A stretch of 64,000 nt of DNA from Thuidium tamariscinum (lineage: Eukaryota > Streptophyta > Bryopsida > Hypnales > Thuidiaceae). Location of the stretch: positions 30,023,501 to 30,087,500 of the forward strand of contig OX344749.2 of assembly GCA_947034885.2 (NCBI GenBank). Direction: 5' to 3'. The position numbers and the translations under genes are program-made. The first letter of the stretch is position 1. Every line of letters begins with the position of its first letter. Under the pieces are notes generated by a model, which was given only the letters and a program-made list of their open reading frames with translations, was not told the origin of the DNA and made no database searches. Below, in pieces: positions 1 to 64,000 of this stretch.

Positions 1-72
1 ACAGATGTTGCTTTATTTTATGTTCGCAGCTTCTTGGGTTGGTGGTGATGGATGTGATGTGGACATGAACAG

Positions 73-246
73 GTGGAGTACGAGAGCTTGGAGGGGTGGA
101 ATGAGGACATTACTAAGGTGAGGTCTTATGAGGACCTGCCTGCTGCGGCGCAAAGATACGTGGAGAGGATAGAGAAGCTGATCGGGTTGCCTTGTCAGTA
201 TATTGGCGTGGGTCCTGGGCGGGATGCTTTGATTGTGAAGCAATGA
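73..246 (+). CDS. PURA: Adenylosuccinate synthetase, last exon (partial)
   Basis: This exon encodes the C-terminal 57 residues of adenylosuccinate synthetase, which joins IMP and aspartate using GTP on the way to AMP; plant forms are normally plastid-targeted. The peptide starts [20 protein letters not shown], continues with [20 protein letters not shown], and ends with [15 protein letters not shown]. The LPxAAQxYVERIExLxGxP and [12 protein letters not shown] blocks are hallmarks of this family's C-terminus. The exon follows an AG at 71-72, and the frame closes upstream with a TGA at 55-57, so the acceptor position is well supported. It ends in TGA at 244-246. The rest of the gene lies left of the window. 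The identification rests on the recognised C-terminal motifs. Confidence 0.93.
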
Positions 247-1156
247 TTGGTAGTGTAGTGCGGGAGGGTAACCCGCCGCCCATATCTACATGGAATAGTT
301 TGGGCTTGCAAAAACTGCGGATCCCTTGACTACCCTTGAACACTGGTTGCCTCTAATTTCATTTTTGCAATAACCCGTGAATTTTCTCCTCAAAAATTAG
401 CTGTGATTCCTGATTACCGGGAAGGTTTGTGTGGATATCATATTGAAAACTTGCCTGCCCGAGTTTTTTGTTTTGTGCATCCTCTTATTGCGTGGTGATG
501 ATGCTGGAGGCCTTCACATCCTGGATCTCAGTATCTGGGAGTCGAATATCATCTCGAAAATAGTCCTAAATAGCCCGCTACCTCCTGTGAGGGTACGTCT
601 GCCTCATCTTCGCTATCTTCTTGAAAATTGACTCCGCTGATATTTCAGCTTAACTCTCCTGCTTCAGTTCAGTAGACGTTCCACAATTCCTGTAGACATT
701 CCATGCTGATGTTGGGGGAAATGTTCTTTTAACTTGCTCTAAAGTCTGTTTTCAGAATTCGTAAAGATAGCTCTTATGTACTTTCTGGAACTGGATATTT
801 ACAAAAACATCATCAACATGTTCACTTCAGTAATGGTCCTACTGCGAATACAAATGCACGTAGTTCTACAGATTGTGGAAGAACCAGGATAGATAGCGCG
901 CACGATGTAAGTGGTGAGAGCTTAGTGAGTATAGTGAAGATTATTAGTTTTCATTTGAGCGTTGATTTATTGGACCAGATACTACATGTGATGAGAAATC
1001 AACATTTTGGAGGCACTACTATCTTCGCTTCGGGCCAAGGTGGCGACTCGCAGCTGTTTGAATGAATACGCACTCCTGCTCGTATTCGCGTGTATTCGAC
1101 AGGGTAGTCTGCAGTATTTTCTTAGATAGTTAGATAGTGTTTCACTATATCAGTAT
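247..1156 (+). other. 3' flank of the adenylosuccinate synthetase gene
   Basis: Presumed 3' UTR followed by intergenic DNA. I see no further gene. Short open frames here lack splice sites or recognisable protein. No clear polyadenylation site could be fixed before the element that starts at 1161. Confidence 0.5.
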
Positions 1157-1160
1157 TTAA

Positions 1161-1790
1161 CCCCTAAATGCCCAAGGGACCAAAATCTGGTGTTTGCATT
1201 TTCAATAAATCCTAACCAAGTTGCTATTTTCAGTAGTTTATATTTTTAGAAAGTTCTTTTTGAAGTCTAGTTTTAGTGCCAAAAATTTGATTTGAAAAAT
1301 GAATGATAGTGATTTTTGTATTGAAGATTTTGTGCAAGGGTACCAATTACAATCTTGACTTTCCATAGTGTTGAGAGCTCTTGAAAATGAGCCTCAAATA
1401 CACTACTGTAGACCTTGAGAAAAAATTGCATTCAAAATATGTTTTCAAAAATTGTAGAGTAGATTTTGAGAAGCCATAAATTGATTGGAGTTATGTGTGT
1501 AGAGCCTTTTCACCTCAAATTTTTTTGGTCACCAACTTTTTAGATTTGACTTGCAAAAAGAAGATAGAAAGACTTCACATTACTTTTGTAGTTTTGACAT
1601 CTTCATGGTCAAACATTATAATCTTTTATTCCAAAAGTGATATTGTTGAATTTTCTTTTCCTATGCAGTCTAGTTTGAATTTATACGGTTACAATTCAAA
1701 AACATTGATCCAACTTATCAAAGTGTTAGTATTTTGTTCAATTTAGAGCAAATTCCAAAAAGCTCAAAATTGGCTTTGGGCATTTTGGGG
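1161..1790. mobile_element. TTAA-target TIR element, 630 bp
   Basis: Flanked by TTAA at 1157-1160 and 1791-1794. It starts CCCCTAAATGCCCAAGGG and its right end, read in reverse complement, is CCCCAAAATGCCCAAAGC, giving a TIR of about 18 bp. There is no transposase, so it is non-autonomous. TTAA targets with CCC ends are typical of piggyBac-type elements; the superfamily is inferred. Its ends match those of the element at 54487-55301. Confidence 0.8.
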
Positions 1791-1794
1791 TTAA

Positions 1795-2623
1795 GAAATA
1801 ATGAATTTTGTTGTGCATTTTGATGAGAATGCTTTAATGAATCAATTGTTTATGCAAAGGGTGACAAAGCTACTAGTGATTGATTCTTATAGCACCAAAT
1901 GTTGCATTGCAGAATCAATTGAAGGTTCTCCTGTCGAATATGGAGACAAATGGTCCAAGAAAAATTTGGTAGTAGAATCAAGTTCATATCTAGATAGTTT
2001 ATATCTAGATCTAATTTAAAATAGTACAACTTTGGTAAATTAGTATCCTATGCACTGATATAATAAATCAATTATTCTTGGATGATACTTCATAAAAATA
2101 TGATGCATATATAAACTACCATGATCATCTCTTTTGTTTTTAATAGGATATTGTGTAAACTTTTTTGGGTTGTAGGTGGGGAATATTACTATATCAAAGG
2201 GTTCTCCATCAAAATGCTCCTCTACAAACTAGTACATGCAAAAGAGGGAAGGTCAGTATGACGGACATTTACTGAATAAATAGGCAAAAGAACACTCATC
2301 ATAATTTTTCTTTACTACCAATTATCAGCTCTTTCATCAATGTTTCAATTATTTAATAAATTTAAATTTTAAATGGTACTATTTTAGAGTTTTTTTCTAT
2401 ATTTCTCAACAAAAATTCAAAAAGTTGATTTCAAAACACATTGACTTGACACTAATAATTAACATATCACTATTGATTATATATTCAATAAAATTTAGAA
2501 TAGCTATTTGGATAGTAAAACTAAGGACAGCTATTTCAACAGTTGGATGCAATGTGGTTTCAAGATGGACATTAAAAGAAATTTGGATCTCAAACAAGGT
2601 TCTTTGTCTACATGAGAATGTGC

Positions 2624-2629
<6 letters not shown>
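1795..2629. other. AT-rich DNA, no gene seen
   Basis: Low-complexity AT-rich sequence. Open frames on both strands are short and have no splice context or recognisable motif. Confidence 0.5.

Positions 2630-2693
<64 letters not shown>
2630..2693. repeat. (TA)n microsatellite, about 64 bp
   Basis: Uninterrupted alternating TA for about 32 units. It accounts for the tyrosine/isoleucine run in the overlapping open frame, which is not a gene. Confidence 0.97.
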
Positions 2694-2699
<6 letters not shown>

Positions 2700-3402
2700 T
2701 TAAAAATTGGACCTTGTAATTATCTAGTGTACCATAGAGATTAGGGACTAAATTTTTTTAAATGTATTTTAGAAAAAAAAATAAAAAATTCCTTATATTT
2801 ATATATTGGGCAAAAGTCAAATAGCCTTCTATAAGGGCCAAATTTTATCTAATGAATTAGACCTCCTACTTAATTCAAGTAGATTACTTATAAAACCTTA
2901 GTTGTTGACCTGGTTGGTTTAAATAACATCTAAAGGACTAAAGCACATTTAAAATAAAAATTGGGGAAAAAAAGTAATTTCTTAGGGCACTAGAAAAAAG
3001 TTCATTTTAAAAAAAAATTCAATTGTTCACATATATACTAGAATACTAAGGAAATGTATAGAAAAGTTTTCAAAAACTTTGACCTCATAGATTAAAAAAT
3101 TATTTTGTCTGAAGCTAAGAGAATCTTTTTTTCAAATTTTACCAAATATGGCCAATAAACTTTAATTCCTTGAAAAGTGATTTTTATATTACACATGATT
3201 GTTTTTTGGAAACCTTCACATTTTATATTATGTAAATAACATACTTGCCAAATTAAAGAATTATAGGAGGAATTTGGTAAAAAGTACTCAAGATACCCAA
3301 AAAATTTAGAGCAATATAACTTTTGATTTAGGTACCCCTTTAAAATAAATTTTTTATTTCTACTAAAGAGGTATAAGTTCATGTTCCTAAATGGTGAATT
3401 TC
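2694..3402. other. AT-rich DNA, no gene seen
   Basis: AT-rich sequence with homopolymer A and T runs. No supported feature. Confidence 0.5.
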
Positions 3403-3717
3403 ATTCATTAGAGGATATGGGAGGGCCATTTGGGGGCCATTCCCCTCCATGTTCCTTGTATTGTTTAGAAACAATAAATCAAACTATAATGGCTAAATTT
3501 TCAGATTTTTGAAAAAAAAATTCAAAAATTTCAAGAATCCTAAAACTGAATTAAAAAATTCATTTTTTCAAAGAAAAATATTTTAAAAAGTATTTTTTAT
3601 TTTTTGACATGGCAATCTCTTGACCATGTCAGACTACTAATGTAGCACATTACCACAATCCGGGAACCCAAAAGAACTCGCGGTCTCCCATTATTGCCCT
3701 CAAATTTCATCTAATGA
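3403..3717. mobile_element. Small TIR element, TCATTAGA family
   Basis: Starts near TCATTAGAGGATATGGGAGG and ends with the inverted counterpart TTGCCCTCAAATTTCATCTA. The interior shares GACATGGCAATCTCTTGACC-type sequence and AATTCAAAAA runs with the elements at 8652-9006 and 33427-33782. The TIRs are imperfect and no target duplication was confirmed. Confidence 0.55.
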
Positions 3718-3719
3718 AA

Positions 3720-4013
3720 ATGGCAAAATTCCATTTACTTTGACACTTTGGACACTTCGGACTGCGCAATTCTGAAATCTAAATTTGTTATAGATTTATA
3801 AAGTCTATATATTATAGATGTCTAAAGTCTATACCAGTACAAGATGTTTCAAATCACACAATCTAAAATCTACACCTATTGTAGATCTTTGAAATCTATA
3901 TACGTCTTAGATGTTTGAAAATCTATACCAATTTTAGATGTCAATTTTTAGTTCAGATTGTGTGATCTAAAAAGTGGCATATGGAATACTACCATCTTAA
4001 TAAAATTAACCAT
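3720..4013. mobile_element. Small TIR element, ATGGCAAA family
   Basis: Starts ATGGCAAAATTCCATTTAC and ends in the inverted form of ATGGTTAATTTTATTAAG. The interior is full of short direct and inverted copies of ATCTATA and TAGAT(GT)TCTAAAG. Related to 7111-7424 and 31572-31883. It directly abuts the preceding element. Confidence 0.6.
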
Positions 4014-4259
4014 CTAGGAATATTTGAGCATCTTTTTTCAATAGTGAAACATTATAATCTTGCAATCTATACAATCAAATAACTCCAAATTTGGTTGACG
4101 TCATCTTCAACATGCAAATTCTACAAGGTTATACAGTTGAGATTTTTATACTTTATTCCCATTTAGACTTATAACATTTAGAAAGCAAGGATGTTTTTAA
4201 GAGGTTTGGACCTTAGGTGATGAGGAGTTTAATTCCAAAGGGTCCTAGGCATTTAGGGT
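4014..4259. other. Left flank of duplicated segment copy A
   Basis: Not shared with the left flank of copy B. It ends in CATTTAGGG followed by TTTAA, which resembles the right end of a TTAA-target element. Confidence 0.4.
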
Positions 4260-4750
4260 TTAAGGCGTTTAACTAACAAAGTTTTCAAAATCTAAATTTG
4301 ATAACCAAATAATTACTTAACCCTCGAAGGACGGACTGGTGGCTATGGAAATCATGAATTTTGATACCGTGTAGCATCATCTACTTTGGATGAATACTTG
4401 CAATTTTGTCCTACAAGGGGAGATTCTTTGTCATTCATTGGACACAAAACGTCTACTCTGGAGTTTAAGGGTTAAAATGCAAGCTCCACAAGATTGGTTG
4501 CCCAATTAGCGTTGATAGAACATCTTGAATCCTTCTGGAAAATGGCCCAATATTGGTACTATATCGAGTAATGACAAATTTTCATTTAAATTTGAGCTCT
4601 AATGTAATTGTTATTGGGGCCTTCAATTCCACGGCCTCAACATGCAACCACCCAAAATCGGTTGATATGCAATATATAGAAGGCCTGCAGGTTGGCCCTT
4701 TAGGAGATAATCATTATTTTCAAGACTTTTCAAGCACTAATATGTGTATT

Positions 4751-6640
4751 GGGTCATTGCAAGAAACACCAGTCCTTATTAGAAGAGATTTGACGGGTGT
4801 AAGAGACTGTGAGTTCTCATAGTCTAGGAACATAGTGAAGTATAGATTTGTAGGAATCTGATGTGGTAGGGGTAGTGCCACATTATTATTATTTTTAATT
4901 TAATAAAAAAAAATTTAACTTCTTTTTACATTTCAGTACATTTTAAAAAAAAATTGTTGGCTTGATAACTCTTGGACGTTTTGGGAACTGTTTCAAGAAT
5001 TGTCCTGAAACGGCCCTTTAGAAGCCTCAAATTTCATCTAATGATTTCTCTTCACTGTGGGGGTTTACTTTCTTATTGCTTGCAATAACTTTTGAAGTAC
5101 AAGTCCAATGAATATGCAATTTTTATTGAACTTGTCTAACTTTATGGTAGTCAGATCCCTCATTTTTTAGAAACTAAATAAAAATATTTTATATTTAAAA
5201 ATCATTTTTTTTCAATTGTCACAAAGTGGGATTTAAGGTTTTTACTACGTTATGAGTTCCCAAATTTAACCCCCAAAGATTAGAGACTATGTCTTCACCA
5301 AAAACACACCAAAACTGCCATTTCTACTTCAAGCACCAAATTTTTGAAAAAAAATATTTTTAGACACATATAACTGTAAGATCGTATAGTACACTTGTGT
5401 GAAAATATGTGGAAAAAATTTCAGAATTTTTCACCGTATAGATTGCAAGATATTAGCATTTGAATTGACAAAAACCCTTTTTTGTCCCTGCAAAAAAGCG
5501 GGCAGCTGCACTTCACAAGGTCACATTTCTATGAAAAAATGTCCAAAATGGTGGTGCTTCTTTGGATTCATTCTTCATGGCAAGTTGGCTATATGCTCAA
5601 AAAATTTCGCATCATTTGGAATTGTACAACATATAGGAAAAAATTAATAAGTAGAAAGAAGTAGAGAGTGATTCAAAATACTAAATTGTTAAAATTTTAT
5701 TTATAGAATAAAAAAATGTCAATCCCAATGGTTGTAATGTTGTGAAAAAAAATCAACATCCAAATTTTTAATTTTTTTTCAAAAATATTTAAAATTGAGG
5801 AAAATAAAGGCTTTCAAGGTTTATTTTAGAGTAGAGAATCCATAACCGCCCGCAAACTATATCTCTTTATAACTTTCATCTCATAAATCAAAATGGAGTG
5901 ATTCAAAGCTTTATGCATATATGTACATCTAGAAAACCAATTTCAAATTTTTAATTTTGAAAAAAAAAATTTATAAGAAAATTTTGGGCTGCCCGCCGAC
6001 CAATGAAAACTACATATCATGCAATAACTTTTTGACCATGTAGTCAAAAGTTATGAAAATTGTTAGGCCTTAAAGCTACTCCTTGGGCACATGTTGTGTG
6101 AAAATTTCAATGAAAAAAAAAAAAAACTCCATCTGTAGTGAGCTGCCCAAAATCACTATGTTGCTAAAAAAATGCAGTTTGGTCCTTTAGGGGTTAATGA
6201 TCTAGAGTTCAATCTTTCATGGTCTATTTGCAATGTAGAAATCCACATATCTACAAAAAGAAATCTAAAAATATATTATTTTATGTCCTCTACATGAGTA
6301 CAAACAACACTCCCATTGTGTGCAATTTTTGAATATTGAAGATGGTTCTTAAATCATTCTTTTGTGAAATCTCATCACCATCAACTTTTCCAAAATGTCC
6401 AATTTTAGGTTTTTTTATAATTTTTTTTGTATTTTTTATAAATTAAAATGTGAAATTACAATGACAACAATTATTTTCATGAGATTGACACTTTTCTAGT
6501 TCTCCTATTTAGAGAATTTTTCTATGCATTTTTTTCCATAGGGTACCTTCTTTTTAAAGGTGTATACATGAAACATTTTTTTTTCAGAATTTTTTTTCTA
6601 ATTTTAAAGTATTCTGTAAGAAAAAAATAATGATTGCTCA
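4751..6640. mobile_element. GGGTCATTGCAAGAAA-type element, right end lost
   Basis: Begins GGGTCATTGCAAGAAACACC at 4751, and the interior from about 5070 matches the elements at 52868-53601 and 60651-61385 (blocks such as TTCTAGTTCTCCTA and AGGGTACCTTCTT). The expected right terminus with TTTCTTGCAAT is not found; similarity fades near 6640. It is split by the TTAA element at 5270-6193. Confidence 0.6.
5270..6193. mobile_element. TTAA-target element, 924 bp, present only in copy A
   Basis: Flanked by TTAA at 5266-5269 and 6194-6197. It starts CCCCCAAAGATTAGAG and ends GGTCCTTTAGGGG. Copy B has the same flanks joined through one TTAA at 30655-30658 (CCCAAATTTAATGATCTAG), so the boundaries and the TTAA duplication are read directly. 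The interior is homologous to 12734-13680, 44891-45812 and others. No protein is encoded. Confidence 0.93.
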
Positions 6641-7110
6641 AAATGCAATGTTTTTGCATGGTGTTTCTCACAATGACCTTGCTAATCAGTGCAACTTTCC
6701 CTTCATTTCGTGGAAAGCCTTTTTATATTGGAGATTCTTTTCTTTCTTTCTTTTTATATTACAAAAAAGTCCATTTGATGTTTGGATTGTTGGCTTTACA
6801 TCGAGTCATTTTGTTCAAAGAAAATACCAGCATTACGTAGGCTACATGGAGTGGCCCTCTATTTGTTGATATAGGGCTTGTTTTTTGAGGATGCATAGCA
6901 CATGCCCTTATCCGTGGATAGTAGCCTCTAGCGTGGGATGTTTTTAAATTTGTCCTTGACAATGATCAAATTGGCTTTGTGAAAAAGCAAGTGAATCTCT
7001 AGAGGAGATTGGACTCATCATTGTATAAATAGAACGATAAACAAAGTTTGACAGTTAGACTAGTATGCTTGAACTCAATTACTTTGTTTAGGAACAAACA
7101 TTTGCACACC

Positions 7111-7424
7111 ATGGCAAATTTTGTTGAAATGGCGGTATTCCATTTGCCATTTTTCAAACCACATCATGTGAACTAAAAGTTGACATCTAAGACAACTATA
7201 GATTTTCAAACATCTAAGCCACATATAGATTTCAAAAATCTACAATAGATTTTGATTTCAAACTATGCAGTCTCAAACATCCTAGATGGATATAGTTTTT
7301 AGACATCTACGACACTTATAAATTTCAAAATTCTACAATAGATTTAGATTTCAAACTACACAACTTGAATTGTAAAAAGTGTCAAAGTAATGGAATGCTG
7401 CTATTTTAATGAAATTTGCCATAC
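7111..7424. mobile_element. Small TIR element, ATGGCAAA family (copy A)
   Basis: 314 bp. Starts ATGGCAAATTTTGTTGAAAT; its right end in reverse complement reads ATGGCAAATTTCATTAAAAT, giving an imperfect TIR of nearly 40 bp. Also present in copy B at 31572-31883, so it inserted before the duplication. Confidence 0.7.
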
Positions 7425-7791
7425 ACAAATTAAATACAAGACACTTTATTTTACTTCATCAAGTGTGAAGGTACAAAACACTCATAAACTATAAGGTGCA
7501 CAACACAAATTCCCACATCTCCACGTCTCCGATTCTTGCTCATAGCTTCAGCGTCTAGCAACTTGGCAGCACCCCCGACAGCAACTGAACGAAAAAACAC
7601 CAACTTGCAAGCCAATACTTAATATTACAACTGATAAACGTGATAGTAACCCAGATAGTAAACGTGAATACATGATACAACTACATAGCAACTAAGCGAA
7701 CTAACCCTAAAACCCTAACCCCTGCCCCTGAACAAAACAACTATGGGGAGCTTCTTCTTGGACCAGTTGTTGAAGCTAGGCCGATGAATCA
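7425..7791. other. 3' flank of the 107-residue gene (copy A)
   Basis: Presumed 3' UTR and flank of the minus-strand gene at 7792-8115. It contains a short telomere-like stretch, AAAACCCTAACC (a telo-box-like motif), near 7711. No other feature seen. Confidence 0.4.
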
Positions 7792-8115
7792 TCAATTTCC
7801 TTGCTCGTCCTCGTTTGAAGTTGCGTACCAAACGCACACCTGCCCATCGTACACAATTGTGATGGCCTTGACATTCCGTTTAAGGAATGTCGTATCAAGA
7901 ATCAATCCATCTCGTGATTTGACAGGAACCTTATGAGGACCCTTCAGCACGTATTCATAGCGGCTTTGTTTTGGATTGATTTTTAGAGGATAATAGTCAT
8001 CCTTACCAACATGTGGCTTCAGTTTTCCCATAGGCCTTCCCATGCTTTCGTACACTCGATAGAGATCAATCTCAAATTGGGTTTTATTGATCACTTGGAT
8101 GATTATACTGGCCAT
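7792..8115 (-). CDS. Uncharacterised 107-residue protein (copy A)
   Basis: An intact single-exon frame from ATG to stop, starting MASIIIQVINKTQFEIDLYR. It is predominantly beta-prone with short hydrophobic strands (IIIQVINKTQFEIDLY, AITIVYDGQVCVWYA), has a basic middle (KLKPHVGKDDYYPLK) and an acidic tail. No signal peptide or membrane segment is visible, and I do not recognise a catalytic motif. The copy at 32253-32576 has the same length with no indel but differs at 11 residues. I counted about 16 base changes in 324, of which 14 alter residues. Conservation of the frame in both copies argues for a real gene. Its function is unknown. Confidence 0.7.
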   Translation of the reverse strand: MASIIIQVINKTQFEIDLYRVYESMGRPMGKLKPHVGKDDYYPLKINPKQSRYEYVLKGPHKVPVKSRDGLILDTTFLKRNVKAITIVYDGQVCVWYATSNEDEQGN

Positions 8116-8374
8116 CTTGATTCAGTCCACCTGCACAATCCCGGCCAATCACTGTAATTTTCACATCAAATATGATCGATCATACAATTGTAAGAACTAA
8201 TGACACTTATAGGCCTGTGGTCATACTTGCTATTATTTTAATGTAGGAAATTCTTGTAGCCCTTCTAACAAGGAATCCAAAAACATGATTATATGTATGA
8301 AATGAATATTCTTTGAGGACAATAATAGCATTACAAACCTAGTTAATATATGAATTTTCTTAATACATGTATCA

Positions 8375-8400
8375 TAGGCACCCCATGCCATCTATTTTTT
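8375..8400. mobile_element. Possible remnant of a small TIR element (copy A)
   Basis: AGGCACCCCATGCCATCT resembles parts of the left arm of the element at 32984-33200 in copy B, at the matching position. Copy A may keep only a deletion remnant. Confidence 0.35.
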
Positions 8401-8651
8401 ACACATTTTTTACACAAAATTATGTATAATGCAACATTTTTTACACATAATTTTCTTCTAATTTAGCCTTCACCTAATTTTTTGGTCTTCTTAATTTGAT
8501 ATAATTTTAACAAAAGCCATCCTCTAAGCCATTTTAATATTGATGATCCCTACGTATATTACAAAAGTTGCACACTCAAAATATAAACAAGAAAAAAATG
8601 TATTTCTCCTATGAGACTGGGGATCTACTATATCATCAAATAAAAGTTTAG

Positions 8652-9006
8652 TCCATTAGAAAGGTTTTGAAGGTAAGAGAAGCCCATTTTAGGGTTGTTT
8701 CCCAACCCATTCCTTGTGGTGTGAGACTGCGAGAATATTGTGAACCAATTCTATCCACTGAATTTTCCGAATTTTTGAAAAATTTAAATTAAAAATTTCT
8801 CAAAAATTCAAAAAGTGTAAATAAACCTAAAATTGATTTATTTTAATTTCAAAGAATTCAAAAAAATTCAAAAATTCAAAAAAGTAATATTTTTTGACAT
8901 GACATTCTCTTGACTACATCAAACTACTCATGTGGCATGTTCCCACAACCCAAGACCTCAAAAAAATTTGTGGTCTCTTATTGCCCTCAAATCCCTCCTA
9001 ATGAGA
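8652..9006. mobile_element. Small TIR element, TCATTAGA family (copy A)
   Basis: Starts TCCATTAGAAAGGTTTTGAA and its inverted right end reads TCTCATTAGGAGGGATTTGA. The interior has repeated AATTCAAAAA. The matching element in copy B is 33427-33782. Confidence 0.6.
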
Positions 9007-9009
9007 GGA

Positions 9010-9175
9010 TCTAAATACGGAATACAAATATAGAATTGAATATAAGATACTATACAAATATGAATATTGCTACCAAATACATATGCAATATGTATTGTAT
9101 CCGTACAAAATATGGATATGGTTATATGAATTCATATGGATACAAAACACATACAAATATCACATTAATCTCATA
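9010..9175. repeat. Degenerate ATACAAATATG repeats (copy A)
   Basis: Irregular array of ATACAAATATG / CATATGGATAC motifs rich in ATAT palindromes. Copy B (about 33783-33925) lacks a short TATATGAAT-type piece present here. Confidence 0.55.
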
Positions 9176-9470
9176 TCATTTGCAAGTTGGATTGCTTCTT
9201 GAAAAATACAAGTATGTGGAGGGGCGATAACAAACAAAATGTAAATATGGGGTGAGCAATTATTGAGTTCATTAGTTCAGTTTGCAACACTTTCACGCAA
9301 TGTCCTCAAACAATGTCCAATGGCCTCAAAAGAGGTAGGAACTGCCTTTCACATGTTCTCAGAGCAACAAAATTGTATACAAAGCATTAAAATCCAGGAT
9401 GAGTAGAGATCGGAGATCCGGGCAAGACGGCATGGAGATATATGTGGCAATTTCTTGAAACCCTGACTCC

Positions 9471-9510
9471 AACACACACACACACGTGCGTGTGTATGTG
9501 TGTATATATA
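9471..9510. repeat. (CA)n/(TG)n palindromic microsatellite (copy A)
   Basis: A CA run, then CGTGCG, then TGTGTATGTGTGTATATATA, so the two halves can pair. The CA run is longer than in copy B (about 34236-34272). Confidence 0.85.
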
Positions 9511-10324
9511 ATCTGAGAAAATGAAGAACGAAGAATTCAAGGTCGTCAAGGTAACGCATATGACTCACCTTCTTGATGCGCAGCAAGCACTCAGTTGATG
9601 TGCGCTCACGTGCACAATAGGACCCAGTGGAAAACGGGCAATACAACTGCAAATACTACCAAAGAGATCCAGAGAAACGGAAATTTGCTCCAACTTGCCC
9701 ACGATTGTTCCCTTCTCTCTCTCGAAATATGATTCTCTTGAAAGTTCTCAAATCGAAAACTCGGGCCTAAGCGTCGAAGGGCCCCCTGTAGACTTTTCAC
9801 TCCCTGCACGCATGAACGTCAGCTTCATATTTCATTACACTAGCTAGCTCTTCAGAGAAACACACTAAGGTCATACATTGAAGAAATCTCTTCATTAAAA
9901 AAACTGATCATGTCCCATTTCTCTGATCGATATATCTCACACACTTAGTAATTGAAGTGCTTTAGGTTGTAATCAACGAACACTATCGTCAATTCGCGTA
10001 ATCCGGGTTCCAAAAAGTTCTGATCCAAAGCTGCACAAAGTTCTAAAAACTATGACAGGCACTACAGATTTAGAGTTAAGTTTCAGGCCACTCGTCCTGC
10101 AAGTGCCAGAGTTGTGGATTACGCCAATTCAACGCTACTGACGTTCAATAGATACACATTCATGCCACTAGTTTTCAGCTGGCACGGAATTGAAATTCAC
10201 AGATAATGGGCAGTTCAATTAAACTTAACACAAATTAACTGTTGCGCTAGTGTCGACGTACGCGTTCAAAGGAGCCAACTTTTGTATGCTGCAATTCAAG
10301 GACTCATGTAGCTAGCTAGTAAGA
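9511..10324. other. 3' flank of the two-membrane-segment gene (copy A)
   Basis: Noncoding as far as I can see and almost identical in copy B. Short open frames overlap on both strands without support. Confidence 0.4.
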
Positions 10325-10855
10325 TCAACAAATATCAGGGCGGGTTGTGTTATGAGGGGTGACATGGGCGATCGATCGACAAACCTCCAGAAAGCCACGC
10401 GATTCAATTACGATGGCCTTGAGCTCCCTGATCTCTCTGTGCTTTTGCAAAATCCCCGCGAACGTGACGACGGATGCCAGCACCGACAAGACGACCGGAA
10501 TCCAGGATTTTCGGCACTGAAGCACTGTAGGCTGGGCCTGCGCGACCAATACCAGCACGACACCCTGGAACACACTGTAAAAGCCTATGAGATTGTAGAT
10601 CTCCGTTTGCAACCCGGCACTCTCCGTCGACTTCCGCTCGATTCGGGAGTGGAATTTCTTTTCCCTCCTCTCCCACTCTTCCTGCGCCACTCGGTACACG
10701 GGGTCAGTGTCTGCCGCCTGGATCCAACGCAAGTTCCGGATCTCCTCGAAACTCGGAGGCAACTGCACACTCTCCTTTGAACACGCCGTGTATCGACTGA
10801 GCTCCTGATCGTAACCAGCCTGCCGCTCCAAATCATGGATGGTTTCTTCCGCCAT
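10325..10855 (-). CDS. Uncharacterised protein with two membrane segments, 176 residues (copy A)
   Basis: A single-exon frame from MAEETIHDLERQ to a C-terminus ending TTRPDIC. Residues 1-85 are charged and probably helical. Residues about 89-107 (LIGFYSVFQGVVLVLVAQA) and 119-136 (IPVVLSVLASVVTFAGIL) are two hydrophobic segments with a short loop, followed by a basic/acidic helix (QKHREIRELKAIVIESRGF). This suggests a small hairpin membrane protein with both tails on the same side. GC content is much higher than its surroundings. No signal peptide or catalytic motif is seen, and I do not recognise a named family. Copy B (35088-35606) lacks four residues near position 14 and differs at six positions, all within residues 36-76, while residues 77-176 are unchanged. 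Confidence 0.8.
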   Translation of the reverse strand: MAEETIHDLERQAGYDQELSRYTACSKESVQLPPSFEEIRNLRWIQAADTDPVYRVAQEEWERREKKFHSRIERKSTESAGLQTEIYNLIGFYSVFQGVVLVLVAQAQPTVLQCRKSWIPVVLSVLASVVTFAGILQKHREIRELKAIVIESRGFLEVCRSIAHVTPHNTTRPDIC

Positions 10856-11690
10856 GGTCGCCGATCTTGTGTTATATGGTTACCCAGGTCAGGGGCGACC
10901 TTTTCATCGATCTTGCAGACTTATATTGATTAAGCTAAGCAAAGTCTGTCTGTAATTTTAGCTAAGGTAGGCCTGTCTGCAACCCATTTCGGTCACCCTA
11001 TATTTGGCCCCACTTCCACCCATACCATCCAAATCTGTTCATGAATGATCCACTTTAGACTAGAAATCTGATAAAATCAGTGCAATTATGTCATTTAGGG
11101 TAACCTGGCAATAGCTGATTGGTGAACACCTAAATGCTTATAGGAACACAAGAAGGTGGTTATGGGTTGTTATTAGGGTGTTTTCGACCCTAGTCTTAGA
11201 CACTTCATAACATTCAGTAGCCCATAGAAGGACTGCCTTTCCCTTTGTGAAGTCCCCATCACCTAATTTCATCTGACATTTCTTGAAGTTTGCAACTTTA
11301 GTTACTAAATGGTGTGAAATATTCCACACCATTTCATCTGCTGGGAGGCAGTGTGACAGGCTGCTAGCTACTGAATGTTATGTTTGTAATTTAGAGCTGC
11401 ACACTTCAAAAATTCACAGAAATTGCAATTTTGATCAGAAAATTATAATTCCACTGAGGCTTGATTTGTGAAACACGTGCACAACTCTGAAAAATATGTG
11501 TTCCTCTTGAAATTGACCCCAAGATAGTGAGATTGCAAATCAGGGTGGTAAGATGTAGGTTGGTCTACCTCATACAGACTTGCAGCGCTGGCCGGACTTC
11601 TTTCCAACCTTCTCGGGAAAACTGCATTTCGATCCCCGAGGAGGAACGCGCGAGGGGCTCCTGCTCACTCCGACATGTACAGTTTAGCTT
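10856..11690. other. 5' flank of the two-membrane-segment gene (copy A)
   Basis: Upstream region of the minus-strand gene, shared with copy B. CATATAACA lies about 20 bases from the ATG, too close to call a TATA box. No other gene supported. Confidence 0.4.
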
Positions 11691-11698
11691 TTGGGGAG
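11691..11698. other. Empty target site of a hAT-type element
   Basis: TTGGGGAG occurs once here. At the matching place in copy B it flanks the insertion at 36454-36915 on both sides. This is the unoccupied form of the site. Confidence 0.9.
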
Positions 11699-12733
11699 GC
11701 ACTCGCTTCAATTCGAGAATTTTGGATCCCTGCCCGCCGATCGACTCTTCAGTACGTTGCATGGGACCCGGCCACATCGAGTGAATAATTGAACAGCGCG
11801 TCCCCAGATTGAGTCTTCGATTCGTACTGGACTCTAAACCCAGGGATCATCAGCCTAGCTTCTACCGAAAAAAAATGGTAAGCTTAGGAATCAGAGCCAT
11901 TTGGAGTATATGGATCCATGTGCCGACCCATGCTCATTCACCCGGCCTACGTACAGTCAACATGCATCGAGAAGTCTGCCAATTGCTTGACTTCAGAATG
12001 GAATTCAGAGTTTAGCTAATTGTTTAGACTTAACTTGGCGATAACGCAATTGATCATTGGTACTTTCCGATCCCCTGACCTTCAGTAGCTAACGCACGTT
12101 AGCTACGATCTGTGACGGTATTGATCTTCTGTAACTAGCCTTCATGGCATGGCTTCATGCAGTTGCTTGACCTGGACCTAGATCGAACAATCGATTTGAT
12201 CAAGTCATACCCCAGACTCAGCCTTCGAATTGGTAATATATTTTCCCCCGTGTCCTTTTTAATGAAAAGCTGCAGGCTTTGAATGCTGAGTCGTGCAAAA
12301 CACTCCTACCAAATTTGCGCACTTAATTAGTATCATGTGGGACTCTTCACAGTTCACTCAAAGTACGTACGGCTCCCCCACCACATTGGATATCTTTTGT
12401 TTGCTCAATAAGGTAGAAGCAGCCATAACCAACCCACAGTCCGGAAGTTTCTGATTAGGAAACGGACAAGTTCCGTGCCTCCCAAGGCTGCCTCAGTTTA
12501 AAAAAAATTTAGTCGGATGTTAGCCTAACAAGTGAAATGTTTTTCAATGGAATCCTCCATTTTGAAATTTCATTCGGCAATTTGCCAAATTTCTATATTT
12601 TCATTTGGCCATTTTCTACTACTAGAATAGGGGGGGGGATGCGACGTTTGTAGCAATGCCTGTGATGTTGTCAGGAACAAAGTAGTGCTTGAAGCAATGT
12701 TTGACAAGAGGCAATTTTCTAAACAACATTTAA
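11699..12733. other. Noncoding part of copy A
   Basis: Shared with copy B. The open frame at 11809-12015 is kept in both copies but shows no motif and is probably chance. No supported gene. Confidence 0.4.
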
Positions 12734-13680
12734 CCCCTAAAGGTTTTTGACTATGTTTTCACCAAAAATGCTCCAAAACTGTCATTTCTAATACAAGTGC
12801 AATTTTTTTTTTTAAAACACATTTTTGACTCATGTAACCGTAGGATCTTGTAGTAAGGTGGTTTGTAAACATGTGGAAAAAATTTCAGAAATTTTTACTA
12901 TGTAGATTGCAAGATATAAGCATTTGAATTGACAAAAATTGTTCTTTTATCCCTGCAAAAATCCGGACAGCTGCACTTCACGAGGTCACATTTGTATGAA
13001 TAAAATTTCAAAATGGGTGGTTACTTTTTGAATTCATACTTCAATGCAAGTTGCCTACATTCTCAAAAAATTTCAAACCATTTGGAATTGTACAACATAT
13101 AGGAAAAAATAAGTAAGTAGAAAAAAGTAAAAAAATGAGCCAAAATACTAAATTGTGAAAATTTTATTCATGGAATTGAAAATTTTCAATCCCAATGGTT
13201 AAAATGTTGTAATAAACAATCTACACCTTCTGCTTTTATTTTTTTCCAAAAATATGAAAAATTGAATTAAACGCAGAATTTCAAACTTTTTTTGTACTGT
13301 AGAGATTCTGTAACTGGCCGCAAACTACCTCAAACTCAAAATCTTCATAACTTTTGACTCCTTGATCGGAATGGATTGATTCAAAGCTTCCCATATTTGT
13401 ATAAACCTAAAGAACCAATTTGAACTTTCACTTTTTAAGAAAAAGCTTTTTTGAAAAAGTTTTTTGAGCTGCCCGGCTGCCCGCCGAGTAAAGAAAACAA
13501 CATATCCTGCCATAACTTTTTAAGTGTGAAGTCAAAAGTTATGAAAATTATTGGGCCTTAAAGCTACTCCTCGGGCACACATTGTATCAAAATTTCAAAG
13601 AAAAAAAATAAAAACTCCATCAATAGTGAGCTGACCAAAAAATTTATAATCTCAAAATACGATGTTCCGGGCTTTAGGGG
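12734..13680. mobile_element. TTAA-target element, 947 bp (copy A)
   Basis: TTAA at 12730-12733 and 13681-13684. Starts CCCCTAAAGG and ends GGGCTTTAGGGG. Also present in copy B at 37966-38909, so it predates the duplication. No coding capacity. Confidence 0.9.
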
Positions 13681-13684
13681 TTAA

Positions 13685-14561
13685 GCAACGTTTAATGAGA
13701 GAACTCCCACATATTGTATTCCCAATGAGTTTCCATCTTCATTCTTTGTTGAGGGCAATATCCCATAAGCATTGTGCTTCATGAGACTCCTGTGAAGTAT
13801 AAGAAGCGTGGCTCTCTCATACCAAACAATGCATGTTGAGTATTTCTATATTGAAGAAGTACAAAATGCGTTGAAAATTGTATTGTACTTTGCATAGTGT
13901 ATAATATATTATATTGTATACATAATATCATACAAATTGTTTATCGTATTGTACAAATATTGTATACTAAACTAAATTTTTAATTGGTCCAAAATGTTGA
14001 AAATCTGCCTTCACACTAACAAACAAATTATTGAGAATGATTATTCCCAAAGAATAGAACAAGTACAATAACATGAGAACTCAAGTTCACGTGTTCCCAA
14101 AGAAGCAAGAAACGTTACCAAAAGCATGTACCAAAACATTGCTTCACCTAAACAACGCCTTTAGTCAAGGTTAAAACAATGTTTAAATGTCCTTCCAAGT
14201 TTACTTTTCTAGTGTATTGAACAACATCTAAAGTGATGCAAACGATACTTAATTCTAGTAGTGTTCACGAATGTAGAAGATGCAACTGGTTTTGGATTTT
14301 GGGGGGTTTCTTTCCCTCCCTATTTTTTAAGTATCCTTGGTAAGGATTGAACTTAGCTAAGGCCCTACCAATCTAGGGCCAAGGATATAGCCTTCGAAAA
14401 ATACAAGGATCCAATAGAGGGTCCAAGTATTTTCCGGACGCTAGTTAGTAAGGTTAGTATTGCAAGTCAAGAAATTTGAATACTACTATGATCATCAGTC
14501 TCAAGTGCCTTGAATGAATAAGATGCATTACTCCCACTAAATCTATTTGAATCAGCCAAAT
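13685..14561. other. Noncoding part of copy A
   Basis: Contains an AT-rich stretch with TATTGTATA-type motifs near 13880-13980. No gene seen. Confidence 0.4.
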
Positions 14562-15489
14562 GGGTTGTTGCAAGAAACACTTACTGTTTTTGGCTCAAAA
14601 TGACCTATTTTGATGAGTCTTGTGACTTTAAGAATAATTTTTTCTTAAATAAAATAAAATATAGATAGTTTGAGAGCAATGAGAATATTGTGTCTCTTAA
14701 AATTGAGACCTAAGAAAATTAAACCCTAAAAGTTATGCACAAGAAAAGCACAGTAGAAAATATAATGAAAATAGACACTTTCATGTTTGATATTATAAAA
14801 ATAGTAAAAAAATTCAATAAAATTCATTAAAATAATCCACTTTTTCTTACATCAAGATGCTTTTCTTCAACCATCTTTGAGAAAAATAAATTATATTCTC
14901 TACACCTTTGCAAAAGTAGTCCACTTTGAACACATGTGGAAGTTGGAAAATTTCTTTGTGGTCTTGTGCGACTTTAGTAAAAGTCCTTGCATGCCAATTT
15001 CAACTTTAAAATTTGCATTTTTGGGTCAAAAATACGACTAAAAAAACCCCAAATGGCCAAGGTGGACATCCAATTGGAGGCTGTTTTAAAATAGTAAAAT
15101 AATTTTAAGAAATTTCAAAAAATGACATTATGTCTAGAACTTTTATATGTACCTTCATTTCAAGTTTTGTGTGAAATGGACAAAAAATGCAAAAGTTTTG
15201 TATTAGATAACCTTCAAGCCGTAGTAGCAATAAGAAGGTTATCGAACATAACTGGTTGTTCACTTTCAATCACAACCTTTGATCTTCATAATCCAAGAGT
15301 GTAGGAAGCAAGTTGAAACTTGAAAGGAAATAAGGTTATGAATTATAATTTGTGATGATGATGTCGATGGATAGCCTATAGCATAGAGCCACGCTAGCAT
15401 TGAAAAGTCAACAACCGGTTATGAGTAAAAAAACACCTCTCTAAGGCCAAGGGGACAAAAAATAAGACAAGTGTTTCTTGCAATCACCC
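14562..15489. mobile_element. GGGTTGTTGCAAGAAA-type TIR element (copy A)
   Basis: Starts GGGTTGTTGCAAGAAACACT and ends AGTGTTTCTTGCAATCACCC, nearly perfect inverted ends, 928 bp. The 4-bp flanks do not match here, unlike three relatives further right. The matching element in copy B is 39910-40844. The open frame at 15122-15304 lies inside and is not a convincing gene. Confidence 0.7.
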
Positions 15490-16198
15490 AAGAACAAGAA
15501 GATTAGGGTAGGGGATTTGCAAAGAATGGTTCTATGTAATCATACCCTAAAAGTCCCTAAAATTTATGTCCCCCCATTTATTGGTGTAGTAAAACTTAAA
15601 AGAGAAAAATTCCCACTCAGTGCATACTACGACATCAACAAAGGCAAGGAGAGAGAAACCTACATGCAAACGATCACACCAATTAGAACAATGTAGATTA
15701 CAATTATGAGAAAGCAACAATAGGTGAGAGGACAATGAGTGACTGCATAGTGTAACAATATGAGGAAGTGGTGGCCTAGTGGGACCATGAGAGGTAAAAT
15801 TGACAAGTTCACATTTGGCAACCTTGTGTCACATTCAAAAATCCTACAAGCCACATTATAGCTCATCAATGGCTGAGAAGCTAGGGCTTGACAACTAAAA
15901 CCAATGGTCCTAGTGCAGTTATTAGAAGTTAATCAATGGCCAATGGATGTGTAATTGGGTACTTGGGTAGATTCACATAATTCATTGATTCCAAAGTCAT
16001 TCACTGTTGATGCCTCTTCACAAAGGATAATTAGTATTATAGACTTATAGGTATACTATATACATGTTAAAATTAATTCCTAGAAAGTATATGCCCGGTC
16101 AGCTACTTGTCAAAAAAAAGAATTTTCAATTGGTCATTTTCCTACATACTCCAAGGGCAAATGGCCAAATTGCCGGGATTTTTTTTCCTAATTGGCCA
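15490..16198. other. Right end of copy A, noncoding
   Basis: Shared with copy B up to 16198. Short open frames overlap on both strands without support. Confidence 0.4.
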
Positions 16199-16659
16199 CA
16201 TTAGGGGAGGAATGAACCCTGTTTGGGGCTGCTCTGAGATGCAGAAGTTAGTTTAGGAACATGCCATTCAGAACTTACTACTATCAGATATGGCCTGAAG
16301 ATTTGCAATGATTGATTTGAAATTTGCAATCATGTATGTCTCTCTGGCTTTTGATAACGGTTGAGATGGTTCTTGAACTGCAATTTTTTGACAGCGCACC
16401 CACCAATATTTGACGTGGTTGGCGCCAATGTTGACGTGTGATCTTTGGCGCCAAAATCAGGGCGCGAATTGTGGACTCAAATACTGCATAGCGGACGTAG
16501 CGATCAAGTTTGATCGACGATGACAAAAGTCACGGTGAACTTGCAGTTCAAAATTTTGAGCTTGCAGGTTTAAATAGAGAAATTTTTGTGGGAACATAGA
16601 ATCTTGAAGTTGTCAATTTTGAAATCAACATGTAAAGGCGCCAAATTCTCTCAGGTTGA

Positions 16660-16850
16660 TCAATGGGTAGTCTGAATTCAGAAATCGAGTTTCAAGTTCA
16701 TCGATCCATACTTTGTATTCAGAAATCGTGCTTCAAGTTCATTGATCAGTAGTAGGTATTCACAGATCAAGTTCCAACTTGATTGATCTATAGTTTGCAT
16801 TCACAGATGAAGTTCAATTCCAACTTCCAAGTTGATCGATTGCTTGTTTG
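16660..16850. repeat. Imperfect tandem repeat, ~60 bp unit, about 3-4 copies
   Basis: Units contain ATTCAGAAATCG(A/T)G(T/C)TTCAAGTTCAT or the variant ATTCACAGATCAAGTTCCAA, each followed by a GATC(A/C) motif. Confidence 0.7.
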
Positions 16851-17129
16851 TATTTTGGAGTGCTGAAGTGCTGGAGATCTGGAGTAACAGGGTTTCAAAT
16901 CTGATAGAGCAGGTACTTCATTTACAAACTCACGTTGGATGATATTCACGTGTTCTACTATAGCGTTACAAGCAGTTACCATGGGAAAGGATTTAATAGT
17001 GTCATGTAACCCTACATGTAACTCCAATATAACTTGCCATGAAATCAAGTTTGCAACTGGTTTCCAAGGTTGGTTCCTTTAGAGCAGAAATTAAAACCTT
17101 CTGTTAATTAAATACCCTCAGACCAATGA

Positions 17130-17625
17130 GGATTACTACGACCAATGCTTGTAGACACTTACTTCAATCACCAAAGTGACCAAACTTTGATTAGCACGTT
17201 GAATTTGATCACCAAAACTTGATCAATTGATCACTTGCATATTGGACTTAAATACTTCGATGAATAGACTTTCATCAAAACAGGAATTGATCTCTTATAG
17301 TCACTAGCTAGCTACGACCAGTGCTTGTGCAAACTTATTTCGATCAATTAAATCCGATCACCAAAACTTGATTAATTCATCACTTCCACACTAATGAAGA
17401 TAACTTCAATTGACAGACTTTCACCACTGCAAAACTTGATTTCGTAGTCACTAGCTAGGTATGACCAGTGCTCGTGGATCATCCAGAGACTTACTTCGAT
17501 CACCAAACTTTGATCAGTTGAATTCGATCACCAAAACTTGATCAATTGATCACTTCCATACCAGACTTGATCACTTTGATCAATAAACTTTCATCACTAC
17601 AAAATTTGATCTCTTAATTAAGTCT
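17130..17625. repeat. Imperfect tandem repeat, ~145-180 bp unit, 3 copies
   Basis: Anchors ACCAATGCTTGT (~17140), ACCAGTGCTTGT (~17318) and ACCAGTGCTCGT (~17464). Each unit carries GATCACCAAAACTTGAT(C/T)AATT and AGACTTTCATCA-type blocks. Confidence 0.75.
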
Positions 17626-17827
17626 ACTATAGCTAACACAAAATGAGTATTACACTTCTAGGACTGTCGCAACGGAGTCGTTTGTATCGTACCTCTCTAC
17701 ATTTTGAGATCAGGAAGAGTATCATGTTCTAGTCCTATGCTTCTACTTGAAGCTCATGTGCTAATGAGAGACATGTTGAATGAAACTCTGCTTTAACTGC
17801 GATGCAATGATTTCACCTTCCATCACC

Positions 17828-17876
17828 ATGCAGTTTCTATGCAGTCTCCATGCAGTCTCCATGCAGTCTCCATGCA
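17828..17876. repeat. Short tandem repeat, CATGCAGTCTC unit, about 4 copies
   Basis: CATGCAGTTTCTATGCAGTC followed by further CCATGCAGTCT units, ending CATGCAAATAG. A unit of about 12 bp. Confidence 0.9.
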
Positions 17877-18214
17877 AATAGTAATTGAAGCCGTCAATCC
17901 GACTTAACATCGATCCTACAACAAACGAACTGGTAAGTCAGGTCATCACAAACTTCAATAGTGCTATATCTGTGCTTTAACTTCTAGCTTATATAGATGA
18001 TCAAAGACATTGAATTAGTAGTACACACTTAGAGTTAATATGTTTAAAGTTTTATTGAAAGTTTTTCTGAAGCTATTAGTGTTTCATTTAGTTTGATTCA
18101 CTATCAAAAAGTGTAGACAAATAGATCACTTTCTAGTTTGACACTTTGACCTTGCAGGACACAGTATCTCAAAGTTGATCAACGAAATCAATCAAACTTT
18201 GCTGTTTTGAAAGC

Positions 18215-19555
18215 ATGGCAAATTTGAATACATATAAAGTGCAAGTATCATTACACCCAAAATATGCACCGTTAATTCAAAGAGGGAAGAATATCAACCA
18301 GCAAGAGCCACGTTCAACTTTTCCAGAAAAACGAAAAGCAGGAGAGTCACACTTGGATTTGTGGCTGGACGGATCAATTTACCCAGTAGACCCTCGCACA
18401 GGAAAACGACCGAAATTCAACTGCCTTAAAGGACTATTGGAATTCGTTGGTGATGGAACAAATGGTCTAATGGGATACACTACTAATCTTGAATCACGAC
18501 CCAATGAAGTTATTGAGAGGTAGTATATTATTGATATGGGAACTTTCAAAGAACAAGTACTTCAACTTCAAAGAGAACTTCAAGAAACGCAACTGCAATT
18601 GCAATCAATACCGGAATTTCAAAGTGAAATTCAAATGTTGCAAAGGGAGAGAAGTTTACTTGATGAGCGATTGAATACTCTGACTATGCAAGTATACACC
18701 GTTCAAGCTGAGAAGCAGGGCTTGGAATTGACAAGTCGATTGGAGAGCGAATCTCACGCCTCTGAGAAACATGCATTGTTGGATTTGCACAAAGAGGAAC
18801 TCAAAGCAGTGAGAAGTGAACACTCAAAGACCAAAGCTACTTTAAATCGTGTATTGCAAAAATTTGAGAGGCTAAAAAAAACTCCACTTAGGTACCGTAT
18901 GCAGGTAAGACAAAGAAAAGATCTTTGCAATCTTTCTCAAACTGGGGGCCATGCTAAAGCTCAAAAAAGACTTTTACGAAGCATTCTTGGACCTGAGACA
19001 GCAAGGAAGGTCCAAGAAAACAATGCAAATACTAGACGATCAGGGCGACTATACGGAGATGAGAATGCACAAATCCAATCTGGACGTCTGTTACGAAGCT
19101 TTGTATCCAAGACTGAAATAAAGTCCATGCTAGATTCACCTTCTATGGGTTTCATTGGAAAAAAGTACGTCAGTTCCTATTTGGATGAGATTGGAAAACA
19201 TATATCGGTCCTGAAGTAGTTCTTGAAGTTGCTGATAATACAGGTATTACTAGAGAGGGGTATAGTTCTTTCTTCAAAAAATTCAAGGGTGCTGCAAAGC
19301 TTGCAGGTTCAGGAATTAGAATAACATGCCTGCCCAATCCCCATCAAGTGAAACAATTGAGGCTTGAAATGAACAACAAGCTCCAAGATTTGATAGGAAA
19401 GCATCGTTACATAGAAAACACTCTCATACTCTCATCTACAAATTCAAAGGTGAAGGGTCCAGTGAAGTATGAACTCTCACAAAAGAACTCATTCTTCACT
19501 GATGTCGAAGTCGTAATGTGCACTATGGTCCGGTTGTATGGTTTTACACCAGAAG
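18215..19555 (+). pseudogene. Transposase-like gene, N-terminal coiled-coil part (disrupted)
   Basis: Begins at ATG 18215 (MANLNTYKVQVSLHPKYAPL). The frame continues through an in-frame TAG at 18521-18523 into a long coiled coil (residues of the LQLQRELQETQLQLQ and LQRERSLLDERLNTL type), then a basic segment. At the GGAAAACA run (about 19194-19200) the frame shifts by one base: before it runs SSYLDEIGK, after it YIGPEVVLEVADNTGITREG and on to LYGFTPE. One missing A would explain the shift. The exon probably ends at 19555 before GTGCGT (phase 1), which joins in frame to 20202. The two breaks suggest a decayed gene, though the homopolymer shift could be an assembly error. The role of this part is unknown; oligomerisation or DNA binding is a guess. 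Confidence 0.65.
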
Positions 19556-19669
19556 GTGCGTTCCAAAATCATAAATATTAAATGATATTAAAATTTCAAA
19601 ACAAAATAAAAGTTCTCTTACCTTTAAAATTGTAGGCAATCAGCTATAGTCCATTACTGTAAGCAATTA

Positions 19670-20115
19670 GACTTTCATCAGACTTTTATTAGACTTCGAT
19701 CAGACTTTGATCAGACTTTGATCGATCATACTTCGATCAGACTTTGATCAGACTTTGATCGATCATACTTCGATCAGACTTTGATCAGACTTTGATCGAT
19801 CAGACTTCGATCAGACTAGACAATCAAACTTTGATCAGACTAGATCAAACTTTGATCAGACTACACAATCAAACTTCGATCCGACTAGAATATTAAATGA
19901 TACTAAAATTTCAAAACAAAATAGAAGATCTCTCACCTTTAAAATTGACTTGCGTTCCAGTTGCAGTTGGAGTCCATTACTGTAGAGAAATAGACTTCGA
20001 TCAGACTTCTATAACTGCAGACAATCAAACTTCGATTAATCTTCAATGATCAGACTTCAATCAGACTCCGATCACTGTAGACAATTAGACTTCAATTACA
20101 CTTTGATCAAAGCAG
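19670..20115 (+). repeat. GATCAGACTT repeat array inside the transposase-gene intron
   Basis: Many copies of GATCAGACTT(T/C)(C/G)ATC and CGATCATACTTC, roughly 10-bp spaced with a higher-order unit of about 45 bp, within the inferred intron 19556-20201. The same GATCA core pervades the 5' flank. Confidence 0.85.
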
Positions 20116-20201
20116 AAAGAAAACAACTCACATTATATTAATCTCATCAAAGAAGTAGAATTCAATTGAAGATTAACACATATGTTGGTGATCCATCACA
20201 G

Positions 20202-21837
20202 AGGTTCAAGGCAAACCTTTAATATTTGTACTGAAACTTGACGAGGCAGAAATCATACACATGCAAAAAATGGAGAGAGTATCAATCACAATCATGAATC
20301 GTGCTCTAGACTCTAATATCTTACCCAATACTCCAGAGTATTTCAGCGTCCAATCCGAGCGTGAGATTTGGCCAATATGTAGTTTCCAGGTACCGAAAGA
20401 AACTCATGAGGTCTTGAAGTGGGTTTTTGACCAGACAAATCTTCCAAATCTAATAGCTGCACACGAAGCAGGTCAACTTTTAAAAGTACCGGAGGTTGGA
20501 GAATTTCAAATAGAATGGCATTTATCAGCAGACATGAAAACCATTAAGAGCATGTTTGGCTTAAAAGGTGGTGCCAACAGTAAATATTGTTGCATTTATT
20601 GCAACCAAGAAAGGAGTAAAGTTGAAGTTCGTACAGTAGCTCATGCAGTTGAATCATTTTGTAGAAGGAAAATGACTTGGTCAGATGGATTATTCTCAAC
20701 TAAAATCCCTGCAGGACCCCTCCCTGCAGCTGAACGTACTCAACGTTGGAAGCCTGTTTTACCAATACCACTTGAACGTGTGCACATTTGCACCCTGCAT
20801 TGTTTAAATAGAATTGTTGAGAAAATCCTGCATCTACACTTTATGTTTCTGTGGACCATCCGAGATACAACTCAACAAAAGTTAGCCATCGAAGAGATGC
20901 AAAGAGTCCTTTCAGCCACTGGTGCCCATGGTGGAAACGTTTTGATCTTCAAAGATGCTGAGCTCAGTGGTAAATCAAACAATGTTCCAAATAAACCATC
21001 TCTAAGTGGAACTAATTGTTCAAAAATTTTCAAGGCTAGCACACTTCCTGGAGGCTCAAATAAGGTGTGGAAAGACATTGTACATGCACTTCGAAATTTC
21101 CAAGGTGGAGGAGAACAAAAAAGAGCTCTACTAGAGATGTGGGCTGCCCTTGATGAACTCAAGCAATACTTTACAAAGTTATCTTTAACTGATGAACAAA
21201 GGCATTTGTTTAAAATGAAGGTGGAGAGTTTCGGTCGTCTTTATGTTCACTGTTTTGGAGAACAACATGTGACCCATTACATGGTTTGATTTCATACTAT
21301 TTTCTTTTTCTCCCTATCAATTATTTTCTAAAAATACTAAAGGAAATCAAAGTGGCTTCATTGGATTAACTTTAAGATAAAACTAAAGTGGGTTTATAGT
21401 ACTAACCTGTTTTTGAATTATGCTTGCAGCATGTTTTAGTGAAGCACGCCACTTGGTTCGTAGATGAATATGGCAGTTTGTCAGTATGGTCATGTCAAGG
21501 GATGGAGTACTCTCACCATGCAGCAAAGTCTGCGTATTTCAAGCACACTCAACATTCTGGTGGAACAACCCGCAAAAGTGCTCTATTGCAAACTTTTGAA
21601 CATTGGTTCAGAATAATACAACACCGCTTTCGAAATAAACAAATAGCTACCACAGACCACGCCAGAGATGACACTGACGACGAAGCTATTGAAGCTCTCA
21701 TCTTAGGTCGTAGGGAGAGGTCTCTTGCATCTAGTGCACAAGCACATTGGGAAAATTGGAGGCTAAACTGTACTCGACAAGGGTCAAAATGGGTGCCAAA
21801 TTCTTGCATCGAAGTCTTACCAGAATCTGAACTTTAG
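20202..21837 (+). pseudogene. Transposase-like gene, RNase H-type catalytic part (two exons)
   Basis: Inferred exon 1 is 20202-21283 (after AG at 20200-20201) and exon 2 is 21430-21837 (intron 21284-21429, GT...CTTGCAG, phase 0). The join 19555/20202 gives FTPE then EVQGKPLIFVLKLDEAEI. Candidate acidic triad: D in FVLKLDE, D in WHLSADMKT, and E in CQGMEYSHHAAK. Between the last two lie a CxxC pair (YCCIYC) and a conserved-looking VHICTLHCLNRIVEKILHLH block, then a helical insertion. The C-terminus ends SCIEVLPESEL. The layout fits a DDE transposase with an insertion domain before the last acidic residue. I cannot assign a superfamily. These exons themselves have no stop or shift; the upstream part does. 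Confidence 0.65.
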
Positions 21838-21888
21838 TGAAAGGTAAACCTTTGCTTTAGTAATCGTCTTCCTTGTTCTTCTATCCAC
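21835..21888 (-). pseudogene. Second, decayed copy of the last exon of the 25324-26833 gene
   Basis: On the minus strand, after GTTTTAG at 21889 and beyond, the sequence reads VDRRTRKTITKAKVYLSLK. This parallels VNRRSEKTKTIAEFLPFIEV in the exon 25324-25404. Nucleotide similarity extends on the plus strand through TGAAAGGTAAA and TTCTTCTAT and into the intron (AAAGCAAATGTTA). It sits directly against the stop of the transposase gene, tail to tail. Confidence 0.6.
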
Positions 21889-22386
21889 CTAAAACATTAA
21901 ACAAAGCAAATGTTATACCACAATACTGACATGGTAAACCTCAACTGCAGTGAGCTCAATTGCAATCTCTGAATGAAGAACACTTGCTCAGTGAGCTCAA
22001 TTGCAATCTCCGAATGTAGAATTGGTCAGCTCTGAATGAAGAATGACCTGCAAAGTGTTGGAGGATTGTCGCGCAGGAGGGGTAAAATCGGTGTGCTGTT
22101 ATCCACTTCAATGTAACTAAGCCTGTACCCATGTACCATGTAATTAGCATTCAATACAAGGGAAATAATACAAAAGGCATGTACATAGTAGTACGTGAAT
22201 TTAGAGACACAATCTTAGGATACAGATGACCCATTACTGTACCTATGGGAGTAGTAGCATAAACAGACTAGGACTAGGACTTGCTAGAAATGCTACCGCC
22301 GTTCCTTCTTACGCAGTTCTCATCGTTCAAGGGTAGTATAGGCTCGTGATTGGAACCTTACTATTTCAAACTTCACAATTGATCAC
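21889..22386. other. Spacer without a recognised gene
   Basis: Contains a short direct repeat, CAGTGAGCTCAATTGCAATC, at about 21949 and 21990. No gene seen. Confidence 0.45.
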
Positions 22387-23763
22387 TTATTCACATGGTA
22401 TCCACATTTTAGTGTGCTGAAATTCCACGATTCAGATCCACGATTCAGATCCAAATAACAGCCAAGGGATTGAATTTCCATACAAATCTGATACCACTCA
22501 GAAAATTCTAGTACGACCATACCTGCATAATTTGCTCCTGAATATTCTGCATTTGAAGTCCGTCCACATTGGCCTCGGATGCAGGATGGTCTCCAACCTG
22601 TTTCACCAAATATTAGGTTCAAGGGAGATTTTGTAGCCATATCCAGATCTTCCTCACCAAATTAGAAGACGTTAGTTGATACACTACCTGAATTAGAATA
22701 CGATTTGATTAGGTCTCATATTAGAGATTGAGATAGGATATCTAGCAAAGAGCATTGAAAGTGACCACTCACCAGTTGGCGTTCCAACAATTCATCAACG
22801 GCCCACTGGTACTTCAATTGGTCTAATCCAAACCACTCTGCAAGTCGGTCTTCAACCTCCTCCCACCCTAACACCACACCCTAGCATTGTCATTTTTTAA
22901 GTATATTTCTCAATTTTCCTAGGTATAATATGAAGGGAACTGGTCGACGCATATCCAGATTTAAATTCAAATTTGGAAAACGGAATATTTCCATTCCTAC
23001 ACTTTTTTGATTGCGTTTTTGGTTGTTTAATACTAAGAATTTTTCGATTCTCCATTCAAAGACTCTGTTCTTAAGTTCAAAGATTTAAAAACGCTCAACT
23101 TATTCTTGATTTAGAAACAGAACAATAAGAATGATCTCTAACGAAAATTGATGATAATTACGATCTTGAAACCCTAAATCAAAGTTTGCACTGAAAGCAT
23201 TGCATTCAAATTAGAAACACTGAAGTCAGTCCAGAACTACCCTGCCTGCAATCCTGTCAAAACCCTTGCATCGCCGATTCACGCCCGTCTCACAATTATC
23301 TCGGGTATCTAATGAACTGCGCTGGAATACAGCCAGATTTTAGATTATAACGCCCTTGAAACCCTAACATCAAGTGCGCAATACCTTCGCAGCATTTGGG
23401 CTTCAGATTGCAAACCCTGAAGTTGGTGGAAATTCACTGACCTGCCTGCAATCCTGTCGAACCTTAGCATTGCCAATTCACGACCGTCAAATATCTCGGG
23501 TATCTAATGAAGGTTCGGTCCCAGGCGCACATCCACTTGATTTTGAATTCTAACGCCCTGGAAGCCCTAACTACAGGTGCGCCTAAAACTAGCAACAAAT
23601 TACAAAATCAGAAGTCAGTAAAATTTAACTGACCTGCCTGCAACCTTGTCCAGAAAGTAGTTGATTTCGCAGCAGCGTTTTGTGGAGCCTCTACGTCGAA
23701 ATCCAATTGTGCTTCGGGGTCGGAACGAGTAGAAGAAGAAGCCATCCGAGCGTCGTCGTCCAT
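22387..23763 (-). CDS. Uncharacterised 109-residue protein, four exons
   Basis: Inferred exons, 5' to 3': 23763-23634, 22867-22773, 22597-22523, 22416-22387 (330 nt, 109 residues plus stop). Donors are G|GTCAGT, CTG|GTGAGT and CAG|GTATGG; acceptors are GTTAG, AACAG and TTTCAG. Phases (1, 0, 0) match at every join. The protein starts MDDDARMASSSTRSDPEAQL and has an acidic, helical core (GWEEVEDRLAEWFGLDQ, then KYQWAVDELLERQL), followed by VGDHPASEANVDGLQMQNIQ and a short terminal exon HTKMWIPCE. No signal or membrane segment. It looks like a normal, intact small plant gene, unlike its transposon neighbours; it may be host DNA or captured. The start is uncertain: another ATG in a different frame lies at 23903. 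I cannot name the family. Confidence 0.7.
23140..23650 (-). repeat. Tandem repeat, ~195 bp unit, about 2.5 copies, overlapping an exon end
   Basis: Anchor CCTGCCTGCAATCCTGTC occurs at 23241, 23441 and, as CCTGCCTGCAACCTTGTC, 23633. Blocks ATCTCGGGTATCTAATGAA and GAAACCCTAA recur with the same spacing (periods of about 200 and 192). The rightmost unit contains the end of exon 1 of the 109-residue gene, so the two intronic units carry copies of its splice-donor region. Confidence 0.8.
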
Positions 23764-24422
23764 GATACCTCGAACTGCAGCAGCGGATTGGCCTCCGACA
23801 CTATAGAGTGTGGCCGAGGATCGTCCTCAACCTTCTTCATGAATGCGTTGTTTCTTTCTTTGTCGAGGACTAATCGTGGACGAGGTGGAGGACCTGCCGC
23901 CATGGATTCTTAGAACTCCGATCCGTTCTTTCACAAAAGAATTCCAGTCACCTCTTACCAAATTTCAAACGAATTACAATCGTCCCTTCCAAATTGCAAA
24001 TGAATTTCAAATGACGCTTCTAAACGTCAAACGAATTTCAAGCAGGAGCTTCAGAATATGGGGTACTCAAAATGGCCGGCAGGGAGTGATCGAGATGCGT
24101 GGTTGGAATCCCAAATTCACCAAAGCGTACTTTGAAGCCAAGAACCAATTTCATTGAAATCAAAGTGGAACTTCACACTCCTCCAATATCCATAGCACCT
24201 TCCTCAATCGTCAACAAGTCCCAACACACTGCCATTGACATAACATGCACAATTAACATGCACAATTGCCATAACATGCACAATTGACGTAAGGATTGAG
24301 CAATGAAACTTGTAAATTGACAATACGCTAAAAACAGCATAGTGTTGCACAATGGCAACTCTAGTACACGATACTCGCTGGTGTCAGGAGATTACAGAAC
24401 ATGTTGGAGGAAAAAAACTCAC
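23764..24422. other. 5' flank of the 109-residue gene
   Basis: A minus-strand frame from 23903 (MAAGPPPRPRLVLDKERNN...) overlaps the start of the four-exon gene in another frame. It could be an upstream open frame or an alternative first exon with a donor at GAG|GTATCA. CATGCACAATT repeats occur near 24244-24285. No further gene is firm. Confidence 0.35.
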
Positions 24423-24458
24423 CTGCAAGAACGGCCTGACCACTGGGTCTCCCAGTCT
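24423..24458 (-). other. Isolated exon-like segment, 36 nt
   Basis: Bounded on the minus strand by CTTTTTTCAG and GTGAGT, in the form of a typical internal exon. One frame reads RLGDPVVRPFLQ. I found no partner exon that joins convincingly. Confidence 0.35.
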
Positions 24459-25289
24459 CTGAAAAAAGATATGAAATGGTCAGTTCTAGCTTGGATTTAG
24501 AATAACTAAACTCGCACGAATGAATAGTGTGCGAAGATGTAACAAAACAATGCGGTCCCACACTTCTTCGGAAACCACAGGGGTTCGATGCATACCACTG
24601 ACAAGGCGGGAAATATTTTTGCACAAAATAGGCTCACAAAACACAGTTGAAAAGCAACACTTCAAGACAATGACGCTAAAAAAACTCTAGCAGCGAATTC
24701 CTCAGAGTAACACATTCCAAGCTGCTAAATCCCAAAAACCTGAGACCTAATTTAAGCGTGTGGATACAGTGGTGTGAAGATTGAAGAATGTTGACATACT
24801 CGGAATGCCATTTTCCCGACGATCCTCTAATCCATTCACTGATACTGTTGTTGCAGAAACATCCTGCCCTCCAAGAGCTTTGGCACCGTGCCACCGTGAC
24901 CTAAAACAGGTCATCCTTGCTTCCTCACAACCCGCAATTTGTAAAGAAGCAAAACGGGGAACAACCACAACACCTGGTCGATGAAGATTGCTGCAATTCC
25001 TGTGCTTGTGATGGCGTAGAGTGGGGACAACACGGGGATCTCCATGATGATGGTGTTCGCCATCACTGAGCATTCCGATTCCCACCAAAGGGATCTCCCT
25101 GCAAATCACAAAATGAGAACTGTTAAAGTAGTACTAACACTAGAAACATTTCAAAAAACTCAGCTTTTGACAAAACACTACTACAATTAAAGTAATGTTG
25201 TAATTACATTCACAATAAGATTATATCAGAAAATATAAAAAACGCTATAAGATTAAAACCGGACAAAAGTCTTACCAAACGACCCTCAA
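24459..25289 (-). other. Unassigned region with exon-like pieces
   Basis: On the minus strand a piece near 25096-24915 follows GATTTGCAG. One frame runs SVMANTIIMEIPVLSPLYAI and then a hydrophobic VLWLFPVLLLYKL to a stop. A second piece near 24900-24795 follows TTTTAG and ends at GTATGT. Frames and joins are ambiguous. It may be a broken host-gene fragment carried with the element. Confidence 0.25.
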
Positions 25290-25323
25290 CCGTAAAACAA
25301 TGCCAAGAGCTGCATCGACATCG
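25290..25323 (+). pseudogene. Remnant of a second transposase-gene 3' end
   Basis: Plus-strand CTGCATCGACATCGTCAATC and the following CATGAACTT...TGAAAGGTAAA align with TTGCATCGAAGTCTTACCAG and CTGAACTT...TGAAAGGTAAA at the end of the 20202-21837 part. The match is imperfect and continues past 25323 into the antisense of the neighbouring exon. Confidence 0.45.
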
Positions 25324-26833
25324 TCAATCCTTAGCATGAACTTCGACTTCAATGAAAGGTAAAAACTCTGCTATAGTCTTTGTCTTCTCTGATCTTCTAT
25401 TTACCTGAAACAGAAATGAAAGCAAATGTTAGAGCTTTAGAGTTAAAAAATAAAATGATGAATAATGTAACAATTCACATTAATGCTCTACTCTTCTCTT
25501 TACCTAGAACATCAAATTAATCCTAACTAATTCTTGATTTCCTACTAAAAAAGTGATGACTAATGAAACAATTTAAAGGAATAAAGGTCTTGGAAGCATA
25601 CCTTCAAAGTAGTAAGTCCTTCCCGAATAATGCTAAGATTGAAGTTTGGAGGGCATTTATCTCCTAAGCTAAATGAAATCTCTTGTCTCACATTGCTTAG
25701 AAGCCAATCTTTCCCAACTTCTACTTCAAGAATCTTATCCCCATACTTGCACTTCACATTTATAATCTCAATGGGTCCAATTTGATCCAGAGGCATCCAC
25801 TGTGACCCATCCATCAAGCGTTCCCGGTTGAATTGAAAGGTAGTGTATAGCACAGACCTAGCAATGTGAAAACGGAACACCATTGTGCTATGATCCACTT
25901 TGCACTTAATCACATCATCTCCCCTACTTACCTTAGCATCCCATCCACAATCCATCAAGGATTGGAGCAATGTTTCTGAAACATTGCGGAAAACAAACAT
26001 AGCACTAGTTTTGTGAATGCTAGGAGCTGCTGAAAAGAGATCAACCATAACATGCATTGGCATGAACCATTGCAAGTGAGTCTGCCTGCTCCCAGTTGTT
26101 GGCTTCATAGATGATAAAAAATCTGAGCGCATGCGGGCTCTATAAGATTCAGTGGTTAACATGTCAGGGAGAGGCCATGCAGGATCATTGAAATTTTCTA
26201 ATGGGATGGGTTCTAAATGCCCATATCTACCATTCATAGTTGGAGGATGGTACTATGCATTCTGGAAAAAAAGCTTGTCACTTAGAAGTTCTTTCGGTGT
26301 CCGTCCTCCTCTATATGCTTCTCCTATGTCTGCATGCACGACCATAATAACAGACATGATACTCTTCACATCTACAGAATCTTCATACTTCGAGGGGTAC
26401 AAATCTGTTGACAACAAATTCCTACCATTAAATCAAATGATGCAAAAAAACAAAAATTGCCCATAAATATGAAATAGGATCCTACTTAACATAAACAGTA
26501 ATGATGGACAATAGAAAACTTACAGTTTATCCCGAAGCTTTGAACTGGCATTGGTAGATTTGGATCCAATTCAAGCTGCCGATATTGATACGCATGTTGA
26601 ACAACTACATGTGTACCCTTCCCACTAGTAACAACAAATTTCACAATTCGAGCTTTGTATGCACCTTCAATGCTTTCCCCTCCATGCTTTCTAGCATCTT
26701 TACTGTGTCCTCCCCAAAATCCAGGTTGCAACAATACCCACGAATTGACCTCAAAGCGTCTTGGAATAGGTTCTCCATTCTCGTCCAAATCATTGAGCAA
26801 AGTGACAGCTTGAATGCTAGAGCGGGGTCGCAT
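25324..26833 (-). pseudogene. Second gene of the transposon-like locus (one in-frame stop)
   Basis: Inferred exons: 26833-26524 (start MRPRSSIQAVTLLNDLDENG; donor T|GTAAGT), 26404-25602 (acceptor CAACAG; donor AAG|GTATGC) and 25404-25324 (acceptor TGTTTCAG; stop TGA). Phases agree: N, Y (split codon), then LYPSKYEDSVDVKSIM. One in-frame TAG lies at 26255-26253, after KLFFQNA and before YHPPTMNGRYGH. The first exon has a possible SH3/BAH-like beta segment (FEVNSWVLLQPGFWGG...). The end of the long exon (IINVKCKYGDKILEVEVGKD, then WLLSNVRQEISFSL) and the last exon could form a ubiquitin-like fold; both are guesses. Upstream exons beyond 26847 (after GAATTTAG) are possible. I do not recognise a family. 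Confidence 0.6.
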
Positions 26834-29650
26834 TTTGGAAACCCTAAATTCTCAAAAGAAAACAAATTACACATAAGTTATTTGCAGAAATAAGCAACAC
26901 CATGACTTTCAAATCTGACGAGCAAATAATATTGTTGATCTGCTTATTTGCTTGTCAACAATAGGCTACGATAGTTTTTCGTATGTAGAATTGATCAATC
27001 ACCGTGCTCGTGCCGATCAGCCAATCAATCCAACCACATAACCTCATGAATTTAACGTCCCAGTCAACTTACACTTAATGTCTTTGAGCTTGGAGGTGTA
27101 AGATTATAGACTATGATCAGCAGAAATTAATTAGCTAAGCAACATGGAAATTAACTCAGAACCTTGAAACTTATTCTAATTTGATCCCAGATTTCGTCAG
27201 GCTTCGTCAGGCTGGTGATCACATATGAGTCTGAGCCATTGAGTTACATACTGATCAGTGGAGACCCAACTCCAGAACTCTTGTATTTACGCCACATATA
27301 GATATGAGATTTGAGATGAGTGTCATTCTGGTCTTGTTCCCAGTTATAGCCCAAGTTTTCTATTAGTGCATACCATGGAGGATATTCTGTGATGTATACA
27401 ACATAATTTCTTCATGCACAAAGATCCAGATAAGCTTAGAAAAACTAAAATTAGGATTTAATATGTGGCACGTGCTAACCGGTTTTGATATTCTCTGCTC
27501 AAAATTTTCGGAGTATTGAAACTGGACGTAGGATGCACATGTAGAATTTGACCTTCCTGCAGTTGCTTTTCATTTCATCCGCAACGAAACAGCCTGTCCA
27601 CATAGTCGGTGCATCACAAGTCAATTTTGAACGGACAAAGTTTAATATATTTCAAGACAATTACCTAGATGTTGGTGTAAGCTTTGCAATTTGATATTAA
27701 TTGTTTTGTAGGCTACAATAGTTGGCGCAGCAGCAGCTGCTAACTATGAATCAGCTTAGATGATTCGAAGCTTAACACCGATTGGCCCTACTGTGTACCG
27801 AGGATATACCAATTCGAGATTGCTGGAAGCATGCTTACTACTTCAGGGGGAATATCATCCAAAATAGTTTTGAAAGCTCAAACCAACTTTACTGAACCAA
27901 TGTGAATGTCTAAGAAACAAGATTAGAAGTGCAATTGTGGCTCTTTGAACAGTATAAAAAAGCGTAGTACACAAGATTAATTGGGTGCAGAGCAAGTAGC
28001 AATACAAAACCAGACAACACGAGCTTAAACTATCAAACCTACAACACACCATTCACGGTGTCTACCAAGTAGCACAGATTGACTTTGGTTACCCAAAGGC
28101 ACAAGTTATTATTTTAGCTCGTTGAGAATTTTATCAACTTATCAGCAAGTCCATTGGAATTAAATTTGGCATTAGTATGATCATAATTTCGTTCAATTCG
28201 TCTAAATTAGGGGCAAAATTTGAGACACAGATCTGCTCAAGGTCCAGAAAACTAACCTCGGACTGTTTGGGGGGCACTACCGCAAGTCAAGCATCTAAAA
28301 ATTGAAGTATAGTGTCATTACTTGAATACTGAGAGCTCACGATGGGAAAACTGTCATTGAAATGTAAGAATCCAAGAATTGAAAGACTCACCTCATTTTC
28401 GGCTTGCTCAAAGATTAGAGTGGACCAATAAATCCCATAACTGCAACCAGGAAAATCCGGATGCACTGCAATGCCACCTCAAGGACTGAAAGACGCTCTT
28501 TTAAACGGCAAAACTCATGAGCTTGAGAAGCGATCCAGATGATGACTCTGGAACGCAAATCAGAGAGATAGTTATATAACTCCAACCCAATAAGAGAATT
28601 AATAACCTGATGCTTCAAATACAGTGATCAAAGCTGAATTTGCAAATTGCTCGATCATTGCTGTAGCTCTCACGTGATAAGTCCACCAACCCTAAAAAAA
28701 TTGAATCGTTTCTGTTTTCTACTTCAAATACGGTAACCCACCACCAAAATTTGCAAATCGCACACATTACTTTGGTTTTCAAGCTTTGAGACATACCTTT
28801 CAATTGGCAAGCTGCAAGCTCCTCGGAAGCCAACTCCTCGCAAGCTGACTCCTCACAAGCCGTTACTCAAACAATTGAGTTGTGAATGGAAGAGTAAGCA
28901 ATGTGGGGTTGTAGACCGTGATGCAAGATTGAAGTTCAATGCAAGGAAAAAAACAATGGAAGAAATGGAGAAGATGCTCAACGATTAACACTATTTGTTG
29001 CGCCCCTCCTTGTGAATATCCATTCTTAGGGTTGTTGCAGTAGAATGGCATTGCCAAAATATTATTGATAGTACCTGTTTGGGGAGAAGCCTTGTTCGGG
29101 GAGAAGCCGCATCGTCACTTCAAGCAACCAACTAAGTAAGCCGAACCCGGAAGTGCATATTCCAACAGAAAGCCGTTGCGGAAAGAAATCCTACCCATAT
29201 CCCGCCATATCCTGCCATATCCTACTGTGATCATTACTAGTAGTGGTATGTGCTTGGCACATGCCTTTAGCCTATCAAAATGCTCCTTTCTAAGCAGTAA
29301 TGCCACAGTGGCCAAATTTGATATTTACTATTTCTTCTTTCTCATTATAAAGTAGTAAGGAAAGTTAGGAGCCATTTTTAAGGTTCACATCTCCTCTTTA
29401 GTTATACACAAATAAATTCAATAGAGAAACATGTTCCACAGTGCATTTTGAATTCTAAAATTCCCAACTTCAAATTGCAATAGACAAATCATCATTGCTC
29501 CAAATTTGATGGCCAATGGCTCATTGGAAGTAGAATACCCGTGCCCTCACATCTTGTTCATACCCCAAGAAGAACTAAGACCAAGAGAGTGTTCCAATTC
29601 CCAAAATTCAATTTAAAAGAACCAAAATTGGTTTGCTAGGCCCTAAAGGG
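26834..29650 (-). other. Region with no firm gene, some exon-like pieces
   Basis: On the minus strand a segment ending ...FEQAENE before GTGAGT (28393-28388) and another ending ...LACQLK-type sequence before GTATGT (~28797) look like exon ends, the latter containing a short GAGGAG(C/T)(T/C)(A/T)GC repeat. No joins could be made. The rightmost part ends in CCCTAAAGGG next to TTAA, like a TTAA-element end. Confidence 0.3.
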
Positions 29651-30141
29651 TTAAGGCATTTAACTAACAAAGTTTTCAAAATCTAAATTTGATAACCAAA
29701 GAATTACTTAACCCTCGAAGGACGGACTGGTGGCAATGGAAATCATGAATTTTGATACCGTGTGGCATCATCTACTTTGGATGAATAGTTGCAATTTTGT
29801 CCTACAAGGGGAGATTCTTTGTCATTCATTGGATGCAAAACGTCCGCTGTGGAGTTTAAGGGTTAAAATGCAAGCTCCACAAGACTGGTTGCCCAATTAG
29901 CGTTGATAGAACATCTTGAATCCTTTTGGAAAATGGCCCAGTATTGGTACTATATTGAGTAATGACAAATTTTCATTTAAATTCAAGCTCTAATGTAATT
30001 GTTATTGGGGCCTTCAATTCCACGGTCTCAACATGCAACCACCCAAAATCGGTTAATATGCAATATATAGAAGGCTTGCAGGTTGGCCCTTTAGGAGATA
30101 ATCATTATTTTCAACACTTTTCAAGCACTAATATGTGTATT

Positions 30142-31101
30142 GGGTCATTGCAAGAAACACCAATCCTTATTAGAAGAGATTTGAGGTGTGTAAGAGACTG
30201 TAAGTTCTCATAGTCTAAGAACATAGTGAAGTATAGATTTGCAGGAATCTGATATGGTAGGGGTAGTGCCACATTATTATTATTTTTAATTTAATAAAAA
30301 AAAATTAACTTCTTTTTACATTTTAGGACATTTAAAAAAAAAATGTTGGCTTGATAGCTCTTGGACGTTTTGGGAACTGTTTCGGGAATTGTCCTGAAAC
30401 GGCCCTTTAGAAGCCTCAAATTTCATCTAATGATTTCTCTTCACTGTGGGGGTTTACTTTCTTATTGCTTGCAATAACTTTTGAAGCACAAGTCCAATGA
30501 ATATGCAATTTTTATTGAACTTGTCTAACTTTATGGTAGTTAGATACTTCATTTTTTAGAAACTAAATAAAAATATTTTATATTTAAAAATCATTTTTGT
30601 TCAATTGTCACAAAGTGGGATTTAAGGTTTTTACTACGTTATGAGTTCCCAAATTTAATGATCTAGAGTTCAATCTTTCATGGTCTATTTGCAATGTAGA
30701 AATCCACATATCTACAAAAAGAAATCTAAAAATATATTATTTTATGTCCTCTACATGAGTACAAACAACACTCCCATTGTGTGCAATTTTTGAATATTGA
30801 AGATGGTTCTTAAATCATTCTTTTGTGAAATCTCATCACCATCAACTTTTCCAAAATGTCCAATTTTAGGTTTTTTTATAATTTTTTTTGTATTTTTTAT
30901 AAATTAAAATGTGAAATTACAATGACAACAATTATTTTCATGAGATTTACACTTTTCTAGTTCTCCTATTTAGAGAATTTTTCTATGCATTTTTTTCCAT
31001 AGGGTACCTTCTTTTTAAAGGTGTATACATGAAACATTTTTTTTTCAGAATTTTTTTTCTAATTTTAAAGTATTCTGTAAGAAAAAAATAATGATTGCTC
31101 A
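30142..31101. mobile_element. GGGTCATTGCAAGAAA-type element, uninterrupted form (copy B)
   Basis: Counterpart of 4751-6640 without the inserted TTAA element. Starts GGGTCATTGCAAGAAACACC. The right terminus is missing here too. Confidence 0.6.
30655..30658. other. Empty TTAA target site
   Basis: Single TTAA in CCCAAATTTAATGATCTAG, matching the occupied site at 5266-6197 in copy A. Confidence 0.93.
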
Positions 31102-31571
31102 AAATGCAATGTTTTTGCATGGTGTTTCTCACAATGACCTTGCTAATCAGTGCAACTTTCCCTTCATTTCGTGGAAAGCCTTTTTATATTGGAGATTCTT
31201 TTCTTTCTTTCTTTTTATATTACAAAAAAGTCCATTTGATGTTTGGATTGTTGGCTTTACATCGAGTCATTTTGTTCAAAGAAAATACCGGCATTACGTA
31301 GGCTACATGGAGTGGCCCTCTATTTGTTGATATAGGGCTTGTTTTTTGAGGATGCATAGCACATGCCCTTATCCGTGGATAGTAGCCTCTAGCGTGGGAT
31401 GTTTTTAAATTTGTCCTTGACAATGATCAAATTGGCTTTGTGAAAAAGCAAGTGAATCTCTAGAGGAGATTGGACTCATCATTGTATAAATAGAACGATA
31501 AACAAAGTTTGACAGTTAGACTAGTATGCTTGAACTCAATTACTTTGTTTAGGAACAAACATTTGCACACC

Positions 31572-31883
31572 ATGGCAAATTTTGTTGAAATGGCGGTATT
31601 CCATTTGCCATTTTTCAAACCACATCATGTGAACTAAAAGTTGACATCTAAGACAACTATAGATTTTCAAACATCTAAGCCACATATAGATTTCAAAAAT
31701 CTACAATAGATTTTGATTTCAAACTGTGCAGTCTAAAACATCCTAGATGGATATAGTTTTTAGACATCTACGACACTTATAAATTTCAAAATTCTATAAT
31801 AGATTTAGATTTCAAACTACACAACTTGAATTGTAAAAAGTGTCAAAGTAATGGAATGCTGCTATTTTAATGAAATTTGCCAT
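31572..31883. mobile_element. Small TIR element, ATGGCAAA family (copy B)
   Basis: Counterpart of 7111-7424 with a few substitutions. Confidence 0.7.
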
Positions 31884-32252
31884 ACACAAATTAAGTACAA
31901 GACACTTTATTTTACTTCATCAAGTGTGAAGGTACAAAACACTCATAAACTATATGGTGCACAACACAAATTCCCACATCTCCACGTCTCCGATTCTTGC
32001 TCATAGCTTCAGCGTCTAGCAACTTGGCAGCACCCCCGACAGCAACTGTACGAAAAAACACCAACTTGGAAGCCAATACTTAATATTACAACTGATAAAC
32101 GTGATAGTAACCCAGATAGTAAACGTGAATACATGATACAACTACAAAACAACTAAGCGAACTAACCCTAAAACCCTAACCCCTGCCCCTGAACAAAACA
32201 ACTATGGGGAGCTTCTTCTTGGACCAGTTGTTGAAGCTAGGCCGATGAATCA

Positions 32253-32576
32253 TCAATTTCCTTGCTTGTCCTCGTTTGAAGTTGCGTACCAAACGCACAC
32301 CTGCCCATCATACTCAATTGTGATGGCCCTGACATTCCGTTTAAGGAATGTCGTATCAAGAATCAATCCATCTCGTGATACGACAGGAACCTGATGAGGA
32401 CCCCTCAGTACGTATTCATAGCGGCTTTGTTTTGGATTGATTTTTAGAGGATAATAGTCATCCCTACCAACATGTGGCTTCAGTTTTCCCATAGGCCTTC
32501 GCATGCTTTCGTACACTCGATAGAGATCAATCTCAAATTGGGTTCTATTGATCACTTGGATTTCTATAATGGCCAT
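32253..32576 (-). CDS. Uncharacterised 107-residue protein (copy B)
   Basis: Paralogue of 7792-8115, starting MAIIEIQVINRTQFEIDLYR. Same length, frame intact. Differences from copy A: S3I, I5E, K11R, G26R, K38R, K58R, K62Q, K66V, K83R, V88E, E104K. Four are lysine to arginine, and two (I5E, K66V) need more than one base change. The core LDTTFLKRNV and DGQVCVWYATSNED is kept. Function unknown. Confidence 0.7.
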   Translation of the reverse strand: MAIIEIQVINRTQFEIDLYRVYESMRRPMGKLKPHVGRDDYYPLKINPKQSRYEYVLRGPHQVPVVSRDGLILDTTFLKRNVRAITIEYDGQVCVWYATSNEDKQGN

Positions 32577-32837
32577 CTTGATTCAGTCCACCTGCGCAAT
32601 CCCGGCCAATCACTGTAATTTTCACATCAAATATGATCGATCATACAATTGTAAGAACTAACGACACTTATAGGCCTGTGGTCATACTTGCTATTATTTT
32701 AATGTAGGAAATTCTTGTAGCCCTTCTAACAAGGAATCCAAAAACATGATTATATGTATGAAATGAATATTCTTTGAGGACAATAATAGCATTAAAAACC
32801 TAGTTATATGAATTTTCTTAATACATGTATCATAGGC

Positions 32838-32983
32838 CAAGCTACCCAACCTTGGAGGCTTTTTAATAAAAATTTAATTTTAATTAAAAAGAACTTCTTG
32901 TATGGATTTTTAAAAACTATTTATAGGTGTTTCAATTCTTCATTATATTGTAAGTTTTTGTTTTTTTCTAAAATGTATGTAAG
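32838..32983. other. Copy B-specific insert left of the small TIR element
   Basis: AT-rich sequence starting CCAAGCTACCCAACCTTGG that is absent from copy A. Together with 32984-33200 it replaces about 60 bases of copy A. Origin unclear. Confidence 0.5.
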
Positions 32984-33200
32984 GGAGAGGCACCCAATGG
33001 CGCACCTGTATCCAATGCCGTCTGTTTCTACAACACACAATCATTTCAGGCTATAAATGTAGGTAGGTAGTACATGGCTTATTTCTTTTGACCTAAAACA
33101 ATAAGTAGTCTACAATCCTGCTACATTTCTATTCTAGAATGAAGGACTGACTTAGAAATGGATGGCATTGGGTGCAAGTGCGGCATTGGGTGCCTCTCCT
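32984..33200. mobile_element. Small TIR element, GGAGAGGCACCCAATG family
   Basis: About 217 bp. Left end GGAGAGGCACCCAATGGCGC; inverted right end GGAGAGGCACCCAATGCCGC, with TIR similarity over about 37 bp to CCAATGCC. Flanks TAA/ATAA may contain a short target duplication. Non-autonomous. Found complete only in copy B; a possible remnant lies at 8375-8400. Confidence 0.8.
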
Positions 33201-33426
33201 ATAATGCAACATTTTTTACACATAATTTTCTTCTAATTTTCCCTTCACCTAATTTTTTGGTCTTCTTAATTTGATATAATTTTAACAAAAGCCATCCTCT
33301 AAGCCATTTTAATATTGATGATCCCTACGTATATTACAAAAGTTGCACACTCAAAATATAAACAAGAAAAAAATGTATTTCTCCTATGAGACTGGGGATC
33401 TACTATATCATCAAATAAAAGTTTAG

Positions 33427-33782
33427 TCCATTAGAAAGGTTTTGAAGGTAAGAGAAGCCCATTTTAGGGTTGTTTCCCAACCCATTCCTTGTGGTGTGAG
33501 ACTTCGAGAATATTGTGAACCAATTCTATCCACTGAATTTTCCGAATTTTTGAAAAATTTAAATTAAAAATTTCTCAAAAATTCAAAAAGTGTAAATAAA
33601 CCTAAAATTGATTTATTTTAATTTCAAAGAATTCAAAAAAATTCAAAAATTCAAAAAAGTAATATTTTTTGAAATGACAGTCTCTTGACTACATCAAACT
33701 ACTCATGTGGCATGTTCCCACAACCCAAGACCTCAAAAAAATTTGTGGTCTCTTATTGCCCTCAAATCCCTCCTAATGAGAG
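33427..33782. mobile_element. Small TIR element, TCATTAGA family (copy B)
   Basis: Counterpart of 8652-9006. Confidence 0.6.
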
Positions 33783-34235
33783 GATCTAAATACGGAATAC
33801 AAATATGGAATTGAATATAAGATACTATACAAATATGAATACTGCTACCAAATACATATGCAATATGTATTGTATCCGTACAAAATATGGATATGGTCAT
33901 ATGGATACAAAACACATACAAATATCACATTAATCTCATATCATTTGCAAGTTGGATTGCTTCTTGAAAAATACAAGTATGTGGAGGGGCGATAACAAAC
34001 AAAATGTAAATATGGGGTGAGCAATTATTGAGTTCATTAGTTCAGTTTGCAACACTTTCACGCAATGTCCTCAAACAATGTCCAATGGCCTCAAAAGAGG
34101 TAGGAACTGCCTTTCACATGTTCTCAGAGCAACAAAATTGTATACAAAGCATTAAAATCCAGGATGAGTAGAGATCGGAGATCCGGGCAAGACGGCATGG
34201 AGATATATGTGGCAATTTCTTGAAACCCTGACTCC

Positions 34236-34272
34236 AACACACACACACGTGCGTGTGTATGTGTGTATATAT
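34236..34272. repeat. (CA)n/(TG)n palindromic microsatellite (copy B)
   Basis: Shorter CA run than at 9471-9510, otherwise the same. Confidence 0.85.
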
Positions 34273-35087
34273 AATCTGAGAAAATGAAGAACGAAGAATT
34301 CAAGGTCGTCAAGGTAACGCATATGACTCACCTTCTTGATGCGCAGCAAGCACTCAGTTGATGTGCGCTCACGCGCACAATAGGACCCAGTGGAAAACGG
34401 GCAATACAACTGCAAATACTACCAAAGAGATCCAGAGAAACGGAAATTTGCTCCAACTTGCCCACGATTGTTCCCTTCTCTCTCTCGAAATAAGATTCTC
34501 TTGAAAGTTCTCAAATCGAAAATTCGGGCCTAAGCTTCGAAGGGCCCCCTGTAGACTTTTCACTTCCTGCACGCATGAACGTCAGCTTCATATTTCATTA
34601 CACTAGCTAGCTCTTCAGAGAAACACACTAAGGTCATACATTGAAGAAATCTCTTCATTAAAAAAACTGATCATGTCCCATTTCTCTGATCGATATATCT
34701 CACACACTTAGTAATTGAAGTGCTTTAGGTTGTAATCAACGAACACTATCGTCAATTCGCGTAATCCGGGTTCCAAAAAGTTCTGATCCAAAGCTGCACA
34801 AAGTTCTAAAAACTATGACAGGCACTACAGATTTAGAGTTAAGTTTCAGGCCACTCGTCCTGCAAGTGCCAGAGTTGTGGATTACGCCAATTCAACGCTA
34901 CTGACGTTCAATAGATACACATTCATGCCACTAGTTTTCAGCTGGCACGGAATTGAAATTCACAGATAATGGGCAGTTCAATTAAACTTAACACAAATTA
35001 ACTGTTGCGCTAGTGTCGACGTACGCGTTCAAAGGAGCCAACTTTTGTATGCTGCAATTCAAGGACTCATGTAGCTAGCTAGTAAGA

Positions 35088-35606
35088 TCAACAAATATCA
35101 GGGCGGGTTGTGTTATGAGGGGTGACATGGGCGATCGATCGACAAACCTCCAGAAAGCCACGCGATTCAATTACGATGGCCTTGAGCTCCCTGATCTCTC
35201 TGTGCTTTTGCAAAATCCCCGCGAACGTGACGACGGATGCCAGCACCGACAAGACGACCGGAATCCAGGATTTTCGGCACTGAAGCACTGTAGGCTGGGC
35301 CTGCGCGACCAATACCAGCACGACACCCTGGAACACACTGTAAAAGCCTATGAGATTGTAGATCTCCGTTTGCAACCCGGCACTCTCCGTCAACTTCCGC
35401 TTGATTCGGGAGTGGATTTTCTTCTCCCTCCTCTCCCACTCTTCCTGCGCCACTCGGTACACGGGGTCAGTGTCTGCCGCCTTGATCCAGCGCAAGTTCT
35501 GGATCTCCTCCAAACTCGGAGGCAACTGCACACTCTCCTTTGAACACGCCGTGTATCGACTGAGCTCCACCTGCCGCTCCAAATCATGGATGGTTTCTTC
35601 CGCCAT
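35088..35606 (-). CDS. Uncharacterised protein with two membrane segments, 172 residues (copy B)
   Basis: Paralogue of 10325-10855. A 12-base in-frame deletion turns RQAGYDQELSR into RQVELSR. In copy A numbering the substitutions are F36L, R40Q, Q46K, F68I, E73K and S76L, all before the first membrane segment. From residue 77 to the end, and through the following 3' flank, the copies are nearly identical. The frame and both hydrophobic segments are intact, so the protein is probably still functional. Confidence 0.8.
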   Translation of the reverse strand: MAEETIHDLERQVELSRYTACSKESVQLPPSLEEIQNLRWIKAADTDPVYRVAQEEWERREKKIHSRIKRKLTESAGLQTEIYNLIGFYSVFQGVVLVLVAQAQPTVLQCRKSWIPVVLSVLASVVTFAGILQKHREIRELKAIVIESRGFLEVCRSIAHVTPHNTTRPDIC

Positions 35607-36453
35607 GGTCGCCGATCTTGTGTTATATGGTTACCCAGGTCAGGGGCGACCTTTTCATCGATCTTGCAGACTTATATTGATTAAGCTAAGCAAAGTCTGT
35701 CTGTAATTTTAGCTAAGGTAGACCAGCCTAATTGTCTGCAACCCATTTCGGTCACCCTATATTTGGCCCCACTTCCACCCATACCACCAAAATCTGTCCA
35801 TGAATGATCCACTTCTGACTAGAAATCTGATAAAATCAGTGCAATTATGTCATCTAGGGTAACCTGGCAATAGCTGATTGGTGAACACCTAAATGCTTAT
35901 AGGAACACAAGAAGGTGGTTATGGGTTGTTATTAGGGTGTTTCTGACCTTAGTCTTAGACACTTCATAACATTCAGTAGCCCATAGAAGGACTGCCTTTC
36001 CCTTTGTGAAGTCCCCATCACCTAATTTCATCTGACATTTCTTGAAGTTTGCAACTTTAGTTACTAAATGGTGTGAAATATTCCACACCATTTCATCTGT
36101 TGGGAGGTAGTGTGACAGGCTGCTACTGAATGTTATGTTTGTAATTTAGAGCTGCACACTTCAAAAATCCATAGAAATTACAATTTTGATCAGAAAATTA
36201 TAATTCCACTAAGGCTTGATTTGTGAAACACGTGCACAACTCTGAAAAATATGTGTTCCTCTTGAAATTGACCCCAAGATAATCAGATTGCAAATCAGGG
36301 TGGTAAGATGTAGGTTGGTCTACCTCATACAGACTTGCAGCGCTGGCCGGACTTCTTTCCAACCTTGTCGGGAAAACTGCATTTCGATCCCCGAGGAAAA
36401 ACGCGCGAGGGGCTCCTGCTCACTTCGACATGTACAGTTTAGCTTTTGGGGAG

Positions 36454-36915
36454 CAGGGTTGCACCTGTCACGTCATGTCTGGACGGATGGCGTCCGGATC
36501 CAACCCCAACGTCCATTAGGATTCAAAAAAATAAAAATTGACGGTCGAGTTGCTGTCCGTCGACGATCTGGACGGTTCGTCGAAGTTTTGGACGGTCCGT
36601 TGACGGTGGACAATCCAACCGTCGACAGCCGCAAACATTAAAAAATTTTTTTTTTTTTTTTTTTGCCCCCACAGTCGGGCCGTTCACCGTCGACGGACCG
36701 TCCAGATCAACGGTCATTGATAGCCATTATCAGCCATTTGATAGCCATTAACAACCAATTACAGCCATAGACAAGTCATTAACAGCCATTGACAGCCATT
36801 TTTTTGGCAATGTCAGCATCATGTCATGATCTGGACGTGTTAGGACACGTCAGGACGGACACCGACGGACATCCTGACGGGAAAACCCAACGTCACGTCA
36901 GGATAGACAACCCTG
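36454..36915. mobile_element. hAT-type non-autonomous element, 462 bp, with 8-bp target duplication
   Basis: Flanked by TTGGGGAG at 36446-36453 and 36916-36923; copy A has one TTGGGGAG at 11691-11698. Starts CAGGGTTGCACCTGTCACGT and its inverted right end reads CAGGGTTGTCTATCCTGACG. The 8-bp duplication and CAGGG ends fit the hAT superfamily. The interior contains GTCGACGG / CCGTCGAC inverted motifs, a T run at about 36644-36664, and CAGCCATT repeats (36720-36800). No transposase. Confidence 0.92.
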
Positions 36916-37965
36916 TTGGGGAGGCACTCACTTCAATTCGAGAATTTTGGATCCCTACCCACTGATCGTCCGATCGACTCTTTCGTACGTTGCATGGGAC
37001 CCGGCCACATCGGGTGAATAATTGAACAGCGCGTCCCCAGATTGAGTCTTCGATTTGTACTGGACTCTAAACCTAGTGATCATCAGCCTAGCTTCTACCG
37101 AAAAAAAATGGCAAGCTTAGGAATCAGAGCCATTTGGAGTATATGGATCCATGTGCCGACCCATGCTCATTCACCCGGCCTACGTACAGTCAACATGCAT
37201 CGAGAAGTCTGCCAATTGCTTGACTTCAGAATGGAATTCAGAGTTTAGCTAATTGTTTAGACTTAACTTGGCCATAACGCAATTGATCATTGGTACTTTC
37301 CGATCCCCTGACCTTCAGTAGCTAACGCACGTTAGCTACGATCTGTGATGGTATTGATCTTCTGTAACTAGCCTTCATGGCATGGCTTCATGCAGTTGCT
37401 TGACCTGGACCTAGATCGAACAATCGATTTGATCAAGTCATACCCCAGACTCAGCCTTCGAATTGTTAATATATTTTCCCCCGTGTCCTTTTTAATGAAA
37501 AGCTGCAGGCTTTGAATGCTGAGTCGTGCAAAACACTCCTACCAAATTTGCGCACTTAATTAGTATCATGTGGGACTCTTCACAGTTCACTCAAAGTACG
37601 TACGGCTCCCCCACCACATTGGATATCTCTTGTTTGCTCAATAAGGTAGAAGCAGCCATAACCAACCCACAGTCCGGAAGTTTCTGATTAGGAAACGGAC
37701 AATTTCCGTGCCTCCCAAGGCTGCCTCGGTTTTAAAAAAATTTAGTCGGATGTTAGCCTAACAAGTGAAATGTTTTTCAATGGAATCCTCCATTTTGAAA
37801 TTTCATTCGGCAATTTGCCAAATTTCTATATTTTCAGTTGGCCATTTTCTACTACTAGAATAGGGGAGGGATGCGATGTTTGTAGCAATGCCTGTGATGT
37901 TGTCAGGAACAAAGTAGTGCTTGAAGCAATGTTTGACAAGAGGCAATTTTCTAAACAACATTTAA

Positions 37966-38909
37966 CCCCTAAAGGTTTTTGACTATGTTTTCACCAAAAA
38001 TGCTCCAAAATTGTCATTTCTAATACAAGTGCAATTTTTTTTTAAAACACATTTTTGACTCATGTAACCGTAGGATCTTGTAGTAAGGTGGTTTGTAAAC
38101 ATGTGGAAAAAATTTCAGAAATTTTCACTGTGTAGATTGCAAGATATAAGCATTTGAATTAACAAAAATTGTTCTTTTATCCCTGCGAAAATCCGGGCAG
38201 CTGCACTTCACGAGGTCACATTTGTATGAAAAAAATTTCAAAATGGTGGTTACTCTTTGAATTCATACTTCAATGCAAGTTGGCTACATTCTCAAAAAAT
38301 TTCAAACCATTTGGAATTGTACAACATATAGGAAAACATAAGTAAGTAGAAAAAAGTAAAAAATGAGCCAAAATACTAAATTGTGAAAATTTTATTCGTG
38401 GAATTGAAAATTTTCAATCCCAATGGTTAAAATGTTGTAATAAACAATCTACACCTTTTGTTTTTATTTTTTTCCAAAAATATGAAAAATTGAATTAAAC
38501 GCAGAATTTCAAAGTTTTTTTGTACTATAGAGATTCTGTAACTGGCCGCAAACTACCTCAAACTCAAAATCTTCATAACTTTTGACTCCTTGATTGGAAT
38601 GGATTGATTCAAAGCTTCCCATATTTGTATAAACCTAAAGAACCAATTTGAACTTTCATTTTTTAAGAAAAAGTTTTTTTGAAGAAGTTTTTTGAGCTGC
38701 CCGGGCTGCCCGCCGAGTAAAGAAAACAACATATCCTGCCATAACTTTTTAACTGTGAAGTCAAAAGTTATGAAAATTGTTGGGCCTTAAAGCTACTCCT
38801 TGGGCACACATTGTATCAAAATTTCAAAGAAAAAAAATAAAAACTCCATCAATAGTGAGCTGACCAAAAAATTTATAATCTCAAAAAACGATGTTCAGGG
38901 CTTTAGGGG
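37966..38909. mobile_element. TTAA-target element, 944 bp (copy B)
   Basis: TTAA at 37962-37965 and 38910-38913. Counterpart of 12734-13680. Confidence 0.9.
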
Positions 38910-39627
38910 TTAAGCAACGCTTAATGAGAGAACTCCCACATATTGTATTCCCAATGAGTTTCCATCTTCATTCTTTGTTGAGGGCAATATCCCATAAGCA
39001 TTGTGCTTCATGAGACTCCTGTGAAGTATAAGAAGCGTGGCTCTCTCATACCAAACAATGCATGTTGAGTATTTCTATATTGAAGAAGTACAAAATGTGT
39101 TGAAAATTGTATTGTACTTTGCATAGTGTATATTATATTATATACATAATATCATACAAATTGTTTATCGTATTGTACAAATATTGTATACTAAACTAAA
39201 TTTTTAATTGGTCCAAAATGTTGAAATTTTGCCTTAACACTAACAAACAAATTATTGAGAATGATTATTCCCAAAGAATAGAACAAGTACAATAACATGA
39301 GAACTCAAGTTCACGTGTTCCCAAAGAAGCAAGAAACGTTACCAAAAGCATGTACCAAAACATTGCTTCACCTAAACAATGCCTTTAGTCAAGGTTAAAA
39401 CAATGTTTAAATGTCCTTCCAAGTTTACTTTTCTAGTGTATTGAACAACATCTAAAGTGATGCAAATGATACTTAATTCTAGTAGTGTTCACGAATGTGG
39501 AAGATGCAACTGGTTTTGGATTTTGGGGGGTTTCTTTCCCTCCCTATTTTTTAAGTATCCTTGGTAAGGATTGAACTTAGCTAAGGCCCTACCAATCTAG
39601 GGCCAAGGATATAGCCTTCAAAAAATA

Positions 39628-39752
39628 CAACATTGATGTTACATTGGACAGTTTTGTCAACATAAAAATTTTGAGTTGTCAACATTGACATAATCCAAAA
39701 TCCATTATAAAAAATTAGGGCTCGTTACCTAAATCGGGGGTTTCTTATAGTG
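39628..39752. other. Copy B-specific insert, ~125 bp
   Basis: Starts near CATTGATGTTACATTGGACA and ends TTTCTTATAGTGA. Copy A has GGATCC in its place. Contains GTCAACAT...GTTGTCAACATTGACA repeats; the TTATAGTG end is CACTA-like. Classification uncertain. Confidence 0.45.
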
Positions 39753-39909
39753 AATAGAGGGTCCAAGTATTTTCCGGAAGCTAGTTAGTAAGGTTAGTAT
39801 TGCAAGTCAAGAAATTTGAATACCACTATGATCATCAGTCTCAAGTGCCTAAGTGCCTTGAATGAATAAGATGCATTACTCCCACTAAATCTATTTGAAT
39901 CATTCAAAT

Positions 39910-40844
39910 GGGTTGTTGTAAGAAACACTTACTGTTTTTGGCTCAAAATGACCTATTTTGATGAGTCTTGTGACTTTAAGAATAATTTTTTCTTAAATAA
40001 AATAAAATATAGATAGTTTGAGAGCAATGAGAATATTGTGTCTCTTAAAATTGAGACCTAAGAAAATTAAACCCTAAAAGTTATGCACAAGAAAAGCACA
40101 GTAGAAAATATAATGAAAATAGACACTTTCATGTTTGATATTATAAAAATAGTAAAAAAATTCAATAAAATTCATTAAAATAATCCACTTTTTCTTACAT
40201 CAAGATGCTTTTCTTCAACCATTTTCATCTTTGAGAAAAATAAATTGTATTCTCTACACCTTTGCAAAAGTAGTCCACTTTGAATACATGTGGAAGTTGG
40301 AAAATTTCTTCATGGTCTTGTGCAACTTTAGTAAAAGTCCTTGCATGCCAATTTTGACTTTAAAATTTGCATTTTTGGGTCAAAAATAGGACTAAAAAAA
40401 CCCCCAAATGGCCAAGGTGGACATCCAATTGGAGGTTGTTTTAAAATAGTAAAATAATTTTAAGAAATTTCAAAAAATGACATTATGTCTAGAACTTTTA
40501 TATGTACCTTCATTTCAAGTTTTGTGTGAAATGGACAAAAAATGCAAAAGTTTTGTATTAGATAACCTTCAAGCCGTAGTAGCAATAAGAAGGTTATCGA
40601 ACATAATTGGTTGTTCATCATCAATCACAACCTTTGATCTTCATGATCCAAGAGTGTAGGAAGCAAGTTGAAACTTGAAAGGAAATAAGGTTATGAATTA
40701 TAATTTGTGATGATGATGTCGATATATAGCCTATAGCATAGAGCCACGTTAGCGTTGAAAAGTCAACAACCGGTTATGAGTAAAAAAACACCTCTCCAAG
40801 GCCAAGGGGACAAAAAATAAGACAAGTGTTTCTTGCAATCACCC
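39910..40844. mobile_element. GGGTTGTTG.AAGAAA-type TIR element (copy B)
   Basis: Counterpart of 14562-15489. Confidence 0.7.
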
Positions 40845-41553
40845 AAGAACAAGAAGATTAGGGTAGGGGATTTGCAAAGAATGGTTCTATGTAATCATAC
40901 CCTAAAAGTCCCTAAAATTTATGTCCCACCATTTATTGGTGTAGTAAAACTTAAAAGAGAAAAATTCCCACTCAGTGCATACTACGACATCAATTAAGGC
41001 AAGGAGAGAGAAACCTACATGCAAATGATCACACCAATTAGAACAATGTAGATTACAATTATGAGAAAGCAACAATAGGTGAGAGGACAATGAGTGACTG
41101 CATAGTGTAACAACATGAGAAAGTGGTGGCCTGGTGGGACCATGAGAGGTAAAATTGACAAGTTCACATTTGGCAACCTTGTGTCACATTCAAGAATCCT
41201 ACAAGCCACATTATAGCTCATCAATGGTTGAGAAGCTAGGGCTTGACAACTAAAACCAATGGTCCTAGTGCAGTTATTAGAAGTTAATCAATGGCCAATG
41301 GATGTGTAATTGGGTACTTGGGTAGATTCACATAATTCATTGATTCCAAAGTCATTCACTGTTGATGCCTCTTCACAAAGGATAATTAGTATTATAGACT
41401 TATAGGTATACTATATACATGTTAAAATTAATTCCTAGAAAGTGTGTGCCCGGTCAGCTACTTGCCAAAAAAAAGAATTTTCAATTGGTCACTTTCCTAC
41501 ATACTCCAAGGGCAAATGGCCAAATTGCCGGGATTTTTTTTCCTAATTGGCCA

Positions 41554-42576
41554 ATTTCCTAAAACCTCCTATTTCACTCACAACCTCATTTTAAACATTT
41601 CAATGTCATTTGGAAATCTTAAAAAAGTTTCAACTAGCTTGTAACTAAATGCCAGTGTTTCCCGTTCATTGAACTAATCAACACCCTCATAGCCAACCTG
41701 TCAATGGACGCATTTCCAACCAAAGCTACAATGTTTTTTTTCTTCCTTTTCAAAGTTGGGACTAAAAGTTTATGGCACATGTCTCAAAGTAAGGGCCACT
41801 TCACACTATGGCCATCCAAAGTCAAGAGGCCGTAGAATTGGCAACCCAAACTTTGGTAAGGGTTTGAAGAAATGGGCAATAAATAGGCCCAAAAATTTAG
41901 GAATTGGACCTTTCAGCCGACTATAGTGTAAAGCCTCCAAAGGCCAAAGTTCATGCGCAAAGTCCAAACCTACACCATTTTTGGACTCCTATCCTTCTTG
42001 CTCCACATTAATCCATCTAATTTATGAAATTTCTATAAAGCCTACCCCGTGTCATAATTTTTTCAAGCATTAAATTGAAGAAAAAAACATGTGAAAAGAG
42101 TCAAAAACTGCCTTGAAATTGAAATAATAACCTTTCTAGCCCAATCTAAGGGTCCAGATCTTGTTAGTTTCCAAAAAAGAACTTGACAAACTCTCGATCA
42201 TGATTTGGGTTGACAAAATATGGGGACCGAAACTATAGTCGAGAGTCCATTGCACTGTCGTCTTGTCAAAATTTGGCTTCCATGTAGGCAGTTTTGGGGA
42301 TGTCGAATTTTAATGGACTTGGGGCTATGTCTTATAGTGTGAAGGCTTGAAAGGCCAAACTCATGGTTTCCTGAAATTTGATTGGTGGAAACTAATAGAC
42401 TCTCAACCTTTGGCCATAGCATAGTGTAAAGTGCCCCTAAGGTAGAGGTACCCATTTCCAATTAAGGACCCATACCCAACGTGAAGAGTGTAGCTATTTC
42501 CAACAAAGGCTAGAACCTATATCCAATTGAAGCTTGAAATGTGTTTTTCCTCCATTTCAAGGTTGGGCCCAATAAA
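41554..42576. other. Unassigned repeat DNA right of copy B
   Basis: The block CAAAGTTGGGACTAAAAG...GGCACATGTCTCAAAGTA near 41750 recurs, diverged, around 42560/43605 (split by the foldback) and inverted near 51600-51670. It therefore belongs to a dispersed repeat. No gene seen. Confidence 0.45.
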
Positions 42577-43604
42577 GTCACATTACAAGAAACACTTGGT
42601 AGTTTGGTTGCATTTTGATTTCGGAGCGCTATAACTTTTGAAGTATAAATTCAATGCCAATAACAAAAATTGTATCCCTCATTTTTTAGTGATTTTTAAA
42701 AATCATCTTATATTTAAAAGTTTATTTTATTATTTTGTCACACTTTGACATAGAAGGGTTTTTTATACTATTGAGTGGTTAAAATTAATGATTTTCAACT
42801 GAAATTTCTATGGTATATTTTCCTAGTAGGTAGACATGTTTCTATTGAGGGGCATCTAAAAATACATTATTTTATATCCTCTACATTCATGCAAATAGAC
42901 CACCCTTGCGTGTGCAATTTCAAGCATTAGAAATGATTTTGACCTCATTTTTTTGTCCAATTTCATCACCAAAAAGTCTTCCCAAATGGACAATTTTTAC
43001 TTTTGTTGAAATTATTTTTTCCTATTTTCTAATAAATTAAAACGTTGGAGCATGTATTTTCTAGGACATTTTCTTGGACATGGAGTTTTGTTCCAGAAAA
43101 TACATGCTTCAACATTTTAATTTGTTAGAAAATAGGAAAACAAAATTTCAACAAAAGTAAAAATTGTCCATCTATGAAGACTTTTTGGTGATGATATTTG
43201 ACAAAAAAAATGAGGTCAAAACCATTTCTAATGTTTGGAATTGCACGCACAAGGGAGATCTGTTTGCACGAATGTGGAGGATATAATTAATGTATTTTTA
43301 GATGCCCCTTAGTAGAAACATGTCTACCTACTAGGAAAATATACCATAGAAGTTTCAGTTGAAAATCATTAATTTTAACCACTCAATAGTATAAAAAACC
43401 TTCTATATCAAAGAATGACAAAATAACAAAATAAACTTTTAAATATAAAATATTTTTTAAATCACTAAAAAATGAAGGATACAATTTTTGCCAAGATCTC
43501 TAGAAATAGATTTTTGATTTTGGCATTGGATTTATACTTCAAAATTTATAGTGCTCCAAAATTAGAATACAACCTAACTATCAAGTGTTTCTTGCAATCA
43601 CCCC
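42577..43604. mobile_element. Giant foldback element, ~1.03 kb, arms ~500 bp
   Basis: The right half is the reverse complement of the left half over almost the whole length. Centre near 43078: GCATGTATTTTCT at 43050-43062 pairs with AGAAAATACATGC at 43095-43107. Outer ends CAAGAAACACTTGG and CAAGTGTTTCTTGCAATCAC carry the termini of the GGGTGATTGCAAGAAA family, and the arm interior matches that family. The left terminus is degenerate. It interrupts the repeat described at 41554. Confidence 0.88.
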
Positions 43605-44890
43605 ATGACACATGTCCCAAAGTAGTGAGCAAGAAAGTACTTAGTCTATAATTGAAATTGGAAGAATCTAGAGAGTGGCTATTAGTCTAGACAATTTTTT
43701 GGCTTCCTTAAATTATTGTAATTTCAATTTGGGAATAAAATTCTAAAAAATATATAGTTCCCATATTTCCTATCTTTCTACTTGGCAAAAATTTCACTTG
43801 CCTCATACTGCTCACGATCTGCCTAAAAATTGCATAAGTAATTGACTATGGATACCTCTCTTTTAGTGTGAATGAATGAACGAGTAAGAAAGTAATTTTT
43901 TGTGTGATCTAAATTAAAAGAGTCTACAAATTAGCAATGAGTCTAGTGCACTTTTAGCCTTTCAAAATTTATAGTAATTTGAATTCATGCAATAAAATTA
44001 CCAAAGCTTTTGCTATCCCCATCATTTCTATAATTGCACCTTCAAAAATATTTGTTTTGCTTTGCACTATACCAAATCATGTCTAGAATAATTTAAATGA
44101 TCAGTTACAAGTGGCTCTACCTTAAACAATTTAACTAATCCCTCAAAGGAAGAGCTACCGATGACAACTAATTTCAAGCTTGACTATCTATCACTACTAT
44201 TTTGCAAATATTCCCTCTCTCTAACTAATAGCTTCCAAAAAATTTCCCTTTAGGAATCTTTGGTCATAGTGCCACTAATACATGCATTTGAGAATGAATA
44301 ACCAATCATCCTTTAGATGTATACAAAGTCTTGAATTTAGGCTTTGCCATTTAGGCACCCAAAATCCATGTGAAAAGTATGATTTTTGGGTACATTTTGT
44401 GAATGTTGCAAGCTCTATCATTTTAGATGATTTAAAAGGTGGTTGCAACAATGGGATGTTAGAAACATGTTCAATCTAAGTATCCACAATATAGAAACTT
44501 GGTCCACTTAATGATCAAAGTTTCATAGTGCTAAAGTAGTCACTAAATGCATTGTCAACATTACTTTCTCAAGATGCAATTAATACAAGGTACCTCATGT
44601 AGACAAGGACAAGCTTGCAAGGCTAAAAGAATGCTTCCAAATTATTTTACTAGCCCCCTTGAGGTCATTCGATATAATAGATACTTTCTCAAGTTTGTAA
44701 TCAAAAAGTAGAGTTTTTTAGTGGGACAAAAATTTGCTTGATTTAGAGGGTTTTAGCACTTGGGAAAAAATAGATACTAAGTAAATTTTTCTTTTCAAAA
44801 GTGAATCCATATATCTACTACAAGTTATAAAGTTTGAAACTTTTTCCAAAATACTCAAGCAACTTTCAAAAAAAATTTGGATAATTTTAA
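43605..44890. other. AT-rich DNA, no gene seen
   Basis: Continuation of a dispersed repeat on the left, then low-complexity sequence. Short open frames only. Confidence 0.45.
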
Positions 44891-45812
44891 CCCCTAAAGG
44901 ACCAAGGCCTTTTTTCTGTCAAAAAACTCTCAAAACTGCCATTTCTGTTGCATTCATCCAAGAAAACAAAAAATACACTTTTTTAAGAATCTAACCGTAG
45001 GATCTTGTACTTAACTTGATTGAGATCAAGTGGTAAAAATTTCATGAAGTTTGACCGTACAAATTGGAAGATATGAGCATTCAAAGTTGGAAATACAAGT
45101 TTTTTTGAACTGTGGTTTGCAATTTCAGATGACTTTGACTGGAATTTGTATTAAAAAATTGCACTACAGACTTTGAATTTATAATTTTTTGTGTTAAGAA
45201 ATTGAGTTGAGAGTCTAGGAAAAAAATTTCACACAAAAAACACTTGATTTTCATTCTTTAAAAAATTGTTAAGTAGATGTAGGTCCAAGATTGAAAGAAA
45301 AACTAAATGGTTAATAACTCTAAGATGGGATTGAAATACAATAATCCCAATGGTGAGATTGTTCTAGAAAGTAAACATAACCTTGTCCAACAATTTTTTT
45401 TGAAAAATTGTGAAAATTGCATTCAAAAATGAATCCTATAAGTTATTTTTTCAAGAAATTGTTTAGATTGCCCGAAAAACAAGATTGTCCATAACTTTCT
45501 CATTATAAGTCCAAATAGAGTGAATCAAAGCTTCACATGTAGGCAAAAATATATTATTTTAGAAAAAAAAATTAAAAAATTAAATTTTGACTTTTTGCCA
45601 AAAAAATTTCTGCCCGCTGAATGAAAATTTGGGCTTTTTGTGGTATAACTTTTGCTCCCGGTCACCAATTGAAATAAAAATTACATTCCCATGAAGCTAA
45701 TCAGTTTTCCTATCTTATGAGAAAGTTTCAAAAAGATTCATTAAAAATTGAGGTCTACGGAACCTACCCGAACTCCAAATTGTCCCCCGAGGGGACAATG
45801 GTCCTTTAGGGG
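44891..45812. mobile_element. TTAA-target element, 922 bp
   Basis: TTAA at 44887-44890 and 45813-45816. Starts CCCCTAAAGGACCAAGG and ends CAATGGTCCTTTAGGGG. Most like 50645-51560. Confidence 0.9.
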
Positions 45813-45816
45813 TTAA

Positions 45817-46096
45817 AGTCTTTTTTCCTTCCTACAATGTTGGGTGAAGTCATCCAAAGATGGTTTTGCATCCTTTACTAGAAGCATTTCATAGTTAAAA
45901 AAACATTCATATCATTCAGTTTAGGTGCCTTCATGACATTCTAATATTTTGACTTGTTATCATAAGGATAGTTTGAAACTCAAATTCATACATGTCCTAG
46001 TTTCAGGCTTGAAATTAGACATTTGTGAAGATATATGTCACATTTTTTGACACTAAAATTGTGCAAATTTAAAAATCCAATCAAATTAAAGGTCAA
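45817..46096. other. Spacer
   Basis: No supported feature. Confidence 0.4.
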
Positions 46097-46823
46097 CCCC
46101 TAAAGCCCTGAGTTGTGTTTTTGGGCAACATAAGTTTTTTGGGCAACTCACTACAAATGGAGTTTTTATTTATTTTTCTTTGAAATTCTTACACAAGATG
46201 TGCTTAAGGAGTATCTTTAAGGCCCAACAATTTTCATAAATTTTGACTTTGTGGTTAAAAATTTATGGCATGATATGTTGTTTTCTTTACTCGGAGGGCA
46301 ACTTGGGCAACTGAAAAAACTTCTTTAAGAAAACTTTTTTTGAGAAGTGAAATTTCAAATTGATTCTTTAGGTTTATACAAACATGGAAAGATTTTAATA
46401 TTTCTATTTGGATTAAGGAGTCAAAAGTAATTGAGGAATTTTAGTTTGTGGGTAGGTATGGTTTTCAAAAACTCCATACCTACCCACAAACTTAAAATCC
46501 TCATAACTTTCACTTCATTAATCGTAATGGAATGATTCAAAGCTTCAAACATATATAAAAGTTCAAAGAATCTATTTCAATTTTCAATTTTTTTTAAAAG
46601 TGATTTTTGAAGAAGTTTTTTGGGCTGCCCGGACTGCCCATCAAGTAGAGAAAATCACTTGTCATGCCATAACTTTTTAACCAGGAAGTTAGAAGCTATG
46701 AAAATTGTTGGGCCTTAAAGCTACTCCTTGGGCACACGTTGTGTCAAAATTTCAAAGAAAAAAAATAAAAATTCCATCCGTAATGAGTTGCCAAAAATTG
46801 CTATGTTGCCAAAAAAACAAAGC
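46097..46823. mobile_element. Foldback TTAA-family element, ~0.73 kb, right tip lost
   Basis: Starts CCCCTAAAGCCCTGAGTTG after TCAA (a mutated TTAA). The two halves are inverted copies; the turn is GTTTGTGGGTAGGTATGG (46444-46461) and CCATACCTACCCACAAAC (46474-46491) around a 12-base loop. The right arm matches until about 46823, then the terminal ~16 bases are missing. Confidence 0.85.
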
Positions 46824-46966
46824 TTATATGTGGCTTCTACTTGACATTGTGAATTGTGGCTACATAGAGAATTGTGCAATTACATTTAACTCAAACAAGC
46901 ATATTACACAAGAGATCTTGCTTTAGATTAAAACCCTAAAACTAACCACCTTATTGTGGAGATTAA

Positions 46967-47912
46967 CCCCTAAACAACTACATTGCATTTTTTTGCAACA
47001 TAACAATTTTGGGTAGCTCACTACAAATGGAGATTTTATTTTATTTTTTTAAATTTTCACACAATATGAGCCCAAGGATGGGCTTCAGGGTCCAACAATT
47101 TTCATAGCTTTTGACTACATGGTTATAAATTTATTGCAAGATATGTTGTTTTCATTGTTCAACGAGTAGTCCAGGCAACGAAAAAAATTATTTGTTTAAG
47201 AATGAAAAATTTGAAATTAGTTTATTAGGTTTTATCTAAATGGAAAGCTTTGAATCATTCCATTTTGATCAATGAGTCAAAAATTATGAGCAATTTTAGT
47301 TTGGGGTAGTTTGTGGCTAGTTATAGGATCTCTACACTGCAAAAACAAGTTTGAAATCCTTTATTTTACTCAATTTTTAATGTTTTTGGAATTTAAAAAA
47401 AAGAAGTAGGTGTAGATTGTTTATTACAAAATTTTAACCATTGGGATTGGAATTTTTCAATTCTGTAAATAAGTAGTTTACATTTTAGTATTTTGGTTCA
47501 TTTTCCACTTCTTTCTACTTACTATTTTTTTCCTATATGTTGCACAACTCCAAATTATTTGAAAATTTTTAACATGTAACCAACTTGCCTTTAAGAATGA
47601 ATCCAAAGAGTAACCACCAATTTGAACTATTCTTTCCATACAAATGTGACCTTATGAAGTGCAACTGTCCAATTTTTTGCAGGACCAAAAAAATGAGTTT
47701 TGTAAATTCAAATGCTAATCTCTTGCATTCTACATGGTGAAAAACTTTGAAATTTTTTCTACATCCTTACAAACAAGCATAATACAAGATCCTACTATTA
47801 TATATTATATAATATGTCAAAAAATGTTTTTTTTTCTAAATTTTGATACATGTACTTGAAATGGAAAATTTGGAGCGGTTTTGGTGAAATTATAGTCAAA
47901 ACCATTTAGGGG
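46967..47912. mobile_element. TTAA-target element, 946 bp, reverse orientation
   Basis: TTAA at 46963-46966 and 47913-47916. Starts CCCCTAAACAAC and ends CCATTTAGGGG. The interior is the reverse complement of the 12734-13680 type. Confidence 0.88.
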
Positions 47913-47916
47913 TTAA

Positions 47917-48265
47917 TGAAACTGCCCCTCAAAGTCCCAATTCTGATGTCAAGATTGTAGCTGATCCACACACATTCCTCTGAACTTGTTCAATTTGCTT
48001 TTGTTTATGCTTGAAAATGCATCTAATAGTCTTATTAGGGTTTTTTTGAGTGAATTTTTCCTAAAAAGAAATGAATTTTTTATTGGAAATATTTGGCAAA
48101 ATATTTAATTCTTATTTTTCAATGGATGAAATTGCTAATTTGCTATCAAATCTTAGGATGCTACCACTCATTTTTGGATGAATGTACATTCTTATGACTG
48201 AGTAATGAATTTTCATCCATAAATTACAAGTTTTATTCATTTCCAGTGATAACTGCTTTCCTTAA
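47917..48265. other. Spacer
   Basis: No supported feature. Confidence 0.4.
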
Positions 48266-49006
48266 CCCCTAAAGCCCTGAGTTGTGTTTTTTGGCAACAT
48301 AAGTTTTTTGGGCAACTCACTACAAATGGAGTTTTTATTTTTTTTCTTTGAAATTTTTACACAAGATGTGCCCAAGGAGTATCTTTAAGGCCCAACAGTT
48401 TTCATAACTTTTGACTTTGTGGTTAAAAAGTTATAGCATGATATGTTGTTTTCTTTACTTGGAGGGCAGCCTGGGCAGCTGAAAAAACTTCTTTAAAAAA
48501 CTTTTTTTTGAGAAGTGAAATTTCAAATTGATTTTTTAGGTTTATACGATCATGGGAAGATTTGAATCATTCTATTAGGATTAAGGAGTCAAAAGTGATG
48601 ACAAATTTTAGTTTGCGGGTAGGTATGGTTTTCAAAGACTCCATACCTACCCGCAAACAAAAATTCCTCATGGCTTTTGACTCCTTAATCCAAATAGAAT
48701 GATTCAAAGCTTCCTATGTCTATATAAACCCAAAAAATCAATTTGAAATTTCACTTTTCAAAAAAAAAGTTTTTTTAAAGAAGTTTTTTCAGCTGCCCGG
48801 GCTGCCCTCCGAGTAAAGAAAACAACATATCATGCCATAACTTTTTAATCACAAAGTCAAAAGTTATGAAAATTATTGGGCCTTAAAGCTACTCCTCGGG
48901 CACATCTTGTGTAAAAAATTTCAAAGAAAAAAAATAAAAACTCCATTTGTAGTGAGCTGCCCCCAAAACTTGTATTGCCAAAAAACGCAGCTCAGGGCTT
49001 TAGGGG
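48266..49006. mobile_element. Complete foldback TTAA-family element, 741 bp
   Basis: TTAA at 48262-48265 and 49007-49010. Both ends are the same terminus (CCCCTAAAGCCCTGAG and CTCAGGGCTTTAGGGG). The whole element is one long inverted repeat with the turn GTTTGCGGGTAGGTATGG (48611-48628) / CCATACCTACCCGCAAAC (48641-48658). It appears to be two copies of one half of the ~945-bp element joined head to head. Confidence 0.93.
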
Positions 49007-49010
49007 TTAA

Positions 49011-50640
49011 AAAACGAAAAAAAATCCCTGGTCTTATCCCTCCAAAATCAGCACCAATTCAAGTGTTGAGATCAGCCCTTTTTCTTGGGCAATATGGTTC
49101 CAGATTGCATCATTCCAAAATAAATGTCTACTTTTCATCAGATAAAAGTAATCTTTTTTGCCATAACTTCTTCATTTCTATTCAAAATATAGATGAAATT
49201 GCCAAATTTGGATGAAAAAGTGAATGGATATGATTGAAAAGCATTTTTTGGTAAAAAAGATGGATGGATGGAGATATACAATGCTTCATCAAATTTTAAG
49301 TGGTCGCCATCTTAGCACTTTCTCAAAAACTAAAAAAAAAGGGGCTGGTTGAGAGTTCAGAAATGGATGTTTGCTTGGAAGCTGTGTAGGTCATATGGTA
49401 AGAGGCTCAAAAAGCGACCATCTAAGGGCTGGTTCCCCCTTTTCACATATTTCCTTGGACTGAAATATTTTCAACTCATTTTTCAGTCAAGGAGAAATAG
49501 ATGGGGATTCTAACACAAGTTGTTTCATAATTTTTGAAGCATTACTTAATTAGTTATGAATTTTCAAACATAGTCTTCCATAGGTCCCATAGTGGTGATC
49601 AATAGGCCTTGCAAACCCATACATGCTCAGTTTCAAGAAAAATCTGGCTTGGTTCAAAAACTAGCAGTGCAACATGTCAAAAGTGATCTAATTTGTTTCT
49701 AAATGCGTCCCTTTCAAAAACTGAAATGGATGGTTGAATAAATCATTCTTTCAGATTTTTTTATCACTTGACAGAAGGTAGTTCAACAATGAATCCTTAT
49801 TTTTAATATAATCAAGAGACACCTATCCACATAGTTGAGAATGAACCCAATGGGACTCTGAAACCATCCATTCAATTAGTGAAAACAAAGTCTTAACATG
49901 CTTCAATGTAATCCACAATTTATTTTCTCACAGTAGATGATCCATTTCAGAGCCTCCTAGTGGACAGGTGCAAAAGCCTGATCGGTTTATGAGCCCCCTC
50001 CTATATCTTCAAGTTTGATTGTGCATGATTCATGTGCAGGTGTTCAAATTTCTAAGTCTATGGGCCTTTTTTTCATTTTTTATGAAGTGCCAAAGAGATT
50101 CGTATTAAGATGATATAGAAGTGCTCCAAATTTCAACATATATCCACATCTTGATTAGAAAATATCATATTAGCACATACCACACATCTATAATTATGTT
50201 TTTTTCCACAATTTGGCAATTTCATTTGAGATTTTTTTTGTAATTCAAAGTTTTCTGGAAAAAATCTTCTCAGTTTGAAGCTATTTTTTAGCCAATTATT
50301 TTTCCCTAATGCAATCTGGCACCAGAAAGGAAAAAAAAAGCACTATCTGGATCTCATTTGATGTTGATATTTTGAATTTTATTAGCCTCGCTAGCCATGG
50401 TTCTAAACAGTCTCTAAGCCTTGATTACACTAGAGCCTACAGGAAGGCCGGTAGAATTGATCATTTTAAGATATTTTAGACATGATTTGGTGTAGTGCAA
50501 GCCAAAGCAAATATATTGAGAGGTGCTATGATAGAAATGATGAGGATTGAAAGAACTTTGGTAATTTTATTGCATGATTTGAAATTACTATAAATTTTGA
50601 AAAATGAAAAACACATGGAATTTTGAATTTTTAGACTCTT
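49011..50640. other. No gene seen
   Basis: About 1.6 kb of AT-rich sequence with GGGCTGGTT repeated at about 49344 and 49426. Probably older transposon debris. Confidence 0.4.
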
Positions 50641-50644
50641 TTAA

Positions 50645-51560
50645 TCCCTAAAGAACCAAGCCCTGTTTTCTGCCCTAAAACACTAAAAACTGCCAATTTT
50701 ATAGCAAAGAGTAAAAAGAATTTAATTAATTTTTTTAACATTTAACTGTAGGATCTTATACCTCACAAGTCAAAGAGAATGCGGAAAAAATTTCAGAATT
50801 TTTGACCACACAGATTGCAAGATACTTGCATTTAAAGTAGGAAAAACAAGTTTTTCAGTACATTGCGGGACTGGATTTTTTGACTTTGAATATTTTTAAC
50901 TTAAAATTTTTGCATTAAAGAGTTTTGAGGTTTAATTATTTATAGTGAAAAATTGAGTTGAGAATCTAGGGAACAAAAAAGAAATTCAAAAATATTTAAT
51001 TTTCATTCTTAAAAATAATTGTTAAGTAGAAGTAGGTACGAGATAGAAGGAAAATCTAAAATATTAATATCTTTTAGATGGAATTAAAATGCACTAATCC
51101 TAATGGTGAGATTGTTCTAGGAAGTAAACTAATCCAAGAATTTTTTTTTTTAAATTGCAAAAATTGCATCCAGAAATGAATCCTACAAGTTATTTTTTTC
51201 AAGAAAATGCTCTAATTGCCCAAAAAACAAGAATGTCCATAACTTTCTCATAACAAATCTAAATAAAATGAATCAAATCTTCCTAGATAGAAAAAAATAT
51301 AATCTATAAGAAAAAAAATTCAAAAAAAAAATTCAAAAATTTTCTTTGCTGTCCGAACTGCCTGCCATCCCTTGTTTTGAGCTTATTTGGGCATAACTTT
51401 TGTTCCCGGGCACTGATTTAAAAAAAAATTAATATCTCCACAAAGATATTCAATTTTTCTATCTCCAAAAAAATTTTCAAAAAATTAGGAAAAAATTCAG
51501 CCCGTAGGTACTTGCCCAAAATTACATTTGTCCCCCAAAGGGACAATGGTCCTTTAGAGG
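50645..51560. mobile_element. TTAA-target element, 916 bp, diverged ends
   Basis: TTAA at 50641-50644 and 51561-51564. Starts TCCCTAAAGAACCAAG and ends CAATGGTCCTTTAGAGG. Most like 44891-45812. Confidence 0.85.
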
Positions 51561-51564
51561 TTAA

Positions 51565-52867
51565 TTCTGATCATTCAAAAAACTATTTTTCCACTTAGTT
51601 CTTCCAACTTTCTTGCGCACTACTTTAGGACATGTGTCATGAAAATTTATTCCCAACTTTGAAAAGAAGAAAAAGAAAAAATTTTATAGCCTTGGCTAGA
51701 ATACATCAATCTACAGGTTGGCTATAGAATGCTAGTTGGGTATGGGTGGCTTTACCTTACTAATGTATTGGATTTTTTTGTGGTTTGTGAAGAGTCATCC
51801 CCTACTAAGATGGAGGCTCCAATTGTAAACCACGCCTAGTAGCCAACTTGTAGGGGTGCAATATTTGTAATAAAGCCTAAACAAATTTTTAACCAGAGGT
51901 TGAATGGCGTGTTTTTGGTCCTTTTCAACGCTAAGACCAATATAGTAATGACACATGTTCTAAATTAGTGAGCGGAAGAAGTGACTAGAAGCATATATCA
52001 AATGATCAAAATTAGAAGACTTTAGACATTGGCCATTAGTGAATTGCACTTTTTGCTTTCCAAAATTCATTGTAAATACGATTTTGGAAACAAATCTCTA
52101 AAAACTTTGCTATTTCTATATTTCTTATCTTCCTAGATGGGAAAAATGTCCACCACCTCATATTGTGCACCATATGCTTTACAATTGCTTAAATAATTAG
52201 GTGTTGGTGCCTCCACCTGTCCACCACAATAGAAAAGAAGGTCAAAATTAGCACATTTTGTTGTTTTGAATGACTTTGTTTGGACATGAATTAATAGAAT
52301 TGTGTCAATTTTCACATGTTTTGCGACTCTAGACTACTTGATTAGGATGGTTTTTTCTACTAATTCCCCATATTGAGAAAGTACTATTGTTGTACAGTTG
52401 TAGACTACAAATTTTTGGGTAGTCTTTTAACATATATTCTCATTTAGTGTTAAAGAGTGTTGTTATTGAGGGTCTTAGAATGTATTAAAGTTACTTTTGA
52501 ACTAGATTCTCATTGCAAACATCACCCTTAATACCAAGTGCAAACATATCTTTACTTGTGATTTTAGAGCTTGGCAATGATGACGTTTTTACTTCTTGTC
52601 CTTGTACAATTTCACCTTATCCTTGTAATGTGGATCTGGATCAATTATTTTTCATTGAATGTTTCTAATGACTAATCTTCTAAGCTTGTTTCATAATAAT
52701 GAGCATTTACTTGACCTTCTCTATATATTAAGATGTAGCTTATGCATCATTCAATTGATATTGCCTTTAAAGTAGCAGCACCCATAACCTTTAAAATAAG
52801 CAATTCAACATAATTGGAGGCATTTTTTCTAGAAAAACTACACTTGCAATATTACCAATTGAAAATC
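51565..52867. other. No gene seen; part of a dispersed repeat
   Basis: The left part contains the inverted copy of the CAAAGTTGGGA...CACATGTC block found near 41750. No coding evidence. Confidence 0.4.
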
Positions 52868-53601
52868 GGGTGATTGCAAGAAAGGGCTGTCCTTTTTGGC
52901 GTCACAATGGAAGTGACATTTGTGCCATTGGTTATAACTTTTGGGGTATTAATCCAATGTACTTGAAATTTTTATTGAAGATGGTCAACTTGATAGTAAA
53001 GAAATTCCTTATTTTTCAGAAATTTCCAAAAAACATTTTCTAATTAAATTTTAATTTACCTAATTTGTCACACTTTGCAATTTAGGGGTTTTTAGTACTG
53101 TGGAGTATCCAAAATTAATGATTTAGACTTGAAATTTGTATGGTATATTTATACACTAAAGATTTATGAGTTGACCAAAAACATTTAAAAAAAACATTAT
53201 TTTATGTCCTCTACATTGATGCAAATAGGGGCCCCTTGTGCATACAATTCTGAACATCTAAAATGTTTTCAAAATAATTCTTTTGGTGAAATCTCATCAT
53301 CATCAATCCTTCCCAAATTTCCAATTTTTAGTTTAAAAAAAAATTTCTTTTCCTATTTTTTACAAATTAAAATGTGAAAGTACTCATTTTCATGAGATTT
53401 TGCACTTTTCTAGTTCTCCTAGTTAGAGAATTTTCCTGAACTTTTCCTTCCTAGGGTACCTTCTTCTTAAAGGTATATTCATGAAAATTATTTTTTACAT
53501 TTTTTAAAAATTGTTTTTCTAATTAAATAGTACTCTTGAAAAAATTATGAGTACTATTCAAAACAAGACAAAAAAATGGGAGGCCTTTCTTGCAATCACC
53601 C
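52868..53601. mobile_element. GGGTGATTGCAAGAAA element, 734 bp, 4-bp target duplication
   Basis: Starts GGGTGATTGCAAGAAAG and ends CTTTCTTGCAATCACCC, flanked by AATC on both sides. No coding capacity. Confidence 0.88.
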
Positions 53602-54139
53602 AATCACAATTTTTCTTAAAAACTAGAATTTTTGGATAAGGCATCAAATTTCTATGAATTTTCAAAGTAGAACTCCCTAGGGCATTGTAAACTCCACTCT
53701 AGTAAAGTTGCATTGATTCTCATACCAAAATCTTAAAAAAAATCAAAACCCATCAACCACAATTAAAAAAGGAAATGGTTTCAAGGTACTTTTGGAGATT
53801 TTTAAAAGTAACTTTAGTATCAAAGAATGAATACACTAATGGTGTTAGATGCTTCTACCCTAGGTACACACTTGGTATTAGGGATGATGTTTGCAATGTG
53901 AATTTGGTCTAAAATTAGGTCTAAATTCCTTCCCAAGACCTTCAATAACAATATTCTTTAACATCAAGTGCAAACATACCTTTTGATGCTTTTGGGAAGT
54001 ATAAGGGATATTCAATAAGGATGAGCACTGAAGACTTCTCCAAATTAAACAATGTCGTCTTGTTACTTGATATACCACATTGATTAGGGGTTTTAAGGGA
54101 ATCAAAAAATTAAAGAGACTTATCATGGAAAGCTATAGA
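53602..54139. other. Spacer, no gene seen
   Basis: AT-rich, no supported feature. Confidence 0.4.
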
Positions 54140-56120
54140 CACTAGAAGAAAAATGTGTCCACTATAACTAACTGCTATACAACTACATATCCTAGGCAAT
54201 TCTCTTGCAACTACAATCCTCTATATCAGTACCAAATTTGACACCAACATTGTTGTAGTTGCAAAATAGTTGTAAAATGAAGTTTAGGATTATACAAAGT
54301 ATTCTACACCAATACTCATCATAGTTGTCAATGTAGACAACTTTACATTCTATAGAGTTTAGTGTGTCTAATAGGAGTTGCACATAATCCTAAATCGACT
54401 ACAATTCATTTAGTGAGCAACTATATTGCAATCACGAGTACAATTGACATTCAACTAGTGAACAACTACAATGTGATTAGCATTAACCCCTAACTACCGA
54501 GTCGATCTGAAATTTCAGGCCCATTTCTGAATTCCTGTGACCATGTTAACATTCGAATGGGCAGTTAAATTCCTGTGACCATGTTAAAAAAATTCGGGCA
54601 GTTTTCAGGGTTAACTATTGAAAACTTTCATTTTTCACTGAAAAAAGTACATATTTGATTATTGAGAGGTCTTCAAAGGCATACATGTACCATAAGTGAA
54701 ATGTAAAGCTTGCCAATTTTACTTCATTTCCTAGCTTAAGCAATTTCACTTAATTTGAGATCTAAAAAATTGTACATATCCATTTGCTTTGAAAATGGTC
54801 CCAATGGAAAGAAGAAAGTGTTTTCATGATATTCACCATTGAAAATTTAAACATACAACTATTGATTTGGAGTTATTTGCAATTTCTACTTATAAAAATG
54901 ATTGCATTTCAACAATTGCAAGGTAGATTGTGTAATGAATTTAATAGCTTCTCATGTGAAATTAAGTTTTTTAGAAGTGCATTTTAGTGTGCTAACACTT
55001 TTTGTAGTTGTTCATGTTACCTCAAATCCCCCAAAAAATTTATATGCAAATTTGAGAAACATTGTGGGAAAAGGTAGCATACTAAGTATATATAGAAAAT
55101 GTACTCTTCTCTCGTTATAATCTCACAACTCCAATGCAATTTTGTGCTCAAAATTTGTGGACTTACTAATAAATAAGCTCTTTAAACTTCTATACTGTTA
55201 GATTTTGGAAAAAAATCAATTTGCTTCACTAGGGATGACTACAAGTCCATGCACTTTTTTCATAGTCAAAACACACTTGAAAAGGCTTGGGCATTTAGGG
55301 GTTAAATTAGTGACCAACTACAATGCAATTAGCATTCAACTAAGAAGCAACTACAGTGCAACTAGCATTCAACTAGTGAGCAACTACAATGTAATTAGTT
55401 TTCAACTACTCTACGACTAGAATTCAACTAGTAAGTAACTGTAATGTAACTAAGAAATGACTAGGATTAAATCTTATATCAATTATCTCACATCAATTGT
55501 CAAAAGTACCATTAGATAAGACATATAAGAATCATAAATTATGACATTCTTGTATAATGAATTTTGATAATGAAAATCTAATATTTCTATATTTTGCACA
55601 CTTTTACAACTTGTAGATTTTTACAATTTGTAGATTTCTATAGTCTACAGAAATCTATAAATAATTAAAGCCTAAAAAATTTAAAAGCCTACAAACTTGT
55701 AAAATTTTCTAAATTGGTGAAATCTATCAGTTTCAATATTTGGATTGCTAATTGAAAAAAGAAGATAGATCTAAAATTTCAAAATCTACAAATTTACAAG
55801 TCACATATAAGTCGCAAATAAGTTGCAAATGAATCACAAACAAATCACAATGAATTAGAGATGAGTTGCATACAAGTTGCAAACCAACTACAAACAAGTC
55901 GCCACAAGCAAGTTCTACATCAACAACCACATCAGAAGAGTTCATCAATAAAGTTCTATAGAGGCTATCTGATAAAAAACAACCTTGCCACATTTTACAA
56001 CTAATGTGACTTATCCAATGTAATTGCGGTCTCCAAATTGTCACCCAATTACAAACATCTAATGCAACTACAAAACTAGTTGCAAACTCAAGTTAGAAAA
56101 CTCCTTATTTTCTTGTAGTC
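54140..56120. mobile_element. CACTA-like non-autonomous element, ~2 kb, interrupted
   Basis: The left end CACTAGAAGAAAAATGTG is typical of CACTA termini; the probable right end TTTTCTTGTAGTC is its diverged inverse. Inside are short clustered repeats: CAACTACAATG(C/T)(A/G)ATTAGCATTCAAC units at 54410-54486 and 55310-55440, and (A)AGTTGCAAA / AATCACAAA units at 55800-55920. These resemble the subterminal repeats of CACTA elements. Split by the TTAA element 54487-55301. The target duplication is not confirmed. Confidence 0.6.
54487..55301. mobile_element. TTAA-target element, 815 bp, nested
   Basis: TTAA at 54483-54486 and 55302-55305. Starts CCCCTAACTACCGAG and ends CTTGGGCATTTAGGGG (the end type of 1161-1790). 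It breaks the CAACTACAATG repeat array; removing it restores GATTAGCATTAAATTAGTG. Confidence 0.88.
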
Positions 56121-56670
56121 GTCATATGTTTGAAACATGATGTACAACTCTTGGATACTCCAATGACTATTGATATAGAACAAAGGTATTGATATTTATA
56201 TAATGTCAAATGTCAATTAATCAGTACAGGTCCTCTTATTACTCCTATTAAGTGTAGATATATTTATGCATTAGGTTTCAAAGTAGAACAAAGACTATAT
56301 TTATACCCACTTGGATCTTACATATGTGAAACTCTCTTTCTTATTCATTTTATTGTGCCCATTGATAGTTGATTAATTGTGCATATTTGATCAATTGTAA
56401 TCTCAATCTGGGAACTTGATTCTAATGTAGGATTGTGAATATGTTGATTATGGGCTATCATAAAACTAATACAAGCACATGAAGAACAATATTATGTTGA
56501 GACATCATTAAAGCCTATAGAATTATTCAACATTTTGATAGATTTATAGTATTGTTAAGTGAAGATTCTCATAAAGATTGTTATAAATTCATTGTAAGAA
56601 TCAATATCTAGAGATATATGGGAAAGTGATCTACTCTAGTTTGGTGTTTAGAATGTTCACATCAAACATT
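56121..56670. other. Spacer, no gene seen
   Basis: AT-rich, no supported feature. Confidence 0.4.
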
Positions 56671-56896
56671 CACTAGAAGAAAAGCTCTGAAATCTGCGTT
56701 TGTTTCAACACAACGTGTCAAGTGAATTGTGTTGAAACAAACGCAAAAAACGCAGTGAAAAAGTGGAAAAACACAGAAAAATGCATTTTTCTGCATTTTT
56801 CCACTTTTTCACTGCGTTTTCTGCGTTCGTTTCAACACAATTCACTTGACGCGTTGTGTTGAAACAAATGCAGATTTCAGAGCTTTTCTTCTAGTG
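56671..56896. mobile_element. CACTA-type foldback MITE, 226 bp, 3-bp target duplication
   Basis: Starts CACTAGAAGAAAAGCTCTGA and ends in its inverse, TCAGAGCTTTTCTTCTAGTG, flanked by ATT on both sides. It is a nearly complete palindrome. Each arm contains a smaller inverted repeat (GTTTGTTTCAACACAA ... TTGTGTTGAAACAAAC), so a cloverleaf-like fold is possible. Confidence 0.93.
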
Positions 56897-56899
56897 ATT

Positions 56900-57524
56900 T
56901 CATGCAAAAAGCTTAAAAAATCTTGTGCATTGCTATAATTGTGATGTCATTTTCACTTCTTGAACCTTTGTTTCACACTAATTAACTTTCAATCCAAGCA
57001 ATCTTATCCATCTCATGTTTTTGACACCTACATCACAATTTAAACCTTCTAAAATTGAGTAGTTGTTGAAGGTGGTAGTTTGTAAAAATACTGTGAGTGA
57101 AATTACTTTAGTTCTTGTACAAGTCTTTCTTACTTTAAAGTCCAAGAAAATAACTATTAAGATTCATAGAACTATAAAGATAATCAACATGGAGGAGTTT
57201 TAAGTCACTAAAGAAAAAGGGCATGTAAATATTGGTCACCATAGTGGTATATCTTACAAAAAATATAACCCAAAAGAGGTTAGTTTGTCTAATAAAATGA
57301 TCCAAAGTAAGATTTTCAAAGAATCCACTTCATTTTTAGACATGTATGAAGATGAAGTTTGCACTAGATTTGAAACTAAAGCCCAAAGTTTATTAGTTTA
57401 GGATTGAATAGATATTTAATTGGAAACTTGCTAAATTGAGTTTAAAATTTTTATAAAGATAACTAATTGTACTTTCTATAGTCTTGCAAGACTCTTGACT
57501 ACTCAATAGTATGTACTCTAAGTA
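56900..57524. other. Spacer, no gene seen
   Basis: AT-rich, no supported feature. Confidence 0.4.
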
Positions 57525-58257
57525 GGGTGATTGCAAGAAAGACCGGTACTATTTTGCGTCACACTTTGAATGACGGAGTTGTTATTGATTATAACTTTTA
57601 AAGTATGAACCATATTAACTTGAAATTTTGACTAAAGATTTCTGATATGACAATAATCAAATTCCTTATTTTTCAGAAATTTTCAAAAATCATTTTATAA
57701 TTAAATTTCAATTAAGCTAATTTGTCACACTTTGCAGTTTAGGGGTTTTTAGTACTGGGGAGCATCCAAAATTAGTCATCTAAAGCTGAAATTTCTGTAG
57801 CCTATTTCCATACTAGGTAGGCATGTTTCTACCAAAGGAAATCTTAAAAATCATTATTCTCTTTCCTCTACATATGCGCGAACAGGCCTCCCTTGCGCGC
57901 ATACTTTTGAACATTTGAGATGGTTTTGAGATCATTCTTTTGGTGAAATCTCTTCATCATAAAGTTCTCCCCAATTTCCAATTTTTAGTTTTAAAAAAAA
58001 TTCTTTTTCCTATTTTTTACAAATTAAAATGTCAAAGTAACTATTTTCATGAAAATTTGCACTTTTCTAGTTCTCCTACTTAGAGAATTTTCCTACACTT
58101 TTCCTTCCTAGGGTACCTTCTTCTTAGAGGTATATACCTAAAACATATTTCTTACATTTTTAAGAAATTGTTTTTCTAATTATATAGTACTCCCGAAAAT
58201 TTCAGCAGTACTATGGAAAATGCTACATAAATCGGTCGGTCTTTCTTGCAATGACCC
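57525..58257. mobile_element. GGGTGATTGCAAGAAA element, 733 bp, 4-bp target duplication
   Basis: Starts GGGTGATTGCAAGAAAGACC and ends GGTCTTTCTTGCAATGACCC, flanked by AGTA on both sides. Interior as in 52868-53601. Confidence 0.9.
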
Positions 58258-58879
58258 AGTACACTCATGCAAAATTTCAAAAACAAACTCACATTTTAAC
58301 TTACTCTAAATCACCTTGCAATGTAACCAAGTGTAAAAACCATACATATACTAGCCAACTTTTGAATTTTGTTAGCGCCTTGATTTTTTTTTCTTTAAAA
58401 GTCAAATGGCCAAAACATGTAAACCATTTTTTTTCATAAATAGAAATTTTTTCATTCAAAAAAAAAAAATTCTTCGTCACTTATGTAATACAATTTGACA
58501 ATTGGAATGCAATTTGTTCAAAAAGTTCCAAAAAAAAAATTTCATGTGAACTTTCTCTGTGGAGATTCCATCAAGGAAAGAAACCAAGAGAAGTAGATTC
58601 TTTCACTGATCAAAGACCCTATCTTTGTCCAAGACCTTGTTTTAATTTCCTATAAGCCCACTATTCCGTAGGATGTTAAATAATGCATTCCAATGTGGAC
58701 CCATCAATGTGGCCTAAGAAGATTTTAAGCCAGATCACAGGACTTGGCTGACTTGGCTAACTGTGTGGCTCATAAAACTCCAACCCTATAGGATATCAAA
58801 TGCACAAGCCCTCAACGTTGTAGGACATCAACCTCAATGAAACTTTATAGAATGACCACTACCACCTTCCTATGTAAGG
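58258..58879. other. Spacer, no gene seen
   Basis: No supported feature. The left end of the next element is lost somewhere near 58880. Confidence 0.4.
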
Positions 58880-59765
58880 TGCTAATTTTAGAATTTAGCA
58901 TTGCAATTAGGTTTTATTACAAATACAAATTTGAGAAAAAAAACATGAAATGATACATGAAATGATAAGATCTTCTAGTAAGCTAGCTTAAAAAGATGTG
59001 GAAATAATTTCAAAAATTTCCACCTTATAGATTGCAAGATATTAGCACTTGAATTGACAAAATTCCTTTTCTGGGCCCTACAAAAATCCAAGAAGCTTCA
59101 CTTCACAAACTCAAATTTGTATAAAGTAATCTCTAGAGTTATTGTAATGCTTTGGATTCTATATGCTTGAAAATTTTTATATCATTTGGAAATACACAAC
59201 ATATAGGAAAAAAATAGTAAGTACAAAAAAGTAGAGAATCATCCAAAATAATAAATTTTTATAATCAATTTATAATATTGAAAAATGAAAATGAAATGGT
59301 TTTAATGCTCTAAAAAACAAACTACAACCAATGTTTTTGTTTATTTTCAAAAATATTGAAAATTGAGTTAAAATAAACAACTTCAAAATTAATTTTAGAG
59401 TAGTGAATCCATAACTATCCACAAACTAAAATTCCTTAAAACTTTTGTTTCATTAACCAAAATTTAATGATTCAAAGCTATCCCCATATATATAAATCTA
59501 GAAAACTAATTTCAAATTTTAATTCCTTAGAAAAGGGATTTTTTTCATAATTTTTTTACACTACCTAGGCTACCTAATGAACACTAAAAAATTACATATC
59601 ATACAATAATTTTTTAACCATGTAGTCAAAAGCTATGAAAATTGTTGGCCCTTAAAGCTACTCCTTAGAAATTTTTTGGGTGAAAGTGTTGTGTGAATTT
59701 TTTTAAAAATTCCATTTGTAATGAGCTACCTAAAATTACTATCTTACAATTTTGTCTTTTAGGGG
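58880..59765. mobile_element. TTAA-target element, left end decayed
   Basis: Interior similar to 5270-6193 (for example TAGATTGCAAGATATTAGCA). Ends TTGTCTTTTAGGGG before TTAA at 59766-59769. No clear CCCC left end, so the left coordinate is approximate. Confidence 0.7.
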
Positions 59766-59769
59766 TTAA

Positions 59770-60627
59770 TCCTTTAAGGACCGTGGTTGATTTTTGGGGT
59801 GGGCGTAGTTCTTCAAGAAAGTGAATTTTGTGTCCACTCTAAGGATGCAATCTTAGATCAAACTACATAAAGTGTTTCTATAAGAGAGATTCGTCAACCT
59901 AACAAAAAATCAAACTCATCCAACGGTACAAATTGCTATAAATAAAATAAAAGGTCCATAAATCAACCTTTTAAGGGCTAGAATTGAATTTTGGGGAGGT
60001 GGAACATCTTTAAATATTTTTCAATAAATTTTTCTTGAGAGGCAAGTAGAATAGGCATCTAACCCAAGTCGTTGAAATTAGTTACAATTTTTTGAAGTTT
60101 ACAAAAAATGGTCATTTGCAATCATCAAAAGCAATACCCTTCTAAAATGTGCAGATTTGGTACATTGAAGAAAGCAAAATGGACCTCTAAATCATGTTTG
60201 CTTTTAGAGCCATGATGGAATTTGAGTCGTTTCCCTTAATCCTCAAAAATCAGTGACTTGAATGACCTTTTAGAATTTGCGCTACATAAATTTCATTGCA
60301 CAAGTTTATTTTGGGCATTCATGAGATTACAAAGCAAAACTTATGCCTTGTCAAGACATCAAGATACAAAAAACCCTCACAAATTGGTTGATATTTCTTG
60401 TATTTTTGTTGAATACTTCCCATTTTAGGATCCAAGCCATTTGAGTTTGCAACCTCATAGCTAATGAATTAATGCTCCAATTTTCTTGAAATTAGTTTTG
60501 TTTGAAGTGCATGAAGACCCTCTAATTGCATTATTCTTTGAGATTTTTGTGATCAAATGTATTTTGAACAAAATTAGACCAAGAGTGCAAAAATCAACCA
60601 AAAAGTGGTCGGTTGGTCCTTAAAGAG
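59770..60627. mobile_element. TTAA-target element of a second subfamily, 858 bp
   Basis: TTAA at 59766-59769 (shared with the element to its left) and 60628-60631. Starts TCCTTTAAGGACCGTGGTTG; inverted right end CTCTTTAAGGACCAACCGAC. The interior differs from the ~945-bp family. Confidence 0.75.
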
Positions 60628-60650
60628 TTAATGAGCTATCATCTACTTTA

Positions 60651-61385
60651 GGGTCATTGCAAGAAACGGTGTTCAAAAAGCGTAGCGTTTCAACAGTACT
60701 CCCCCTTTTTCTTTAGGAGTACTATTTAATTAGAAAAACAATTTTTAAAAAATATGAAAAATATGTACAATGTACACACCTTAAAGAAGAAGATACCCTA
60801 TGGAGGAAAACTTTAGGAAAATTCTCTAAGTAGGAGAACTAGAAAAGTGGAAAATCTCATGAAAGTGGGCATAATTACATTTTAATTTGTAAAAAATAGG
60901 AAAAGCTCTTTTTCTCAAATCTAAAAATTGGCCATTTGAGAAGAGTTGATGGTGATGAGATTTCACCAAAAAAATAATCTTAGTACTATTGTCAATGGTC
61001 AGGAATTGCGTGCAATTGGAGTGTTGTTTACATGCATGTGGAGGACATAAAATAATATATTTTTAGATTCTCTTTGGTAGGAATATACTTTGCTACTACG
61101 CAAATGAACCATGAAAATTTCAACTTTAGATCATTAAATTTGGGTACTCCTAACGTAGTAAAAACCCCTAAACCTCAATTTGTGACAAATTAACAAAAAT
61201 TAATTTTAAATATAAAATGATTTTTTTTAATTTCTGAAAAATAAGGGATGTAAAAACCATCAAGTTAGAGAGGTCCAATAATTATTTCATATTCTCGAAT
61301 ATTTTTATTCAAAAGTTATAGCAGAAAAGAATGACGTCACTCCCATTGTGACGGAGAATAGGACCACCGTTTCTTGCAATGACCC
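60651..61385. mobile_element. GGGTCATTGCAAGAAA element, 735 bp, 4-bp target duplication
   Basis: Starts GGGTCATTGCAAGAAACGGT and ends ACCGTTTCTTGCAATGACCC, flanked by TTTA on both sides. The interior is in reverse orientation relative to 52868-53601. Confidence 0.9.
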
Positions 61386-63562
61386 TTTACATATCCCACA
61401 TTGTTTGTCTCACCTCCTGTGATGTAGATTTTGCCTACTTGACAAAAATCCCAAGACAACTAATTAGGGGGGTGTTTCCATGGACAGGTCAATAAGCCTA
61501 TCGTTTGTATGACTAAGGTTACAATAATTGTATGTTGGATACTTATTTATGTTGTTTTTGATTTTGTTTTAAATAAATAAAATAAAACCCAAGGAAATTC
61601 TCTTATGTCAAATTGTCACAGTCTACAAACCCAATGCTATAATATAGACCACATGTATGGCGTCACAGTCCTATCTAGTGTGTGGCTTATGTCAAATATT
61701 CTTTGTCAATTTGTTTGGGGAATGTCAATTTGTCTTATACATGCTCTAGCCACTTAATGCAATTGTTATATAAATATATATATAATTTAATTCCTCTTTT
61801 TTCTCTTTCACATGGCAATTTTATCACTCTTAATTTTAATTGCAATATTTGTAATTTAATTTTAAATTAAAAAAATTCAAATTCTTTCCTTGTGTCTTAT
61901 TTCTTTAAGTTGCCAATTTGATCTTCTTTAGCATGTCAAATAGTCTCAGCCGTTCCATTTGATTGGATCATGTCAATTAGCCACAAACTCACTTTACTTT
62001 GACTAATAGACTTATGCTATTTTCTTGGGCCAATTGATTTAATTTTAGCAACCCAAAGCAAATCCCACCTACCAAATATGATGATAGTTTGGGCACATTT
62101 GCAATTTACACTTCTAATTACAATTAGGCTCTAAGTAACAGTCACTTGATCAGATTTTCTATATTATTAATTTAAACACAATCAAAATGTTCATAGTCCC
62201 TTAGACTTAAATCAATTTCTACACATATATGATTCTGTCTACTAGACCTTTGCAATTTTATTTATGAAATTGCTCATGACATAGCATCCAAATGACCAAC
62301 TAATTCTAATAAACAACTTCAATAGTTAACTCCTCTTAGCATTACTACATGGTCAATTTGACATTAACTCAATCATAAACAATTCAATTTATAATTAATA
62401 TCCAAGATTCAATTTTGTTAATCCAGCATATGATAACTTAAATTTAATTCTATATTTTACTCAATCAATTAGACTTAACAATATAAATCTGTAATTCTTC
62501 ACAATTTTTCACTAACCATTCGATCTACTTATCATTTAACAATTTTCACATTTTAATTCTTCATAAAACAATTCATAGTCTCTCACAAACGTCAACACAG
62601 TTTCAATCAAATTGACATTCACTGATCAATTAGACAGTAAACAATATTCCCAATTACAACAATTGGAGAACCCAACTACTTAGTCAATTGAACTTCAACA
62701 CCATGCTGGTTTGACAATTAGACATAGTTACAACACAACACATACATCCAGATGCTTAATCTAAGACACATGCATCCAATCAATTAGACTTATACATGGC
62801 ATTCCAATTCAATGCAAACAATTGCTCTTAATCAATTAAACTATTCTGCATTTTTTTCAATTACAATACATGCTGGCAATGGTAATTCAAACAATTGCTT
62901 TGCGGCAAGAAATACAGTCAATTTGACACTTTCTCATTGCCAATACCCAAGCTACTAGTTTCACTTGAATTTACAAATGGTATGGGCTGGATAATTCATT
63001 CCATTAATATAAATTAATTCAGTTTATCTCTCAATTTTATAATTAACACAATGAGGCACAATACAACTCTTGGTTAATTTGATGCAACATATGATCTTCA
63101 TATCCAGTTGACATCTAATTTACTCTCCTTAGTTGATTAGACACGGGTTACACACCATACATGATTAATTAGTTAAAACAAATGATCATAATTCAGTTAA
63201 TCATTTTACTTCAAAAGTTCCAGACAAATTAACAAACAAATTACTGAGGAATTTAGTCAATTAGCCAACCATTCTATACACACACAGATTTTCAAACCTT
63301 AATGATCTCTCCAATATACTGCAATTAATTGGAATTATTCAATCAACTTGACTCATTATAACGAACCATCTATCTAATTGACTTTGTGATTACTTAAACA
63401 ATTAGACCATGCTTACGAATATGGATGGTAATGCAAGAGCCATGTTGCACATCAATTCGACTTTCTTGCAAGGTCTCCTAAAACTACCACACGCCAGCTT
63501 CAAGACAATTTGATATAATTTATGTTCTCATAAATTACTCAGTCTAATCTATTGCCAGGGTG
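61386..63562. repeat. CAATTAGAC / CAATTTGAC motif-rich region
   Basis: No gene seen. From about 61700 to 63400 a degenerate 9-10 base motif, CAATTAGAC(T/A)T or CAATTTGACAT, recurs many times in both orientations without a fixed period. This may be the repeat-rich interior or subterminal region of a CACTA-like element. Confidence 0.5.
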
Positions 63563-63845
63563 CCAGCCCTTGCTGTTCAATCAAATGGACCTCCATACAC
63601 TACAAGGGAAATGGGCCCTAATCTACAAAATTTTTGACAAAATAGTGTCCGAAATGACAGCCCTTGCTGTTCAATCAAATGGACCTCCATACACTACAAG
63701 GGAAATGGGCCCTAATCTACAGAAATTTTGACAAAATAGTGTCCGAAATGACAGCCCTTGCTGTTCAATCAAATGGACCTCCATACACTGCAAGGGAAAT
63801 GGGCCCTAATCTACAAAATTTTTGACAAAATAGTGTCCGAAATGA
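63563..63845. repeat. Tandem repeat, 94-95 bp unit, 3 copies
   Basis: Units begin CAGCCCTTGCTGTTCAATCA at 63563, 63658 and 63752 and the array ends at 63845. Each unit includes CACTACAAGGGAAATGGGCC (one has CACTGCAAG) and AATAGTGTCCGAAATGA. The units are almost identical, so the array is recent. Confidence 0.93.
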
Positions 63846-64000
63846 CAGCCACAAGTCCAAAGTGACACCCATGACTTGTGAAATTTTGTTTTTTGTCAAT
63901 ATTGCAATGTCTGTCAAATTTCTTGTCAATTTCTTAAATAATTTTGACAAACAAAGTTAGTGTTTTTCTAGAAATCCAAGAAATTTTAGTATACAGTTTT
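63846..64000. other. Right edge of the window
   Basis: Continues with GTCAAATTTCTTGTCAATTT-type motifs, as expected inside a CACTA-like element whose end lies in the preceding tandem array. Not resolved. Confidence 0.35.

Follow-up and report, generated by a model that had tools for sequence, protein, structure and literature searches.

A two-gene DNA transposon of Thuidium tamariscinum with a putative RAG1-like transposase and a convergent partner gene

The window, a 64,000-nucleotide stretch of Thuidium tamariscinum DNA, very probably contains a damaged cut-and-paste DNA transposon whose two genes are convergent. The family is genuine, and both its putative enzyme and its two-gene layout are RAG1-like: gene 1, on the plus strand, appears to encode a RAG1-like DDE transposase, with RAG1 the best, though weak, match in both PDB and Pfam, and gene 2 faces it from the minus strand. 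In vertebrates, RAG1 cuts the antibody genes, and there too RAG2 faces RAG1 tail to tail. The element (16199..29400, no strand assigned) has an uncertain right end, at 29302 or at about 29400; it is thus larger than the extent of 18215..26847 proposed in an earlier note made from the letters of the window alone. Given the damage in the window copy, probably neither protein is made intact.

Gene 1 comprises a 5′ exon encoding the N-terminal region (18215..19555), a catalytic exon, exon C (20202..21283), with the first and second D and the CxxC pair, and a last exon (21430..21837) with the HxxxxH block and the catalytic E, all on the plus strand. The exons are in phase at 19555/20202 and 21283/21430, so that the spliced frame described earlier holds at its joins; the 5′ part, however, is interrupted by an in-frame TAG (18521-18523), and a frameshift near 19200 splits its frame into two pieces (18215 to ~19200, then ~19200-19555). 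The longest open frame in 18000-22000, at 365 aa, contains exon C and exceeds anything found in 500 dinucleotide shuffles of the same region (mean 107 aa, maximum 211 aa); together with many genomic matches, this bears out that the frames on the two strands are real. A sister copy (L039) resembles the 5′ exon along most of its length and stays open for 463 codons over the damaged part, indicating that less damaged relatives exist. Across seven aligned copies, picked from 13 stop-free copies among 30 loci, the three acids (D in LKLDE, D in SADMK, E in QGME), the CxxC pair and the HxxxxH block before the E were invariant in all seven, which upholds the D-D-E triad and the accompanying motifs first read from the window copy. 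By eye, the N-terminal region looks like a coiled coil.

Gene 1 and gene 2 move as a tail-to-tail pair. We searched the 363.2-Mb genome (19 contigs) with the exon-C protein of gene 1 and the exon-2 protein of gene 2 and obtained at least 114 and at least 148 matches, respectively, those of the window included. Merging by strand within 6 kb gave 92 gene-1 and 110 gene-2 clusters among the matches listed. Gene 2 lay within 10 kb of 64 of the 92 gene-1 clusters, convergent in all 64 cases, and 28 had no gene 2 at that distance (among the matches listed); 1000 random placements of the gene-2 clusters linked 0.66 on average and never more than 4. At 20 kb, the same listed matches gave 67 convergent pairs, 1 same-strand pair and 24 clusters without gene 2. 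Of the 56 listed gene-1 clusters of at least 300 aa, 50 were linked within 20 kb, all convergently, and 6 were not. Seen from gene 2, 64 of the 110 listed clusters were linked and 46 were not. Sister copies at different sites are 99.3-99.5% identical. The proposal that the two genes are transposase and partner of one element thus gains genome-wide backing, and the search for copies never holding both genes, which had been set beforehand as its refutation, turned up nothing against it.

The transposase, which the earlier note had left without a superfamily, can now be placed as RAG1-like from PDB, Pfam, BLASTP, Smith-Waterman and hhalign comparisons. Searched against all of PDB and against Pfam, the joined gene-1 protein matched RAG1 only (best E of 0.018 and E of 0.1, respectively); the Pfam RAG1 match recurred in 5 of the 7 copies (best E of 7.9e-4), and the bit scores given, 11.1 and 12.0, are both below the cut-off of 25. 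On its own the value of 0.018 proves little, since an unrelated PDB chain matched the N-terminal part at an E of 0.062 and lysozyme matched one of the seven copies at an E of 0.036. In direct comparison with mouse RAG1, BLASTP found 21% identity over 346 aa (E of 4e-4, for one comparison), and the Smith-Waterman score was 72, above all of 2000 shuffles (mean 35.7, maximum 64). That alignment, at 24% identity overall, sets the same residue opposite RAG1 D708, C727 and C730 in exon C and opposite H937, H942 and E962, with the last exon junction adjoining the match to H937 and the H942-to-E962 spacing of 20 the same as in RAG1. The first D of gene 1 is placed by position only, because RAG1 D600 falls outside the alignment. 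Profile comparison points the same way: hhalign aligned the gene-1 profile to RAG1 at an E of 6.1e-4 over 322 columns with a probability of only 28.5%, a score equalled by 0 of 100 column shuffles. With single sequences, however, the margin over chance was narrow, the hhalign E being 0.0075 and the best of 30 shuffles 0.016. Against PDB as a whole, RAG1 was again the best match of the gene-1 profile, but at an E of 0.077, and the best match of mouse RAG1 in the window, at 20372-20650, had an E of 0.12. Exon C alone matched nothing in Pfam at an E of 1 or in PDB at an E of 10, and the N-terminal domains of RAG1 were not detected in gene 1. Against a solved Transib, a profile of gene 1 plus mouse RAG1 scored 13.9 bits, less than mouse RAG1 alone (18.8 bits). 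AlphaFold2 models of single exons, run as single sequences, had mean pLDDT values of 34.5 and 34.0, too low to define a fold. No relative was found in the viral contigs and genome contigs searched or by tblastn against plasmids and phages; NCBIfam gave no match and PHROGs one at chance level.

Gene 2 is encoded on the minus strand by exon 1 (26524..26833), exon 2 (25602..26404) and exon 3 (25324..25404). The three-exon model proposed earlier is sustained by in-phase joins at 26524/26404 and 25602/25404, but as an open frame it fails in exon 2, where there is an in-frame TAG near 26255. Six copies of the protein had no match in Pfam, BAH included. In PDB the gene-2 profile had a single, weak match, the BAH domain of BAHCC1 (E of 0.33), with the aligned stretch of gene 2 covering the C-terminal half of that domain. 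Compared by hhalign with four BAH sequences, the N-terminal half of gene 2 scored 21.4 (100 column shuffles reached at most 19.0) and the C-terminal half 13.1. We therefore treat the BAH-like stretch as a tentative lead; in contrast to the BAH chromatin readers BAHCC1, SHL and EBS, an aromatic cage is not evident by eye in gene 2. RAG2, kelch and PHD were not matched by the six copies in Pfam or by the profile in PDB, all by sequence. The C-terminal part of gene 2 looks ubiquitin-like by eye.

Inverted terminal repeats that start with CATTAG are common to the copies examined. When copies were compared, sharp breaks on the gene-2 side occurred in nine loci from three families, always at CATTAG; in a fourth comparison (L038/L032) the break fell inside the gene, not at an end. 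Left ends starting with CATTAG were located in seven loci (C9, C3, C5, two near-identical C6 loci, C2 and C11), those of C9 and C11 by motif and without a break between copies. Six distinct copies outside the window have inverted repeats on both sides, so that copies with the genes tail to tail between inverted repeats, which the earlier note had suggested looking for, do exist. In the C5 copy the left end, CATTAGAAGCGACTTGGACCCTC, and the right end, CATTAGAAGGGATCTGGACTCTC, are alike at 19 of 23 positions by eye, and the left repeat of the window (16199..16221, plus strand; CATTAGGGGAGGAATGAACCCTG) is comparable to the C5 left end. Five further left-flank stretches yielded a left end in one and none in four, and the C8 copy is without its left part. 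A scan of 30 gene-2 loci for the end motif found 19 scoring at least 15/23, with a motif taken from ends already seen and without a shuffle control. Searched blindly for terminal repeats, the window by itself yielded nothing above shuffles.

In the window, the left end is fixed both by CATTAG at 16199, the motif that ends other copies, and by a flanking 12-kb duplication, the homology with its second copy stopping exactly there. The right end may lie at TAATG at 29302 or farther out, where the right ends of two family members (L018 and L028) align to 29344-29397. The flank to the right of the element does not match the sequence after the second 12-kb copy, and that copy is therefore not a proven empty site. 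A 13.4-kb block lies between the 12-kb duplications; we rejected its two ends as the ends of the element, since only the left one holds. A 3-bp duplication, CCA/CCA at 16198 and 29303, was likewise rejected, because there is none in six other copies and the right end of the window element is uncertain.

Insertion appears to leave no target duplication, as supported by two good cases and a weak one. In the six copies with both ends, no target-site duplication longer than 2 bp was found; the bases adjoining the two ends have nothing in common in four copies, one base in C2 and TA in C3. We compared the joined flanks of these copies with the window and the retrieved loci. C5 matched empty sites without a gap in L019 (90%, 216 bp) and L029 (88%, 225 bp). 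The joined flanks of C11 aligned to two tandem units in L077, gap-free at the junction and with a 3-bp gap 10 bp away from it. C6 matched the window at 58258-58080, also with a gap-free junction, in a weak alignment (74%, with only 21 bp of left flank). For C2, C3 and C9 there was no empty site among the window and the loci compared. Shifting each side by one base gave a 5-bp match at C5, which by eye did not recur in the other copies and was set aside. The target-site duplication of Transib is 5 bp; none of that length was seen in this family. Insertion without duplication would be common to this family and to Spy elements (PHIS group), which are said to lack target duplications; their transposases are reportedly related to PIF/Harbinger and not RAG1-like.

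The element likely represents a lineage that is new and lies close to the RAG1/Transib/CACTA-type (CMCT) transposases, although this is not proved. More specifically, and tentatively, we entertain a deep RAG1-related lineage, outside that of RAG1-RAG2, in which a convergent BAH-type reader replaces the PHD reader of RAG2 and insertion leaves no target duplication. It may work like a RAG-type element: the gene-1 protein would pair both ends, cut them out and join them to the target at directly opposed phosphates, leaving no duplication, with the gene-2 protein as a presumed obligate partner, perhaps binding chromatin through a BAH-like fold. It has long been asked how the partnership of RAG1 and RAG2 arose, and a multicopy family with a RAG1-like enzyme and a seemingly unrelated convergent partner offers a natural comparison for the partner's role and for a possible repeated gain of chromatin reading. 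If the reading is true, the tail-to-tail arrangement of a RAG1-type enzyme and a chromatin reader would have arisen repeatedly or be very old, and a RAG1-like enzyme that inserts without duplication would have an unusual strand-transfer geometry. Literature searches gave no such element; novelty is probable, though short of proof. A search for a RAG1-like transposon under the term Physcomitr returned no paper; searches on Transib and RAG1 in plants and moss, and on transposons with no target site duplication, returned by title no such element and nothing related, respectively; and a search on RAG1-like and RAG2-like transposons in plants and algae returned only PMC9435367. The available text of that paper counts 39 Transib-like proteins in plants and describes a stramenopile alga RAGL element with 5-bp duplications and both genes in the same direction.

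It is rather unlikely that the element is already in Repbase, as a divergent CACTA/EnSpm type or another known member of the CMCT clade. The available text of PMC12730594 gives the CMCT clade a C(2)C and an H(3-4)H motif, mostly CA..TG ends and duplications of 2-5 bp. Transib and the other members (EnSpm/CACTA, Mirage, Chapaev, Plavaka, ESTA and Lanisha) share with gene 1 the C(2)C and H(3-4)H that lie between the second D and the E, and the ends of this family, CATTAG..CTAATG, agree with the CA..TG ends seen in most cases. Against this, the three empty-site junctions (one weak) have a duplication of 0 bp where the available text of PMC12730594 reports 2-5 bp for the clade. With respect to EnSpm/CACTA, its transposase model was unmatched in Pfam at an E of 10, and six copies lack a 3-bp duplication.

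It is improbable that the element is a genuine RAG-like (RAGL/ProtoRAG) transposon with a RAG2-like partner too diverged to be recognized. Such transposons (ProtoRAG, TransibSU and vertebrate RAG1-RAG2) have the same RAG1-type acids, CxxC and HxxxxH, and likewise inverted terminal repeats and, in most RAGL elements, a convergent second gene; a RAG1-like core with a convergent partner gene is the layout described for RAGL, with RAG1L and RAG2L between inverted repeats and with target duplications, in the available text of PMC7204232. They differ in having a kelch/PHD partner, which the gene-2 profile did not match in PDB or Pfam, and a 5-bp duplication, which is absent at the empty sites. The CATTAG ends of the window family and the undetected RAG1 N-terminal domains set it apart further. 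Because of the partner, as judged by sequence, and the target duplication, we do not class the element as RAGL. Chance proximity of two unrelated host genes, or of genes from separate elements, has next to no probability: the 3.8 kb between the window genes, the host-like exon there and the listed clusters with no partner within 10 kb (46 of 110 for gene 2, 28 of 92 for gene 1) speak for it, but it is refuted by the 64 of 92 listed gene-1 clusters that are linked, all convergently, and in the copies examined both genes lie between the shared terminal repeats.

The assignment of the window genes to one element, right as to their convergence and linkage, needs a correction, an insert of about 3.4 kb between them (21916..25345, no strand) that is not part of the core element. 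In the window, 3765 bp separate the gene-1 stop from the end of gene-2 exon 2. The same distance was 189-1124 bp in 13 of 16 loci, and in the remaining 3 the gene-1 exon lay outside the stretch compared; these 16 of 30 loci extend only 1.5 kb past gene 2, which biases the sample to short distances, and the genome-wide median gap between gene-1 and gene-2 matches is 2.2 kb, other copies being wider apart. Among all loci compared, the insert matches only the window itself, and it holds a weak FAM177-like exon (E of 0.01-0.016, below the cut-off). The extra sequence lies between 86-bp direct repeats that are 78% identical. One of them is a copy of the gene-2 tail, with the start of the last exon and its acceptor (21831..21915, minus strand), which matches 25346-25431 at 78% identity (E of 5e-11). 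Since this tail copy and its acceptor abut the gene-1 stop, the window genes were probably once adjacent too.

The damaged two-gene element is bracketed by a direct duplication of 12 kb, with one copy on either side (window 4245-16198 and 29636-41553) and an identity between the arms of mostly 96-98%. The left end of the element falls exactly where the first copy stops; the second copy continues past the corresponding point, and the element is absent there. Each arm also holds, on the minus strand, one copy of an open frame of ~180 aa (10325-10879 and 35088-35630), the first of which had no match in Pfam at an E value of 0.1.

Elsewhere in the genome, two copies of the element lie 53 kb apart on contig C6 (10376622 and 10429762; loci L010, L011, L043, and L044). 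Their right sides, flank included, are identical over 3642 bp, and their left sides, again with the flank, share 99.7% identity over 1801 bp. Because the likeness extends into the flanks on both sides, this pair probably arose by segmental duplication and not by separate insertion events. For the insertion of the C5 copy, the empty target is the center of a palindromic, MITE-like repeat (L019:3375-3590 and L029:3307-3531).

Within the element, repeats based on TTGATCA/GACTTTGATCA occupy the intron of the transposase gene (19669-20110) and the left subterminal part (17150-17620) and are possibly binding sites of the transposase. Finally, the 3.4-kb insert between the two genes contains a minus-strand FAM177-like exon (22764-22895; weak match, E = 0.01, below the cutoff), perhaps a captured fragment of a host gene.
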